Below, one piece after another: positions 1-64,000 of a stretch of DNA of 64,000 nt; position 1 is the stretch's first letter; the number at the start of each line of letters is the position of its first letter. Below the pieces are notes generated by a model. That model had not been told where the DNA came from and did no database searches. It saw only the letters and a list, made by a program, of their open reading frames with translations. Made by a program: the position numbers and the translations under genes. Source of the stretch: Bacteroidaceae bacterium (GTDB lineage Bacteria > Bacteroidota > Bacteroidia > Bacteroidales > Bacteroidaceae); contig JAGBBX010000011.1 in the NCBI GenBank assembly GCA_017938245.1, positions 124,001-188,000 of the forward strand. Reading direction: 5' to 3'.

Positions 1-214
1 CGACGCTCTGCGTATAGTAGCCGAGGGAGTAAACAAACTGAAACGTCCCGACACATCGACACTTGTCATCACACACTATCAACGACTGCTCGACTACATA
101 AAGCCCGACATTGTCCACGTACTATATAACGGACGCATTGTAAAGACAGCAGGCCCCGAACTTGCCCTTGAACTCGAGGAGCGCGGATACGACTGGATTA
201 AGAATCCCCAATAA
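1..214 (+). CDS. sufC: SufC, Fe-S assembly ATPase, 3' part only (mirror copy)
   Basis: The first complete codon begins at base 2 and the frame runs to TAA at 212-214. It encodes the last 70 residues of SufC (DALRIVAEG... to ...DWIKNPQ), identical to the end of the full gene at 17929-18684. The N-terminal part with the Walker A and signature motifs is outside the window, or does not exist if the left arm is an artefact. The stop is followed after 7 bases by the sufD start, the same spacing as in the right arm. As an isolated fragment it could not be a working ATPase. Confidence 0.9.
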
Positions 215-221
215 GAGAACA

Positions 222-1565
222 ATGAGCAACGAGAAAGAATATATCGATATTTTCGACAGCAACCGCCGTCTCATTGAAGCACCCTGCGCCCCACTGCTGA
301 ACAGAGAGCGCAGCAAGGCATTCGAGCTGTTCAAGAGCAACGGGTTCCCCAAAGATAGCGACGAAGAGTACCGCCACACAGCAGTAGGTAAACTATTTGC
401 CACCGACTATGGAATGAACCTCGGTCGTGTCGAGATGCAAGGCAATCCCGGCGAGTTCTTCAGCTGTGACGTACCCAATCTAAGGACACGTCAGGAGTAT
501 ATCCTCAACGACAGCTACTGCGAGCCCTCCGATAGCAAAGGAACCCTACCCGACGGTGTGCTTCTTGGCAGCCTAAACAAACTTGCCGAGAGCCATAGAA
601 CCCTCCTTGAGCCATATTACAACAAATTGGCAAAAGAGGGCGATAGCATAGCACAGTTTAACACCGCCTTTGTTCAGGATGGAATGTTGCTCTACGTACC
701 CCGCAACACCGAACTCACCGAGCCTATACAGCTTGTTACACTGCTACGCTCGAACATAGAGATGCTCAGCAACCGACGCCTGCTTATTATACTCGAAGAG
801 AATGCAAAAGCCAATCTGCTTGTGTGCGACCACTCATCGAATGAGAAAGCTACCCTCTCGACACAAGTTACCGAGATATTCCTGCACCCCGGCGCAAGCC
901 TCAACCTTGTAGAGATTGAGGAGACTGCTGGCAACAACAGCCGTCTGAGCCACCTTTTTGTAGAGCAAGATGCCAACAGCACCTTTACGCACAGTAATAT
1001 AACACTCACCAACGGTTTCACACGCAACAACACAAAGGTGACACTCGCAGGCAGCGGTGCCGAGGCGCACCTCGGCGGTCTTGCCATTTGCGATAAAAAG
1101 CAGCACACCGACAACCACACACTCGTTGACCACAAAGTTGGTCACTGCAACAGTAGCGAGCTATACAAATATATCCTCGACGAGGAGTCGACCGGAGTAT
1201 TTGCAGGTAAGATGCTCATACGTTCCAACGCACAGCACACCACCTCGCAGCAGACCAACCGCAACCTATGTCTCACAAAGTGCGCACGTATGTATGCACA
1301 GCCACAGCTCGAGATTTATGCCGACGATGTAAAGTGCAGTCACGGTTCAACAGTGGGACAACTCGACGAAAACGCACTTTTCTATATGCAACAGCGCGGT
1401 ATTCCCAAAGACGAAGCGCGCCACCTGCTTATGTTTGCCTTTGCCGGCGAAGTGATTGACAATATAACCATTGAAGCACTGCGCGACCGCCTGCATCTTC
1501 TTGTCGAGAAGCGTTTCCGCGGCGAACTTAACCGCTGCAAAGGCTGCGCACTGTGCAAGCAATAA
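222..1565 (+). CDS. sufD: SufD, Fe-S cluster scaffold subunit (mirror copy)
   Basis: A 447-residue SufD starting at MSNEKEY. An in-frame ATG at 162 lies inside sufC and is rejected, because 222 gives normal operon spacing and follows a purine-rich AAGAGAA stretch. SufD pairs with SufB and the ATPase SufC in the cytosolic SufBC2D scaffold that builds iron-sulfur clusters. The C-terminal half (about residues 170-420) has the beta-helix SufBD core. The protein ends in a Cys-rich RCKGCALCKQ tail. It sits 7 bases after sufC and 9 before sufS. It is identical to 16578-17921 and is probably a duplicate only on paper. Confidence 0.9.
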   Translation: MSNEKEYIDIFDSNRRLIEAPCAPLLNRERSKAFELFKSNGFPKDSDEEYRHTAVGKLFATDYGMNLGRVEMQGNPGEFFSCDVPNLRTRQEYILNDSYCEPSDSKGTLPDGVLLGSLNKLAESHRTLLEPYYNKLAKEGDSIAQFNTAFVQDGMLLYVPRNTELTEPIQLVTLLRSNIEMLSNRRLLIILEENAKANLLVCDHSSNEKATLSTQVTEIFLHPGASLNLVEIEETAGNNSRLSHLFVEQDANSTFTHSNITLTNGFTRNNTKVTLAGSGAEAHLGGLAICDKKQHTDNHTLVDHKVGHCNSSELYKYILDEESTGVFAGKMLIRSNAQHTTSQQTNRNLCLTKCARMYAQPQLEIYADDVKCSHGSTVGQLDENALFYMQQRGIPKDEARHLLMFAFAGEVIDNITIEALRDRLHLLVEKRFRGELNRCKGCALCKQ

Positions 1566-1574
1566 AAGAGTAAG

Positions 1575-2786
1575 ATGTTTAACCCCAACGAAATACGCGA
1601 GCAGTTTCCCATACTCTCCACACAGGTATATGGTAAACCCCTTGTCTACTTAGACAATGCCGCAACCACACAGAAGCCTCGCTGCGTCATCGACGCAATA
1701 AGCGAGGCCTACTGCACCATAAATGCCAATGTTCACCGAGGCGTACACCACCTATCACAGGTTGCTACCGAGCAGTTCGAGGAGGCACGACGCACCGTAC
1801 AGAATTTCATAAATGCCCCCCACAGCCGACAGGTGATATTCACGCGAGGTACCACCGAGAGCATAAACCTTGTAGCATCATCATTCGGCAACAGCTTCCT
1901 CAAAGAGGGCGACAGAGTGATAATATCCACTATGGAGCACCATAGTAATATTGTCCCCTGGCAACTGCTTCGCGACCGCATAGGAATAGAGATAAGAGTA
2001 ATTCCACTGCTCCCCGATGCAACCCTCGACGTAGAAGCCTACAGAGGCCTTTTTAACGAGCGTACCCGCTTGGTGAGCCTCACTCACGTCTCTAATGTGC
2101 TTGGATGCACCAACCCCGTAAAAGAGTGCATCGACATTGCACACAGCAACGGAGTACCTGTACTCATCGACGGTGCACAGAGCACCCCGCACACAAAGGT
2201 CGACGTACAGGCCTTAGACGCCGATTTCTTTGTATTCAGCGGACACAAGGTATATGCCCCTACAGGGATAGGAGTGCTATATGGCAAAGAGGAGTGGCTC
2301 GAGAAGATGCAACCCTATCACGGTGGCGGTGAGATGATACAGACCGTACGCTTCGAAAAGACCACCTACAACGAGCTACCCTATAAGTTCGAGGCAGGTA
2401 CCCCCGACTATGTCGGTGCAATAGCACTGGGAAAAGCCCTTGAATTTGTTCAACAGATAGGGATAGAGAATATTGCACGTCACGAGCGTATGCTCACACA
2501 GTATACCCTCGAGCGATTTGCCGAGATAGAGAATATGCGCATCATAGGAAAGCCCGACGGCTCGGCAGTGTCGTTTCTTGTGGGCGACATTCACCCCGCC
2601 GACCTCGGCACCCTGCTCGACCGCTTGGGAATAGCGATACGCACCGGACACCACTGCGCACAACCCCTTATCGACCATTTAGGAATCCCCGGAACCGTGC
2701 GTGCCTCATTTGCTCTATACAACACACGTGAGGAGGTAGACACCCTTGTCGAAGGCATTAAACGAGTGGCACGAATGTTTGCCTGA
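1575..2786 (+). CDS. sufS: SufS, cysteine desulfurase (mirror copy)
   Basis: A 403-residue group II PLP-dependent cysteine desulfurase. It takes sulfur from L-cysteine as an enzyme persulfide for cluster assembly. The PLP Schiff-base lysine is Lys225 in SGHK, and the persulfide cysteine is Cys361 in RTGHHCAQP, the short-loop arrangement typical of SufS. ATG at 1575 lies 9 bases past the sufD stop, so translation is likely coupled. No sufE or sufU gene follows; rnhB does. Identical mirror of 15357-16568. Confidence 0.92.
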   Translation: MFNPNEIREQFPILSTQVYGKPLVYLDNAATTQKPRCVIDAISEAYCTINANVHRGVHHLSQVATEQFEEARRTVQNFINAPHSRQVIFTRGTTESINLVASSFGNSFLKEGDRVIISTMEHHSNIVPWQLLRDRIGIEIRVIPLLPDATLDVEAYRGLFNERTRLVSLTHVSNVLGCTNPVKECIDIAHSNGVPVLIDGAQSTPHTKVDVQALDADFFVFSGHKVYAPTGIGVLYGKEEWLEKMQPYHGGGEMIQTVRFEKTTYNELPYKFEAGTPDYVGAIALGKALEFVQQIGIENIARHERMLTQYTLERFAEIENMRIIGKPDGSAVSFLVGDIHPADLGTLLDRLGIAIRTGHHCAQPLIDHLGIPGTVRASFALYNTREEVDTLVEGIKRVARMFA

Positions 2787-2810
2787 GAACACCCCAAAAA
2801 AGAATAGAAT

Positions 2811-3425
2811 ATGTTAAAACCATATATGCTCGCGGGAAGAGTGGAAGCAGGATGCGACGAAGCAGGTCGCGGATGCCTCGCAGGTGATGTCTATGCAGCA
2901 GCAGTAATCTTGCCCGAAGGGTTCGACAATGAGTTGCTGAACGACTCGAAGCAACTGAGTGAGTCGCAGCGTTACCATCTGCGCGAGATTATAGAGCGCG
3001 AAGCCACCGCGTGGGCTGTCGGCATTGTAACAGCAAAGGAGATTGACCGCATAAACATTCTGCGAGCATCAATCCTTGCAATGCACCGCGCCGTAGAACA
3101 GCTGAAAGTGCGTCCGAAACACCTGCTCATCGACGGCAATAAATTCAACCCCTACCCCGGGATAACACACACCACAGTGGTAAAGGGCGATGCCACCTAT
3201 ATGAGCATTGCCGCCGCCTCTATTCTTGCAAAGACCTATCGCGACGACTATATGCAGCGCCTTGCCGAGGAGTATCCGCAGTACGATTGGAGCAGCAACA
3301 AAGGCTACCCCACATCCAAGCATCGCGCCGCGATAAGAGAGTACGGGCCCACACCCTATCACAGAATGAGTTTCAACCTTCTTGGCGAAGAGCCCCGACA
3401 ACTATCATTCGATTTTGGCGAGTGA
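2811..3425 (+). CDS. rnhB: Ribonuclease HII (mirror copy)
   Basis: A 204-residue RNase HII, which nicks RNA-DNA hybrids and single ribonucleotides left in DNA. The N-terminal GCDEAGRG motif carries the catalytic pair Asp16-Glu17. Further metal-site acidic residues lie in LLIDGNK and KGDATY, followed by the family signature [10 protein letters not shown]. Length is normal. It starts 24 bases after sufS and may be transcribed with the suf operon. Mirror of 14718-15332. Confidence 0.92.
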
Positions 3426-3465
3426 CAGCAGACCGATAAAATACTAACCACAATAAACACATCAA

Positions 3466-6400
3466 ATGAAAAAAACTCTTATCCTTATGTCGGCGCTACT
3501 GCTATTGGCAGTAATCCCGACAGCGGCAAAGGTAACGCATCTGCTACCCAAGCCACAACAGATTACCGAGACAGGAGGTAACACATTTGCATTGGGACGC
3601 AAGGTAACCATTACCGACCCCACCAACTGCACAGCACTTACCAAGTTTTTTACCGCAAACGACTGCACCATCGGCGAGGGTGGCACACAGGTTAAAGTAA
3701 CCATTGTACCAAGCATCAGCGGTACCTACGACTACGAGCTCGACGGTTTCGATAACGAGGCTTACACTATCGCAGTCACCGAGAACGAGATTAACATTAC
3801 CGCAGTAAAACCCATTGGTGTGGTGCGTGCCGCACAGACACTGACACAGCTTGCCGAGGGTTACGAGGGAACAGCAGCAATAGAAGCAGTTAACATCAAA
3901 GATTGGGCGGCATTCAAACTGCGCGGATATATGCACGACGTTGGTCGCTCATTCATCAGTGTTCCCGAGCTTAAGAAACACATTGAATTGCTCTCGCGTT
4001 TCAAAGTAAACTGCTTCCACTGGCACTTTACCGAGAATCAGGCTTGGCGCTTGCAAATTAATGCCTATCCCAAGCTCACAAGCAGCGCATCGATGACCCG
4101 TTTCCCCGGAAAATTCTACACACAGGACGAGTGTAAGGAGGTTGCTGCATACGCCAAAGAGCACGGAATAACAATTATCCCCGAGATTGATATGCCCGGA
4201 CACAGCGAGGCTTTTGTACGTGCAATGGGATTTGATATGCAGACCGACAAGGGAGTCGAGGTTCTTAAGGTAGTCCTTGACGAGGTTGCCGCCCTCTTCC
4301 CCGACGCACCCTATATTCACATCGGTGCCGACGAGAAAGGTATCACCTACCCCAATTTCTTGGGTATTATGATAGACCACCTGCACAATAAAGGCAAGAA
4401 AGTAGTTGTTTGGAACCCTATTTCGGGAGTGAATGTAGGCAGCACAGGCGCCGATATGACACAGATGTGGAGTACCGCAGGCCGTCAGATAGATGGCAAA
4501 GCAAACATCGACTGCCGCTACAACTACACCAACCACTTCGACGTATTTGCCGACGTTGTAGGTATCTACCGCAGCAACATCTACTACGAACAGCAGGGTA
4601 ACAAGAACGTAGCCGGAACAATCTCGGCCTATTGGAACGACCGCAAGACACCCACCGAAGAGGATATCATCAAGCAGAATAATATGTATGCCAACGTAAT
4701 CGCAAGTGCCGAGCGCGCTTGGATTGGCGGTGGCAAGCAGTATATCGAGGTTGGCGGAACAACACTCCCCAACAGCGGCGACGAATACAACGAATTTGCC
4801 GATTGGGAGCGCCGTTTCCTCTTCCACAAGGCCAACTCATTGAAGAATGAGCCCATCCCCTACGTAAAGCAGACCAACGTACGTTGGAGAATTACCGACG
4901 CATTCCCCAACGGTGGTGATATGAATGCACAGTTTGCTCCCGAGACCGAGGGCCTGAAAGAGAGCTACACAGTAGATGGCGTGACCTACTCTACAGGTAT
5001 GGCAACAGGTGCCGGAATTTATCTGCGTCACACCTGGGGTTCTATTATCCCAACATACTTCAGCAATCCCCAACTGAACACAACAGCATACGCGTGGACA
5101 TACGTTTATAGCGAGACAGCACAGACAGTAGGAGCACAGATTGAGTTCCAGAACTACGGCCGCAGCGAGAAAGATACAGCCCCCGAGAAGGGCAAATGGG
5201 ATCGCAAGGGTTCACGCATCTGGCTCAACGACGAGGAGATTCTCCCCCCCACCTGGGACAACACAGGCAAGAGCATCAACAACGAGGTCGACCTGTTGAA
5301 CGAGAACTTCACAGCGCGTAAGCCTGTAGAGGTATCACTCAAAGCAGGATGGAACAAGGTATTCATCAAGCTCCCCTACGTAGCAGCAAACGGAGTACGC
5401 CTTAACAAATGGATGTTCACATTCGTGCTCACCGACCTCGACGGCAAGAATGCCGTTGACGGACTCATCTACTCGCCCAACAAATGCAAAGACGAGGCAT
5501 CCGAGCAGATTGCAGCCGGCATAAGCGAAGTAAAGAAATTCATTGCAAGTGTAACAGGCGAGAAGCCCGGATACTACAGCCCCGAGACAGCATCGGCTCT
5601 TAACGAGGTTATTGCAAAGATTGAAGCAACATTGGAGCAGGAGCTAAGCGCCGAAGAGCGCAACAAGCAGGCTGAGGAGCTGAACGATGCCCTCGATGCC
5701 TTTAAAGCCTACTACCCCACCACAGCGCTTAACCAACCAATGAGCAGCAATAGCAAGACAAGCTATTACTACACACTATGCACACCACTGCGCGAGAACC
5801 GCTATGCCACCTCAAAGGGTGCCGGCAACGATATGTACGGCGAAAAGAGTGTTACCAACGCATCGAAATGGAAATTTGTTGAGCGTGGCGACGGTACATA
5901 CAACATCGTAAACTACAGCGATGCATCGTACATATCACCATCGAGCAGCAATAACACAGCACTGCGTACGCAGGCATCAGCACCCACAAAAGGGTGGACG
6001 CTAAAGCCAGCCGATTCTCCCGGCTATTTCATTATTGTAAGCGGAACGACACAGTTCAACCAGACGACGTCGGGGCAAAGCTACAAGCTATTTAACTGGG
6101 GCAGTGGCACAAACACCACAGATGCTGGTTGCAAATATAGCATTGAACTTATCGGTACCGAGGGTGGCGATGGCGACATAAGCGCTATCGATTACACACC
6201 AAACTATACAGGAACAAAGGGCGGTGACCGCCCTTTGAACTTTATTAAGGTAGAGAGTCCTTCGTACGGAGCAAGCGAATACAAGCTAAGTAACAGTGAA
6301 CTTATACAGCTATATGTCGATGCCACACAGAGTGTGACACTAAAGGTTGGTGCCGGCGACGAAGTTTTCCCCACAGCAGGATACGGCGCAGTGTGGATGC

Positions 6401-9033
6401 ACGCCTACGTATATATCGATAAAGATGCAAACGGATTCACAGCAGGCATAGGTGCCGACGGATATACCCCCACCGACGACCTCGTGAGCTACTCGGCCTA
6501 CAATGCCAACCCCAATGGAGGCGGCCAGTGGCGCAACAGCGCGGGCGAGAACAACGGCAACAATACCGTAGTACTACCCTCGTTCAAGGCACCCGAGAAG
6601 AAAGGTAAATACCGTATGCGTTTCAAAATAGACTGGAACAGCATCGACCCCGCAGGATGCACCGATGCAGGCAACCGTCTCGACAACAACCGAGGCTCAA
6701 TAGTCGATGTCACACTCGAAGTAACCGACAAGCAGGAGGGAGTAGTTGAAGAGCTCTTCAGCAGCACCACCATAAGCGACAACAAGTTTGCACAAGGTAC
6801 AATATGGTACACTCTTCAGATAGGAGCCAACGGCTATGTAATTGACAACAACGGCACAAGCAACCACATTGCACTTGACGATGTAATATCGAGCGCTACC
6901 GACGACGCACAGTTGTGGGCATTCACAGGCGACAACACCAACGGATACCGTCTCTACAACAAGCAGGCAGGCGCCACAAAGGTTCTTGCAGCACCCACAA
7001 CAATGTCGGGCAACACAGGCAGCACAGCCTACCCCATTCTTGTAGACGCAAAAGCCGTTCCCAACGGTTACACCGACCTTTGGATATTTCAGACATCGAG
7101 CGACTTGGGCGATGGCGACACATATTACTATATGTACGAGAAAGGCTATCGCAACAACAAGGTAAACAACCGCGATAACAAACTCGCATTCTGGAATGGC
7201 GGTGCCGACGCAGGCTCTACCCTTAACATACAGTTTGCACAAGCCGAATATCCTATAAACACTCTCACCGGTAGCTGGACAGCATCTAACCAAGCCGGCA
7301 CTTGGGCATCGGTGTGGCAATCGACACAGGCACCCAAAATAAGCCTTATCGAGAGCCAGGGACGCAATAATATGGCAGCCTACAACGACAATGGCGATAT
7401 TCAGCTCTTTACCTGCCTTGCAGGAGCAGCTGTAAATGGTGTGCACACCGCGACATACAACATCAGCGCCGAGGAGGGTTATTCAATCGCAGGCTACCGC
7501 TTCGACTTTGTCAGCTCGGGAGCGACAGAGGTCAGCGTTACCCCCACAGGTGGCGAAAGCGTCACAGCAAACTCTGCTACAACGAAGAGCGTAGCAATAA
7601 CAGGTGTCGAGGAGCAGGTACTATCGTTCACCGTATCGGCAACAAGCAATATGTTTGCCAACACAAGCAATTTCTACGCAACAATAATACGCAGTTCACT
7701 CCCCGTTGAGCCATCACAGGAGATATTCACAACCAAGAAGGGAGCAATCCCCTACCGCATTCCCGCAATAGCATTGGCAAAGAACGGCGACCTAATTGCT
7801 GTTGCCGACTACCGTCACAGCGGTGCCGATATTGGCGTGGTGAACAAAGGCCGCATCGACCTACACGCGCGTATCAGCAACGACAATGGTGCAACGTGGA
7901 ACGAAAAATTCGCTATCGTCGAGGGCAAGGGTGCAAGCTCGCCCGACTTTATGCACGTTGGATTCGGCGACCCCTGTATCGTTGCCGACCGCGAGAGCGA
8001 CCGCGTGCTTGTACTCAGCTGCGCCGGTAACGTATCGTTCCAGGCAGGCAGCCGTAACAACCACCAGAATATTGCACGTTTCTACAGCGACGATAACGGT
8101 GCCAACTGGACAGAGCCCGAGGATATTGCCGAGAGCATCTACTCGCAGTTCGACAATAGCCCGATAGGTCCCGTGATGGCAATGTTCATCGGTTCGGGTA
8201 AGATACACCAAAGCCGCTACGTAAAAGTAAATGATTACTATCGCCTCTACTGCGCAGTGCTCGCAAAAGACCGCAGCGCCAACTACATCAACTTTGTTCT
8301 TTACAGCGACGATTTTGGCGGCAGTTGGAAAGTTCTTGGCACAACAAGCCGCGGACACTGCACAGGCGCCGACGAGCCAAAGGTCGAAGAGCTTCCCAAC
8401 GGCAATATCATCCTCAGCAGCCGCACCACAGGCGGCCGCCATTATAACATCTTCACATTCACCGATGCACAGAAGGCTCAAGGCTCTTGGGGCACACAGG
8501 CAACATCCAACAGTAACGTAAACGGTGTTGTAGCAGTAGGCAACTCAACCAACGGCGAGATACTTATCCTCCCCGTTGTTCGCAACGAAGACAATGCCGA
8601 GATGTGGATAGCACTGCAGTCGGTACCTTTCGGCAGCGGACGTAACAACGTAGGAATCTACTACAAAGAGCTTGCAAGTGAGGAGGACTACAACACGCCC
8701 GCCAACTTTGCAAAGGACTGGGACGGACGTCACCAGGCGTCGTACCTTCCCTCGGCCTACTCTACTATGTGCGTGCAGGCCGACGGCACAATAGCATTCC
8801 TGTACGAAGAGAGCACCTACGGAGCCGACTACACAATACAGTACAAAAATTACACTATTGAGACAATTACCGATGGCGCCTACTCGCTTCTTGGTGGCGG
8901 CAATGACACTGGTATCGAGAGCGTAACCGATAGCAAGACCCACAGCGGCATCTACGACCTGCAAGGCCGCAAGGTAGAGAATCCCGAGAAGGGAATCTAC
9001 ATTGTAAATGGCAAAAAGATTCTTGTAATGTAA
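3466..9033 (+). CDS. Secreted GH20 beta-hexosaminidase / GH33 sialidase fusion (mirror copy)
   Basis: A 1,855-residue exported two-enzyme protein. Residues 1-21 are a signal peptide. A GH20 N-terminal domain (about 22-145) precedes the GH20 barrel (about 150-440), with HWHFTENQ at 185-192 and the catalytic Asp289-Glu290 in HIGADE. A beta-sandwich (about 465-675), a FIVAR-like helical segment (about 685-750) and ricin-like or GEVED-like stretches follow. A GH33 sialidase (about 1415-1800) has YRIP at 1429-1432 and Asp boxes at 1471, 1541 and 1614. The last 40 residues form a Bacteroidales-type tail (YDLQGRKV...GIYIVNGKK). The likely job is removing terminal sialic acid and then GlcNAc/GalNAc from mucin-type glycans. 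Same protein as 9110-14677. Confidence 0.9.
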   Translation: MKKTLILMSALLLLAVIPTAAKVTHLLPKPQQITETGGNTFALGRKVTITDPTNCTALTKFFTANDCTIGEGGTQVKVTIVPSISGTYDYELDGFDNEAYTIAVTENEINITAVKPIGVVRAAQTLTQLAEGYEGTAAIEAVNIKDWAAFKLRGYMHDVGRSFISVPELKKHIELLSRFKVNCFHWHFTENQAWRLQINAYPKLTSSASMTRFPGKFYTQDECKEVAAYAKEHGITIIPEIDMPGHSEAFVRAMGFDMQTDKGVEVLKVVLDEVAALFPDAPYIHIGADEKGITYPNFLGIMIDHLHNKGKKVVVWNPISGVNVGSTGADMTQMWSTAGRQIDGKANIDCRYNYTNHFDVFADVVGIYRSNIYYEQQGNKNVAGTISAYWNDRKTPTEEDIIKQNNMYANVIASAERAWIGGGKQYIEVGGTTLPNSGDEYNEFADWERRFLFHKANSLKNEPIPYVKQTNVRWRITDAFPNGGDMNAQFAPETEGLKESYTVDGVTYSTGMATGAGIYLRHTWGSIIPTYFSNPQLNTTAYAWTYVYSETAQTVGAQIEFQNYGRSEKDTAPEKGKWDRKGSRIWLNDEEILPPTWDNTGKSINNEVDLLNENFTARKPVEVSLKAGWNKVFIKLPYVAANGVRLNKWMFTFVLTDLDGKNAVDGLIYSPNKCKDEASEQIAAGISEVKKFIASVTGEKPGYYSPETASALNEVIAKIEATLEQELSAEERNKQAEELNDALDAFKAYYPTTALNQPMSSNSKTSYYYTLCTPLRENRYATSKGAGNDMYGEKSVTNASKWKFVERGDGTYNIVNYSDASYISPSSSNNTALRTQASAPTKGWTLKPADSPGYFIIVSGTTQFNQTTSGQSYKLFNWGSGTNTTDAGCKYSIELIGTEGGDGDISAIDYTPNYTGTKGGDRPLNFIKVESPSYGASEYKLSNSELIQLYVDATQSVTLKVGAGDEVFPTAGYGAVWMHAYVYIDKDANGFTAGIGADGYTPTDDLVSYSAYNANPNGGGQWRNSAGENNGNNTVVLPSFKAPEKKGKYRMRFKIDWNSIDPAGCTDAGNRLDNNRGSIVDVTLEVTDKQEGVVEELFSSTTISDNKFAQGTIWYTLQIGANGYVIDNNGTSNHIALDDVISSATDDAQLWAFTGDNTNGYRLYNKQAGATKVLAAPTTMSGNTGSTAYPILVDAKAVPNGYTDLWIFQTSSDLGDGDTYYYMYEKGYRNNKVNNRDNKLAFWNGGADAGSTLNIQFAQAEYPINTLTGSWTASNQAGTWASVWQSTQAPKISLIESQGRNNMAAYNDNGDIQLFTCLAGAAVNGVHTATYNISAEEGYSIAGYRFDFVSSGATEVSVTPTGGESVTANSATTKSVAITGVEEQVLSFTVSATSNMFANTSNFYATIIRSSLPVEPSQEIFTTKKGAIPYRIPAIALAKNGDLIAVADYRHSGADIGVVNKGRIDLHARISNDNGATWNEKFAIVEGKGASSPDFMHVGFGDPCIVADRESDRVLVLSCAGNVSFQAGSRNNHQNIARFYSDDNGANWTEPEDIAESIYSQFDNSPIGPVMAMFIGSGKIHQSRYVKVNDYYRLYCAVLAKDRSANYINFVLYSDDFGGSWKVLGTTSRGHCTGADEPKVEELPNGNIILSSRTTGGRHYNIFTFTDAQKAQGSWGTQATSNSNVNGVVAVGNSTNGEILILPVVRNEDNAEMWIALQSVPFGSGRNNVGIYYKELASEEDYNTPANFAKDWDGRHQASYLPSAYSTMCVQADGTIAFLYEESTYGADYTIQYKNYTIETITDGAYSLLGGGNDTGIESVTDSKTHSGIYDLQGRKVENPEKGIYIVNGKKILVM

Positions 9034-9058
9034 ATTTGCTTGGTATATATAGACGTTT

Positions 9059-9084
9059 CGAGGTTGGCAATATTGCCAACCTCG
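9059..9084. terminator. Terminator-like hairpin at the palindrome centre
   Basis: The stem cgaggttggc (9059-9068) pairs with gccaacctcg (9075-9084) around a six-base loop, aatatt. The hairpin lies 25 bases after the stop codons of both facing glycosidase copies. This is where an intrinsic terminator would be expected, and its loop contains the exact symmetry point 9071/9072. No T-run can be judged, because beyond the stem the sequence is only the mirror of the other arm. The native sequence that normally follows it is missing. Confidence 0.6.
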
Positions 9085-9109
9085 AAACGTCTATATATAC
9101 CAAGCAAAT

Positions 9110-12100
9110 TTACATTACAAGAATCTTTTTGCCATTTACAATGTAGATTCCCTTCTCGGGATTCTCTACCTTGCGGCCTTGCAGGTCGTAGATGCCGCTG
9201 TGGGTCTTGCTATCGGTTACGCTCTCGATACCAGTGTCATTGCCGCCACCAAGAAGCGAGTAGGCGCCATCGGTAATTGTCTCAATAGTGTAATTTTTGT
9301 ACTGTATTGTGTAGTCGGCTCCGTAGGTGCTCTCTTCGTACAGGAATGCTATTGTGCCGTCGGCCTGCACGCACATAGTAGAGTAGGCCGAGGGAAGGTA
9401 CGACGCCTGGTGACGTCCGTCCCAGTCCTTTGCAAAGTTGGCGGGCGTGTTGTAGTCCTCCTCACTTGCAAGCTCTTTGTAGTAGATTCCTACGTTGTTA
9501 CGTCCGCTGCCGAAAGGTACCGACTGCAGTGCTATCCACATCTCGGCATTGTCTTCGTTGCGAACAACGGGGAGGATAAGTATCTCGCCGTTGGTTGAGT
9601 TGCCTACTGCTACAACACCGTTTACGTTACTGTTGGATGTTGCCTGTGTGCCCCAAGAGCCTTGAGCCTTCTGTGCATCGGTGAATGTGAAGATGTTATA
9701 ATGGCGGCCGCCTGTGGTGCGGCTGCTGAGGATGATATTGCCGTTGGGAAGCTCTTCGACCTTTGGCTCGTCGGCGCCTGTGCAGTGTCCGCGGCTTGTT
9801 GTGCCAAGAACTTTCCAACTGCCGCCAAAATCGTCGCTGTAAAGAACAAAGTTGATGTAGTTGGCGCTGCGGTCTTTTGCGAGCACTGCGCAGTAGAGGC
9901 GATAGTAATCATTTACTTTTACGTAGCGGCTTTGGTGTATCTTACCCGAACCGATGAACATTGCCATCACGGGACCTATCGGGCTATTGTCGAACTGCGA
10001 GTAGATGCTCTCGGCAATATCCTCGGGCTCTGTCCAGTTGGCACCGTTATCGTCGCTGTAGAAACGTGCAATATTCTGGTGGTTGTTACGGCTGCCTGCC
10101 TGGAACGATACGTTACCGGCGCAGCTGAGTACAAGCACGCGGTCGCTCTCGCGGTCGGCAACGATACAGGGGTCGCCGAATCCAACGTGCATAAAGTCGG
10201 GCGAGCTTGCACCCTTGCCCTCGACGATAGCGAATTTTTCGTTCCACGTTGCACCATTGTCGTTGCTGATACGCGCGTGTAGGTCGATGCGGCCTTTGTT
10301 CACCACGCCAATATCGGCACCGCTGTGACGGTAGTCGGCAACAGCAATTAGGTCGCCGTTCTTTGCCAATGCTATTGCGGGAATGCGGTAGGGGATTGCT
10401 CCCTTCTTGGTTGTGAATATCTCCTGTGATGGCTCAACGGGGAGTGAACTGCGTATTATTGTTGCGTAGAAATTGCTTGTGTTGGCAAACATATTGCTTG
10501 TTGCCGATACGGTGAACGATAGTACCTGCTCCTCGACACCTGTTATTGCTACGCTCTTCGTTGTAGCAGAGTTTGCTGTGACGCTTTCGCCACCTGTGGG
10601 GGTAACGCTGACCTCTGTCGCTCCCGAGCTGACAAAGTCGAAGCGGTAGCCTGCGATTGAATAACCCTCCTCGGCGCTGATGTTGTATGTCGCGGTGTGC
10701 ACACCATTTACAGCTGCTCCTGCAAGGCAGGTAAAGAGCTGAATATCGCCATTGTCGTTGTAGGCTGCCATATTATTGCGTCCCTGGCTCTCGATAAGGC
10801 TTATTTTGGGTGCCTGTGTCGATTGCCACACCGATGCCCAAGTGCCGGCTTGGTTAGATGCTGTCCAGCTACCGGTGAGAGTGTTTATAGGATATTCGGC
10901 TTGTGCAAACTGTATGTTAAGGGTAGAGCCTGCGTCGGCACCGCCATTCCAGAATGCGAGTTTGTTATCGCGGTTGTTTACCTTGTTGTTGCGATAGCCT
11001 TTCTCGTACATATAGTAATATGTGTCGCCATCGCCCAAGTCGCTCGATGTCTGAAATATCCAAAGGTCGGTGTAACCGTTGGGAACGGCTTTTGCGTCTA
11101 CAAGAATGGGGTAGGCTGTGCTGCCTGTGTTGCCCGACATTGTTGTGGGTGCTGCAAGAACCTTTGTGGCGCCTGCCTGCTTGTTGTAGAGACGGTATCC
11201 GTTGGTGTTGTCGCCTGTGAATGCCCACAACTGTGCGTCGTCGGTAGCGCTCGATATTACATCGTCAAGTGCAATGTGGTTGCTTGTGCCGTTGTTGTCA
11301 ATTACATAGCCGTTGGCTCCTATCTGAAGAGTGTACCATATTGTACCTTGTGCAAACTTGTTGTCGCTTATGGTGGTGCTGCTGAAGAGCTCTTCAACTA
11401 CTCCCTCCTGCTTGTCGGTTACTTCGAGTGTGACATCGACTATTGAGCCTCGGTTGTTGTCGAGACGGTTGCCTGCATCGGTGCATCCTGCGGGGTCGAT
11501 GCTGTTCCAGTCTATTTTGAAACGCATACGGTATTTACCTTTCTTCTCGGGTGCCTTGAACGAGGGTAGTACTACGGTATTGTTGCCGTTGTTCTCGCCC
11601 GCGCTGTTGCGCCACTGGCCGCCTCCATTGGGGTTGGCATTGTAGGCCGAGTAGCTCACGAGGTCGTCGGTGGGGGTATATCCGTCGGCACCTATGCCTG
11701 CTGTGAATCCGTTTGCATCTTTATCGATATATACGTAGGCGTGCATCCACACTGCGCCGTATCCTGCTGTGGGGAAAACTTCGTCGCCGGCACCAACCTT
11801 TAGTGTCACACTCTGTGTGGCATCGACATATAGCTGTATAAGTTCACTGTTACTTAGCTTGTATTCGCTTGCTCCGTACGAAGGACTCTCTACCTTAATA
11901 AAGTTCAAAGGGCGGTCACCGCCCTTTGTTCCTGTATAGTTTGGTGTGTAATCGATAGCGCTTATGTCGCCATCGCCACCCTCGGTACCGATAAGTTCAA
12001 TGCTATATTTGCAACCAGCATCTGTGGTGTTTGTGCCACTGCCCCAGTTAAATAGCTTGTAGCTTTGCCCCGACGTCGTCTGGTTGAACTGTGTCGTTCC

Positions 12101-14677
12101 GCTTACAATAATGAAATAGCCGGGAGAATCGGCTGGCTTTAGCGTCCACCCTTTTGTGGGTGCTGATGCCTGCGTACGCAGTGCTGTGTTATTGCTGCTC
12201 GATGGTGATATGTACGATGCATCGCTGTAGTTTACGATGTTGTATGTACCGTCGCCACGCTCAACAAATTTCCATTTCGATGCGTTGGTAACACTCTTTT
12301 CGCCGTACATATCGTTGCCGGCACCCTTTGAGGTGGCATAGCGGTTCTCGCGCAGTGGTGTGCATAGTGTGTAGTAATAGCTTGTCTTGCTATTGCTGCT
12401 CATTGGTTGGTTAAGCGCTGTGGTGGGGTAGTAGGCTTTAAAGGCATCGAGGGCATCGTTCAGCTCCTCAGCCTGCTTGTTGCGCTCTTCGGCGCTTAGC
12501 TCCTGCTCCAATGTTGCTTCAATCTTTGCAATAACCTCGTTAAGAGCCGATGCTGTCTCGGGGCTGTAGTATCCGGGCTTCTCGCCTGTTACACTTGCAA
12601 TGAATTTCTTTACTTCGCTTATGCCGGCTGCAATCTGCTCGGATGCCTCGTCTTTGCATTTGTTGGGCGAGTAGATGAGTCCGTCAACGGCATTCTTGCC
12701 GTCGAGGTCGGTGAGCACGAATGTGAACATCCATTTGTTAAGGCGTACTCCGTTTGCTGCTACGTAGGGGAGCTTGATGAATACCTTGTTCCATCCTGCT
12801 TTGAGTGATACCTCTACAGGCTTACGCGCTGTGAAGTTCTCGTTCAACAGGTCGACCTCGTTGTTGATGCTCTTGCCTGTGTTGTCCCAGGTGGGGGGGA
12901 GAATCTCCTCGTCGTTGAGCCAGATGCGTGAACCCTTGCGATCCCATTTGCCCTTCTCGGGGGCTGTATCTTTCTCGCTGCGGCCGTAGTTCTGGAACTC
13001 AATCTGTGCTCCTACTGTCTGTGCTGTCTCGCTATAAACGTATGTCCACGCGTATGCTGTTGTGTTCAGTTGGGGATTGCTGAAGTATGTTGGGATAATA
13101 GAACCCCAGGTGTGACGCAGATAAATTCCGGCACCTGTTGCCATACCTGTAGAGTAGGTCACGCCATCTACTGTGTAGCTCTCTTTCAGGCCCTCGGTCT
13201 CGGGAGCAAACTGTGCATTCATATCACCACCGTTGGGGAATGCGTCGGTAATTCTCCAACGTACGTTGGTCTGCTTTACGTAGGGGATGGGCTCATTCTT
13301 CAATGAGTTGGCCTTGTGGAAGAGGAAACGGCGCTCCCAATCGGCAAATTCGTTGTATTCGTCGCCGCTGTTGGGGAGTGTTGTTCCGCCAACCTCGATA
13401 TACTGCTTGCCACCGCCAATCCAAGCGCGCTCGGCACTTGCGATTACGTTGGCATACATATTATTCTGCTTGATGATATCCTCTTCGGTGGGTGTCTTGC
13501 GGTCGTTCCAATAGGCCGAGATTGTTCCGGCTACGTTCTTGTTACCCTGCTGTTCGTAGTAGATGTTGCTGCGGTAGATACCTACAACGTCGGCAAATAC
13601 GTCGAAGTGGTTGGTGTAGTTGTAGCGGCAGTCGATGTTTGCTTTGCCATCTATCTGACGGCCTGCGGTACTCCACATCTGTGTCATATCGGCGCCTGTG
13701 CTGCCTACATTCACTCCCGAAATAGGGTTCCAAACAACTACTTTCTTGCCTTTATTGTGCAGGTGGTCTATCATAATACCCAAGAAATTGGGGTAGGTGA
13801 TACCTTTCTCGTCGGCACCGATGTGAATATAGGGTGCGTCGGGGAAGAGGGCGGCAACCTCGTCAAGGACTACCTTAAGAACCTCGACTCCCTTGTCGGT
13901 CTGCATATCAAATCCCATTGCACGTACAAAAGCCTCGCTGTGTCCGGGCATATCAATCTCGGGGATAATTGTTATTCCGTGCTCTTTGGCGTATGCAGCA
14001 ACCTCCTTACACTCGTCCTGTGTGTAGAATTTTCCGGGGAAACGGGTCATCGATGCGCTGCTTGTGAGCTTGGGATAGGCATTAATTTGCAAGCGCCAAG
14101 CCTGATTCTCGGTAAAGTGCCAGTGGAAGCAGTTTACTTTGAAACGCGAGAGCAATTCAATGTGTTTCTTAAGCTCGGGAACACTGATGAATGAGCGACC
14201 AACGTCGTGCATATATCCGCGCAGTTTGAATGCCGCCCAATCTTTGATGTTAACTGCTTCTATTGCTGCTGTTCCCTCGTAACCCTCGGCAAGCTGTGTC
14301 AGTGTCTGTGCGGCACGCACCACACCAATGGGTTTTACTGCGGTAATGTTAATCTCGTTCTCGGTGACTGCGATAGTGTAAGCCTCGTTATCGAAACCGT
14401 CGAGCTCGTAGTCGTAGGTACCGCTGATGCTTGGTACAATGGTTACTTTAACCTGTGTGCCACCCTCGCCGATGGTGCAGTCGTTTGCGGTAAAAAACTT
14501 GGTAAGTGCTGTGCAGTTGGTGGGGTCGGTAATGGTTACCTTGCGTCCCAATGCAAATGTGTTACCTCCTGTCTCGGTAATCTGTTGTGGCTTGGGTAGC
14601 AGATGCGTTACCTTTGCCGCTGTCGGGATTACTGCCAATAGCAGTAGCGCCGACATAAGGATAAGAGTTTTTTTCAT
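9110..14677 (-). CDS. Secreted GH20 beta-hexosaminidase / GH33 sialidase fusion (native arm)
   Basis: The 1,855-residue fusion enzyme in the arm continuous with the rest of the chromosome. Start is ATG at 14677, with a Lys-Lys plus hydrophobic signal peptide cut near residue 21. The order is GH20 domain 2, GH20 barrel (catalytic Asp289-Glu290), beta-sandwich, FIVAR-like helices, two ricin-like/GEVED-like carbohydrate-binding regions, GH33 propeller with YRIP and three Asp boxes, then a C-terminal anchoring or secretion tail. GH20 enzymes release terminal beta-GlcNAc/GalNAc; GH33 enzymes release sialic acid. Combining both on one exported chain suits sialylated mucin or ganglioside-type glycans; the substrate is inferred. 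It lies 40 bases after rnhB with no SusC/SusD gene nearby. The true downstream neighbour is hidden by the fold-back. Confidence 0.92.
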   Translation of the reverse strand: MKKTLILMSALLLLAVIPTAAKVTHLLPKPQQITETGGNTFALGRKVTITDPTNCTALTKFFTANDCTIGEGGTQVKVTIVPSISGTYDYELDGFDNEAYTIAVTENEINITAVKPIGVVRAAQTLTQLAEGYEGTAAIEAVNIKDWAAFKLRGYMHDVGRSFISVPELKKHIELLSRFKVNCFHWHFTENQAWRLQINAYPKLTSSASMTRFPGKFYTQDECKEVAAYAKEHGITIIPEIDMPGHSEAFVRAMGFDMQTDKGVEVLKVVLDEVAALFPDAPYIHIGADEKGITYPNFLGIMIDHLHNKGKKVVVWNPISGVNVGSTGADMTQMWSTAGRQIDGKANIDCRYNYTNHFDVFADVVGIYRSNIYYEQQGNKNVAGTISAYWNDRKTPTEEDIIKQNNMYANVIASAERAWIGGGKQYIEVGGTTLPNSGDEYNEFADWERRFLFHKANSLKNEPIPYVKQTNVRWRITDAFPNGGDMNAQFAPETEGLKESYTVDGVTYSTGMATGAGIYLRHTWGSIIPTYFSNPQLNTTAYAWTYVYSETAQTVGAQIEFQNYGRSEKDTAPEKGKWDRKGSRIWLNDEEILPPTWDNTGKSINNEVDLLNENFTARKPVEVSLKAGWNKVFIKLPYVAANGVRLNKWMFTFVLTDLDGKNAVDGLIYSPNKCKDEASEQIAAGISEVKKFIASVTGEKPGYYSPETASALNEVIAKIEATLEQELSAEERNKQAEELNDALDAFKAYYPTTALNQPMSSNSKTSYYYTLCTPLRENRYATSKGAGNDMYGEKSVTNASKWKFVERGDGTYNIVNYSDASYISPSSSNNTALRTQASAPTKGWTLKPADSPGYFIIVSGTTQFNQTTSGQSYKLFNWGSGTNTTDAGCKYSIELIGTEGGDGDISAIDYTPNYTGTKGGDRPLNFIKVESPSYGASEYKLSNSELIQLYVDATQSVTLKVGAGDEVFPTAGYGAVWMHAYVYIDKDANGFTAGIGADGYTPTDDLVSYSAYNANPNGGGQWRNSAGENNGNNTVVLPSFKAPEKKGKYRMRFKIDWNSIDPAGCTDAGNRLDNNRGSIVDVTLEVTDKQEGVVEELFSSTTISDNKFAQGTIWYTLQIGANGYVIDNNGTSNHIALDDVISSATDDAQLWAFTGDNTNGYRLYNKQAGATKVLAAPTTMSGNTGSTAYPILVDAKAVPNGYTDLWIFQTSSDLGDGDTYYYMYEKGYRNNKVNNRDNKLAFWNGGADAGSTLNIQFAQAEYPINTLTGSWTASNQAGTWASVWQSTQAPKISLIESQGRNNMAAYNDNGDIQLFTCLAGAAVNGVHTATYNISAEEGYSIAGYRFDFVSSGATEVSVTPTGGESVTANSATTKSVAITGVEEQVLSFTVSATSNMFANTSNFYATIIRSSLPVEPSQEIFTTKKGAIPYRIPAIALAKNGDLIAVADYRHSGADIGVVNKGRIDLHARISNDNGATWNEKFAIVEGKGASSPDFMHVGFGDPCIVADRESDRVLVLSCAGNVSFQAGSRNNHQNIARFYSDDNGANWTEPEDIAESIYSQFDNSPIGPVMAMFIGSGKIHQSRYVKVNDYYRLYCAVLAKDRSANYINFVLYSDDFGGSWKVLGTTSRGHCTGADEPKVEELPNGNIILSSRTTGGRHYNIFTFTDAQKAQGSWGTQATSNSNVNGVVAVGNSTNGEILILPVVRNEDNAEMWIALQSVPFGSGRNNVGIYYKELASEEDYNTPANFAKDWDGRHQASYLPSAYSTMCVQADGTIAFLYEESTYGADYTIQYKNYTIETITDGAYSLLGGGNDTGIESVTDSKTHSGIYDLQGRKVENPEKGIYIVNGKKILVM

Positions 14678-14717
14678 TTGATGTGTTTATTGTGGTTAGT
14701 ATTTTATCGGTCTGCTG

Positions 14718-15332
14718 TCACTCGCCAAAATCGAATGATAGTTGTCGGGGCTCTTCGCCAAGAAGGTTGAAACTCATTCTGTGATAGGGTGTGGGCCCGT
14801 ACTCTCTTATCGCGGCGCGATGCTTGGATGTGGGGTAGCCTTTGTTGCTGCTCCAATCGTACTGCGGATACTCCTCGGCAAGGCGCTGCATATAGTCGTC
14901 GCGATAGGTCTTTGCAAGAATAGAGGCGGCGGCAATGCTCATATAGGTGGCATCGCCCTTTACCACTGTGGTGTGTGTTATCCCGGGGTAGGGGTTGAAT
15001 TTATTGCCGTCGATGAGCAGGTGTTTCGGACGCACTTTCAGCTGTTCTACGGCGCGGTGCATTGCAAGGATTGATGCTCGCAGAATGTTTATGCGGTCAA
15101 TCTCCTTTGCTGTTACAATGCCGACAGCCCACGCGGTGGCTTCGCGCTCTATAATCTCGCGCAGATGGTAACGCTGCGACTCACTCAGTTGCTTCGAGTC
15201 GTTCAGCAACTCATTGTCGAACCCTTCGGGCAAGATTACTGCTGCTGCATAGACATCACCTGCGAGGCATCCGCGACCTGCTTCGTCGCATCCTGCTTCC
15301 ACTCTTCCCGCGAGCATATATGGTTTTAACAT
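14718..15332 (-). CDS. rnhB: Ribonuclease HII
   Basis: A 204-residue RNase HII that removes misincorporated ribonucleotides and RNA primers from DNA in the cytosol. Asp16-Glu17 in GCDEAGRG plus the Asp residues in LLIDGNK and KGDATY make up the metal site; the [10 protein letters not shown] signature follows. ATG at 15332 lies 24 bases downstream of the sufS stop on the same strand, so read-through from the suf operon is likely. This is the native-arm copy; the identical plus-strand copy is at 2811-3425. Confidence 0.94.
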
Positions 15333-15356
15333 ATTCTATTCTTTTTTGGGGTGTTC

Positions 15357-16568
15357 TCAGGCAAACATTCGTGCCACTCGTTTAATGCCTTCGACAAGGG
15401 TGTCTACCTCCTCACGTGTGTTGTATAGAGCAAATGAGGCACGCACGGTTCCGGGGATTCCTAAATGGTCGATAAGGGGTTGTGCGCAGTGGTGTCCGGT
15501 GCGTATCGCTATTCCCAAGCGGTCGAGCAGGGTGCCGAGGTCGGCGGGGTGAATGTCGCCCACAAGAAACGACACTGCCGAGCCGTCGGGCTTTCCTATG
15601 ATGCGCATATTCTCTATCTCGGCAAATCGCTCGAGGGTATACTGTGTGAGCATACGCTCGTGACGTGCAATATTCTCTATCCCTATCTGTTGAACAAATT
15701 CAAGGGCTTTTCCCAGTGCTATTGCACCGACATAGTCGGGGGTACCTGCCTCGAACTTATAGGGTAGCTCGTTGTAGGTGGTCTTTTCGAAGCGTACGGT
15801 CTGTATCATCTCACCGCCACCGTGATAGGGTTGCATCTTCTCGAGCCACTCCTCTTTGCCATATAGCACTCCTATCCCTGTAGGGGCATATACCTTGTGT
15901 CCGCTGAATACAAAGAAATCGGCGTCTAAGGCCTGTACGTCGACCTTTGTGTGCGGGGTGCTCTGTGCACCGTCGATGAGTACAGGTACTCCGTTGCTGT
16001 GTGCAATGTCGATGCACTCTTTTACGGGGTTGGTGCATCCAAGCACATTAGAGACGTGAGTGAGGCTCACCAAGCGGGTACGCTCGTTAAAAAGGCCTCT
16101 GTAGGCTTCTACGTCGAGGGTTGCATCGGGGAGCAGTGGAATTACTCTTATCTCTATTCCTATGCGGTCGCGAAGCAGTTGCCAGGGGACAATATTACTA
16201 TGGTGCTCCATAGTGGATATTATCACTCTGTCGCCCTCTTTGAGGAAGCTGTTGCCGAATGATGATGCTACAAGGTTTATGCTCTCGGTGGTACCTCGCG
16301 TGAATATCACCTGTCGGCTGTGGGGGGCATTTATGAAATTCTGTACGGTGCGTCGTGCCTCCTCGAACTGCTCGGTAGCAACCTGTGATAGGTGGTGTAC
16401 GCCTCGGTGAACATTGGCATTTATGGTGCAGTAGGCCTCGCTTATTGCGTCGATGACGCAGCGAGGCTTCTGTGTGGTTGCGGCATTGTCTAAGTAGACA
16501 AGGGGTTTACCATATACCTGTGTGGAGAGTATGGGAAACTGCTCGCGTATTTCGTTGGGGTTAAACAT
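15357..16568 (-). CDS. sufS: SufS, cysteine desulfurase
   Basis: A 403-residue class V aminotransferase-fold enzyme that supplies sulfur for Fe-S assembly. PLP-binding Lys225 (SGHK) and persulfide Cys361 (TGHHCAQP) are both present, and the length is normal for SufS. It is the last gene of the suf set (sufB-C-D-S), 9 bases after sufD. In other bacteria SufS needs a SufE or SufU partner, and none is encoded beside it here. Native-arm copy; mirror at 1575-2786. Confidence 0.95.
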   Translation of the reverse strand: MFNPNEIREQFPILSTQVYGKPLVYLDNAATTQKPRCVIDAISEAYCTINANVHRGVHHLSQVATEQFEEARRTVQNFINAPHSRQVIFTRGTTESINLVASSFGNSFLKEGDRVIISTMEHHSNIVPWQLLRDRIGIEIRVIPLLPDATLDVEAYRGLFNERTRLVSLTHVSNVLGCTNPVKECIDIAHSNGVPVLIDGAQSTPHTKVDVQALDADFFVFSGHKVYAPTGIGVLYGKEEWLEKMQPYHGGGEMIQTVRFEKTTYNELPYKFEAGTPDYVGAIALGKALEFVQQIGIENIARHERMLTQYTLERFAEIENMRIIGKPDGSAVSFLVGDIHPADLGTLLDRLGIAIRTGHHCAQPLIDHLGIPGTVRASFALYNTREEVDTLVEGIKRVARMFA

Positions 16569-16577
16569 CTTACTCTT

Positions 16578-17921
16578 TTATTGCTTGCACAGTGCGCAGC
16601 CTTTGCAGCGGTTAAGTTCGCCGCGGAAACGCTTCTCGACAAGAAGATGCAGGCGGTCGCGCAGTGCTTCAATGGTTATATTGTCAATCACTTCGCCGGC
16701 AAAGGCAAACATAAGCAGGTGGCGCGCTTCGTCTTTGGGAATACCGCGCTGTTGCATATAGAAAAGTGCGTTTTCGTCGAGTTGTCCCACTGTTGAACCG
16801 TGACTGCACTTTACATCGTCGGCATAAATCTCGAGCTGTGGCTGTGCATACATACGTGCGCACTTTGTGAGACATAGGTTGCGGTTGGTCTGCTGCGAGG
16901 TGGTGTGCTGTGCGTTGGAACGTATGAGCATCTTACCTGCAAATACTCCGGTCGACTCCTCGTCGAGGATATATTTGTATAGCTCGCTACTGTTGCAGTG
17001 ACCAACTTTGTGGTCAACGAGTGTGTGGTTGTCGGTGTGCTGCTTTTTATCGCAAATGGCAAGACCGCCGAGGTGCGCCTCGGCACCGCTGCCTGCGAGT
17101 GTCACCTTTGTGTTGTTGCGTGTGAAACCGTTGGTGAGTGTTATATTACTGTGCGTAAAGGTGCTGTTGGCATCTTGCTCTACAAAAAGGTGGCTCAGAC
17201 GGCTGTTGTTGCCAGCAGTCTCCTCAATCTCTACAAGGTTGAGGCTTGCGCCGGGGTGCAGGAATATCTCGGTAACTTGTGTCGAGAGGGTAGCTTTCTC
17301 ATTCGATGAGTGGTCGCACACAAGCAGATTGGCTTTTGCATTCTCTTCGAGTATAATAAGCAGGCGTCGGTTGCTGAGCATCTCTATGTTCGAGCGTAGC
17401 AGTGTAACAAGCTGTATAGGCTCGGTGAGTTCGGTGTTGCGGGGTACGTAGAGCAACATTCCATCCTGAACAAAGGCGGTGTTAAACTGTGCTATGCTAT
17501 CGCCCTCTTTTGCCAATTTGTTGTAATATGGCTCAAGGAGGGTTCTATGGCTCTCGGCAAGTTTGTTTAGGCTGCCAAGAAGCACACCGTCGGGTAGGGT
17601 TCCTTTGCTATCGGAGGGCTCGCAGTAGCTGTCGTTGAGGATATACTCCTGACGTGTCCTTAGATTGGGTACGTCACAGCTGAAGAACTCGCCGGGATTG
17701 CCTTGCATCTCGACACGACCGAGGTTCATTCCATAGTCGGTGGCAAATAGTTTACCTACTGCTGTGTGGCGGTACTCTTCGTCGCTATCTTTGGGGAACC
17801 CGTTGCTCTTGAACAGCTCGAATGCCTTGCTGCGCTCTCTGTTCAGCAGTGGGGCGCAGGGTGCTTCAATGAGACGGCGGTTGCTGTCGAAAATATCGAT
17901 ATATTCTTTCTCGTTGCTCAT
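16578..17921 (-). CDS. sufD: SufD, Fe-S cluster scaffold subunit
   Basis: A 447-residue SufD, partner of SufB in the SufBC2D scaffold. The MSNEKEY start at 17921 was chosen over an upstream in-frame ATG at 17981, because the latter would overlap sufC by more than 50 bases. The N-terminal helical part (about residues 1-150) is followed by the beta-helix core common to SufB and SufD. The protein ends with RCKGCALCKQ, a three-cysteine tail whose role is unknown. Spacing is 7 bases after sufC and 9 before sufS. Mirror at 222-1565. Confidence 0.93.
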   Translation of the reverse strand: MSNEKEYIDIFDSNRRLIEAPCAPLLNRERSKAFELFKSNGFPKDSDEEYRHTAVGKLFATDYGMNLGRVEMQGNPGEFFSCDVPNLRTRQEYILNDSYCEPSDSKGTLPDGVLLGSLNKLAESHRTLLEPYYNKLAKEGDSIAQFNTAFVQDGMLLYVPRNTELTEPIQLVTLLRSNIEMLSNRRLLIILEENAKANLLVCDHSSNEKATLSTQVTEIFLHPGASLNLVEIEETAGNNSRLSHLFVEQDANSTFTHSNITLTNGFTRNNTKVTLAGSGAEAHLGGLAICDKKQHTDNHTLVDHKVGHCNSSELYKYILDEESTGVFAGKMLIRSNAQHTTSQQTNRNLCLTKCARMYAQPQLEIYADDVKCSHGSTVGQLDENALFYMQQRGIPKDEARHLLMFAFAGEVIDNITIEALRDRLHLLVEKRFRGELNRCKGCALCKQ

Positions 17922-17928
17922 TGTTCTC

Positions 17929-18684
17929 TTATTGGGGATTCTTAATCCAGTCGTATCCGCGCTCCTCGAGTTCAAGGGCAAGTTCGGGGCCTGCTGTCTT
18001 TACAATGCGTCCGTTATATAGTACGTGGACAATGTCGGGCTTTATGTAGTCGAGCAGTCGTTGATAGTGTGTGATGACAAGTGTCGATGTGTCGGGACGT
18101 TTCAGTTTGTTTACTCCCTCGGCTACTATACGCAGAGCGTCGATGTCGAGACCCGAGTCGGTCTCGTCGAGGATGCTCAGCGTTGGCTCAAGCATTGCCA
18201 TCTGGAATATTTCGTTGCGCTTTTTCTCGCCACCGCTGAAACCTTCGTTCACCGAGCGATTGGCAAGCTTGCTGTCGAGGTTGACAAGAGCGCGCTTCTC
18301 GCGCATCAACTTCAGGAAGTCGCCTGCGCTCATTGCGGGTTCGCCAAGCGCTTCGCGTTTGGCGTTGATGGCAGCGCGCATAAAATTGGTCATACTTACG
18401 CCCGAAATCTCTACGGGATATTGGAACGAGAGGAATATTCCTGCGTGGCTGCGCTCCTCGGGACTAAGTGCCAGAAGGTCTTGTCCCTTGTATATAACCT
18501 CGCCCTCGGTTACGGTGTATGCAGGGTGTCCTACAAGCACATTGCTGAGTGTGCTCTTTCCCGAACCGTTGGGACCCATTATGGCGTGTACCTCTCCGGG
18601 TTTTACGGTGAGATTTATTCCTTTAAGTATCTCTTTGCCATCTATCGTGGCGTGAAGATTTTTTATTTCTATAAGGTTTTCCAT
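17929..18684 (-). CDS. sufC: SufC, Fe-S assembly ATPase
   Basis: A 251-residue ABC-type ATPase of the cytosolic SufBC2D complex; ATP binding drives the SufB-SufD rearrangement during cluster building. Walker A is GPNGSGKST with Lys43, the signature is FSGGEKKR, and Walker B with its glutamate follows in SILDETDSGLD; all are intact. It lies 18 bases after sufB and 7 before sufD. The last 214 bases belong to the right palindrome arm and are repeated at 1-214; the first 542 are unique. This shows that the right arm is the native one. Confidence 0.96.
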   Translation of the reverse strand: MENLIEIKNLHATIDGKEILKGINLTVKPGEVHAIMGPNGSGKSTLSNVLVGHPAYTVTEGEVIYKGQDLLALSPEERSHAGIFLSFQYPVEISGVSMTNFMRAAINAKREALGEPAMSAGDFLKLMREKRALVNLDSKLANRSVNEGFSGGEKKRNEIFQMAMLEPTLSILDETDSGLDIDALRIVAEGVNKLKRPDTSTLVITHYQRLLDYIKPDIVHVLYNGRIVKTAGPELALELEERGYDWIKNPQ

Positions 18685-18702
18685 TTTCCTTTCCTGTTTT
18701 TA

Positions 18703-20151
18703 TTAACCTACGGCACCTTCGAGCGATACGCTCAAAAGTTTCTGCGCCTCGATGGCAAACTCCATAGGTAGTTTGTTGAGTACCTCTTTGGCATATCCGT
18801 TGACGATGAGTCCTATTGCCTCTTCGGTGCCAATGCCTCGCTGATTGCAGTAGAAGAGTTGGTCTTCCGAAATTTTCGATGTTGTGGCCTCGTGCTCTAT
18901 CACTGCATTCTCGTTGTGTATGTCCATATAGGGGAATGTGTGGGCACCGCACTTGTCGCCAAGCAACAGTGAATCGCATTGGCTGTAGTTGCGTGCTCCG
19001 TCGGCATTCTTGCTTACACGTACAAGCCCACGATAGGAATTTTGGCTCTTTCCCGCCGAGATTCCTTTGCTTATGATTGTACTGCGTGTGTTGCGGCCCA
19101 GATGAATCATCTTGGTACCTGTATCGGCCTGCTGATAGTTGTTTGTAACGGCTACCGAGTAGAACTCGCCTTGCGAGTTGTCGCCGCGCAGTATACAACT
19201 GGGATATTTCCAGGTTATTGCCGAGCCTGTCTCGACTTGTGTCCACGAGAGTTTGCTGTTGTTGCCTCGGCAGTCGCCACGCTTGGTGACGAAGTTATAT
19301 ACGCCGCCTTTTCCCTCGGCATCACCGGGGTACCAGTTCTGTACGGTGCTGTATTTCACCTCGGCATTCTCGCACACTACAATCTCTACTATGGCAGCGT
19401 GAAGTTGATTCTCGTCGCGCATAGGTGCGGTGCAGCCTTCGAGGTACGATACATAGCTGTTGTCGTCGGCTACAATCAGTGTACGCTCGAACTGTCCGGT
19501 GTTGGCTGCATTTATGCGGAAATAGGTCGACAACTCCATAGGGCAGCGTACTCCCGCCGGGATATATACGAATGAACCATCACTGAACACTGCGCTGTTG
19601 AGTGCCGCAAAGAAATTATCGCGGTAGTTTACCACCGAACCAAGATATTTGCGAACAAGGTCGGGGTACTCCTGTATTGCCTCACTCATAGAGCAGAAGA
19701 TAATACCTTTCTCCTTTAACTCTTCTTTAAAAGTGGTCTTTACCGAAACTGAGTCCATAACGGCATCTACAGCAGTACCACTGAGAGCAAGGCGCTCCTC
19801 CAAGGGAATACCAAGCTTCTCGAATGTCTTCATTAGCTCGGGGTCAATCTCTTTGTTCTGCTTCTCCTTGTTTTTCTTAGTAGGGTCGGCATAATAGGAG
19901 ATTGCCTGATAGTCGATGGGGGGTATATCAAGATGAGCCCATCGGGGTGTCTCAAGAGTGAGCCAATAGCGGTAGGCCTGTAGGCGGAACTCGAGCATCC
20001 ACTCGGGTTCGTTCTTTTTGTTCGATATAATCTTTATGACCTCCTCGTTCAGTCCTTTCTCTATTATTTCGGTCTTGATGTTGCTGACAAAGCCATACTC
20101 GTAGGCCTTGTCGGCTATCTTGCGGAATATGTTATTGCTTTTCTTTTTCAT
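18703..20151 (-). CDS. sufB: SufB, Fe-S cluster scaffold protein
   Basis: A 482-residue SufB, the subunit that carries the nascent iron-sulfur cluster with SufC and SufD. The central region ([17 protein letters not shown]) and the beta-helix with repeated Gly/Asn-rich turns are typical, as is the conserved end ([22 protein letters not shown]), where a conserved Cys lies. ATG at 20151 is 3 bases after the cvpA stop, so it is almost certainly in the same transcript as cvpA and infB. First gene of sufB-C-D-S. Confidence 0.96.
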
Positions 20152-20154
20152 CTA

Positions 20155-20634
20155 TCACTTTTTCATCTCTCCAATAAGCGAAAAGGTTGCATCCTGCACA
20201 TATTTGTATAACGTAGAGCTCTCTTGTGTTGTTTTGTCGAATGCGCCTATTCCTAATGAAAGGGCGTGTGAAGCATTTGCAGCTCCGACAATGAGCATCA
20301 TTGAGATGGCGCAACTGAAAATGCCGCCAAGAATCTTGTCTATGAACCCAAGTTTTATAGCGTCAAGAAGAATTTGGAACAACCATCCGATAATCTTTAC
20401 AATAAGCAATACCAATACTATTATACTTACGAATGCAATTATGCTGCATATAATACTATCCCAACCGGTTAGCGATTCTATGCGTGCGCCTGCTGCTTTG
20501 TAAAATAATACTGCCTGAAAAAGTCCCAGTATAATACCTACACCAAATGACAATTGGCTGATGAGTCCCTTGAAATATCCAATGGCAAATCCAATAACCA
20601 TTGCCACTAATAGTATAATGTCTAAACTATTCAT
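20155..20634 (-). CDS. cvpA: CvpA family inner-membrane protein
   Basis: A 159-residue protein with four predicted hydrophobic segments; the N-terminal LVAMVIGFAIGYFKGLISQL is the CvpA family signature (in E. coli linked to colicin V production and envelope stress). The start MNSLDII at 20634 was preferred over an upstream in-frame ATG at 20703, which would fall inside the hairpin at 20686-20722. It sits between infB and sufB, 3 bases before sufB. The molecular role of the family is not well defined. Confidence 0.85.
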   Translation of the reverse strand: MNSLDIILLVAMVIGFAIGYFKGLISQLSFGVGIILGLFQAVLFYKAAGARIESLTGWDSIICSIIAFVSIIVLVLLIVKIIGWLFQILLDAIKLGFIDKILGGIFSCAISMMLIVGAANASHALSLGIGAFDKTTQESSTLYKYVQDATFSLIGEMKK

Positions 20635-20685
20635 ATAATCGTGCTTATTAAGGTGTTTTTTTTGTGCTGGTAACTTTGTATATAA

Positions 20686-20722
20686 GGGCAAGGGTACTCT
20701 CATCGGGACAGTACCCTTGCCC
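20686..20722 (-). terminator. Long hairpin between infB and cvpA
   Basis: A 13-bp perfect stem, gggcaagggtact (20686-20698) with agtacccttgccc (20710-20722), around an 11-base loop. It starts 10 bases after the infB stop. On the minus strand only a weak T-stretch (TTATATAC) follows, so it may be a partial terminator, an RNA-processing site or a 3'-stabilising structure that adjusts cvpA-suf expression relative to infB. Confidence 0.6.
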
Positions 20723-20731
20723 CATTTGTTT

Positions 20732-23587
20732 TTATAGTTTTTGCTTTACCTCAACCTCAACAAATGTCTCGATGATATCGCCAACTTTAATATCGTCTTG
20801 TGATACAAGGCTGATACCGCACTCGTAGTTGGTTCCTACCTCACGTACATCCTCTTTGAAGCGTTTGAGGGCTGCAAGATTTCCTGTGTGTATGACAATA
20901 CCGTCGCGGATAAGACGGGCACGGTCGGTACGTTTTACTTTACCTTCGCGAACCATACATCCTGCTACTGTACCCACCTTGCTTATGTGGAATGTCTCGC
21001 GTACCTCGATAGTTGCCGTTATCTCCTCCTTTACGATAGGCGCAAGCATACCCTCCATAGCGGCCTTAACCTCCTCGATAGCATCGTAGATGATAGAGTA
21101 GAGACGTATATCGACACCCTCGTTTTCGGCTACCTTGCGTGCCATCACAGATGGACGTACCTGGAAACCAACGATAATGGCATCGGATGCGGCTGCAAGG
21201 CTGACGTCGCTCTCCGAGATTTGTCCCACTGCTTTGTGGATGACATTTACCTGTATTGTCTCGGTAGATAGCTTTATGAGTGAGTCACTCAAAGCCTCGA
21301 TTGAACCGTCCACGTCGCCCTTGACAATGATATTAAGTGTCTGGAAGTTTCCGAGGGCAATACGACGGCCAACCTCGTCGAGGGTTAGCATCTTCTGTGT
21401 ACGCAGACCCTGCTCGCGCTGCAACTGCTCGCGTTTGCCTGTAATCTCACGTGCTTCGCGCTCACTGTCTACAACGTTGAATATGTCACCGGCTGCAGGA
21501 GCACCGTTGAGTCCAAGAATTAGTGCGGGTTCGGCCGGATGTACCTCCTTGATACGCTGGTTACGCTCGTTGAAGATTGCCTTTACCTTACCCCACTGGG
21601 TTCCTGCAACGACAATGTCACCTACGCGCATTGTACCGTTCTGAACCATCACAGTGGCAACATATCCACGACCCTTGTCAAGTGTCGACTCGATAACCGA
21701 ACCTGTAGCCTTGCGGTTGGGGTTGGCCTTGAGCTCAAGAAGTTCGGCCTCGAGGAGTACCTTCTCCATAAGTTCTGCTACACCCATACCTTGCTTTGCC
21801 GAAATCTCCTGAGACTGGTATTTACCTCCCCAATCCTCGACAAGCATATTCATCTGTGCAAGCTCCTCTCTGATACGGTTGGGGTCGGCTGCGGGTTTAT
21901 CTACCTTGTTGATGGCAAATACGATGGGTACACCGGCTGCCATAGCGTGGTTGATAGCCTCTTTGGTCTGGGGCATCACATTGTCGTCGGCTGCAATGAT
22001 GATGATTGCAATATCGGTAATCTTGGCTCCACGTGCACGCATCGCGGTAAATGCCTCGTGACCGGGAGTATCGAGGAATGTGATGTGTTTGCCGTTCTCC
22101 ATCTTCACATTGTATGCACCAATGTGCTGTGTGATACCTCCTGCCTCGCCTGCAATGACATTCGATTTACGGATGTAGTCGAGCAGTGATGTCTTTCCGT
22201 GGTCTACGTGTCCCATCACAGTGATGATAGGTGCGCGGGGCTGCAAATCATCCTCCGAATCTTTCTCCTCCTCTATGGCATTGGCAACTTCGGCGCTTAC
22301 GTACTCTGTTGTAAAGCCGAATTCTTCGGCAACAAGGTTGATGGTCTCGGCGTCGAGGCGTTGGTTGATAGATACCATCATTCCAATGCTCATACAGGTT
22401 GCAATAACCTGTGTTACCGATATGTTCATCATACTTGCAAGCTCGTTGGCGGTAACAAACTCGGTTAGTTTCAGAACCTTGCTCTGCTCCATTTCGTCTA
22501 TTGCTGCCTGTTGCTGACGCTCGGCTGCAAGCTCGCGTTTATCCTTACGATATTTTGACGACTTTGTCTTTCCGCGACTTGTGAGACGTTCGAGTGTCTC
22601 TTTTATCTGTTTTGATACATCTTCGTCGCTAACCTCGGACTTGTCGAAACGCTTGTGTTTGTTGTCGCGGTCTTTGCGGCTGCCCTGTGATGGGTTCTCG
22701 CCCTTGTTCTTATTGCGGTTACCCGACCAATCTTGCTGTTGCAGCTGAGGCTCGTTACCCTGTACGCTGTCGATGTTGACACGCTGGTTACCTATGCGGG
22801 CGCGTTTTTTCTTCTTGTCGCCACCCTGGCCGTTGTTTGAACCTTTCTGAGCCTCTTTCTGCTGCTTGCGCTGCTCTTCGCGCTGGCGCTCTTTCTCTTC
22901 ACGCTCTTTACGCTTCTCCTCTTTGCTCTTTTTCTTGGGACGTGTCGACTGATTTATAGCCGAGAGGTCTATCTTGCCCACGACATTGAATGCGGGTTTA
23001 ATATCCTCGACCTGTGTGAGACTTGCAGGAGCCTGTTTCTCCTCTTGCTTTGCAGGTTTCTCCTCTTTTGCAATGGGGGCGGGTGCAGGTTTTTCTGCTA
23101 CTTTATCCTCTTTATTTACTACAGGTGCGGCTGCTGCCTGCTCAACAGGTTTCTCCTCTTTTTTGGCAGCCGGTGCAGGTGAATTCTGCTTTTTCTTGTT
23201 ATGCTTCTCAACCTTTGATGCCTGCTGCTTACGTTTAAGCTCTTCGAGGTCGATGCTACCCATTACCTTTATAACCGGTTTTGTCTCTTCTGTTACAGTG
23301 GGGGCAGGGGAGGGCTCCTCTTTGGGCTCTTCCTTGGGTGCACTTACAATAGGCTTTGTCTCGACAGGCTTCTTGTCCTTGTTCTGACGCTCCTTTGTAA
23401 ACTTATCCGACTCTAATCGAGCGTTCTTATCGGTGCTGAATGCTTCTCTCAACAGAAGGTAACCCTTTTCGGGTACAACGGCATTAGGGTCTTCCTTAAT
23501 GTCGATGCCCTTCTTTTGTAGGAACTCTACAATAGTGTTGAGTCCTATGTTAAGTTCTTCTTGTACTTTATTTAGTCTAATCTTCAT
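20732..23587 (-). CDS. infB: Translation initiation factor IF-2
   Basis: A 951-residue GTPase that brings fMet-tRNA to the 30S subunit and promotes subunit joining. The N-terminal IF2_N domain (about 1-55) is followed by a long Lys/Glu/Pro/Ala-rich low-complexity linker (about 60-370). The G domain (about 455-620) carries [14 protein letters not shown] and NKVD. Domains II, III and the C-terminal tRNA-binding domain complete the family layout. It lies 116 bases downstream of nusA, a gap with no recognisable gene. Confidence 0.97.
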
Positions 23588-23703
23588 TCTCTACTTATTT
23601 AATTAGAAGCTGTTTAACTTTTATCGTTCTATTCTTTGTTATGAATTGCAGATGATTCAACAACTTCAATAATGATGTTTTTTACAGAAATTTAAACAGT
23701 TTC

Positions 23704-24978
23704 TTAATCGTTGGCCTCTTGCTCGTCCTCGAACTCGGCTTTAAGAACGCTAAGAACGTGGTCTACGGTGTCCTCTTCAAGGTCGGCCTTCTCTATAAGT
23801 ACTTCACGAGGAGCATTGAGAACTGCTTTTGCTGTGTCGTAACCAAGCTTCTTAATGGCATTGATTATCCACTCGTCAATCTCGTCGGTAAACTCGTCGA
23901 GGTAGATGTCATCCTCCTGTGTGTTCTCCTCGATTTCGCGATATACATCGATTGTGTACTCGGTGAGCATACTTGCAAGCTTGATGTTAAGACCGTTTTT
24001 ACCGATTGCAAGTGATACCTCCTCGGGTTTCAGATATACATCGGCAGTCTGCTTCTCTTCGTCAAGAGAGATGGTGAATACCTTTGCAGGGCTAAGAGCG
24101 CGCTTGATAAAGAGCTCGATATTTGATGTGTAGTTTATTACGTCGATGTTCTCGTTGCGCAACTCGCGTACAATGCCGTGAATACGTGAACCCTTCACAC
24201 CTACGCAAGCTCCTACCGGGTCGATGCGCTCGTCGTATGTCTCAACGGCAATCTTGGCACGCTCACCGGGAATGCGGGCAATTCTCTTTATTGTGATGAG
24301 ACCGTCGTTAATCTCGGGTACCTCAAGCTCGAATAGACGCTGCAAGAACATAGGTGATGTGCGGCTGAGTATAATCTTGGGATTGCTGTTCTGGTTGTCG
24401 ACACGTGCCACTACAGCGCGTACGTGGTCGCCCTTACGATAGAAGTCCGAAGGTATCTGCTCGCTCTTGGGGAGGATGAGTTCGTTACCCTCGTCGTCGA
24501 GAAGAAGAATCTCTTTTTTCCATATCTGGTAAACCTCGCCACTTACGATGGTACCAACCTTTTCGCTGTATTTGTTGTAGAGGCTGTCCTTCTCGAGCTC
24601 AAGAATCTTTGATGCGAGTGTCTGACGCAGGTTAAGGATGGCACGACGACCGAACTCGGCAAAGTTTACAAGTTCGCTCACCTCTTCGCCAACCTCAAAG
24701 GTGTCGTCAATGAGCTGTGCCTCGGTAAGACCAATCTCGAAATTGCTGTCTTTTACATCCTTGTCCTCGACAACGGTACGACGGCGCTGTATCTCGAAGT
24801 CACCACGGTCGGGGTTGACGATTACCGAATAGTTTTCGTCGGTTCCAAACATATTTACCAATACTTTGCGGAAACTCTCCTCGAGTACGCTTATCATTGT
24901 TGTGCGGTCGATGTTCTTCGACTCTTTGAATTCTTGAAATGTATCAAGAAGGCTGACTGTTTCTTCTTTCTTTGCCAT
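23704..24978 (-). CDS. nusA: Transcription termination/antitermination factor NusA
   Basis: A 424-residue NusA, which binds RNA polymerase and nascent RNA and affects pausing, termination and antitermination. Order: N-terminal RNAP-binding domain (about 1-130), S1 domain (about 135-200), then two KH domains (about 205-345) including EKQTADVYLKPEEVSLAIGK. The acidic C-terminal repeats of E. coli NusA are reduced to one short helical stretch. It lies one base after rimP in the classic rimP-nusA-infB order. Autogenous control of this operon by NusA is known in E. coli; see the leader hairpin at 25492-25517. Confidence 0.96.
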   Translation of the reverse strand: MAKKEETVSLLDTFQEFKESKNIDRTTMISVLEESFRKVLVNMFGTDENYSVIVNPDRGDFEIQRRRTVVEDKDVKDSNFEIGLTEAQLIDDTFEVGEEVSELVNFAEFGRRAILNLRQTLASKILELEKDSLYNKYSEKVGTIVSGEVYQIWKKEILLLDDEGNELILPKSEQIPSDFYRKGDHVRAVVARVDNQNSNPKIILSRTSPMFLQRLFELEVPEINDGLITIKRIARIPGERAKIAVETYDERIDPVGACVGVKGSRIHGIVRELRNENIDVINYTSNIELFIKRALSPAKVFTISLDEEKQTADVYLKPEEVSLAIGKNGLNIKLASMLTEYTIDVYREIEENTQEDDIYLDEFTDEIDEWIINAIKKLGYDTAKAVLNAPREVLIEKADLEEDTVDHVLSVLKAEFEDEQEAND

Positions 24979-24979
24979 T

Positions 24980-25447
24980 TTATTTGAAATTTATAATATA
25001 CTTCGTGTATTTAACATCGCCATAACCAAAGGTTGTCTCTTCTTCGACAATACGGGGACGCTTGCTGCCCTCTACCTTTTCTTTTTTGCTTACGGCTATT
25101 ACAAACTCTTGTTCGTCGGCTCTTAATAGTGTGCCTTTGAACTTTTTACCGGCCTTGCTAAGCACTTCGACCTCTTTTCCTATGTGTATGATATATTGTT
25201 GCAGTACTTTGAATGGCTGTCCGAGACCGGCCGAGCCAACTTCAAGTTCGTAATCCTCGGTCTCGCGGCTGAGGCCCGACTCGATGTGACGGCTAAGGTC
25301 GGCGCAATCCTCAATCCAAACTCCATCGGCGTGGTCGATTTCGACGGTTATCTTGTCGTCCTTACTGATGGTTACGTCTACCATAAAATACTCTTTGTCG
25401 GCGAGCCACTCTTGTGTTAGCTCAATGACTCTTTGCTTGTCAATCAT
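24980..25447 (-). CDS. rimP: Ribosome maturation factor RimP
   Basis: A 155-residue RimP, a cytosolic factor for maturation of the 30S subunit. The N-terminal alpha/beta domain contains the DCADLSRHIE helix and the EVGSAGLGQPFK segment (family pattern EVSSPGxxRPL), followed by a small SH3-like C-terminal domain. It is the first gene of the rimP-nusA-infB-cvpA-suf cluster, with a leader of roughly 80 bases upstream. Confidence 0.93.
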   Translation of the reverse strand: MIDKQRVIELTQEWLADKEYFMVDVTISKDDKITVEIDHADGVWIEDCADLSRHIESGLSRETEDYELEVGSAGLGQPFKVLQQYIIHIGKEVEVLSKAGKKFKGTLLRADEQEFVIAVSKKEKVEGSKRPRIVEEETTFGYGDVKYTKYIINFK

Positions 25448-25491
25448 AGGCTGTTTTGTAGAAGATATATTGTGTGTGAATATATTGTATG

Positions 25492-25517
25492 AAAAAGAGG
25501 GGCTTGTCAGCCCCTCT
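25492..25517 (-). promoter_or_regulatory. Terminator-like hairpin in the rimP leader (putative attenuator)
   Basis: Read on the minus strand, a 9-bp perfect stem (agaggggct/agcccctct, 25496-25517) with a four-base loop is followed directly by TTTTT. It lies about 13 bases after the predicted start of transcription and about 45 before the rimP ATG, with no gene between. Nothing upstream on this strand needs terminating, so premature termination in the leader is the simplest reading. A possible seven-codon frame (ATG ATG ATT GAG AGG GGC TGA, 25507-25527) ends inside the stem. Regulation of an operon encoding NusA by termination is plausible but inferred. Confidence 0.6.
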
Positions 25518-25535
25518 CAATCATCATTTCTTTTG

Positions 25536-25567
25536 CAAAAGTAATAATAATATGTCGTCCGACCAAA
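25536..25567 (-). promoter_or_regulatory. Promoter of the rimP-nusA-infB-cvpA-suf operon
   Basis: On the minus strand, TTTG (25567-25564), a 20-base spacer and TACTTTTG (25543-25536). This matches the Bacteroidetes primary sigma pattern TTTG-N19/21-TAnnTTTG at both boxes. Transcription would begin near 25530. Confidence 0.8.
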
Positions 25568-25618
25568 TGTTTGAACCCTTTTTATCTCTTTTCTTCTCTT
25601 TTTTTTATCTTTTTTTTA

Positions 25619-25626
25619 TATCTTCG
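25619..25626 (+). promoter_or_regulatory. Possible -7 box for the small membrane protein gene
   Basis: TATCTTCG, one base off TAnnTTTG, 40 bases before the ATG at 25667. There is no TTTG at the expected upstream distance. The same TATCTTCGC string precedes genes at 30115 and 36633, which supports use as a -7 element. Confidence 0.45.
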
Positions 25627-25666
25627 CGATGTTTAGTGAGGAGAAATTTTTTATAAAATAATATTT

Positions 25667-26065
25667 ATGCGTAATAATAGAGGTAAAGATGCCAATATGA
25701 GATTTCTTTTTGGCAGTGTGTTGTTTTTTCTAATGATAATAATATCGATGATGCTTTTTGTCTATTTTGTCATCGATTTTCAGGTTTCAAATGAGGAAAA
25801 GCCGAGGGATGGCTATGAGATTTCTTTCTCGAAACAGTTCGATGGCCTGGGATATGACTTATATCTTAACGATAGCTTGCTGTATGAGGGTAATCCCGTG
25901 ACATCCGATTCTGTAATAAGAGTTGCTCGCTCACAGGAAGAAAATTCGCTGCTGGTTGTCGAACGCGCTACCGAGGGGGTTTCAATAATAGAGATTGGAC
26001 GTCGCGGCAGGGTGCTTATAGGTTTCGGACGCGATGGAAATGTTACTGCCGATGTAGTGGAGTAG
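25667..26065 (+). CDS. Small membrane-anchored protein, unknown function
   Basis: A 132-residue protein that I do not recognise. One hydrophobic segment (about residues 12-38, LFGSVLFFLMIIISMMLFVYF) is followed by about 90 residues predicted mostly as beta strands (YEISFSKQFDGLGYDLYLNDS...), so a single-pass protein with an extracytoplasmic beta domain is likely. It has no cysteine or lipobox. An internal ATG at 25697 could be the true start, since residues 1-10 are charged and poorly defined. It is transcribed away from the rimP operon and is followed by its own terminator, so it is probably monocistronic. Confidence 0.7.
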   Translation: MRNNRGKDANMRFLFGSVLFFLMIIISMMLFVYFVIDFQVSNEEKPRDGYEISFSKQFDGLGYDLYLNDSLLYEGNPVTSDSVIRVARSQEENSLLVVERATEGVSIIEIGRRGRVLIGFGRDGNVTADVVE

Positions 26066-26108
26066 TAGCGTGATAAAAAAAGAGATGTTAAATTTTTCTC
26101 TAAATCTG

Positions 26109-26141
26109 ATGGGGCTGCTAATCGGCAGCCTCATTTTTTTT
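26109..26141 (+). terminator. Intrinsic terminator after the small membrane protein
   Basis: A 10-bp stem (atggggctgc / gcagcctcat, one G-T pair), a six-base loop and then eight T's, 44 bases after the stop at 26065. Confidence 0.85.
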
Positions 26142-26213
26142 AGAGAAAAATAATATCTGATGCAGCAAAACTGCAATTTCTGCGTCAGTAGAGTAGAGAG
26201 AGCATAAAATAGA

Positions 26214-26753
26214 ATGAAATACGACGAGATAATTGAGGGGTGTAAAAAAGATAATCGAAAGGCGCAGATGGAATTCTATGCCCTCTTCTCTCGTGAGGTT
26301 TATGTAACGGCCTATCGTTTGCTTGATAATGCTTTCGATGCCGAGGAGGTGATGCAGGAGTCGATGCTCAAAGTGCTTGTAAACAAAGATTTACTGCTGC
26401 CGCGACAAAGTAATATGCTTATGAGAATTAAACGTATTGCCATAAATGCCTCAATAGATATACTGCGTCGCAGGAGTGACGCCGTTTTGTGGAACGATAA
26501 CATAGATGTCGAGGAAGATGAGAGTTTCGAGGATGTGCTTATGCGTGAAGAGCGTCTGATGCTGTTACATAAGGCGATAGAGTCGCTTCCTATTGGCTAC
26601 CGCACGGTGGTACTTATGTATATTGTAGAGGAACTCGGCTATAACGAAATAGCGCAGATACTGAATATCACAGCTTCCGCGGTACGTTCGCAGTTGACAA
26701 GAGCTAAGAGACGTATAACTGAATGGTTCGATAATTATGAAAAAAAACGATAG
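26214..26753 (+). CDS. ECF-type RNA polymerase sigma factor
   Basis: A 179-residue sigma-70 family factor with regions 2 and 4 only. Region 2 (about 20-90) has the core-binding stretch FDAEEVMQESMLKVL. Region 4 (about 115-170) has the helix-turn-helix LGYNEIAQILNITASAVRSQLTRAKRRI. It overlaps the next gene by 17 bases, a usual sigma/anti-sigma arrangement. The 70 bases upstream contain an imperfect inverted repeat (ctgatgcag/ctgcgtcag) but no clear primary promoter, so autoregulation is possible. The regulon is unknown. Confidence 0.93.
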   Translation: MKYDEIIEGCKKDNRKAQMEFYALFSREVYVTAYRLLDNAFDAEEVMQESMLKVLVNKDLLLPRQSNMLMRIKRIAINASIDILRRRSDAVLWNDNIDVEEDESFEDVLMREERLMLLHKAIESLPIGYRTVVLMYIVEELGYNEIAQILNITASAVRSQLTRAKRRITEWFDNYEKKR

Positions 26754-27243
26754 CATTAAAAAAGCATTAGAGGAAAATTGGGCTGTGTCACCCTTGCCCG
26801 AGGGACACGAGGATAGGTTTGCCCGTAAGTTGGAGCGTGGCACTGCGGGAGTTAAGCAACGCCCAATATGGCCTTCCGTTGTCACATTCTTTGCAGCTGC
26901 GTCGTTGCTTGTGATGCTGTTCTTGTGGCGCGGAACAAATAGTGGCGGTACTGCCGTAGATACATTATCTATGGTAAAAGGATATTATGCGGCGCTTATT
27001 TGGGAAGAGAGCGAATATATCGCCGGTATTACCGAGAGGATGAATCCCGGAGAACGTGAGAATTTATTATCCGAGGTCAGATATATAAAAGAGGAGGCCG
27101 ACTCAATAGCAGATACCATTCTCGAAGGGATAGATAATGAGGACGAGAAGATACATTATATGATTGTAGTCTACTCATCGCACCTGAACAGCCTTAAGAA
27201 ACTGAGTGCCTATCTGCAACCTAATTATAGAAGCGAGAACTAA
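26737..27243 (+). CDS. Putative anti-sigma factor (single-pass membrane protein)
   Basis: A 168-residue protein beginning inside the sigma gene. Residues 1-40 form a charged, cytosolic, putative sigma-binding part (KKALEENWAVSPLPEGHEDRF). One membrane span lies at about 46-64 (VVTFFAAASLLVMLFLW). The remainder is a largely helical extracytoplasmic part rich in Glu. There is no zinc-binding HxxxCxxC motif. The anti-sigma role is inferred from topology and overlap with the ECF gene. The next gene, 31 bases on, encodes an exported protein that the pair may control. Confidence 0.7.
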   Translation: MKKNDSIKKALEENWAVSPLPEGHEDRFARKLERGTAGVKQRPIWPSVVTFFAAASLLVMLFLWRGTNSGGTAVDTLSMVKGYYAALIWEESEYIAGITERMNPGERENLLSEVRYIKEEADSIADTILEGIDNEDEKIHYMIVVYSSHLNSLKKLSAYLQPNYRSEN

Positions 27244-27274
27244 AAATGAGTTTTAAAAAAGAAAGGAGTATATT

Positions 27275-28378
27275 ATGAAAAGAGTATTTTTAATGCTGAT
27301 GTGTGCGCTCTTTGTCGTTGCAGGTGCACAAGCAACCGATTCGTTTAGTGAACTGTCGAAAGATATTACTCACGTATTTGGCGATATAAAACGTGGCGAC
27401 AGGCTGGAAATTGCAAATAAATTTGGTAATGTGGTGTTTCGTATACATAAGAAAAATGAGATTGAGGCACTTATAAATGTAAAAGTAGCAGCTGCGAGTA
27501 AACAGGCTGCAACTAATATGCTAAACAAGGTGAATGTTAAAACCGATGTAAAGAATTCTTGGAATTATACATCGTATTCAATAAAAAATAATTATTATGG
27601 CGACTCGAATGAAGAGACTAAAGTAGAGATAAACTGTGTGGTATATATCCCCAAAGATTTGCTTGCCATTAAGGTAAAAAACGAATTTGGTAATGTGTAT
27701 ATCGAAGAGTACGGCTTGCCTTTCGAGGCTAATGTCAGATTCGGCGATCTTATAGCCGGTCGTCTGATGCATAACGAGCAAATGTTCGTTTCAGTGGAAT
27801 ATGGTAAATTACAAATTGATGAGGCTGTTACTATTAATGCAGGTGTAAGGTTTGGCGAAGCAAAGATAGGGCGTGCCGATTATCTTAATTTGTGCTTACA
27901 ACATTCAGAGGGTAGTGTGGGTGATGTGAATACTCTTGCTGCTGATTTAAAGCACGTTTCGGATTTAAATATAATGGGTGTTGAGAAAGTGAAAATTAAT
28001 GAACTCTCCTTTACTACATTAAACATAGAGTCATTGAAAAGCCGATTGGACGTTGTTGCCGCCGGTGGTACACATTCGAATGTAAAGATTGCGGTGCAGT
28101 CGGCGAAAAAGTTCGAGGGTATAAGGATGAATTGCTCATTTACCCCGGTGGAACTTCTTCTGCCTAAGGATATTGTTGCACAATGCAACTTATCATCAAG
28201 TAATGGTATGGTAACGATAAATAATCTGCCTGGCGATAATCTTAAAGATGGTGCTTTCAGGGGTAAACGTTATAGCGGTAATTTAGGTAAAAAAAGAAAA
28301 GGCGTTGATTATACAAAACTTCCAAAAATAGATATTGTCGATAGTTTCGCCAATATAGAAGTGGATGTTGTAGATTGA
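27275..28378 (+). CDS. Exported beta-helix-like protein (DUF4097-like)
   Basis: A 367-residue protein with a signal peptide (about 1-20, ending AQA). The body contains recurring short strands of the type FGNVVF, FGNVYI, FGDLIA, YGKLQI, FGEAKI, spaced about 20-40 residues apart, which is the pattern of DUF4097-type putative adhesins that fold as a right-handed beta-helix. A GGAAAGG-type purine stretch precedes the ATG. It closes the ECF sigma/anti-sigma operon, so it is likely either the target or the sensor of that system. Periplasmic or surface location is inferred; function is unknown. Confidence 0.7.
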   Translation: MKRVFLMLMCALFVVAGAQATDSFSELSKDITHVFGDIKRGDRLEIANKFGNVVFRIHKKNEIEALINVKVAAASKQAATNMLNKVNVKTDVKNSWNYTSYSIKNNYYGDSNEETKVEINCVVYIPKDLLAIKVKNEFGNVYIEEYGLPFEANVRFGDLIAGRLMHNEQMFVSVEYGKLQIDEAVTINAGVRFGEAKIGRADYLNLCLQHSEGSVGDVNTLAADLKHVSDLNIMGVEKVKINELSFTTLNIESLKSRLDVVAAGGTHSNVKIAVQSAKKFEGIRMNCSFTPVELLLPKDIVAQCNLSSSNGMVTINNLPGDNLKDGAFRGKRYSGNLGKKRKGVDYTKLPKIDIVDSFANIEVDVVD

Positions 28379-28395
28379 AATATATAGAATACTGA

Positions 28396-28431
28396 AAAAT
28401 TAGAGGATGGCTCGAGCTATCCTCTAATTTT
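28396..28431. terminator. Bidirectional terminator between convergent genes
   Basis: The stem aaaattagaggat...atcctctaatttt is extended by the inner pairs of ggctcgagct, with A and T flanks on either side. It lies between the stops at 28378 (plus) and 28446 (minus) and can serve both. Confidence 0.85.
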
Positions 28432-28445
28432 ATTTATTAAAATGA

Positions 28446-29635
28446 CTATTCTATTGTCTTAACACGCCTGCGTCTGATAGCAATAAGGCTCACTATAAGA
28501 ATTATAGGGAAAATAGATGCTGCAAGAATACCACTTTGAATGTCACTCTCGCTGTTTCCGGTGCAAAATCCAACAAGAGATGGTCCCAATGTTCCGCCCA
28601 AATCTCCTGCTAAAGCAAGCAGAGCAAAAAGCGCTGTGCCTCCTCCGGGAATGCGGGCCGATGTAATACTTATTGAGCCTGGCCACATAATGCCGACTGC
28701 CAAGCCGCTAACCATACAACCAGCAAAGCTTATGAGTGGGGTCGATGACAATGACGCAGTCAAATAGGCTGCAAAACACAAAATACCGGAGCCAATCATA
28801 TAAGATGATAAATCGAGGTTCTGTCCCTTTTTGCCATACCAGAGTCGGCTGATTCCCATACAGAAGGCAAAACCGCAAGGTCCGGCCAAATCTCCTATAG
28901 CCTTGTCGACACCCAAAGATGCCTCGGCAAAGGCCGATGTCCACTGTGCCATAGTGCTCTCCGATGCTCCTGTGGCAACCATAAGGATAATGAATATCCA
29001 GAACATACGGTTCTTGAGCAACTGACTCATGCTCAATCCTTCGGAGTCTTGAACAATAGGCTCGATGGGGCAGGTTGCGAAATTGATGATATTATATAGT
29101 GGAATAAGCGCCCACAGGCAAGCAAGGATTCTCCAGTTTTCAAGTCCGAAGAGCGTAAAGAATATAGTAGACCCCACGATTACGCCTACCGCTCCCCAGC
29201 AGTAGAATGAATGAAGCAGGCTCATCATACCCTCTTTGTTGGGGAAAGGGCAGGCTTCTATGATAGGGCTGCAGAGAACCTCGATTAGTCCGCTTCCAAC
29301 AGCATATATGCTGACGCATATCAGAATACCTGTCATAGGATTGTGGAAAAATTCGGGTAGAAACGTTAAGCCTATGAGTCCTAAAGCTGCTGTTATAGCC
29401 GAAACTATAATACTTTTGCGGTAGTTGATGTTTTTGAATTTAGCACACAGTAGGTCTGTTATTAGCTGCACGAAATAAAAAACAGCAGGATGAGTGCCAT
29501 ACTCGCTATTGGAATATTGTACTCGCGATGAAATGCCATAAAAAGCAGTGGAGTGAAATTTGCAACGATGGCTTGTGTTACAAAACCAAGATAACAAGCT
29601 AGTTTTGTCTTTCTGTAGTCGTTTATGTTTCTCAT
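28446..29635 (-). CDS. MFS transporter, broken by a one-base frameshift
   Basis: A major facilitator superfamily permease of about 396 residues and 12 spans. The natural start, MRNINDYRKTKLACYLGFVTQ at 29635, is in a different frame from the rest. The first frame runs to LILLFF and then stops; the second, from about 29484 to 28446, gives FVQLITDLLCAKF... to the end. Adding one base to the A6 run at 29477-29482 restores a continuous 397-codon gene (LLFFYFVQLITDLL). A start in the second frame at 29597 gives a non-homologous leader. The cause is either a homopolymer sequencing error or a recent inactivating mutation. Substrate cannot be told; sugar-type MFS proteins of this kind are common in Bacteroidales. 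Confidence 0.8.
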
Positions 29636-29668
29636 TTGTTTAGTAATTATATTGGGCTATATATATGC

Positions 29669-29696
29669 AAAAAAGACAACCTTAAGGTTGTCTTTT
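29669..29696 (-). terminator. Terminator of the tRNA-Asn transcript
   Basis: On the minus strand, an 11-bp perfect stem (aaaagacaacc/ggttgtctttt) with loop ttaa and six T's, directly after the second tRNA. It separates the tRNAs from the MFS gene. Confidence 0.85.
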
Positions 29697-29697
29697 G

Positions 29698-29771
29698 CTC
29701 TTCAGGTAGGACTTGAACCTACGACCCCCTGATTAACAGTCAGGTGCTCTAACCGACTGAGCTACTGAAGA
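29698..29771 (-). tRNA. tRNA-Asn (GUU), second copy
   Basis: A 74-base cloverleaf on the minus strand: acceptor TCTTCAG/CTGAAGA, D arm with GCTCAG...TTAGAGC, anticodon stem CCTGA/TCAGG with loop CTGTTAA (anticodon GTT), and T arm ending GGTTCAAGTCC. CCA is not encoded. Its sequence is identical to the copy 111 bases upstream. Confidence 0.95.
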
Positions 29772-29808
29772 ATTTTTATCAAACTTGAATCATATTTGCC
29801 GCTTTTTG

Positions 29809-29882
29809 CTCTTCAGGTAGGACTTGAACCTACGACCCCCTGATTAACAGTCAGGTGCTCTAACCGACTGAGCTACTGAAGA
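29809..29882 (-). tRNA. tRNA-Asn (GUU), first copy
   Basis: Same 74-base sequence as 29698-29771, with anticodon GTT, acceptor TCTTCAG/CTGAAGA and no encoded CCA. It lies just after a good promoter (29911-29942) and 37 bases before the second copy, so both are probably processed from one precursor. Confidence 0.95.
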
Positions 29883-29910
29883 ATTTTACGACCTTTCTCG
29901 TTTGACGATG

Positions 29911-29942
29911 CAAAAGTAGTACTTCTTTTTTTTACTGCCAAG
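29911..29942 (-). promoter_or_regulatory. Promoter of the tRNA-Asn pair
   Basis: On the minus strand, CTTG (29942-29939; one mismatch to TTTG), 20 bases, then TACTTTTG (29918-29911). Transcription would start about 20 bases before the mature tRNA 5' end. Confidence 0.7.
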
Positions 29943-30043
29943 AAAAAACTCATTTTTTTTCAAAAAAACCTCAAATAGTATAAAAAAGTATCTTTTTTGC
30001 TTAAAATAACCCTAAAAAGAGTGGTAAAAGGAACGAAATAGTG

Positions 30044-30051
30044 TATCTTCG
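30044..30051 (+). promoter_or_regulatory. Possible -7 box for the S41 protease gene
   Basis: TATCTTCG followed by C, 63 bases before the ATG at 30115. No matching -33 TTTG is present at normal spacing. Confidence 0.45.
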
Positions 30052-30114
30052 CACAAATAAACAGTAAATTCCTATTGGAGAATAATTTTATAGATTTAAA
30101 TAACTTCTTATATT

Positions 30115-31788
30115 ATGCGCAGAAGAATACCATTTATAGTATTTCCATTGGCAGTGTTATCGATATTGACATTGCTTGCATTCAGTAACGACCGTCGTAA
30201 ATTCAATTTGTCGCAACAGTTGAATATTTTCAATACTATTATAAAAGAGCTCGATCTCTTTTATGTCGATACTATTGCTCCCGATAAACTCATTAAGAAT
30301 GGTGTAGATGCAATGTTGAGTCGTTTAGACCCTTACACTGTATATTATTCCGAGGATGACGCCGATGAACTTAAAATGATGATTACAGGAAAGTATGCAG
30401 GAATAGGTTCCATTATACGCTATCACACCGATAAAAAGACAACTGTAATTGCCGAACCATACGACAATATGCCTGCTGCAAAGGCCGGACTAAAGTGTGG
30501 TGATGCGCTTTTGACTGTCGATGGGATAGATGTAAAAGGTATGTCAACCGATAGTGTTAGTAATTTGTTGCGCGGTGAGCCTGGAACAAAACTAAAACTT
30601 GAAATTGAGCGTCCGGGAGTTAAAAAGCCAATGTCGGTAATCATTGAGCGTGCAAGTATCTCTCTGCCGTCTTTACCTTATTATGGAATACTGCACGATA
30701 GCATAGGTTATATTCTTTTCGACAGTTTCACCGAGAACTGCGCAAAGGAGATGCGTCGTGCCATTGTCGATCTTAAAGGTCGCGGAGCAAAGTCGTTTAT
30801 AATTGACCTTAGGGGAAATGGCGGTGGCTCACTGCAAGAGTCGGTAAATATTGTCAACCTGTTTGTGCCAAAGGGAAAGACTATTGTTACCACAAAGGGT
30901 AAAATAAAACAGGCTAATGAGGAGTATAAGACAACACGTGAACCTATGGACACCGAGTCGCCGCTAATTATCCTTGTGGACGGAAGTACCGCCTCGGCAT
31001 CCGAGATTCTGGCAGGTTCGTTGCAGGACTTCGACCGTGCTGTAATAGTTGGTTCGCGTACATACGGCAAGGGCCTCGTGCAGACGACACGCTCGTTGCC
31101 CGGAAACGGTTATCTTAAGCTTACAACATCTAAATACTATATTCCCAGCGGACGTTGCGTGCAGGCTCTCGATTATAGCCATCGTAAGAGTGACGGAACT
31201 GTGCAGCGTATACCCGACAGCCTGACAAATGTGTTCCACACTGCTGCCGGACGCGAGGTGCGCGATGGCGGTGGTATACGTCCCGATGTTGAGCCTAAGA
31301 GCGAGGAGCTATCGACACTGCTGTTCTATCTAATGCAGGATATGACAATATTCGATTATGCAACCGAGTATACTCTTCGTAACGATACAATCGCTCCTGC
31401 TGCTACATTTGAGATAAGTGATGCCGATTATGAGCTGTTTAAAAAGAAACTTATAGCAAGCGGATTCAGCTATGATATGCGCAGCAGCAAGATGCTCAAA
31501 CAATTGAAAGAGATGATAAAATTCGAGGGATACGAGGAGATTACAAAAGATGATATTGCATCGCTTGAAGGTAAGTTGCAGCAGAATCTGGGACACTCAC
31601 TCGAACACTTTGCATCGCACATTAAGCGACTTATTGGCGACGAGATAGTGAAACGCTACTATGGTCAGAAAGGTGGGGTGGTGTATAATCTGCGTGACGA
31701 CACCGATATCGAGGAGGCTTTCAAAATTCTATCCGATGGAGAGCGCTACAAGAAGATTCTTGCTCCACAACAGAATGAAGATATTTAA
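30115..31788 (+). CDS. S41 family carboxy-terminal processing protease
   Basis: A 557-residue protease of the Tsp/CtpA type. An N-terminal hydrophobic segment (about 5-22) directs export or anchoring to the periplasmic side. A PDZ domain (about 85-165, with GIGSIIRYH and AKAGLKCGDALLTVDG) selects C-terminal tails. The S41 core has the catalytic Ser294 in STASASE and Lys319 in TYGKG, spaced 25 apart as in E. coli Tsp. A helical C-terminal extension (about 420-557) is common in Bacteroidales homologues. Flanked by a terminator, it is probably a single-gene transcript. Its targets are not indicated. Confidence 0.93.
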   Translation: MRRRIPFIVFPLAVLSILTLLAFSNDRRKFNLSQQLNIFNTIIKELDLFYVDTIAPDKLIKNGVDAMLSRLDPYTVYYSEDDADELKMMITGKYAGIGSIIRYHTDKKTTVIAEPYDNMPAAKAGLKCGDALLTVDGIDVKGMSTDSVSNLLRGEPGTKLKLEIERPGVKKPMSVIIERASISLPSLPYYGILHDSIGYILFDSFTENCAKEMRRAIVDLKGRGAKSFIIDLRGNGGGSLQESVNIVNLFVPKGKTIVTTKGKIKQANEEYKTTREPMDTESPLIILVDGSTASASEILAGSLQDFDRAVIVGSRTYGKGLVQTTRSLPGNGYLKLTTSKYYIPSGRCVQALDYSHRKSDGTVQRIPDSLTNVFHTAAGREVRDGGGIRPDVEPKSEELSTLLFYLMQDMTIFDYATEYTLRNDTIAPAATFEISDADYELFKKKLIASGFSYDMRSSKMLKQLKEMIKFEGYEEITKDDIASLEGKLQQNLGHSLEHFASHIKRLIGDEIVKRYYGQKGGVVYNLRDDTDIEEAFKILSDGERYKKILAPQQNEDI

Positions 31789-31805
31789 ACAGTATGGTTT
31801 ATAAA

Positions 31806-31846
31806 ACGAGGGATACGCTTTGTTTAGTGTATCCCTCGTAATGTTT
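31806..31846 (+). terminator. Terminator after the S41 protease
   Basis: An 11-bp perfect stem (acgagggatac / gtatccctcgt) with a 12-base loop, followed by AATGTTTTT, 18 bases after the stop. Confidence 0.8.
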
Positions 31847-31959
31847 TTATCACAATCTATTGGTGTCCGGTAAAACTTTTTCAGTCTCTCATTTAGGCTT
31901 GTTTGCTAAATTCAGCCTTTCATTGTTCTTTTTCTCCTACTTTTCGTGCAACATTTCGG

Positions 31960-32074
31960 GGCTGACCCAAAAGTATTTTTTACTTCGCGAGAATTGAATA
32001 TTTGAAAACTATCTCCGATAGGTGTCCGAATAAATCAACCTCAAATTTGTAAATTTTCGACTTTTGGGTCAGCC
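31960..32074. mobile_element. MITE-like 115-bp element with 15-bp terminal inverted repeats
   Basis: ggctgacccaaaagt (31960-31974) and its exact reverse complement (32060-32074) bound an A/T-rich core of 85 bases. The size and ends suggest a non-autonomous insertion element or the fused ends of a deleted insertion sequence. I see no clear target-site duplication (flanks are ttcgg and tccta). Confidence 0.5.
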
Positions 32075-32112
32075 TCCTACAAGCACGGAAAATCTTAACG
32101 TAAAATGCTCAC

Positions 32113-32178
32113 GATGTTTTTTGGGTGCTGCGGAACTCGCTTCGCTCAAACATCCTCGCACTTAATCCCAAAAACATC
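32113..32178. repeat. Inverted repeat beside the MITE-like element
   Basis: gatgttttttggg (32113-32125) pairs with cccaaaaacatc (32167-32178), with one extra T on the left. The intervening 41 bases contain a smaller gcgaagcgag-type hairpin (reverse strand of ctcgcttcgc). It may be a dispersed repeat. Confidence 0.45.
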
Positions 32179-32260
32179 TACCTTTTTACTAATTTTCATA
32201 CGGCGCACAAATGAACAACCTTATGATTTTATAAAATAGTGGGCTGTTTTTTCCAGTTTC

Positions 32261-33376
32261 TTATACTTTAAGGAATATCTTATTCTTGTATAGCAGTGCC
32301 AATATTGCAAACAGTATAAGGCTGTTGCAGGCTGTCAGAAGTACCGAGTACCACTCTCCCAGGAATTGCTCTGTTCCGTGAAGAAAGGAGTTTGCTATGC
32401 ATCGGAAGTTAATTATCTCGCCAATAAGGTAGGCGGTGATGGCGTTGCATCCATAGTAAAGCAGCCACTCGCAACCACGCTTATGTCCTTTTACATCTAT
32501 CCACCAATAGAATATTCCAAGCAGAAGATAGCACCATCCGCCACTATAGAGCGTCATACTGCCGCTCCATATACGCTTAATAATGGGATGCCATAAACCC
32601 CATACCCAACCGACTGCAATAAGAGCAATGCCTGTTGCAATCAATATTATTGCAGTCTTTTGGCGGTTGTCGTTTCCGCGACGAATTATTGTACCGGCAA
32701 GGCTTCCCATTGCTACAGTACAGCAGAAGGTGAGGCTGCTCCAAATCCAGGTATAATCGTACCAGTCGGCAAATTGCCAGGTCCCATCCTCGGCAAGATA
32801 GCTACCGTCGCGCATACGACCTAAAATGGCTTTGTCTACTATGGCGGCAAAATTACCATCGCGACTCCAGTCGCCAAATAGTAGCATAGGAACGGTATAC
32901 ACTGCAAGCAATAGCGCTATGGCAAGTACCTGTGTGCGAGGCTTTAGATATAGCATTATGGGTACCGTGAGCAGGTAACCTATTGCTATTGCTTGCAGGG
33001 TGTTACTGTAAATATATATGCGATTGGGGTCGAGGGCCAGCAGGTTGCCTTGAACCAACATTCCAAAGAAAAAGAGTATAAGGACTCGCTTAATCACTCT
33101 TCTCCACAATGCACTTTGGCTGTTTTGTGAAAGGTATTTTGGTAGTGAGAAGGGCATTGTTACACCCGACATAAAGAGAAAAAGGGGCATTACAAGATCC
33201 CAAGCACTGAATCCTTCCCACTGTACGTGGTCTAATTGTGATTTAATAAATGCACAAGCACCGCTATACTCCATCTTGCCGATTGCCTGCCATAGTATGG
33301 GCTGCACTCCCACGAGCATAAGCAGGTCGAGACCGCGCAGCACATCAAGCGATAATAGTCTTTTGTCGTTACCCAT
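32261..33376 (-). CDS. HGSNAT/DUF5009-like membrane acyltransferase
   Basis: A 371-residue integral membrane protein with about 10 spans. The N-terminal SLDVLRGLDLLMLV and the FSAWDLVMPLFLFMSGVTMPF segment are the marks of the COG4299/DUF5009 family, related to human heparan-alpha-glucosaminide N-acetyltransferase, which acetylates terminal glucosamine across the membrane. Bacterial substrates are unproven; amino-sugar acetylation is an inference. The start overlaps the tatC stop by one base (TAATG), so the gene is translationally coupled to tatC. Its 3' side faces the repeat-rich stretch 31847-32260. Confidence 0.85.
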   Translation of the reverse strand: MGNDKRLLSLDVLRGLDLLMLVGVQPILWQAIGKMEYSGACAFIKSQLDHVQWEGFSAWDLVMPLFLFMSGVTMPFSLPKYLSQNSQSALWRRVIKRVLILFFFGMLVQGNLLALDPNRIYIYSNTLQAIAIGYLLTVPIMLYLKPRTQVLAIALLLAVYTVPMLLFGDWSRDGNFAAIVDKAILGRMRDGSYLAEDGTWQFADWYDYTWIWSSLTFCCTVAMGSLAGTIIRRGNDNRQKTAIILIATGIALIAVGWVWGLWHPIIKRIWSGSMTLYSGGWCYLLLGIFYWWIDVKGHKRGCEWLLYYGCNAITAYLIGEIINFRCIANSFLHGTEQFLGEWYSVLLTACNSLILFAILALLYKNKIFLKV

Positions 33377-34128
33377 TATAATTTATTCTTATCTTTTGCC
33401 ATTAGTATTCCAAATTCATATAGTGCATACAGTGGTACCGATACTACCAATAGGGTGAAAGGATCGCCCGTTGGTGTCACGATTGCTGCAATCACAAGCA
33501 GTGCCACTACTGCGTGGCGTCGGTACTCTTTTAGTTGCTTTTTGCTCACTAACCCTATGCGCGACAGTAGTTGTATGAGCAGTGGTAGTTCAAAAAGTAT
33601 TCCCATTATGAATATGAGCATAAGGAAGGTGCCCATATATGAGTCTAATGAGACGCTGTTGGCTATCGTGTTGCTAAGGTTGTAGTTGGCAAGGAATGTG
33701 AATGTTATTGGAAAAACCACAAAATAGCCTACGGCGCAACCAATATAGAACATTACCGTTCCCAATGAAAATGCTATGCTCACACTTCGGCGTTCCTGCT
33801 TGTAAAGGGCGGGACGAATGAATCGCCACACCTCGAACACAAAATAGGGAAATGTTGCGATGAATGCCAGCCAAAAGGATGTGCCGACGTGTGTCAGAAA
33901 CTGTGTCGCAACATTGATGTTGATAATTTCGGTCACAGGGGCTGTGATTCCCGTAACCGAGTAAAGATAGAAACTGCTTTTAGAAGGTGCAAGCACCACT
34001 GAGTCGAATATATATGGCATAATGGCAAATGCTGCTGCAAAGAAGAGCAGCAGCACAATTATGGTGCGAAGAACAGACCACCGCAGAACCTCGAGATTAT
34101 CCCAAAATGTCGACTCCTGGTTGCTCAC
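33376..34128 (-). CDS. tatC: Twin-arginine translocase subunit TatC
   Basis: A 250-residue TatC with six predicted spans, the receptor that binds twin-arginine signal peptides in the inner membrane. Conserved parts include the N-terminal FWDNLEVLRW (family HLxELRxR), the FVFEVWRFIRPALYKQER loop with the family pattern PGLYxxER, and FELPLLIQLLSRIGLV. It follows tatA by 26 bases. No tatB gene is present, so this is a minimal TatAC system. Confidence 0.95.
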   Translation of the reverse strand: MSNQESTFWDNLEVLRWSVLRTIIVLLLFFAAAFAIMPYIFDSVVLAPSKSSFYLYSVTGITAPVTEIININVATQFLTHVGTSFWLAFIATFPYFVFEVWRFIRPALYKQERRSVSIAFSLGTVMFYIGCAVGYFVVFPITFTFLANYNLSNTIANSVSLDSYMGTFLMLIFIMGILFELPLLIQLLSRIGLVSKKQLKEYRRHAVVALLVIAAIVTPTGDPFTLLVVSVPLYALYEFGILMAKDKNKL

Positions 34129-34154
34129 AATTTTAATGGCGAGTGTCTAAAGGG

Positions 34155-34349
34155 TTATTCTTTGTCTTTCTTATCTTCCTCTTTATCTTCGTCCTTGCCG
34201 TTCATCCCATCCTTGAAACTCTTGACGCCTTTGCCAAGTCCTTTCATCATTTCGGGTATTTTCTTACCACCGAAAAAGAGTAACACAATAAGTGCGATAA
34301 CTATTATCTCGCCCCAGCCAATGCCGCCTAAGAAAAGTAATATATCCAT
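34155..34349 (-). CDS. tatA: Twin-arginine translocase subunit TatA
   Basis: A 64-residue TatA: one N-terminal span (about 3-24, IGWGEIIVIALIVLLFFGG), the conserved hinge FGGKKIPEMMKGLGKGVKSFK, an amphipathic helix and a charged Lys/Asp/Glu tail. TatA oligomers form the translocation path for folded proteins. First gene of tatA-tatC-acyltransferase; the promoter lies at 34377-34407. Confidence 0.95.
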   Translation of the reverse strand: MDILLFLGGIGWGEIIVIALIVLLFFGGKKIPEMMKGLGKGVKSFKDGMNGKDEDKEEDKKDKE

Positions 34350-34376
34350 TTCTACATCTTATTTCTAATTATTTGG

Positions 34377-34407
34377 CTAAAGTAATAATTTTTTCTTTTA
34401 CGACAAA
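34377..34407 (-). promoter_or_regulatory. Promoter of the tatAC operon
   Basis: On the minus strand, TTTG (34407-34404), 19 bases, then TACTTTAG (34384-34377), one mismatch to TAnnTTTG. It gives a leader of about 20 bases before the tatA ATG. Confidence 0.65.
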
Positions 34408-34468
34408 AGAGAGAGATACGCAATAGTGTTTTTTTTATCTGTTTAATGGAAAACTAAATGTTTTTTCA

Positions 34469-34476
34469 TAAATTCG
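34469..34476 (+). promoter_or_regulatory. Possible -7 box directly before trmO
   Basis: TAAATTCG ends only 4 bases before the ATG at 34481. If it is used, the mRNA would be leaderless or nearly so. Confidence 0.4.
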
Positions 34477-34480
34477 CACT

Positions 34481-35167
34481 ATGAAAATAGAACCAATAGC
34501 ATATTTCCGTTCACTCTTCCCAACAAAATTCGGTATTCCACGACAAAGTGGAATAGTGGAGGAGCTGTCGGGGCGCATTGTCTTCGAGCCTCGCTATCGC
34601 AGTGCCGATGCTCTGCGTGGTCTCGAAGGGTTCGATTATCTGTGGATTATATGGGGCTTTTCGGCTAATGAGGGGCGTGGAAAGGGTGGTTGGCATCCTA
34701 CGGTACGTCCGCCGTTGCTCGGTGGTAACAGAGCGATAGGTGTCTTTGCTACGCGTTCTCCTTTTCGTCCCAATCCTTTGGGGCTATCTTCGGTAAAGAT
34801 AGATAGTATAGAGGAGCGTGATGGCGAGGGTATTGTTATAAATGTCCTCGGTGCCGACCTAATGGATGGTACTCCAATATACGATATTAAGCCATACGTT
34901 GCATACGCCGATGCCCACCCCGATGTACGCAGCGGATTTGTCGATGAAAACAGCTGGGGTGTGCTTAAGGTCGATTTTCCTCCCGAATTGTGCCGCTGTC
35001 TCCCCACAGAGCAGTTGTCGGCACTCATAAAGACTCTCTCGCTCGACCCTCGACCGCAGTATCACGATAATCCCGATAAGGAATACGGTATGCCGTTTGC
35101 GGGGTACGATGTGCGCTTCAAGGTCGATGGCGACAAACTCACTGTAACCGACCTTGTTCGGTTGTAA
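34481..35167 (+). CDS. trmO: tRNA (N6-threonylcarbamoyladenosine-37)-N6-methyltransferase TrmO
   Basis: A 228-residue TsaA/TrmO-family protein. TrmO uses S-adenosylmethionine to methylate t6A at position 37 of certain threonine tRNAs, tuning decoding. The N-terminal beta-barrel domain (about 1-140) shows the family marks KFGIPRQSG, the GFDYLWIIWGF strand and FATRSPFRPNPLGLSSVK; a small C-terminal domain follows (DPRPQYHDNPDKEYGMPFAGYDVRF). It converges with the serine hydrolase gene, with only 4 bases between stops. Also known as tsaA/yaeB. Confidence 0.92.
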   Translation: MKIEPIAYFRSLFPTKFGIPRQSGIVEELSGRIVFEPRYRSADALRGLEGFDYLWIIWGFSANEGRGKGGWHPTVRPPLLGGNRAIGVFATRSPFRPNPLGLSSVKIDSIEERDGEGIVINVLGADLMDGTPIYDIKPYVAYADAHPDVRSGFVDENSWGVLKVDFPPELCRCLPTEQLSALIKTLSLDPRPQYHDNPDKEYGMPFAGYDVRFKVDGDKLTVTDLVRL

Positions 35168-35171
35168 ACAA

Positions 35172-36476
35172 CTATTTGCTTATGAGATAATCTGCTATAG
35201 CCTGATAGGCGGGCAGTGATGTTGCGTCAAGCTCCAGATTGCTGCTGTGCGGCGATGAAGCAAGTCTTATGATAACCATCTTTGCAGCCGGGTCGATGTA
35301 TATTGCCTGTCCGTGAACACCGCGTGCCATATATGCGCCGTCGCAGTTCTCTGTTATCCACCACATATTGCGGTAGCTCCAACCTTTCAGCGTCTTTCCG
35401 TATATCGATGCGGCAAATGCTTTCTTGTTTCCTCCGTTGAGGATGTCCTCTATTGCTTTCCGAGGAATAATTTGCTTGCCTTGCCACTCGCCACCCCGGC
35501 GCATCATTTCGCCAAAGCGTGCAAGGTCGCGCAGTGTGGCATTCAGCCCTCCGCCGGCAAAAGGTATGCCAAGCGCATCTACCTGATAGTAGGCGTCTTG
35601 CTCCATCCCAAGCCTGCTCCAGATAAGTTCGGTTAGCAGTTGTGCAACGCTTTTTTGCGTAACGGTAGATATAATCCACCCGAGAACATCGGCATTTACA
35701 GTGCGGTACCCGAATACATTGCCGTGCTCTCCTTCCTTTACAACTGTGGGCAGATAGTCATAAAACCCCTGTGGTGTGCCTGTGGGGTGCTCTATCATTG
35801 CGTTGCCTGCATCCGAGAACTTCCATATTTCGGCATTCGGATTGTTGTAATCTTCGCTGTATTTAAGCGCAGTGGTCATATCCATAACCTCTCTCACTGT
35901 GGCATCGCCGAATCCCGATTTTGCTAATTGTGGTATATATTCTCTTACCAATTTTGCAGTGTCGAGCTTCCCTTCGGCAACAAGTATCGAGGCAAGGACT
36001 CCTGTAAAGGATTTTGTCACCGACATTACGGCGTGTACTCCCGAGGGTGTGAGTGCCCCGAAATATTTTTCATAAACAATTTTTCCGTCGTGCAGGATTA
36101 ACATTCCATCGGTGTAATTTACATTTTGAGACTCGGCAATGGTTAGTGGGGTGGTGCTCCCTGTGGGAAAGAATTTTATACTGTCGATATTCTCGTCTAT
36201 CGCTAGTGGAAATTCGACGGGCGGCCGACTGTTTCCTCGCGGGACATTCACAGTTGGCATAAATTCGCGCATATGCACCACGCTGTAGCGTAGGGCCGGG
36301 AATTTAAAGAACGAACCGTCGCGGGCATTTATTCGCTTGTCGATGGGAGGTGGAAACCCTCTCATATATCCCGTTTCTGCCGGATTGCTGCTGTGAGCGT
36401 CGTGAATTATCTTTTGTGCATCGATGCTTGTCGAAACTGTTACCATAGCTATCAGTATAAATATTCTAATTCTCAT
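35172..36476 (-). CDS. Exported serine hydrolase (beta-lactamase/class C-like)
   Basis: A 434-residue protein with a signal peptide (about 1-20, ending IDA). A penicillin-binding/class C beta-lactamase fold spans about 105-420. The nucleophile motif is SVTK with Ser152 and Lys155; a Tyr-containing second motif lies in FGYRTVNADVL, and HGQAIYIDP near the C terminus takes the place of the KTG-type strand. Such enzymes may be esterases or D-amino peptidases; beta-lactam resistance cannot be inferred. A single-gene unit on the minus strand. Confidence 0.85.
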   Translation of the reverse strand: MRIRIFILIAMVTVSTSIDAQKIIHDAHSSNPAETGYMRGFPPPIDKRINARDGSFFKFPALRYSVVHMREFMPTVNVPRGNSRPPVEFPLAIDENIDSIKFFPTGSTTPLTIAESQNVNYTDGMLILHDGKIVYEKYFGALTPSGVHAVMSVTKSFTGVLASILVAEGKLDTAKLVREYIPQLAKSGFGDATVREVMDMTTALKYSEDYNNPNAEIWKFSDAGNAMIEHPTGTPQGFYDYLPTVVKEGEHGNVFGYRTVNADVLGWIISTVTQKSVAQLLTELIWSRLGMEQDAYYQVDALGIPFAGGGLNATLRDLARFGEMMRRGGEWQGKQIIPRKAIEDILNGGNKKAFAASIYGKTLKGWSYRNMWWITENCDGAYMARGVHGQAIYIDPAAKMVIIRLASSPHSSNLELDATSLPAYQAIADYLISK

Positions 36477-36587
36477 AATTGATATAAATGCTGTTTACAT
36501 ATAAACAAAATTCCGATTGATTGTTCTATTATCGCAATGAGAATATTGTTTTTTTGCAAATAGGAGAAACTTTTTCAAAAAAGTGGT

Positions 36588-36595
36588 TATCTTCG
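36588..36595 (+). promoter_or_regulatory. Possible -7 box of the Tsx-like gene
   Basis: TATCTTCG followed by CGC, 37 bases before the ATG at 36633. No TTTG at normal -33 spacing. Confidence 0.45.
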
Positions 36596-36632
36596 CGCTA
36601 TAATATATTATACGACATTAAAATCTACCATT

Positions 36633-37367
36633 ATGATTAAGAAAATGCTTTTCTGTGCAGTAGCTCTTTTGGCTGCTGTTCCGGCTATATGCCAAACTAA
36701 TCTACAGTTGCACTACGACTATGGACATAAAAATTACGGTAAGGAGTTGAAAGACCGTCCCGAACTTACATTTACTATTGAGAATGTCTCTCTCTTCGAT
36801 TATGGATTATCTACATTCTTCTTTATTGATGCCAACCTTGCAAATAATAAAATGGTTGGTGCTTATACCGAGATAAGTGTCGACAAGACAATCTTTAATT
36901 TCCCTGTGTCGGCGCATATAGAGTATAACGGTGGCTTGCAGACCAACCCCGAGGGGGCAAATGGCTTTGCTTACAATGATGTTTATCTTGCAGGTCTTGC
37001 ATTGCATAACTACGATAATGGTAATATGTTCACCCTGCAGTGCCTCTATCGATATATGTGCAATCATCCGAGTGAGAAGTCGAGTTTCCAGGTTACTGCT
37101 GTGTGGAATTACTCGCTGTTCCAGGGAATTATATCATTCAATGGCTTTATGGATGTGTGGCGTGATAAGGATGTTGAGGGCGACCTTGTATTCCTAAGCG
37201 AGCCGCAGCTATGGCTTAACTTAAACCGCTTTGTGAAGGGGCTTAACCTTAGTGTCGGTAGCGAGCTCGAGGTGAGCTATAATTTTGTGCCTTTCAACGA
37301 TAAATCGCGTATAAAGGAGAACCGATTGGCACTTTGTCCCACTCTTGCTGCAAAGTGGAGCTTCTAA
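36633..37367 (+). CDS. Outer-membrane beta-barrel protein, DUF5020/Tsx-like
   Basis: A 244-residue exported protein with a signal peptide (about 1-20, ending AICQ). The rest alternates aromatic-rich strands (LQLHYDYG, LSTFFFIDANL, LSVGSELEVSYNF) and ends in a terminal Phe (AAKWSF), a classic outer-membrane insertion signal. It resembles DUF5020 proteins of Bacteroidales, distant relatives of the Tsx nucleoside channel. The transported compound is unknown. Confidence 0.8.
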   Translation: MIKKMLFCAVALLAAVPAICQTNLQLHYDYGHKNYGKELKDRPELTFTIENVSLFDYGLSTFFFIDANLANNKMVGAYTEISVDKTIFNFPVSAHIEYNGGLQTNPEGANGFAYNDVYLAGLALHNYDNGNMFTLQCLYRYMCNHPSEKSSFQVTAVWNYSLFQGIISFNGFMDVWRDKDVEGDLVFLSEPQLWLNLNRFVKGLNLSVGSELEVSYNFVPFNDKSRIKENRLALCPTLAAKWSF

Positions 37368-37384
37368 GAGTTTTTTTGACTAAG

Positions 37385-37429
37385 ATACGACACCCCCTCC
37401 GACAATTACTATCGGAGGGGGTGTCGTAT
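37385..37429. terminator. Strong hairpin between convergent genes
   Basis: An 18-bp perfect stem (37385-37402 with 37412-37429) containing a run of six C/G pairs and a 9-base loop. It lies between the stops at 37367 (plus) and 37448 (minus). T-runs are weak on both sides, so it may act as a 3' end stabiliser as well as a terminator. Confidence 0.75.
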
Positions 37430-37447
37430 GTATAGGATTTTAAAGAA

Positions 37448-38440
37448 CTATCCCAATATTTTTAAATGCTCTGGAGTAAATGGAACCGAATGTATACAGT
37501 CGAGATTACGCTTAAGTTGTTCGGTCGAGCTTGCTCCAACAAGTGTCGATGTTACTCCCTCTTGTGCCAGAATCCACGCAAGTGCTGTTTGTGCCATATT
37601 CTCGCCTCGGTCGTCGGCAATACTTTTAAGTGTGTGCAGATACTGCAATAATTCGGGGGTAAGACGCTCGGCTGTGAGTGTTCTGTTCTCGGACATACGC
37701 GAATCTGTTGGTATTTCGTTCAGATAGCGCTCGGTGAGCAGTCCTTGAGCAAGTGGAGAGAATGATATGAATCCCACTCCTTTCTCTAGGCAGAAGTCGA
37801 GTACCCCCTCTTCCTGTGGAGCGCGGTCTATCAGATTCAGCCTGCCTTGATAGATGAGCAGGGGAACGTCGCGCTCTTTAAGGTAGTCGTATGCGAATTT
37901 CAGCGCTTCCAACGGCCAACGTGATATGCCTGCATAGAGCGCTTTTCCTGCACGTACAATATCTACTATTGCTTGCAGGGTCTCTTCGAGTGGGGTGTGC
38001 GGGTCGTATCGGTGTGTGTAAAAGAGGTCGACATAGTCGAGTTTCATACGTCTGAGACTCTGGTCGAGGCTTGCAATAAGATATTTTCTTGAGCCCCAAT
38101 TACCGTATGGACCCTCCCACATATCGTATCCGGCCTTTGTGCTGATGAATATTTCGTCGCGATAGGGGCGAAAGTCCTGTTCCATAATCTTGCCGAATGT
38201 CTCCTCGGCCGAGCCGTAGGGTGGCCCGTAGTTATTTGCAAGGTCGAAATGTGTTATTCCATTGTCGAATGCAGTGTGCAGAATATCGCGACTGCGCTCA
38301 AAAGGGCTTGAGGAACCAAAATTCTGCCACAGACCAAGACTGACCTTCGGCAGCAGTACTCCGCTGCGTCCGCAGCGACGGTATATTTTATCACTGTCGT
38401 TGTATCGGCTACTATTGGCAATGTATATGTTCTCTTCCAT
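37448..38440 (-). CDS. Aldo/keto reductase, YghZ-like
   Basis: A 330-residue NADPH-dependent AKR with the full catalytic tetrad Asp66, Tyr71, Lys102 and His143. The HRYDP motif and the order PYG-x-AE (after NNYG) match the YghZ/GPR (L-glyceraldehyde 3-phosphate reductase, AKR14) subgroup and potassium-channel beta-subunit relatives. It may reduce small aldehydes such as methylglyoxal; the true substrate is not shown. It begins 11 bases after the BrkB gene, so it is probably the last gene of the efflux transcript. Confidence 0.88.
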   Translation of the reverse strand: MEENIYIANSSRYNDSDKIYRRCGRSGVLLPKVSLGLWQNFGSSSPFERSRDILHTAFDNGITHFDLANNYGPPYGSAEETFGKIMEQDFRPYRDEIFISTKAGYDMWEGPYGNWGSRKYLIASLDQSLRRMKLDYVDLFYTHRYDPHTPLEETLQAIVDIVRAGKALYAGISRWPLEALKFAYDYLKERDVPLLIYQGRLNLIDRAPQEEGVLDFCLEKGVGFISFSPLAQGLLTERYLNEIPTDSRMSENRTLTAERLTPELLQYLHTLKSIADDRGENMAQTALAWILAQEGVTSTLVGASSTEQLKRNLDCIHSVPFTPEHLKILG

Positions 38441-38451
38441 AAATCGCTTGT

Positions 38452-39762
38452 TTATACATTATTACGTTTTTTATTACCCAAAAGTTCACGCACCGGTGTA
38501 TCTAACAACGTACCATCGCTGTTATCTTGTATCTGCTGCCACAATGCTGCAAGATTTTCGTTGCTGTGAATCTCGCTGAGTGTAGATATAACATCGCTGT
38601 TGCGACCGGCATTGTCAAGGTCGGCAAGCATCTGACGTACGGTGCGACCGCAGTAACGTTTACTAAGATATAGTGTCTCCTCTTTACCGCTGAACAGCAC
38701 TCTCTTGTCGCGCAGATGCTCTATAATGTGGTTGGTGAGGTGGGCGGGTAGGGCATACTCCTTTTCGGCATTGGCTGCTATTGTCTCGGCATCGAAGTGG
38801 CTCGAGAAGGGGTGTAGCGACTCTATTCGCTCGATGATAAGCATACACAGGAATTTGTGGTAGTGGTTGTTTATGCCCTTGTAATCGTTCTCGTGCTCCT
38901 GTTTATCGGCATTCTGTAAGAAGAAGTTCCACTTTGAGCCTGCCAAACAAATTGTCCACGAAAAATAGATTAACAGCACAAAAATCATAAGGCTGGCAAG
39001 GTCACCGTAGATGCTGCGGTAGTTGAACGATGATATTATGTAGTAGCTGAAATACTGCATAAGTGCAAAAATAACACCGCAGGCAATAGCCGAGAATGCT
39101 GCATATTTTGCCTTTACCGTAGTATTTGGAATAAGTTTATAGGCAGCAAACAGTAACAGAATGTAGGTGGATACCGATACTATAAGCACATTAAGTTCCT
39201 TTATTATGCTGTCGTTGAAAATAGAGGAGAGGCTCCACCATAGTGCAATCGCCAAAATTACGGCAAAAGGTAGTACAAGAACAAAGGCAAAGGTCTTAAG
39301 TTGTTTTTGGAAACTGCGTGGCTTCTCGTTCCATAACATATTGAATGTAGCGTCAATAGTGCGAAAGATTGAGAATACCGAGTAGAGCAACAGGCCAATA
39401 CCAATACCGACACCCAACCACATTGTCACTTTGGTATTATTAAGATAACTGTCGGTGTATTGTATCAGTCCATCCGATATTGCCTCTTGTCCTTGCAGAA
39501 AGTTGCGCACCATCTCCAGGAAAATCTCGTCGTACCCAAGCCCCTTTGCAATAGCGGTCATAAGCGCCATAACCGGTACAAGAGCAAACAGGGTGTGATA
39601 GGTGAGTGCTGCCGATGCAAGCTGCAAACTGCCGAAGCAGTCGACCAGTTTTATCAGCGACCACGATATTCTGTGCTTACTCATCTGACGATAGTACATC
39701 ACAAAACATCGCTTCGAGAAACGGCGCAACTTATTGTATATCTTAATAATCCAATGCATCAT
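38452..39762 (-). CDS. YihY/BrkB family membrane protein
   Basis: A 436-residue protein whose first about 290 residues carry six predicted spans and the family patterns AALTYHTLFALVPV and FSIFRTIDATFNMLW. The last 140 residues are soluble and include a winged-helix-like stretch (FDAETIAANAEKEYALPAHLTNHIIEHL) that may sense or bind something in the cytosol. Older databases call the family ribonuclease BN, which is incorrect for the E. coli enzyme. It is 19 bases downstream of the TolC gene. Function unknown. Confidence 0.85.
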   Translation of the reverse strand: MMHWIIKIYNKLRRFSKRCFVMYYRQMSKHRISWSLIKLVDCFGSLQLASAALTYHTLFALVPVMALMTAIAKGLGYDEIFLEMVRNFLQGQEAISDGLIQYTDSYLNNTKVTMWLGVGIGIGLLLYSVFSIFRTIDATFNMLWNEKPRSFQKQLKTFAFVLVLPFAVILAIALWWSLSSIFNDSIIKELNVLIVSVSTYILLLFAAYKLIPNTTVKAKYAAFSAIACGVIFALMQYFSYYIISSFNYRSIYGDLASLMIFVLLIYFSWTICLAGSKWNFFLQNADKQEHENDYKGINNHYHKFLCMLIIERIESLHPFSSHFDAETIAANAEKEYALPAHLTNHIIEHLRDKRVLFSGKEETLYLSKRYCGRTVRQMLADLDNAGRNSDVISTLSEIHSNENLAALWQQIQDNSDGTLLDTPVRELLGNKKRNNV

Positions 39763-39781
39763 AGTTGGTGTTTTTTATGTG

Positions 39782-41098
39782 CTATTTCAGATAAATACTT
39801 ATCTTTCCGCTTATCTGTAGGAGAGATATTTCACAAATTTTGGTGTTGTACTCGGCATCCAGCAGGCGGTCTTGTGCATCGAACAGGCTCTTCTGTGCTT
39901 CACGCATCTCTATTCCCGAGAGGTCGCCAATAAGGTAACGTTCGTATGCAATGTCGTAGTTCTGTCGTGCTGCAACTACATTCTGTCGCTCAAGGCTCAG
40001 CAGGCGGCGGTTGTTCTCGTATGCCTGCCACAGTTCGTTAATGTCGGCATATAGCATCAACTCAAGATTTTTATGCTGTAGTTCGGCATTATCTATGGCA
40101 ATTTTGGCATTTCTGCGCTGGCGGCTGCGTTTACCATCGAATAGGTTGAATCCAACGGTGACACCAAAGTCGGCTCCCCATTCGCTGCGCTTTTTGGTGG
40201 CATTTATATCGTAACGGTTGTGGGTGTATCCGTAGCTTGCATTAAGTCGCATATAGGGGTAGTCGCGCGATTTAATGCTCTTGTAGTCAATCTCGGCCAA
40301 GCGCTTCTCTTGCGACGATGCCAAAAGCTCGGCATTGGTCTCAAGGGTGCCTTGCCACAGCTCGTCGAAGTTCAGTGTAAAATCTTTGTAGATAACAGTG
40401 TCTTTCATATGGAGATATGTGTTGACATTCTCCTCTCCCATCAGCTCGTGTAGGCGTATGCGAGACGTTGATAGACGCTCGAACTGCTTTACGCTCTCGG
40501 CACTGTCGGTATTAAAGTCGACACGTGCCTGCAAAAGGTCGAGGCGCGAGTTGTTACCAATTATGTATCGGTCCTGTACGATGCGCAGACGCTCTCGCGA
40601 GAGCTTTACTGCGTATGTCAGGTTATTCATACGAAGCAACTGTTTGATAAAATTATAATACTCCGATGTGAATGTGGCAATATAATCCTCTATGGCGATG
40701 CGTGTCTGTGTCTGGCTAATCAGATGCTGCTCCTTTAGTTTGTTATAGTTTGCCTGCATCTTGAATCCGTCGAAAACAGTCCATTGAAGGTCTATTGTCC
40801 CGCGTAGTGTGTGGTCGGTAATGTTACGTTCGCTTGTTGTGCTTCCTGTGGAACGCGATGTTACGTCGGTGTTATCGAATGTACCGCTGTATCCTGCGGT
40901 GAGGCTTGCTGTCGGTAACATTCCTGCGTTTGCTGCCCCCGAATTGTTCTTTGCAATACTCTCTTTATTGCGTATGATGCGCAGTGAGTAGTTGTTCTCC
41001 AGTCCGCGCTCGAGGCACTCTTTCAGGCTGTTGAACTGCTGTGCAGGGACAAGTGCCGAGCACAGCAGTAGTGCGGTTGCAAATATTATCTTTTTCAT
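39782..41098 (-). CDS. TolC-family outer-membrane efflux protein
   Basis: A 438-residue outer-membrane factor. Signal peptide about 1-19 (ending VPA). Two repeated long-helix hairpins (about 25-215 and 230-430) match the OEP repeat pattern of TolC, which forms a trimer spanning the outer membrane and periplasm. It overlaps the RND pump gene by 4 bases and so belongs to the same tripartite system. Confidence 0.93.
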   Translation of the reverse strand: MKKIIFATALLLCSALVPAQQFNSLKECLERGLENNYSLRIIRNKESIAKNNSGAANAGMLPTASLTAGYSGTFDNTDVTSRSTGSTTSERNITDHTLRGTIDLQWTVFDGFKMQANYNKLKEQHLISQTQTRIAIEDYIATFTSEYYNFIKQLLRMNNLTYAVKLSRERLRIVQDRYIIGNNSRLDLLQARVDFNTDSAESVKQFERLSTSRIRLHELMGEENVNTYLHMKDTVIYKDFTLNFDELWQGTLETNAELLASSQEKRLAEIDYKSIKSRDYPYMRLNASYGYTHNRYDINATKKRSEWGADFGVTVGFNLFDGKRSRQRRNAKIAIDNAELQHKNLELMLYADINELWQAYENNRRLLSLERQNVVAARQNYDIAYERYLIGDLSGIEMREAQKSLFDAQDRLLDAEYNTKICEISLLQISGKISIYLK

Positions 41099-44000
41099 TC
41101 TTTATTACTATTGGCAAGGTTTGTCGATACGTATGAATAAATAGAAGGTACAATATACATTGTGAGTATTGTTGAAATGAGCATTCCACCTACAACGGCG
41201 GTACCCATTGCAATACGTCCGTTGCAGCCCTCGCCGGTGGCGAACATAAGGGGCATAAGTCCAAGCACTGTAGAGGCGCTTGTCATAAGAATGGGGCGCA
41301 GACGTTGTATAGATGCATCGCGTATAGCGGTGTCTTTGTCAATTCCGCTTCTTTGACGTTGGTTGGCAAACTCAACAATAAGAATACCATTCTTTGCCAC
41401 AAGTCCCACAAGCATAATTATACCAATTTGGCTGAAGATGTTCATTGTCTGGTCGCCAAAGAACATAAATATGAGTGCTCCGCATACGGCAAGAGGCACG
41501 GTGAGCATTATGATGAATGGGTCTTTGAAACTCTCGAACTGTGCTGCCAGAATAAGGTAAATGAGCAGCAGGGCAAGAGCAAAGGCAAAGAAAAGACTCG
41601 ATGAACTCTCGCGGAACTCGCGTGAGTCGCCTGTGAGGGCGGTGCGGAAGGTCTCGTCGAGGGTCTCTTTGGCTATCTTATCCATCTCGTCGAGTCCGTC
41701 ACCTATGGTCTTTCCTTCGGCAAGACCGGCCGATACTGTTGCCGATACAAAGCGGTTGTAGCGATAGAGCTTGGGAGGTGCGATGCTCTCTATGAGGTCG
41801 ACAAGGTTCTCCATCTGTATCATTTCTCCTCGGTCGCTACGTACGTAAATAGCCTTCAGATTCGAGGGAGCGTTACGTTGCTGGCGGTTAATCTCACCTA
41901 CAATCTCGTACTGCTTGCCATTGAGATAAAGGTAACCCATACGCTGTCCGCTAAGACCATATTGCAGTGTCTGTGCAATATCCTTTGTGTTAATACCAAG
42001 AATGTTGGCCTTCTCGCGGTTAATGGCAACCTGAATCTCGGGTTTGCTGAACTTAAGATTTACATCGGCCATCTGGAAAGTGGGGTTGTCGTATACCTTG
42101 TTAAGGAACTCGGGAAGTACCTCTTGCAGTTTTTCGAGGTTGGTAGCCTGAATGACATACTGCACAGGCATACCTCCGCGACGGCTGCCAAAGGTCGATT
42201 GCTGCTGTACGAATGCGCGTGCATCGGTTTTGCTGCGTACAGCCTTAGAGAGTTTCTCGGCTACCTCCATCTGTGTGTAGTCACGCTCTTTAAGGTCTTT
42301 CAGTGTAATTTGGATATTTCCTGTTCCGCTTGATACGCGTGCAGTGATAAATGCAGCATCGGGGACAATAGAGTCGGCCATACGGTTAATCTCCTCGGTA
42401 TAGTCGCGCATATACTCGTATGTCACACCCTCGGCACCCATTGTGCGTATGGTAATGCTCGAACGGTCTTCCATCGGTGCCATCTCTGCGGGAATTGTAT
42501 TCCACAGCCATCCGCAACCGATAAAGGCGGCTATCATAACAATTATCGATACGTAACGGTGCTTCAAAAAGAAGTCGAGACTCTTGGCATAGTATCGGTT
42601 TAGTCCATCGAAGAATGGTTCGGTCTTGTTATAGAACCAACTTTGCTCTTTGCGACGTTTAAGAATCTTGGTTGCAAGCATAGGGGTAATTGTGAGTGCT
42701 GCAAACGATGATATAATAACCGAACCTGCCACTACAAAGCTGAATTCGCGGAACAGTCGACCGGTTGTTCCCTCCATAAACACTATGGGGAGGAACACTG
42801 CCAAAAGGGTAATTGTGGTCGATATTACAGCAAAGAAAATCTCCTTAGCACCCTCGATGCCGGCAGCAAAGGGGCGCATTCCGCGTTCGATGCGTATGTA
42901 TATGTTCTCGGTCATAACGATGGCGTCGTCGACCACAAGTCCCACCGATAGCACTATGGCAAGCATCGATAGTACGTTGATTGAGAAATTCAGCACGTAC
43001 ATTATGAAGAATGCACCAATGAGCGATACTGGAATAACAATACAGGGCACAAGGGTTACGCGCCAATCGCGCAGGAACAGGAAGATGATGATGATTACAA
43101 GAACAAAGGCTTCGTATACAGTGCTCTTAACCTCGTCGATTGAGGCGCGGATGAACTTTGTGTTGTCGAATCCGTATTTGTAGTTTACATCCTCGGGAAG
43201 GTCTTTCTTCATCTTCTCCATTCGTTCGTAGACATTCTCGGCAATGTTTATGTGGTTGGCACCGGGTTGGGGTACAACTACTACACCCACCATTGGTACA
43301 CCGTTCATCTTCATATAGCTCTTCAGGTCGCGGGCGCTAAGCTCGGCGTGACCAATATCGCTGAAACGTACCACACGACCGTTGTTCTCCTTGATGATAA
43401 GGTTGTTGAACTCCTCGGTGGTACTCATCAGTCCCAGGGTTCGTATGGCAAGCTCGATGTTATCACCCTCGATGCTTCCCGAAGGAAGCTCGATGTTTTC
43501 GGCATCGAGAGCATTCTTTACATCCATAGGGGTGACGCCGTATCCAGCCATTCTGATGGGGTCGAGCCACAGACGCATACAGTAGCGCTTCTCGCCCCAG
43601 ATTGATACGCTGCTCACCTCGGGGATTGTCTGTAGCTGCTCCTTAACGGTGAGGTCGGCAATCTCGCTAAGTTCCAGGAGTGAGCGCTTCTCGCTCTGAA
43701 TGGCAACCATAAGTATGGGGGTTGCATCGGCATCGGCTTTTGATACTGTCGGAGGGTCGCAGTCGCGTGGCAGATAGCGCTGAGCGCGCGATACCTTGTC
43801 GCGCACGTCGTTGGCGGCTGTCTCGAGGTCGACCGATAGCTCAAACTCTACAGTGATGCGGCTGCTTCCCTGCTGGCTCACACTGGTGAGGGAGCGTATA
43901 CCGGGAATACCGTTGATGTTCTGCTCCAAGGGCTCGGTAATCTGGTTCTCTATTACATCGGCATTTGCTCCTGCGTATGAACACGATACCGATATTATGG

Positions 44001-44127
44001 GATTGTCGACCGATGGATACTCGCGCACTCCCAAACTGATGTATCCCACTGCACCGAAGAGCAGGATTATAAGTGTGAGTACGGTGGCAAGTACCGGACG
44101 ACGTATACTTAATTCTGAAATATTCAT
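41095..44127 (-). CDS. RND efflux pump, inner-membrane subunit (HAE1-like)
   Basis: A 1,010-residue proton-driven exporter of the AcrB/MexB class with 12 spans and two large periplasmic loops. Conserved segments: the N-terminal SIRRPVLATVLTLIILLFG, VVDDAIVMTENI in the proton-relay helix TM4, and GLVAKNGILIVEFANQ in TM10. It follows the adaptor gene by 27 bases and overlaps tolC by 4. The likely cargo is drugs, bile salts or other amphiphiles; no regulator gene is adjacent. Confidence 0.95.
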   Translation of the reverse strand: MNISELSIRRPVLATVLTLIILLFGAVGYISLGVREYPSVDNPIISVSCSYAGANADVIENQITEPLEQNINGIPGIRSLTSVSQQGSSRITVEFELSVDLETAANDVRDKVSRAQRYLPRDCDPPTVSKADADATPILMVAIQSEKRSLLELSEIADLTVKEQLQTIPEVSSVSIWGEKRYCMRLWLDPIRMAGYGVTPMDVKNALDAENIELPSGSIEGDNIELAIRTLGLMSTTEEFNNLIIKENNGRVVRFSDIGHAELSARDLKSYMKMNGVPMVGVVVVPQPGANHINIAENVYERMEKMKKDLPEDVNYKYGFDNTKFIRASIDEVKSTVYEAFVLVIIIIFLFLRDWRVTLVPCIVIPVSLIGAFFIMYVLNFSINVLSMLAIVLSVGLVVDDAIVMTENIYIRIERGMRPFAAGIEGAKEIFFAVISTTITLLAVFLPIVFMEGTTGRLFREFSFVVAGSVIISSFAALTITPMLATKILKRRKEQSWFYNKTEPFFDGLNRYYAKSLDFFLKHRYVSIIVMIAAFIGCGWLWNTIPAEMAPMEDRSSITIRTMGAEGVTYEYMRDYTEEINRMADSIVPDAAFITARVSSGTGNIQITLKDLKERDYTQMEVAEKLSKAVRSKTDARAFVQQQSTFGSRRGGMPVQYVIQATNLEKLQEVLPEFLNKVYDNPTFQMADVNLKFSKPEIQVAINREKANILGINTKDIAQTLQYGLSGQRMGYLYLNGKQYEIVGEINRQQRNAPSNLKAIYVRSDRGEMIQMENLVDLIESIAPPKLYRYNRFVSATVSAGLAEGKTIGDGLDEMDKIAKETLDETFRTALTGDSREFRESSSSLFFAFALALLLIYLILAAQFESFKDPFIIMLTVPLAVCGALIFMFFGDQTMNIFSQIGIIMLVGLVAKNGILIVEFANQRQRSGIDKDTAIRDASIQRLRPILMTSASTVLGLMPLMFATGEGCNGRIAMGTAVVGGMLISTILTMYIVPSIYSYVSTNLANSNKE

Positions 44128-44154
44128 ACCTCTTTTCTCTGTGGTTTTTGTATG

Positions 44155-45231
44155 TTATTTAACCTCGTCGAGTGTGACGCGCTGGCCGGTACGCAGCTGC
44201 ATTGTTCCGGTGGTAATTACAGTATCGCCCACGTTAAGGCCGCGAAGCACCTGCACCTGTGACTCGCTGCGCAGTCCCTTCTGAATCTCAACGGGCTGTG
44301 CCTTACCGCTTTTGTAGATAAATACTTTGTCAATGCCCATCTCCGATACAATGGCCTCGCTGGGTACCGATATTGTACTCTTGAACGTTTGTGTGGTTAG
44401 TGTGATATTGGCAAAGCGACCGGGATATAATCGCCCGTCGCTGTTGTCGTATATTGCACGTACAGTGAACGAGCGTGTGTCGTTGTGTATGTGCGAGTCG
44501 ATGGCATAAATCTCGGCACTGCGCTCTTCGAGGTCACCAACCGCAAAGAATTTAACCTTCGTTCCGGTCTTTATGATGCCTGCATAGCGCTCGGGAATTG
44601 CAAATTCCAATTTCAGACGGTTTATCTTTGTTAGCTTGGCGATGGGGGTGGTAGATGAAGCATAGCTACCAACGCTCATCTGTCTTAGACCGATTACTCC
44701 ACTGAAGGGGGCGCGCAGCTCGGTCTGTGCAATTTTAGATTTTACTCCATCAATTTCGGCACGCAGGATTGCAAGGCTTGTCTGCGCCTCTTGGAAAGCC
44801 TCCTGACTGACAGCCTCTTTCTCGAGCAGTACATTCTGGCGGTGCATACGGTCGGTATATAGCTTAAGCTGCGACTCTAATTTGCGGAGTTCGGCCTGTA
44901 AGGGGGCATCGTTAATCTTGGCAAGAAGTTCGCCTGCTGCTACCTGCGAACCCTCCTTGAAGAAAATGTCGGTAATCTTGCCCGATGTTTCGAACGAGAG
45001 GTCGACCTCCTCGTCGGGGATGAAACTACCGCTTACGGGATACTCATCCGAGAGCGAGGTCTCTTTAAGTACTACTGCTTTTACGTTAAGTTCTTTACTC
45101 TGTTTACCTTTGGCCTTTACAGGAGCTGGCTCAAGCTCGGTGTTCACTTGTGGAATAAATGTGTTGATGCCCATATATACGGCTCCTGCCACAATGACAC
45201 CAACAATTCCCCATTTGACAAATTTGTTCAT
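44155..45231 (-). CDS. RND efflux periplasmic adaptor
   Basis: A 358-residue membrane-fusion protein. An N-terminal span (about 7-24) anchors it. A beta-barrel and lipoyl half-motifs flank a helical hairpin (about 105-170): FKEGSQVAAGELLAKINDAPL and ELRAPFSGVIGLRQMSVGSYA. It links the inner-membrane pump with TolC. First gene of adaptor-RND-TolC-BrkB-AKR. The promoter was not clearly found in the 417-base upstream gap shared with groES. Confidence 0.93.
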   Translation of the reverse strand: MNKFVKWGIVGVIVAGAVYMGINTFIPQVNTELEPAPVKAKGKQSKELNVKAVVLKETSLSDEYPVSGSFIPDEEVDLSFETSGKITDIFFKEGSQVAAGELLAKINDAPLQAELRKLESQLKLYTDRMHRQNVLLEKEAVSQEAFQEAQTSLAILRAEIDGVKSKIAQTELRAPFSGVIGLRQMSVGSYASSTTPIAKLTKINRLKLEFAIPERYAGIIKTGTKVKFFAVGDLEERSAEIYAIDSHIHNDTRSFTVRAIYDNSDGRLYPGRFANITLTTQTFKSTISVPSEAIVSEMGIDKVFIYKSGKAQPVEIQKGLRSESQVQVLRGLNVGDTVITTGTMQLRTGQRVTLDEVK

Positions 45232-45648
45232 TGTAATATTTTTTTATTGTTTCGTACTCAAAGTTTGTATTAAATCCCAAATAAGCTGTTTAAAAACCTT
45301 ATTTAAGGAATAGGGTCTGAAAATAATCGGCTAAATTATCAAAAAATGCCGAAAAGTACAAATAAATATTTCGATGCGTTATAAAAAATTTTTGAATCAG
45401 TAATTTTTTGCTTTTTCTAAGAAACTATTTCCAAAGTGAGTTGATTACTCGGTCACGCATATTTCTATATGTCAGTCGGAATTGTGCCAAAATGTCAGAG
45501 TAACAGGAAAAAGTTTCATATTTTTGCCTTTTGAAGGCCGAAAAACAATTTTGGCACGGTTTTCGTTATATCGTCTATGTGTCGCTGTTGTTATTGGTGA
45601 CCGAATAATAGAATTAAAAATAAACATAAATAACTTAAAAACACAATT
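45232..45648. promoter_or_regulatory. Divergent control region between efflux adaptor and groES
   Basis: A 417-base gap with no credible gene. It holds an exact 10-base inverted repeat, gtgccaaaat (45484-45493) and attttggcac (45548-45557), 54 bases apart. The right half is part of TTGGCACGG-N3-TTCGTT (45551-45567), which resembles a sigma-54 -24/-12 promoter (GG then N10 then G), though the -12 GC is GT. A Bacteroidetes -7-like TATTTTTG is at 45519-45526, without a -33 box at normal spacing. No CIRCE element was seen. Confidence 0.5.
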
Positions 45649-45921
45649 ATGAATATTAAACCTTTGGCAGACAGAGTGCTCATACTGCCTATGGCAGCAG
45701 AGGAGAAGACTATCGGTGGAATCATTATTCCCGATACAGCAAAAGAGAAACCCCTTCAGGGTAAGGTTGTTGCAGTGGGCAACGGTACAAAAGACGAGGA
45801 GATGGTAATAGCCGTTGGCGACCACGTTCTCTATGGAAAATACGCAGGTACCGAACTTGAATTCGAGGGCGAGAAGTATCTGATTATGCGTCAGAGCGAT
45901 GTACTTGCGATAATGGGATAA
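45649..45921 (+). CDS. groES: Co-chaperonin GroES
   Basis: A 90-residue GroES, the heptameric lid of the GroEL folding chamber in the cytosol. It shows the N-terminal [10 protein letters not shown], the mobile loop [18 protein letters not shown] and the roof strand region. It is followed 40 bases later by groEL, the standard operon. Heat or stress control probably acts in the upstream gap, which has an inverted repeat. Confidence 0.97.
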
Positions 45922-45958
45922 GGTAAAAAGTGTGTAATTGAATTTAAAGATAAATTAG

Positions 45959-47596
<1,638 letters not shown>

Positions 47597-47626
47597 TAAG
47601 GTTGTTTCCCTTTAAAATTGTGTATA

Positions 47627-47661
47627 GTGTCTGCTCATTGATTGGGCAGACACAATTTTTT
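47627..47661 (+). terminator. Terminator of groESL
   Basis: An 11-bp stem (gtgtctgctca / tgggcagacac, one G-T pair), a five-base loop and six T's, 30 bases after the groEL stop. Confidence 0.88.
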
Positions 47662-47715
47662 GTGTTTAGGCTGACTGGAAAAGTCGTGACATATCTTATG
47701 AAACATCCCTCAACT

Positions 47716-47747
47716 TTTGCACAAGAACCAAGAAATGGGTAATTTTG
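47716..47747 (+). promoter_or_regulatory. Promoter of queA
   Basis: TTTG (47716-47719), 20 bases, then TAATTTTG (47740-47747), an exact match to the Bacteroidetes consensus. It lies on top of the earlier in-frame ATGs at 47717 and 47735, which therefore cannot be the start. Confidence 0.85.
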
Positions 47748-47764
47748 CAAAAAATATCTGTAAA

Positions 47765-48976
47765 ATGACCGAGACACGAAACATTGCAATAGCCGAGTAT
47801 GACTATCCGTTGCCCGATGAGAGAATAGCGAAATATCCGCTTACACGTCGCGATAGCTCTAAACTACTTCTTTACAGGAGTGGCGAGGTGTCGCAGGATA
47901 CATTCTGTAACCTGCCCGAGCATATACCCACAGGAGCGCTGATGGTATTCAATAATACCAAGGTTATTCAGGCGCGTCTGCGTTTCCGTAAGGAGACGGG
48001 GGCAACGATTGAGGTCTTTTGTTTGGAACCCGAGTTGCCCAATGACTATCAACTTATCTTTCAACAGAGCAAGGAGTGTACGTGGCAGTGTCTTGTTGGA
48101 AACTCGGCACGTTGGAAGAGCGGAGTACTCACACAAGTGCTGCTTGTAAACGGTTGCGAGATTACTCTTTGTGCCGAGCGCCTGTCGACGGGAGCTGTGA
48201 ATAGTGTGCACTTCACCTGGAACGGTGGAATATCGTTTGCCGAACTGCTTGAGGCTGCAGGTGAGTTGCCTATCCCGCCGTATCTAAATCGTAATACCGA
48301 GGAGGGCGATAAAGAGACTTATCAGACAGTATATTCAAAAATAAAGGGTTCGGTGGCTGCACCCACAGCCGGATTGCACTTTACTCCCGAGGTCTTGGAG
48401 GCATTGCGCTGCAAGGGAGTTGATCTCGAGGAGGTTACTCTGCACGTTGGTGCAGGTACGTTTAAACCTGTGAAAAGCGATTCTATAGGCGAGCATACTA
48501 TGCACGAGGAGTATATCGAGGTGTCGCTCGACCTTATAGAAAAACTTATTGCAGCCGATGGGGCGGTGGTGGCTGTGGGTACTACATCGGTGCGCACGCT
48601 TGAGAGTCTTTATTTCATAGGTGAGGCTGTGAGCGAGAATCCCGATGCGTGTGTCGATGAACTTTCGGTGTCGCAATGGGTACCATACGAGCGCGAGCAT
48701 TCTCTTACTGCAGTCGAGGCTCTGACGGCGCTTGCCGATTATATGAGACGCAACGGGATGAAGAGGATTCATTCGCATACACAGATAATAATTGCTCCGG
48801 GATACCGATATAATATCGTTAAGGCTATTGTAACGAATTTTCATCAGCCAAAGAGTACATTGTTGTTGCTTGTCTCGGCTTTTGTAAAGGGTAATTGGAG
48901 AGTAATCTATGATTACGCTCTTGCCAATGGCTTCCGTTTCCTTAGCTATGGTGACAGCTCTTTGCTCATTCCTTAA
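47765..48976 (+). CDS. queA: S-adenosylmethionine:tRNA ribosyltransferase-isomerase QueA
   Basis: A 403-residue QueA, which transfers the ribosyl part of S-adenosylmethionine to 7-aminomethyl-7-deazaguanine in tRNA, making epoxyqueuosine. The typical N-terminal YDYPLPDERIAKYPLTRRDSSKLL and the motifs GAGTFKPV and FHQPKSTLLLLVSAF are present. MTETRNIAI at 47765 was chosen as start since the promoter boxes cover the two earlier ATGs. It probably forms a single-gene unit. Confidence 0.94.
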   Translation: MTETRNIAIAEYDYPLPDERIAKYPLTRRDSSKLLLYRSGEVSQDTFCNLPEHIPTGALMVFNNTKVIQARLRFRKETGATIEVFCLEPELPNDYQLIFQQSKECTWQCLVGNSARWKSGVLTQVLLVNGCEITLCAERLSTGAVNSVHFTWNGGISFAELLEAAGELPIPPYLNRNTEEGDKETYQTVYSKIKGSVAAPTAGLHFTPEVLEALRCKGVDLEEVTLHVGAGTFKPVKSDSIGEHTMHEEYIEVSLDLIEKLIAADGAVVAVGTTSVRTLESLYFIGEAVSENPDACVDELSVSQWVPYEREHSLTAVEALTALADYMRRNGMKRIHSHTQIIIAPGYRYNIVKAIVTNFHQPKSTLLLLVSAFVKGNWRVIYDYALANGFRFLSYGDSSLLIP

Positions 48977-49044
48977 TATAAGAAACCGTTTTTTAGAACT
49001 TTTTTGCTTTATGTAATGTTTTTCTATTGATTATCAATGGGAAA

Positions 49045-49587
49045 ATGTTGCGAATAGTGTCTATACTAATAGTTGTGCTGCTCTTTGGTTGCAGCCGTTA
49101 CGATGCTGCTGCCGATGGTAGCGGACATCACTATTTTACTATGGGCGATGCATCGTTGCACACGCGGCACTCTCTGTTTGAATTTCTTTTTGATGACTTG
49201 GTCGGGGAGGATGAAAATATAACAGTCGGTCCGGTAGAACTAGTCGGAGACGGTATCTTGCATATTGGTGCTGCCGACTATCGCCCTATAAACAACCATA
49301 TTCGGCCTGTGCGCCTTGTGGATACTCACAATATGTATTCTCCGCTTTTTATAGAGGTAGAAAATATCCCTGATGATTCGCTTACAGTGCTATTGAGGTT
49401 TTCCTATTCGTATAGTAGCGATACTATGGTCGAGATTGTGAGTGGAACTCTTAATATACCTCTTGTGCGTGACAGTTTCTCTTTGCACCACCGACTGAAG
49501 CTCGAAGGGCAACCTCTACACGAGGTGTCACCCGATGAGGGAACATTACAAAAAATTATGCTCGACCTCGATTTCTTGCTAATGTAA
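49045..49587 (+). CDS. Predicted lipoprotein, unknown function
   Basis: A 180-residue protein that I do not recognise. Residues 1-15 are a hydrophobic signal with lipobox LLFGC, so Cys16 is the likely lipidation site. The mature part is polar and mostly beta, with an EVENIPDDSLTVLLRFSY strand region and paired acidic stretches. The start is the ATG at 49045; an upstream in-frame TTG at 49027 is less likely. It lies 41 bases before the Nudix gene on the same strand. Confidence 0.7.
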   Translation: MLRIVSILIVVLLFGCSRYDAAADGSGHHYFTMGDASLHTRHSLFEFLFDDLVGEDENITVGPVELVGDGILHIGAADYRPINNHIRPVRLVDTHNMYSPLFIEVENIPDDSLTVLLRFSYSYSSDTMVEIVSGTLNIPLVRDSFSLHHRLKLEGQPLHEVSPDEGTLQKIMLDLDFLLM

Positions 49588-49628
49588 GAAGTTGTTTGTA
49601 AATTCGCGCTGTATTAGAGTTATTACAG

Positions 49629-50138
49629 ATGAAAAGCGATAATAGTGCCGAAATTTTCCCCATCGTGGATGAGGTGGGTAACGTAGTTGGCAAGGCAACA
49701 CGTGGCGAGTGTCACAGTGGAAGTAAACTTCTGCATCCTGTGGTGCATCTGCATCTGCTGGATGAGAATGGCAGACTATATCTTCAGCAGCGTCCTATGT
49801 GGAAAGAGATACAGCCGGGCAGATGGGATACAGCTGTTGGCGGACACATCGACTATGGCGAGAGTGTCGAGGAGGCACTCGTGCGTGAGGTGCGCGAGGA
49901 ACTTGGAATTGTGGGCTTTGAACCGAAATTCCTGTTACGCTATCTTTTCGAGAGCGAGCGCGAGAGGGAACTGATAAATGTATTCAGCACAGTGTATAGT
50001 GACGAGATAAGGCCGAGTGACGAACTCGACGGTGGACGATTCTGGAATATTGATGAAATTCAGAATGCTATCGGCAAGGGGGTGCTGACACCTAATTTTG
50101 AACAAGAGTTCTTGAAACTGAAAGAGTTTCTGTTATAA
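49629..50138 (+). CDS. Nudix hydrolase
   Basis: A 169-residue Nudix protein with a complete catalytic box at residues 72-94: Gly72, Glu78, Arg86-Glu87, Glu90-Glu91, Gly93. The N-terminal IFPIVDEVGNVVGKATRGECH and LYLQQRP resemble the YfcD/isopentenyl-diphosphate isomerase-like branch of the family, but the substrate cannot be assigned. It may cleave a nucleoside diphosphate derivative. It is followed 21 bases later by the DUF2027-Smr gene, so the two are probably cotranscribed. Confidence 0.9.
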   Translation: MKSDNSAEIFPIVDEVGNVVGKATRGECHSGSKLLHPVVHLHLLDENGRLYLQQRPMWKEIQPGRWDTAVGGHIDYGESVEEALVREVREELGIVGFEPKFLLRYLFESERERELINVFSTVYSDEIRPSDELDGGRFWNIDEIQNAIGKGVLTPNFEQEFLKLKEFLL

Positions 50139-50159
50139 AGAATTTTTACATAGTAATAT

Positions 50160-51251
50160 ATGAAGATTGGAGATAAAGTACGTTTCATACACGAAACGGG
50201 TGGAGGCATAGTTACGGGCTTCCGAGGTAAGGATGTAGTTATTGTCGAGGGCGAGGATGGTTTCGAGATTCCAATGCCCATAAACGAGTGTGTGGCAGTA
50301 GATACTAATGAGTATAATTTTCAGAAGAAGAGCCTCACACCAAAGGAGGAGCCTAAAAAACATCAGCAGCCGATGGCGGCACACGTTGTTGCGTATGACG
50401 AGGAACCCGAGGAGAAGGAACCTGTTGTGACATTCCGTCCTATGGAGCGTCCCGAGGGCGAGCGTCTGAATATCTCATTGGCCTATCTGCCTATGGACGA
50501 AAAGTCGCTCTCTAACTCGCGTTTCGAGGCTTATATAATTAACGAGAGTAATTATTGGGTATATTTTACATACTCTGTTGTTGAGGGTCGTTCTTGGCGC
50601 GTGCGTGCCAACGGACTCTTGGAACCCGACTCGAAATTGTTTATCGAGGAGTTTGGTCGCGAAGAGCTTAATGAAATGGAGCGTGTAGCTGTTCAGCTCT
50701 TACCATTTAAGCAAGATAAGGCTTTTGCTCCTAAGGCTGCTATAAACATAGAGCGACGCATAGATACTGTTAAGTTCTATAAACTGCATCTTTTTAAAGA
50801 GAATCCCTATTTCGACGAAGGGGCGCTGATATACGAACTTGTGACCGACGATAAACCTGTGAAAGAGGTATTTACCGATGCCGCTGAGATTCAGCGCATA
50901 ATATTGGAGAAAAAGAAAGTTGACGAACCACAGCGTCCTCAGCAACAGACCAAACTACCAAAGGGCAGTGATATTCTTGAGGTCGACCTGCACGCCGACT
51001 CTCTATTGGAAACAACGGCAGGACTTACCCCGTTTGATATTCTGAACCATCAGATGGATGTTGTGCGAAAGACTATTAACGAGTATAAAAAGGAGAAAGG
51101 CAAGAAGATAGTGTTTATACACGGCAAGGGCGAAGGAGTGCTTCGCAATGCCATTATGCAGGAACTGAAACGCAAATATCCGCGCTGTCTCTCGCAGGAT
51201 GCCTCGTTTCAGAAATATGGCTTTGGAGCAACTATGGTAATAATAAAATAA
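50160..51251 (+). CDS. DUF2027 and Smr-domain protein
   Basis: A 363-residue protein. The first 60 residues form a small beta domain (KIGDKVRFIHETGGGIVTGF), followed by a Pro/Glu-rich linker and the central DUF2027 beta domain (about 95-255). The C terminus (about 275-363) is an Smr domain with DLHADSL and the catalytic-type HGKGEGVLR motif. Smr domains are found in nucleases acting on branched DNA or on collided ribosomes; the target here is not known. This architecture is typical of Bacteroidetes. Confidence 0.88.
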   Translation: MKIGDKVRFIHETGGGIVTGFRGKDVVIVEGEDGFEIPMPINECVAVDTNEYNFQKKSLTPKEEPKKHQQPMAAHVVAYDEEPEEKEPVVTFRPMERPEGERLNISLAYLPMDEKSLSNSRFEAYIINESNYWVYFTYSVVEGRSWRVRANGLLEPDSKLFIEEFGREELNEMERVAVQLLPFKQDKAFAPKAAINIERRIDTVKFYKLHLFKENPYFDEGALIYELVTDDKPVKEVFTDAAEIQRIILEKKKVDEPQRPQQQTKLPKGSDILEVDLHADSLLETTAGLTPFDILNHQMDVVRKTINEYKKEKGKKIVFIHGKGEGVLRNAIMQELKRKYPRCLSQDASFQKYGFGATMVIIK

Positions 51252-51253
51252 GA

Positions 51254-51284
51254 AACACGCAGAGCTTGGTGCTCTGCGTGTTTT
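51254..51284. terminator. Bidirectional terminator
   Basis: A 12-bp perfect stem (aacacgcagagc / gctctgcgtgtt) with a five-base loop, T's on the plus strand, and short A-tracts in front. It lies between the convergent stops at 51251 and 51286. Confidence 0.85.
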
Positions 51285-51285
51285 G

Positions 51286-52215
51286 TTATAGTACAATCAT
51301 TGCTCCTGCCGAAAGACTACGGAATTTGGGGCCGTAATTAGTGTCGAGGACATTCATTGGCGAGTACTTTATGTAGAATGCTATGGGAGATATATTCAGT
51401 TCACCTTTAAAATCTACTGTTACCGCCTTTTGGTGAATATGTCTGTTTCTCTCTCTTATGCTCTCGCGATTGTCACCATCGATAAGGGTGTAGCGTGTCT
51501 TTAGTGTTCCGCTTGTGTTGAAGTTGACAACGGGACCGGCTGCTACCGATACGTGACCAAAGAGACGTTGACGTAGCATCAAGTCGAGGGTAAGGCTGAA
51601 AACCTTAAGACGTGAGAAGTTAATGTCGGCGCCCTCGGGGTATGAGCCTAAACCAATGTTTGTTCCCTCTTTTATGAATCGTGTTTTGCCTTTCATACGG
51701 TAGTTACGCCAATCGACTCCAAAACCCATAGTAAGCGAGGTGTTCTTTGTAGGACGGTAATCCCACATTGCAAGATTATTGAGGAAGAACTCGAATCCGC
51801 CATTACCCATATCGATATCCATTCCAGGTGCCTGTGAGGTGGCGCTGACAAGGCCCATACCGAATTGCAGGCCATTGATTATGTTAAAAGAGAATTTTGC
51901 TCTTCGGTATCGTGGATTGGAATTTGTCTCTTTCTTCTTGTCGATAAAGGGAATCCTAAAATCCCAATTTCTGTTTTTCTCACTCATTATCGAGGTATTT
52001 GAACCTTTGCGTATGGTGTAGAGATAGGCATCGTTACCCTCACGGCCGTGTACTTCTACATTTATGTACCCACGACCTTCGGTTATGCGCACCTCATTGG
52101 GTTTGCGAATTATAACTGTACTATCGTTACCGGTTGTGGCTGTAGTAGTTGTTGTTTGTGCTGTTGCAAGCAGGGCAGAGCACAGCATTAGTGCTGAGGT
52201 TAAAATCTTCTTCAT
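51286..52215 (-). CDS. Outer-membrane beta-barrel protein of an ECF operon
   Basis: A 309-residue exported protein. Signal peptide about 1-19 (ending ATA), then a Thr-rich stretch. From about 110 on, strands alternate in the manner of a small beta-barrel (FSFNIINGLQFGMGL, TSLTMGFGVDWRNY, LTLDLMLRQRLFGHVSVAAG). The N-terminal periplasmic part (about 30-105) includes VRITEGRGYINVEV. Last gene of sigma/anti-sigma/small protein/barrel; perhaps the effector or sensor of that envelope response. No specific family recognised. Confidence 0.72.
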   Translation of the reverse strand: MKKILTSALMLCSALLATAQTTTTTATTGNDSTVIIRKPNEVRITEGRGYINVEVHGREGNDAYLYTIRKGSNTSIMSEKNRNWDFRIPFIDKKKETNSNPRYRRAKFSFNIINGLQFGMGLVSATSQAPGMDIDMGNGGFEFFLNNLAMWDYRPTKNTSLTMGFGVDWRNYRMKGKTRFIKEGTNIGLGSYPEGADINFSRLKVFSLTLDLMLRQRLFGHVSVAAGPVVNFNTSGTLKTRYTLIDGDNRESIRERNRHIHQKAVTVDFKGELNISPIAFYIKYSPMNVLDTNYGPKFRSLSAGAMIVL

Positions 52216-52241
52216 AGTTATCTGTGTTATTTGTTATTCAA

Positions 52242-52679
52242 TTATCGGAACATCTCTTTTAGCTCTTTAAGGGTGGCATAACCCTCCATATAAACTATGG
52301 TTACTTCGTTGGGCTCGTTACTTCGCAGCGAGCTGTTGCGATAGAAAAGGTAGCGATTCTTTTTCTCTTTCGGTTCGAATAGGAAGAATCCATAGTACAG
52401 TTGGCCGTCGATATATCCGCACTCTTTGTCAATGGTTTTTTGCGCATCTTTATTCACTGCTTGCTCTATCTCGTCGTATAATCGGCTATCACCGGTGGTT
52501 ATACTACGGAACAGGGTGAGGTTATAGGGCTTTAGTGCGCGCCCCGATAAGTGTGTAGCTGTAAATTTCAGTTTCCATTTGCCTTTGGCCTCAAAGAGTT
52601 TCGATACTTCGAGCCCTTTTTGGGCATTTGCACCTATCAAGCATAGGAGTGAAAGAATTATGGTAAGAAAATATCTCAT
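52242..52679 (-). CDS. Small exported protein (DUF6108-like)
   Basis: A 145-residue protein with a signal peptide (about 1-19, ending ANA). The mature chain begins KGLEVSKLFEAKGK and has a pattern of conserved aromatic strands (LYYGFFLFEP, RYLFYRNSSL) ending in a helical TLKELKEMFR. It resembles Bacteroidales proteins filed under DUF6108; this naming is from memory and is uncertain. It lies 11 bases after the anti-sigma-like gene and 26 before the barrel gene. Confidence 0.65.
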   Translation of the reverse strand: MRYFLTIILSLLCLIGANAQKGLEVSKLFEAKGKWKLKFTATHLSGRALKPYNLTLFRSITTGDSRLYDEIEQAVNKDAQKTIDKECGYIDGQLYYGFFLFEPKEKKNRYLFYRNSSLRSNEPNEVTIVYMEGYATLKELKEMFR

Positions 52680-52690
52680 AGGGCTTAAGT

Positions 52691-53191
52691 TTATTGGTTC
52701 TCGTTCTCGTGGTTACTCATTGTGCGGAACATTTCGCCAAGCTGATGCTCTAACGAATGTTCTTCTATGCTGTTGCTCATTCGTTGCATTGTGTTTCGCA
52801 TCTGTGCAAGTACTATGGCTTCTTCGGTATATTTTTTTCCATCGATGTATGCTATACATATATTGTTGTTGCTTGTATTGCTAAATTGTATTGCGGCAGT
52901 ACCTATGATTCCAATGGTAACGGCTGCTGCTACGCTCCACTTCAGCACTCGGTTTATACCTATTATACGTTGTTTCTTTGATTGGCTGTTATATCGTTTT
53001 CCGGTGCTTAGAAAGCCCATTACTGCTTTTATCTCGTCATATTGCTGAGAGTTGGAGTGGGGGCTTGCAAGGAATTGCTTCAGTTGTTGCTCTTCGGCAT
53101 CGGTGATGGTGGCATCGAAGTAGCGCTCTATCAGCTGTAACCAACGCTCGTCGGTGTTGCCGATACTTCTGTATTTTTTGTTGTTGCTCAT
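52691..53191 (-). CDS. Putative anti-sigma factor of the second ECF locus
   Basis: A 166-residue single-pass protein. MSNNKKYRS at 53191 overlaps the sigma stop by four bases (ATGA). The cytosolic part (about 1-75) includes LQLIERYFDATITDAEEQQLKQFL, similar to N-terminal sectors of Bacteroidetes anti-sigma factors. One span lies at about 84-102 (VLKWSVAAAVTIGIIGTAA). The outer part is helical with Met/Gln-rich stretches. There is no zinc motif. An upstream in-frame ATG at 53215 is rejected for its deeper overlap. Confidence 0.75.
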   Translation of the reverse strand: MSNNKKYRSIGNTDERWLQLIERYFDATITDAEEQQLKQFLASPHSNSQQYDEIKAVMGFLSTGKRYNSQSKKQRIIGINRVLKWSVAAAVTIGIIGTAAIQFSNTSNNNICIAYIDGKKYTEEAIVLAQMRNTMQRMSNSIEEHSLEHQLGEMFRTMSNHENENQ

Positions 53192-53679
53192 TCTTGTATC
53201 CTCCTTTGATAACATTCTCTAATCTTCTTTCGTGCTCTCGATAGTTGCATTCTTGCAGCTGCGGCTTGCATCCCTAAATCTTTGGCTATCTTTTCTATTG
53301 TTTCATTATTGTACTCTTTACGGTGCAGTATCTCATTTTGCAGTGGGGTCAGCTCTTGTTCAATAATTTTCTCTATCTCTCGGAAGTGCTCTTCGCTCCA
53401 GTCGGGCGACTCCTCTTGTCGGTCGTGTTGCTCTTCTATTGGTATCGTGCTTATCTTTCGTTTGCGAAGATTGTCGATACATAGGTTACGCAAGGTTGTG
53501 GTAGTAAGTGCTTCGGCCTCTTGTTGCGATGTTATCTTGTCGCGTCGTGGCCACAAACGGCAAAAGGTCTCTTGCAGTACGTCGTCGGCATCGCTGTCGT
53601 TGTCTAACAGGTATGATGCCATACTCAGAAATCTGTTTCTGAGGGTTGTAAATACATTTATGAGATTCTCTTCGCTCAT
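53188..53679 (-). CDS. ECF-type RNA polymerase sigma factor (second)
   Basis: A 163-residue sigma-70 family ECF factor. Region 2 (about 10-75) includes DNDSDADDVLQETFCRLW, and region 4 (about 105-155) includes NETIEKIAKDLGMQAAAARMQLSRARKKI. MSEENL at 53679 was taken as start since the upstream ATG at 53736 adds an unrelated cysteine/aromatic-rich leader. It heads an operon with an anti-sigma-like protein, a small exported protein and an outer-membrane barrel. The stimulus is unknown. Confidence 0.92.
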   Translation of the reverse strand: MSEENLINVFTTLRNRFLSMASYLLDNDSDADDVLQETFCRLWPRRDKITSQQEAEALTTTTLRNLCIDNLRKRKISTIPIEEQHDRQEESPDWSEEHFREIEKIIEQELTPLQNEILHRKEYNNETIEKIAKDLGMQAAAARMQLSRARKKIRECYQRRIQE

Positions 53680-53745
53680 TTCTCTTTTGTCGTGCGTTTC
53701 TATCGATAAAACGTAGCAATATATAAAACGTAACATAAAAAGAAT

Positions 53746-53784
53746 AAAAAATCGTCAAGAAAATTAATTCCTTGACGATTTTTT
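53746..53784 (-). terminator. Terminator after the PpiD-like gene
   Basis: A 14-bp perfect stem (aaaaaatcgtcaag / cttgacgatttttt) with an 11-base loop; on the minus strand it ends in six T's. It lies 23 bases past the stop at 53807 and insulates the second ECF operon. Confidence 0.85.
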
Positions 53785-53806
53785 ATTCTTAAATATGCCT
53801 CTTCTA

Positions 53807-55948
53807 TTAGAAATAGAGGTATCTGTTGTCCTCTACATTACCTTTTTGGAAAAGTTCGTTGAAGAACTGGCTGTCTCCTGTATATCTATTGAAGAAACTG
53901 TTGGTGATAAAGGTGCTTGCAGATGACTTAAGTGTTGTCTGCTCGGCCTCGGGGTTAAATTCGCGACCGCCCTTGTTGACTGCTAATAATTTAACAACGT
54001 AAACGCCCTTCTCGCCCTTGATAGGTGCACTTACCTCGCCGGCTTTCATCTTGGTAACAACAGCGCTGATAGCAGGCTCGTTTGCCGAGATTGACTTAAC
54101 AAATGTGGGAGAAACGAAGCTGATGCGCTCGGCAACGTCCGATTTTACTCCTGCTACGTTTGCGAGTTCATCGAAACTCTTACCCTTGATGTCGTTCATA
54201 ATCTTCTCGGCTTTCTTGTTCTTAATTGCCTCAGAACGAACATAAACCGACATCTTATCCAATGGAGTGAAACCTTTCTCGTTGATGTCTGAGAGTGCAA
54301 CTACAAGAAGTGTGTTGTTGTCACCACACTCGTAAAGAGGAGATACCTCGCCAACCTCTGCCTCGCTGAATATCCAACGGATAGCTTTGCGTGTATCTTT
54401 GATATTAGCAATATTGTGTGAACGGTTAAACAAGTTGTTTGCTGTAAGAACTCGGAAACCGTCGTACTGCTCGACATTCTTCTCTAAATCTTCAATAGTC
54501 TTGCAAGATGCAACAAACTGGCTGAAGTTGTTGTATGCTGCTGCGTATGTCTCGCTGCTGAATTCTACTGTGCGCTTTACTACTGCTGCATTGTACTTCT
54601 CTACAGGGTTTTTTGTGGCAATTACCTGATAGATAACGATTGCACCATTGGTTAGGGACATTATATTATACTCGCCCTTCTTGGCATTTAGGAGTGTGCT
54701 GATGAAAGTAGCGTCATCGCCCTGTATAGGAGCACCCTCGTACATTGCCGATGTGAGCCACAATGAGTCGTTCTTTGTCTGAGCATACTTTGTTGAGATT
54801 TCTTTGAAGTTGCCATTATTCTTAAGTACATTCAGCAGGCTGTCGGCAAGTGCTTTATCGTTTACGGGAAGTACACGATAGAGAACAGAGTCGGGGAGTG
54901 TTACCTTACCAAGGTTCTTGAATACAGTGAAACTATTGTCCGATGCATTGTAGATGGGACCCTCTACCTCGTCTACCTTAACCGAGTCGAGGCGCAGACG
55001 AACCTCCTCGGGGAAACGGCTCTTTGCCCAAGCGAGTTGGCTATAGGGAACCTCGCTGCTGGCAGCACGTACAATGTTTGCATAATCGCTTCCTTGTGCA
55101 AGAGTATTGACCTGCTCGGCAATCTCGGCGCGGAGCGCCTCACGATCTTGCTCGCTGGGTACTACTTTGTAGCTTACATACTTTATGTTGCGGCTCTCTA
55201 CAAGTTGTTTGAAAAGCTGTTTCTTCTCCTCGTATGCGGCCTTTACCTCGCTGTCGCTGACGTTTATTGTAGAGTCGGCTATTGCAGAGTAGGGTAATAC
55301 CTTAATCTCGGCATTGTATGTTACATTGCTCGAGTTAAAGCTGTTCTCGGCTACTACAGGGTTCGAGATGAATGAGTTTACAACAAGTGCCTGATACTTT
55401 GCAGCCAAAAGATCGTTCTTGATTGTCTTCTCGATGAAGCACCAATAGTCATAAAAAGGCTTATTCTGCTGCACATAGGCAAAATCGTTTTTGTTGTTCT
55501 CATACTCGGCAAGGAATTGGTTGAGGAAGTCGAAGTCGAATTTTCCCTCAGGACTGAAAGGACTCTGCTGAAGAATGGGAAGGCTGCCCTCTGAGATAAT
55601 AGCCAAAAGCTCGGCGTCAGATACTGTAAGGCCAATCTTCTGTGCCTCCTCTTGAATTACTTTGTTCTGGAGATATTCGTTCCAAACTTGATCTTTCAGA
55701 GCGCTCTGCTCCTCATCGCTAAGAGGAGCACCATTTCTCATAAACTGTAAAACGTTTGAGTACTCTTCGTAAAGTTCCTGAAACTCGGCAGCCGAAATCT
55801 CTTCTCCGTTAATGCTGCCTACTGCTTGTGCACCCTGAGGCGATTGGAATATTCTAAGTGCGTCGCCCGCGATGAATGCGAATAGCGCAATACCCACGAA
55901 AATAAGAAGTAGGGGGCCGGCATTGCGCAGTTTTTGTAATGTTGCCAT
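53807..55948 (-). CDS. PpiD-like peptidyl-prolyl isomerase/chaperone
   Basis: A 713-residue membrane-anchored periplasmic folding factor. One span near the N terminus (about 12-32, LLLIFVGIALFAFIAGDALRI) is followed by a SurA_N-like helical region (about 40-230), a parvulin-type PPIC domain (about 330-460) and a long C-terminal helical part. It assists folding of outer-membrane proteins. It is larger than E. coli PpiD (623) but usual for Bacteroidales. It is transcribed separately from the CNNM gene upstream, because a hairpin and a -7 box lie between. Confidence 0.9.
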   Translation of the reverse strand: MATLQKLRNAGPLLLIFVGIALFAFIAGDALRIFQSPQGAQAVGSINGEEISAAEFQELYEEYSNVLQFMRNGAPLSDEEQSALKDQVWNEYLQNKVIQEEAQKIGLTVSDAELLAIISEGSLPILQQSPFSPEGKFDFDFLNQFLAEYENNKNDFAYVQQNKPFYDYWCFIEKTIKNDLLAAKYQALVVNSFISNPVVAENSFNSSNVTYNAEIKVLPYSAIADSTINVSDSEVKAAYEEKKQLFKQLVESRNIKYVSYKVVPSEQDREALRAEIAEQVNTLAQGSDYANIVRAASSEVPYSQLAWAKSRFPEEVRLRLDSVKVDEVEGPIYNASDNSFTVFKNLGKVTLPDSVLYRVLPVNDKALADSLLNVLKNNGNFKEISTKYAQTKNDSLWLTSAMYEGAPIQGDDATFISTLLNAKKGEYNIMSLTNGAIVIYQVIATKNPVEKYNAAVVKRTVEFSSETYAAAYNNFSQFVASCKTIEDLEKNVEQYDGFRVLTANNLFNRSHNIANIKDTRKAIRWIFSEAEVGEVSPLYECGDNNTLLVVALSDINEKGFTPLDKMSVYVRSEAIKNKKAEKIMNDIKGKSFDELANVAGVKSDVAERISFVSPTFVKSISANEPAISAVVTKMKAGEVSAPIKGEKGVYVVKLLAVNKGGREFNPEAEQTTLKSSASTFITNSFFNRYTGDSQFFNELFQKGNVEDNRYLYF

Positions 55949-55991
55949 AGTCTTTTTATGTTTTAAATTTTTAGTTTACAATCAAACGCGG

Positions 55992-55999
55992 CAAAGATA
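55992..55999 (-). promoter_or_regulatory. -7 box of the PpiD-like gene
   Basis: TATCTTTG on the minus strand, an exact TAnnTTTG match, about 44 bases before the ATG at 55948. A -33 TTTG is absent at the usual distance. Confidence 0.6.
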
Positions 56000-56139
56000 C
56001 AAAAATGCTTTTAATTTTTAGGTATATTAGTGTGAAAAAGTTGCTCTGTTTGTGGCTGTTTATTACTGTTTTTTGCTTAAAATGGTGGTAGTTGTATATA
56101 AAACAAAAGAAAAAGTTTTGTAACTTCGGCAAAATGATA

Positions 56140-56190
56140 AAACAACAAGAGTGCTATATTCTCTGTTTAGATGTGGCACTCTTGTTGTTT
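56140..56190 (-). terminator. Terminator of the coaX-to-CNNM operon
   Basis: A 15-bp perfect stem (aaacaacaagagtgc / gcactcttgttgttt) with a 21-base loop, followed on the minus strand by a T-rich stretch (TTTTATCATTTT). It lies 47 bases after the stop at 56237. Confidence 0.78.
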
Positions 56191-56236
56191 CTCAGTTTCT
56201 TACTGTATGATATTGTCTCTGAAACCCGAAAAATAT

Positions 56237-57514
56237 TTAATCTTTATCTTCTTCAAGCACTTTCAGTTTCACTAACTCTATTTTCATACTGCGTTGCTTA
56301 ATTATCTGTATACTGAAATTTTCGATGGTGATTGTCTCATTGAGCTTCGGGAAACGTTGGTGGTGCGAGAGTATGAAACCACCGAGGGTTTGATATTCGT
56401 CCGACTCGGGGATTTCCAACTCGAACATCTCGTTTATGCGCTCAACTTCGAGGCGTCCCGAGAGCAGATACTCGTTCTCATCCAATGCCTTTGCTGTGAG
56501 GTTGGTGTTATCGTGCTCATCCTCTATTTCGCCTATAATCTCTTCGAGAAGGTCTTCGAGTGATATGATACCCGATGTTCCACCAAACTCGTCAACTACC
56601 ACTGCCAGGGATTTTTTTTGCTGCATAAGAGTACGCAGTAGTTTCTGTGCCGACAATGTCTCGGGGACAATGGGCATTTTACAGATGCGCTGCTGCCAAT
56701 GCTCGCTGCTGCGGAAAAGCTCCGAGGAGTGAATGTAGCCAATGATATTATCGATATTGTCTTTATATACTATAATTTTGGAATGTCCTGACTCTATGAA
56801 CATAGACTTAAGCTCTTCGAGTGTAGCTGTAACTTCGAGAGCATAAATCTCGGTGCGGGGAACAAAGCAATCGCGTACTTTTATATCCGAGAAATCAAGA
56901 ACATTCTGAAAGATTCTTACATCGTTGTCAATCTCCTCTTCTTCTTTTTTTGCATTGTCTATACTGCTTTGAATGAGGTTGTTAAGCTCTGTCTTGCTGA
57001 AGGTGTTATCACGTGTCTCCTTGTTGATGCGTATGTTGAATAGACGCAGAATAAGACAGGAAACCCACGTTGTGAAACGTGCAAGAGGGTAGAGCAGTAT
57101 GTATATTGGATACATTATAAGCGCAAAGCGCTTGAGTGCTCCGTTGGGGTTTATACGGAATATCGCCTTTGGAACAAATTCTCCGGTGAGAATGATTATT
57201 ATTGTCGATATTAACGTCTCGAGGAACAGGCGTACACCGGTAGAGTCGGTAATACCCGATAAGATAGTGGCATTCAATAGTTTTGCCATAAGAATACCGT
57301 ATATGACAAGGACTATGTTATTGCCTACAAGAAGGCTTGAGACAAAATTGTTGCTGTTGGAATAGAATTTGTCAATTGCAAACGAGGTGATGGTGCGATT
57401 GTTCATATCAATGCCCATCAATAGTTTGTTTGAAGCAACAAAGGCTATCTCCATTCCCGAGAAAAGGGCCGAGAAAAGTATTACTACTATAAGTAAAATA
57501 ATGTCTGTTATCAT
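56237..57514 (-). CDS. CNNM/CorC-type hemolysin family protein (GldE-like)
   Basis: A 425-residue membrane protein: an N-terminal DUF21/CNNM domain with four hydrophobic segments (about 1-185), a pair of CBS domains (about 205-330; VRDCFVPRTEIYALEV, VVVDEFGGTSGIISLEDLLEEIIGEI) and a C-terminal CorC_HlyC domain (about 345-420). Such proteins are linked to magnesium or other divalent-ion export. In gliding Bacteroidetes the homologue is named GldE, but this window gives no sign of gliding. It starts 2 bases after lptC. Confidence 0.9.
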   Translation of the reverse strand: MITDIILLIVVILFSALFSGMEIAFVASNKLLMGIDMNNRTITSFAIDKFYSNSNNFVSSLLVGNNIVLVIYGILMAKLLNATILSGITDSTGVRLFLETLISTIIIILTGEFVPKAIFRINPNGALKRFALIMYPIYILLYPLARFTTWVSCLILRLFNIRINKETRDNTFSKTELNNLIQSSIDNAKKEEEEIDNDVRIFQNVLDFSDIKVRDCFVPRTEIYALEVTATLEELKSMFIESGHSKIIVYKDNIDNIIGYIHSSELFRSSEHWQQRICKMPIVPETLSAQKLLRTLMQQKKSLAVVVDEFGGTSGIISLEDLLEEIIGEIEDEHDNTNLTAKALDENEYLLSGRLEVERINEMFELEIPESDEYQTLGGFILSHHQRFPKLNETITIENFSIQIIKQRSMKIELVKLKVLEEDKD

Positions 57515-57516
57515 AG

Positions 57517-58107
57517 TTATTTTATATCCTCAATAGGGTATATTCCTGTTGTGTTAAGAATTTCCCACACTGTAAGATTCTGGTTCGAGGTGAATCCGAT
57601 TCCTTCGGTGACTCTATCTTCTTGCTCTATTTTTATGTAGCTGTCCGAGTAGATGCGCTCTGTCTCGCTGCTCCAGAAGAGTTTGTCGGTAAATATCCTT
57701 TCGTTTTTTATTGTATGTACGCGCACATTACCATACAACTGCCAAAGACCTGATTTGTCGTAATAATAGGCTGTATCGCTGCGTAGTGTGGTCTCGACGT
57801 TCATACTATCGTCGTACTGCTCAAGATATATGCCCTTCTCGAAGGCCCAATATGAAGGGTTACGTTTGTCGTACATCAACCACTCCTCGGCTTCTACTTT
57901 ATAGCTGATACGACCCGAGTCGCTTATCAGGGTATTGACACCATACGTGCTCATAAAGGCTATGGAGTCCGATTCGCCATTGTCGACAATGGTTGTTTTC
58001 TTCTCTTCGTTACACGAGAAAAGAAAAAATAGTACAACTATCGCTGTGAAAGCGATAGTTGTACTGTGATTTTTATTGCTGTTATTAACGTATTGTTGTT
58101 GTCTCAT
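57517..58107 (-). CDS. lptC: LptC, LPS export periplasmic protein
   Basis: A 196-residue LptC. It links the inner-membrane LptBFG transporter with periplasmic LptA during transport of lipopolysaccharide to the outer membrane. Residues 18-32 form a hydrophobic signal ending LFFLFSC, so unlike the E. coli protein it may be lipidated at Cys32. The body (about 50-190) is the LptC beta-jellyroll (AYYYDKSGLWQLYGNVRVHT, SDSYIKIEQ). The ATG at 58107 overlaps the TPR gene's 3' end by 23 bases; no later ATG fits. Confidence 0.9.
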   Translation of the reverse strand: MRQQQYVNNSNKNHSTTIAFTAIVVLFFLFSCNEEKKTTIVDNGESDSIAFMSTYGVNTLISDSGRISYKVEAEEWLMYDKRNPSYWAFEKGIYLEQYDDSMNVETTLRSDTAYYYDKSGLWQLYGNVRVHTIKNERIFTDKLFWSSETERIYSDSYIKIEQEDRVTEGIGFTSNQNLTVWEILNTTGIYPIEDIK

Positions 58108-59518
58108 TTATCCAACCGCCAATAGTGATGCTCTTACCCTTGCTATAACCTCTCATAAAGAGCTCGTCGGTAGAGGGAGTATAGTTAGAGTACTGCGAAA
58201 TGAGCTTGTTTGCCTGATCTTTTACTGTGGGGTCTACTGCCTTGGCACGGTTCAACTTGTCGATTGCTGCATAATATACACATCCGTTGAGAACCTTGTC
58301 GTTGTGCCAGTTGGGAGCCGATACATAGCACTGTGCAATAAGGATGTAGGGGTCGCCAAACTTAGAGTTCAGACCAATTGCCTTGCGTGCATACTCACGT
58401 GCTTTTGCAGGCTGCTTGAGGCTAAGATAAATGGCACCTACCTTGTAGTACATATCGGCCTTGTTTGTAGTACTGGTCTCAAGTTCTATAGCCTGGTTGA
58501 AGAACTCCATAGCCTTATCGGTCTCGCCTCTTTTGAAGTAACGGTAACCGCAACCCATCGCAGCCTTTGCATTGGGCTCAATGGCAAGAGCATACTCAGA
58601 TGCAGCAAGATAAGCATCCTGGTTGGTACACTTCAGCATACTCATAAGGGCAATAACCTTATTAAGATACTCGATATTGTCTTTGTTCTCCTCAATTTTA
58701 GGAGCATAAATCTTCTCAAGGTCGTCGCAAGATGCTGCACCACTGTTGATGAAATAACCGTCGATGTTGCTACGTGCAATACGTGCTGCGTCAATCATCT
58801 TTCCATAACCATCGGCACGAACGCTGTCTTTGGGGTCTGTAAGCTCTTTGAATCGGTTGTTGTAGTATTCTATGCGCTCGTTGTATTTATCGAGTACGTC
58901 TACAATGTAAACCGATGCGTCGAGATAATCCTGAATAACCTGCTCACCGTGACCGGCGGGGTCTTTCTTGTACTTCTGAGCCGAAATCTTCATAAGGTTC
59001 TGTGTAACGATGTACTCTGACTCACCTTTTTCGGCTGTTACCGATTCACGCAGCATTTTGTATGCCTCGTCAAGCGATGCTTTGGGTACGAAACGGATGT
59101 AATCGAGGGCTTTCTTACCAAGAGTGTTACCTACCGAGAGCTTACTCTTTGTAATCTCCTGCAACTTATCCATATACTTAATCTGCTGGTCGTAAACAGA
59201 CATAAGCTCGTTGATGTAATCGAGCTTCTTCTGCTCGTCCTGCTCTTTTGCGATAAGACCTTTAAGGATTTTTATACCGTGTGAATAGGTATCTACACGT
59301 GCAACAGGATATTTTGTAAAAAGCTCCTTCCAATAGGGATAGGCAGTCTCGAAACTGTTGCTGTTAACATTTACTTTTGTGTTACTGATGAGTGCGATGC
59401 AATTTAGACTGTCCTGCTCGCCAACACCAAAACGGTTGTTGTTGTCGATACCGTTAATCTGTGCCGAGGCGCCGATGGCTGCCGCAGCAAACAAAATTGA
59501 TAAAATACTCTTTTTCAT
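58085..59518 (-). CDS. Exported TPR-repeat protein
   Basis: A 477-residue protein with a signal peptide (about 1-19, ending ASA). From about 290 on there are tetratricopeptide-type helical repeats (AAMGCGYRYFKRGETDKAMEFFNQAIEL, AGAIYLSLKQPAKAREYARKAIGL-type units); the N-terminal half is also helical. It probably acts as a periplasmic scaffold. Its place between an outer-membrane protein and lptC suggests work in envelope assembly, which is inference. Confidence 0.82.
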   Translation of the reverse strand: MKKSILSILFAAAAIGASAQINGIDNNNRFGVGEQDSLNCIALISNTKVNVNSNSFETAYPYWKELFTKYPVARVDTYSHGIKILKGLIAKEQDEQKKLDYINELMSVYDQQIKYMDKLQEITKSKLSVGNTLGKKALDYIRFVPKASLDEAYKMLRESVTAEKGESEYIVTQNLMKISAQKYKKDPAGHGEQVIQDYLDASVYIVDVLDKYNERIEYYNNRFKELTDPKDSVRADGYGKMIDAARIARSNIDGYFINSGAASCDDLEKIYAPKIEENKDNIEYLNKVIALMSMLKCTNQDAYLAASEYALAIEPNAKAAMGCGYRYFKRGETDKAMEFFNQAIELETSTTNKADMYYKVGAIYLSLKQPAKAREYARKAIGLNSKFGDPYILIAQCYVSAPNWHNDKVLNGCVYYAAIDKLNRAKAVDPTVKDQANKLISQYSNYTPSTDELFMRGYSKGKSITIGGWINETTTIR

Positions 59519-59538
59519 TTTTTCGCTACTATATTATA

Positions 59539-60825
59539 TTATTCTACTTTCATCTTTGAGAACCAACCCTCGTTGAATGTTATTCCCAGATTTACTCTTA
59601 AGCAGGTTTCTGCTATCATTCCGGCACTTTTAGGCTCCATACGAATAACTTGTCCCGATATGTGAACCATTGACATACGCTTATTGTATTTATTTGCGAA
59701 TGGTATGGAGAATCCTGCGCTGAACCCATATTCGTCACATCCTTTCTTGCCGTTTACCTCGGTATAGGGCTGAGCGTAATAGGCGCCTGCTCTGTAGTAC
59801 ATTCTCTTTAGAATGTTGCGTGATATTCTGTTAGGCGAATACTCCATTCCAACAGAAATCTTGCTGCGGTCGAGTCCCTTGTCCTCGCCAAAGAAATCGG
59901 AACTGCTCCACGCCTGATAGGTGTAATCAAGACCGAATTTCCAATTGTTCTTTAAATTATAGACGGCACCGAATCCTATTGTATGTGGCAGGCTGAATCC
60001 GTTAGCTATGTATGATGTGTCGCTAACCTGGATTGTGCCATTCTGTAATGTCTGCTCAATGACCTGTGCATCGGCTTTAAGGTCGTGTCCCAATGAATAA
60101 ACAAGACCTAAAGTTAGTCCGTGTCCCTTACCGAGAATCATATCGTATTGTGCTCCAAAGTCTACCTTGTAGCTCGATACGTCTATATTATAATAGCGTG
60201 CACGGTTACGTATAGAGGTGTCGTCAAATGTAGAGCCAACCTTGTGCGAAATATCGCCATAGATATACGATGCGCTCACTCCCAAAGCTAAATTTGGAAT
60301 GGGAGACCAACCCAATGCTACAAAAGGTTGATAAATACCACCTGTACCGCTATAGCTGTTGGTGCTCGATGTGTTATTGCCAATCTCGCTGTCGATGTTT
60401 ACATTGCGGCTGCTGAACGAGTATCCTACATTGGAGTAGGGCAGCACACCGATGCTCATACCCAGACCGTTACGAATACGGTATTTCATCGCAATGTAAT
60501 CGAAACTGCCGTTATGGGCATTTATTTTTTGTCCGTTCTCTTTGAAGTTTACATTCTGTAACGAGAAACCGGCCTCAAAAAGCATTGTAAGCGTGTCGGC
60601 CTGTGCGAGTGATGCGGGGTTGAGCAGGTTTATGTACTTTGCATCGCGCAAAGCATAACCCAAGCCACCCATCTGACGGTTTATGGCCAGATTCTGGTCG
60701 CTCAGCATACCAAGACCAAAACGTGAGTATGGCGAGTTTACACCGTTGTCGGCAAACAGTGCCATAGTCATCATTAAGGCCGATAGAATTGATAGTAGTC
60801 TCTTATTTATTGCCATAATCAGCAT
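59539..60825 (-). CDS. Outer-membrane barrel protein, FadL/PorV-like fold
   Basis: A 428-residue outer-membrane protein. After the signal peptide (about 1-25), NSPYSRFGLGMLSDQNLAINRQMGGLGYAL and NLLNPASLAQ match the plug region of FadL-like Bacteroidetes proteins. The remaining strands alternate hydrophobic and polar residues, up to INFEGWFSKMKVE-type ends. An ATG at 60816 (MAINKRLL) would avoid a 7-base overlap with coaX and may be the true start. Possible cargo is a hydrophobic compound; unproven. Confidence 0.8.
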   Translation of the reverse strand: MLIMAINKRLLSILSALMMTMALFADNGVNSPYSRFGLGMLSDQNLAINRQMGGLGYALRDAKYINLLNPASLAQADTLTMLFEAGFSLQNVNFKENGQKINAHNGSFDYIAMKYRIRNGLGMSIGVLPYSNVGYSFSSRNVNIDSEIGNNTSSTNSYSGTGGIYQPFVALGWSPIPNLALGVSASYIYGDISHKVGSTFDDTSIRNRARYYNIDVSSYKVDFGAQYDMILGKGHGLTLGLVYSLGHDLKADAQVIEQTLQNGTIQVSDTSYIANGFSLPHTIGFGAVYNLKNNWKFGLDYTYQAWSSSDFFGEDKGLDRSKISVGMEYSPNRISRNILKRMYYRAGAYYAQPYTEVNGKKGCDEYGFSAGFSIPFANKYNKRMSMVHISGQVIRMEPKSAGMIAETCLRVNLGITFNEGWFSKMKVE

Positions 60826-61544
60826 ATATTCTCTTTTAATATTTTATTCAGCCCCTTTGCTACTAAGTATTTGTCTGCAAATATGGGACTTTTTATCTTA
60901 TCAATCAACGTTTTTTCATCGCCGCCCGTTAAAAAAACCAAAACGTCGGGAAAAACCTCCTTAATTTCGGCTATATAACCCTCAATTTCGTGGCAGATAC
61001 CACGTATCACACCGCTGCGGATGGCAGTTTCGGTGTCGTAACCGAATTTGGGGATATCGCCTTCTTTATCCACTTGAGGCAAACGACTTGTCTGTCGGTG
61101 TAGTGCCGTCAGGCGCATTTTTACTCCGGGCGATATGTTTCCTCCACGAAAATGGCCCTTACTGTCGACAAAGTCTATTGTAATGGCGCTTCCTGCATCA
61201 ATTACAAGAATGTTGCGACCGGGAGCCTGCTCCATAGCTCCAATGGCTGCTGCCAATCTGTCTGAGCCCAATGTCATGGGTGTGCGGTAATCAATCTCCA
61301 TTGGCATAGGGGTGTTGTTATCGAACCATACAATACGCTCGCAAGCTCTGTTTATCAGCTCTCTTACTTCGTCGTCAAGTGTTACTACCGATGAGACGAT
61401 AATTCCATCAACATCGAACTGCCGGGCATATTCGCTTATAAAATCGAAACTGCCGCCGGCGCGCCTGCCGTGTAGTATAATGCTCTCCTTACCGAAGAGA
61501 TAGTACTTTGTGCTGTTATTGCCGATGTCAATTATGAGATACAA
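60819..61544 (-). CDS. coaX: Type III pantothenate kinase
   Basis: A 241-residue CoaX (ASKHA fold), which phosphorylates pantothenate in the first step of coenzyme A synthesis without feedback control by CoA. Seen: the phosphate loop IDIGNNSTK, PMTLGSDRLAA, VIDAGSAITIDFVD and GGNISPG. The ATG at 61583 would give 254 residues, but it overlaps a TATCTTTG promoter box (61570-61577), and the family normally starts just before the IIDIGN strand. A TTG at 61544 is therefore preferred. First gene of coaX-OMP-TPR-lptC-CNNM. Confidence 0.88.
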   Translation of the reverse strand: MYLIIDIGNNSTKYYLFGKESIILHGRRAGGSFDFISEYARQFDVDGIIVSSVVTLDDEVRELINRACERIVWFDNNTPMPMEIDYRTPMTLGSDRLAAAIGAMEQAPGRNILVIDAGSAITIDFVDSKGHFRGGNISPGVKMRLTALHRQTSRLPQVDKEGDIPKFGYDTETAIRSGVIRGICHEIEGYIAEIKEVFPDVLVFLTGGDEKTLIDKIKSPIFADKYLVAKGLNKILKENIC

Positions 61545-61569
61545 ATTACCTATTTTTGGAAAATCCTCG

Positions 61570-61577
61570 CAAAGATA
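61570..61577 (-). promoter_or_regulatory. -7 box of the coaX operon
   Basis: TATCTTTG on the minus strand, an exact TAnnTTTG match, with C after it. It lies 25 bases before the preferred TTG start. No clear -33 box. Confidence 0.55.
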
Positions 61578-61648
61578 GCTCAAATTATTTGTTTTTACGA
61601 TTTTTTTAAGGTAAAAATGAAACGGCTCACTCTATCTTGTATAAATGT

Positions 61649-61679
61649 ATTGCCTTTCTGTTATTTTTATGTATTTTTG
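61649..61679 (+). promoter_or_regulatory. Promoter of the GH89 gene
   Basis: ATTG (61649-61652; one mismatch to TTTG), 19 bases, then TATTTTTG (61672-61679), an exact -7 match. The leader is about 25 bases. Confidence 0.6.
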
Positions 61680-61709
61680 CGCTAGTTAGAATAATATTAT
61701 ATATATAAT

Positions 61710-64000
61710 ATGAGAAAAAGTATCTTAGGAGTTTTGATGATGTTGCTTTTTGTGGTGACATCGACGGCCGCAGAGATAGTAAATCCCAAGGCTGTAAGTG
61801 ATATGCTCGACCGTATTGGCGGCAAAGAGGCATCGGAACTTTTTGTTACGGTTGTCGATGATGGACTCTCGACCGACGGCAACGACCTCTTTGTAATCAC
61901 AAGCCGCAATGGAAAGCCTTGTATAATGGGTAACAATATACTGGCGGTTACAACGGGTCTGAATTGGTATCTCAATCATTATGCTCATGTTAATCTTACG
62001 TGGAACAATATGTCAACCGACCTTTCGGATGTTGAATTGCCTGTGCCTACTAATGACGAGATACATAGGTGTAGTGCCGATTATCGTTACTATCTTAACT
62101 ACTGTACTTTTTCCTATTCTATGGCATTTTGGACTTGGGAGCGTTGGCAGCAAGAGGTCGACTGGATGGCTCTGCACGGTATAAATATGCCGTTGGTGCT
62201 TGTGGGTCTGGAGACAGTGTGGCGCGATGTCCTCACCGAAATGGGATATTCGAAAAGCGAGATTAATGAGTTTGTGGCAGGCCCCGGTTTTATGGCGTGG
62301 TTTGCAATGAATAACCTCGAGGGATGGGGTGGTACAGGTGCCGGAATGAATGGTAACCCCGATTGGTGGTACGAGCGTCAAGGTAATCTTTGCCGCCGGA
62401 TTCTTGCTGCTATGCGCGAGTATGGTATGAAACCTGTATTGCCCGGATATAGCGGAATGGTTCCCAACAGTATGAGAAACAAGAAACCCTCTTGGAATAT
62501 CATTGAGTCGGGTATGTGGGCAGGAGGATACACCCGCCCCGACATTCTAAGTCCCGCCGATACCAAGAACTTTGGCTATATGTCAGAGCTCTATTATCGT
62601 CATCTTAAGAAACTTATGGGTACGTCGGAGTTCTATAGTATGGACCCATTCCACGAGGGTGGTGTGCCCACAGGACAGGTGAGCATAAAGGCGGTTTACA
62701 ACGGTGTTATGAAGGCGATGGACGACTATGCCATGACTGCCGAAGAGTTGTCGGCGTTAGGAATAGAGAAACCAAAGTGGGTGGTTCAGTATTGGCAGAA
62801 TCTGCCTAATGCGACAGCTTTCGCATCGGTGCCTCTGGAGAATCCCGACCGCTTCGTAGCTCTCGACCTCTTCTCGGATGGTAATCCCAATTGGAGTGGC
62901 AATCACTATGCGGGACACGATTTTATCTATTGTATGCTACATAATTTCGGTGGTCGTACTGGTCTGCACGGACGTGTAGCAAAGACCATCAGCGGATATT
63001 ATGCTGCTCTTAAAAAAGGCAATATGCGTGGAATAGGTGCCACTCCCGAAGGTATCGAGACCAACCCGATGCTCTACGATATGCTTTTCGAACTTCCCTG
63101 GAGAGCCGAGGAGCCTGCACCCGAGGAGTGGTTACGTACATACGCTTATAACCGCTATGGCATCGACTCAAAGGATGCACACACTGCGTGGGTGAAACTG
63201 TTAAACTCGGTTCACAATTGTACGGTTGATGGCCAGCAGGGAACTACAGAGCCTGTAATCCTTGCTCGTCCGGCCTGGACGGTAAACAGCGTGTCGAGTT
63301 GGAGTAAATCGGCTATCTATTGGGATGTTCAGGATGTGCTGAATGCTGCCGACCTGCTTCTGTCGTTGCAGAATGTACCGCAAAGTTCCGAGGCTAATTA
63401 CAGTTACGATGTAGTGGATGTTGTACGCCAGTCGATGGTCGATTTTGCCTACTATCTGTTGCCCGAAATTAAAAATGCTTACAATAAGCGTTACACAGCC
63501 GAGTATGAGCGTCTGTATAAACTATTCCTGCAACTGATGCTCGATGTAGATACATTGCTATCGGCCGATACCAATTTTACTCTTGGTCGTTGGACTGCTA
63601 TGGCTCGTGACGTTACCGACGAGGCCGAGGGTACGACGGTTGCCGATAAGAATTGGATGGAGTGGAACGCTCGTACGCAAATTACCGTTTGGTCTAAGAC
63701 CGACAGCAATCTGCACGATTACTCGAATCGTTGCTGGTCGGGGCTCATAAAGGATTATCACTACCAACGTTGGAAAATGTTCTTCGAAAATAATGGTGCA
63801 GCCCCCTTGGGTGGTTGGTTTACAGCTTTTGAGCGTCTCTGGACATTGAATTTTACCGATTATGTATATGATAACACCGTCTCGGGTGCCGATGCTGTTG
63901 CTACTGCAAAGGCTACTTTCGCCAACTATTTCGGCGTTCTTGGTGGTAGTTACTATTTCCCGTACGGTGTGACACGCGATGCTTCGGCAGTAGTTACGGA
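61710..64000 (+). CDS. GH89 alpha-N-acetylglucosaminidase, 3' end cut by the window
   Basis: At least 763 residues, open to the window edge. A signal peptide covers about 1-20 (ending STAA). The NAGLU N-terminal domain (about 21-100) is followed by the catalytic barrel with HRCSADYRYYLNYCTFSYS, WTWERWQQEVDWMALHGIN, YSMDPFHEGG and NFGGRTGLHG, all typical of GH89, and then the helical C-terminal domain up to about 760. These enzymes remove terminal alpha-linked GlcNAc, as found in gastric mucin and heparan sulfate. It is secreted or lipid-free periplasmic; its tail is not visible. There is no SusC/D pair upstream. Confidence 0.93.
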   Translation, partial: MRKSILGVLMMLLFVVTSTAAEIVNPKAVSDMLDRIGGKEASELFVTVVDDGLSTDGNDLFVITSRNGKPCIMGNNILAVTTGLNWYLNHYAHVNLTWNNMSTDLSDVELPVPTNDEIHRCSADYRYYLNYCTFSYSMAFWTWERWQQEVDWMALHGINMPLVLVGLETVWRDVLTEMGYSKSEINEFVAGPGFMAWFAMNNLEGWGGTGAGMNGNPDWWYERQGNLCRRILAAMREYGMKPVLPGYSGMVPNSMRNKKPSWNIIESGMWAGGYTRPDILSPADTKNFGYMSELYYRHLKKLMGTSEFYSMDPFHEGGVPTGQVSIKAVYNGVMKAMDDYAMTAEELSALGIEKPKWVVQYWQNLPNATAFASVPLENPDRFVALDLFSDGNPNWSGNHYAGHDFIYCMLHNFGGRTGLHGRVAKTISGYYAALKKGNMRGIGATPEGIETNPMLYDMLFELPWRAEEPAPEEWLRTYAYNRYGIDSKDAHTAWVKLLNSVHNCTVDGQQGTTEPVILARPAWTVNSVSSWSKSAIYWDVQDVLNAADLLLSLQNVPQSSEANYSYDVVDVVRQSMVDFAYYLLPEIKNAYNKRYTAEYERLYKLFLQLMLDVDTLLSADTNFTLGRWTAMARDVTDEAEGTTVADKNWMEWNARTQITVWSKTDSNLHDYSNRCWSGLIKDYHYQRWKMFFENNGAAPLGGWFTAFERLWTLNFTDYVYDNTVSGADAVATAKATFANYFGVLGGSYYFPYGVTRDASAVVT

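Follow-up and report, generated by a model that had tools for sequence, protein, structure and literature searches.

With a probability of about 0.95, the mirror image found at the start of the analysed window, a stretch of 64,000 nucleotides, was concluded to be a sequencing or assembly artefact; the likeliest cause is that the path folded back on itself at a palindromic terminator. The window corresponds to C59:78143-142142 on the minus strand of contig C59, which belongs to a draft genome of 63 contigs and 2,700,810 bp (completeness 85.95, contamination 6.91). Window positions 1-9071 and 9072-18142 were exact reverse complements with 0 mismatches and 0 spacer over 9071 bp per arm, the centre lying between 9071 and 9072. 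This identity of the arms is far beyond chance. The mirror image extended well past the window: all 266,142 bp of C59 were identical to the reverse complement of the same contig, with 0 mismatches and 0 N, and the contig consists of a 133,071-bp sequence and its mirror image (2 x 133,071 bp). The features of the mirrored part are given below in window coordinates, with protein domains determined by Pfam.

1..9071, plus strand: mirror copy, the visible part of the second half of C59 (C59:133072-142142), which continues outside the window to C59:266142.
9072..64000, minus strand: visible part of the first half of C59 (C59:78143-133071); the rest, C59:1-78142, lies outside the window.
9030..9113, no strand: turning point, a zero-spacer palindrome centred at 9071/9072.
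9110..14677, minus strand: ORF of 1855 aa with GH20 hexosaminidase domains and a C-terminal BNR/sialidase-like domain (Pfam); mirrored at 3466-9033, plus strand.
14718..15332, minus strand: rnhB, ribonuclease HII (Pfam); mirrored at 2811-3425, plus strand.
15357..16568, minus strand: class-V aminotransferase (Pfam), a sufS-type cysteine desulfurase by its position in the suf cluster; mirrored at 1575-2786, plus strand.
16578..17981, minus strand: sufD, SufBD core (Pfam); mirrored at 162-1565, plus strand.
17929..18684, minus strand: intact sufC-type ABC ATPase (Pfam), a single ORF of 251 aa; its mirror copy is cut by the window edge only.

In the preliminary description, the palindrome was placed at positions 1..18142. 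The mirror image itself, with identical arms, no mismatch and no spacer, was confirmed, whereas the limit at 18142 was not. The position 18142/18143 is the place where the mirror copy exits the window and contains no junction, and a query running 158 bp beyond the claimed end of the right arm matched at 100% in both orientations. Window position 1, which was to be checked as a possible contig end, is not one: the mirror copy carries on in C59 past it, up to 266142. The right arm had been described as meeting unique sequence in the middle of sufC and as being the native arm for that reason. The supposed junction is the window edge, sufC is whole, and neither half of C59 joins anything else in the contig; the native-arm idea was therefore dropped. 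The argument built on suf copies breaking off inside sufC falls together with it.

The 1855-aa fusion also gave a weak ricin-B-like lectin match below the cut-off. Relatives of this protein, full length or partial, are encoded by 111 stretches of the genome contigs searched and come mostly from gut Bacteroidales, judging by the titles of 80 of the 111.

The turning point was located 38 bp beyond the stop codon of the glycosidase ORF in either mirror copy. The nearest relatives among the genome contigs were Bacteroidaceae drafts from the ruminant gut, L047 from yak rectum with 90% nucleotide identity and L048 from goat colon with 86% over the last 0.5 kb (L047 is the same sequence as L028 of G040, and L048 the same as L029 of G008). 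In both, a hairpin with a loop of 5 bases stands behind the glycosidase gene; a T-rich stretch and then non-mirrored sequence come next. Thus a looped, terminator-like hairpin occurs at the turning point in two relatives, while the native sequence of C59 is masked by the fold. The centre of C59 folds as a perfect hairpin by construction and its energy is no independent evidence. A spacerless palindrome native to C59 is an assumption made by analogy with the relatives, whose hairpins are looped. By exact match, the 13-mer at the centre was present at the centre only. When the 1,586 bp past the gene in L047 were sought in this bin, the best 40 of 83 candidates gave 14 matches, all of them short repeats (at most 77 bases), which counts against the fold-back. 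An exact inverted 100-mer was found in none of the 80 relatives' loci inspected out of 111 matching loci in the genome contigs; many of the 80 have short flanks, and the negative is a weak one.

In a de Bruijn graph, one set of nodes serves both strands. If a palindromic (k+1)-mer stood at the end of a path and the continuation was missing, the path would enter its own reverse strand and halt at its start. The assembly path of a 133,071-bp stretch of Bacteroidales chromosome would in this way have reversed at the short terminator hairpin after the glycosidase gene and then retraced its own reverse strand to the repeat where it had started. The palindromic edge may stem from a natural hairpin of at least 22 bp without spacer, met at a low k, or from hairpin-primed fold-back chimeric reads; the true continuation would have been dropped from the graph or be absent from the bin. 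That palindromic k-mers make de Bruijn graphs harder is stated in the available part of PMC3656733.

The behaviour of such a path was followed in a toy de Bruijn graph made from the final 20 kb of the half-contig. Once the continuation was taken away, a 24-bp palindrome at k=21 yielded a single unitig, itself palindromic and exactly double in length; passed on to k=141, this unitig persisted. A 42-bp palindrome deprived of its continuation produced the doubled unitig at k=21, 29 and 39. No fold-back was seen with the 24-bp palindrome at k=29, 39 and 141, and without low-k input neither of the two palindromes produced one at k=141. If the continuation was kept, the hairpin interrupted the path, even at k=141 when the low-k contig served as input; the fold-back therefore requires the assumption that the continuation was lost. 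The doubled stretch makes up 5.2% of the non-redundant assembly, a share that agrees with the contamination value of 6.91% given for the draft. C59 was the sole palindromic contig among the 62 readable contigs compared by their ends, and that an error of this kind was not repeated in the bin counts against the fold-back. The 2,594-bp contig C50 was rejected as a second palindromic contig since it is all N and its match is N against N.

Both ends of C59 lie within a dispersed repeat, and the end shares exactly 141 bp with the end of another contig (C36). C59 stops on both sides at a graph branch point, the repeat, and overlaps other contig ends there by k bases. The terminal 300 bp of the 63 contigs, 62 of them readable (C50 being all N), were compared, and 17 end pairs sharing at least 25 terminal bases were found. 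Exactly 141 bases were shared by 13 pairs, 140 by one and 100 by one; the remaining two were the self-pairs of C59 and of the all-N C50. Two of the 13 pairs are C36 against either end of C59 and count as one event. Five exact-141 dovetails were detected and no longer non-self dovetail among the terminal 300 bp of the readable contigs; many dovetails shorter than 141 were derived from the dispersed repeat. Some inverted 25-mers were common to the two ends of C17, C25, C41, C43 and C49, and these were taken for copies of dispersed repeats.

Overlaps of exactly k at branch points are the typical output of de Bruijn assemblers, and 141 is the highest k in the default list of MEGAHIT. The dominance of 141 among the contig-end overlaps is as expected of a de Bruijn assembler at k=141, and we infer that MEGAHIT or a similar assembler with k up to 141 was used. 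L047 and L048 bear RGIG names, which we take to belong to the ruminant-gut study that used MEGAHIT and IDBA-UD. The assembly of ruminant-gut samples by MEGAHIT v1.1.1 and IDBA-UD is described in the accessible portion of PMC8199421.

The dispersed repeat was also found at window 32106-32244, in addition to C59:1-141 and its mirror. It is about 139-200 bp long and contains the inverted segments GATGTTTTTTGG and CCAAAAAACATC. Among the matches listed, the repeat occurred in about 30 places of the draft genome, in copies 82-100% alike, and at many contig ends. With 50 matches listed and the best 40 of 93 candidates scored, 32 of the 50 had 58 bp or more in common with C59:1-141, and 25 of the 32 were at most 300 bp from a contig end; the 32 include both ends of C59 and one internal mirror pair of the same contig. 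In appearance the repeat resembles a small mobile or REP-like element without coding capacity, and many of the breaks between contigs are due mainly to it.

Graph fold-back and hairpin-primed chimeric reads are two alternative routes to the inverted junction. By the second route the artefact would have been produced in the library: strands ending in the terminator hairpin would have paired with themselves or with like strands and been extended, and reads with the inverted junction would have been assembled. This origin is possible but was held to be distinctly less probable than not, and its share is contained in the probability assigned to the artefact as a whole. The hairpin at the turning point of the two relatives is consistent with it. 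Such reads would also supply palindromic 142-mers at k=141 directly, which the natural 24-42 bp palindromes did not do in the toy graph. Chimeric reads at natural inverted repeats and palindromes are reported for sonicated and enzymatic libraries in the available text of PMC10908179. The inverted junctions of the PDSM model presented there likewise arise at natural hairpins; in contrast to C59, the model concerns human capture sequencing and, as far as the same text goes, single reads and not assembled contigs. On the other hand, fold-back reads would be expected in the minority; the graph would in that case contain the true continuation as well, and the contig would be interrupted by it.

The frequency of spacerless palindromes bears on the first route, the graph fold-back. 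Six zero-spacer perfect palindromes of 26-52 bp (half-length 13-26) were found in the 133 kb of the first half of C59:

C59:15852, 21961, 48902, 59907, 73123 and 112459: zero-spacer palindromes, the last one at window 29671-29696.

One of the six directly follows a tRNA gene, a place at which one would look for a terminator. Two neighbouring tRNA genes, at window 29698-29771 and 29809-29882 on the minus strand, had equal Rfam scores. The rate of zero-spacer palindromes in the C59 half was 45 per Mb compared to 5.4 per Mb (8 in 1,483,328 bp) in the 80 loci of relatives, which is about 8-fold higher, and ten Markov copies of the half contained none comparable. Three of the six sites were looked up in four relatives, and alignments were obtained for 48902 with two relatives and for 73123 with one. 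The same palindrome was present in 0 of these 3 alignments. A clear looped hairpin of other sequence was seen at the aligned site in L267 and L273, and a less clear one in L266. At site 21961, the single locus tried, on one strand, yielded nothing that could be aligned. The six palindromes could represent terminators of unusual perfection or else minor errors of the assembly; with the excess over the relatives, some of them may themselves be such errors. If native, they would make palindromes holding palindromic 22-mers ordinary in this organism.

A very recent real inverted duplication in the chromosome, with arms of 133 kb, was considered very improbable. The perfect sequence identity of the halves would agree with it, and a real perfect inverted duplication would likewise be collapsed by the graph of a short-read assembly and come out in the same form. 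Since the output would be the same, the doubled length is no evidence of two copies, and the perfect identity would not be evidence of a recent event. The arms of an inverted duplication would end at different unique flanks; instead, the two halves stop at one and the same base of the dispersed repeat, where the contig itself ends. Also opposed to a duplication are the zero spacer and the position of the centre at a terminator. Long spacerless palindromes are unstable in bacteria. Among the matches listed from 44 genomes, including this one (the best 6 candidates per genome), the suf part was seen twice in no congener. GH20 relatives occurred several times per genome among the matches listed, as expected for a large family. 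A second partial match of 367 bp (80%) to the rnhB part was observed about 1.8 kb from the first in one congener (G002:C12:12303-15824 and 17655-18021).

Even less probable is that the centre represents the covalently closed hairpin end of a linear replicon, where sequencing rounded the end and went back. Such an end would be expected to give exactly one palindromic junction. However, the telomere resolvase (protelomerase) family PF16684, the one family searched, had no match in this genome, an absence which is not firm in a draft about 86% complete; in the control search, one of 14 named genomes (Synechococcus elongatus) matched. Genes of chromosomal type are present on the stretch, namely infB- and nusA-like translations recognised by eye and the suf and rnhB genes determined by Pfam, and the same place is interior sequence in the two relatives. 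A true inverted junction in the cell, formed where a terminator hairpin without spacer in a gut Bacteroidales caps the chromosome end or gives rise to a palindromic amplification intermediate, is hardly to be expected.

The recent inverted duplication and the hairpin-ended replicon, both named as alternatives in the preliminary description, gained no positive support, with PF16684, the one family searched, without a match and no flank within C59 that differs between the halves. Its preferred explanation, a fold-back chimera or a graph path turning through a palindromic k-mer, agrees with the whole-contig palindrome, the 141-bp overlaps, the hairpin of the relatives and a published precedent.

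This precedent is a study of palindromes in M. bovis genomes, in which the assembler was reportedly SPAdes. According to the available part of PMC9455707, 81 whole-contig palindromes were found and judged a likely assembly error, the assembler was run in careful mode followed by Pilon polishing, and sequences with confirmed palindromes were taken out. As in those cases, the entire C59 is one palindrome and its genes are doubled as reverse complements. In comparison with the M. bovis palindromes, as far as they are described in that part of the source, C59 differs in being a 266-kb contig with 141-bp end overlaps and a located turning point. C59 is the same phenomenon of whole-contig palindromes as in that portion of the M. 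bovis report, in another draft genome.

The doubling of C59 adds 133 kb to the draft genome and makes single-copy genes look duplicated. The comparison of a contig with its own reverse complement detects such fold-back cases simply. Surveys that count gene copies or examine synteny or palindromes could be led astray by doubling of this type. The apparent gene doubling in C59 is to be disregarded as almost certainly an assembly error at a small hairpin, and its value is that of a caution.
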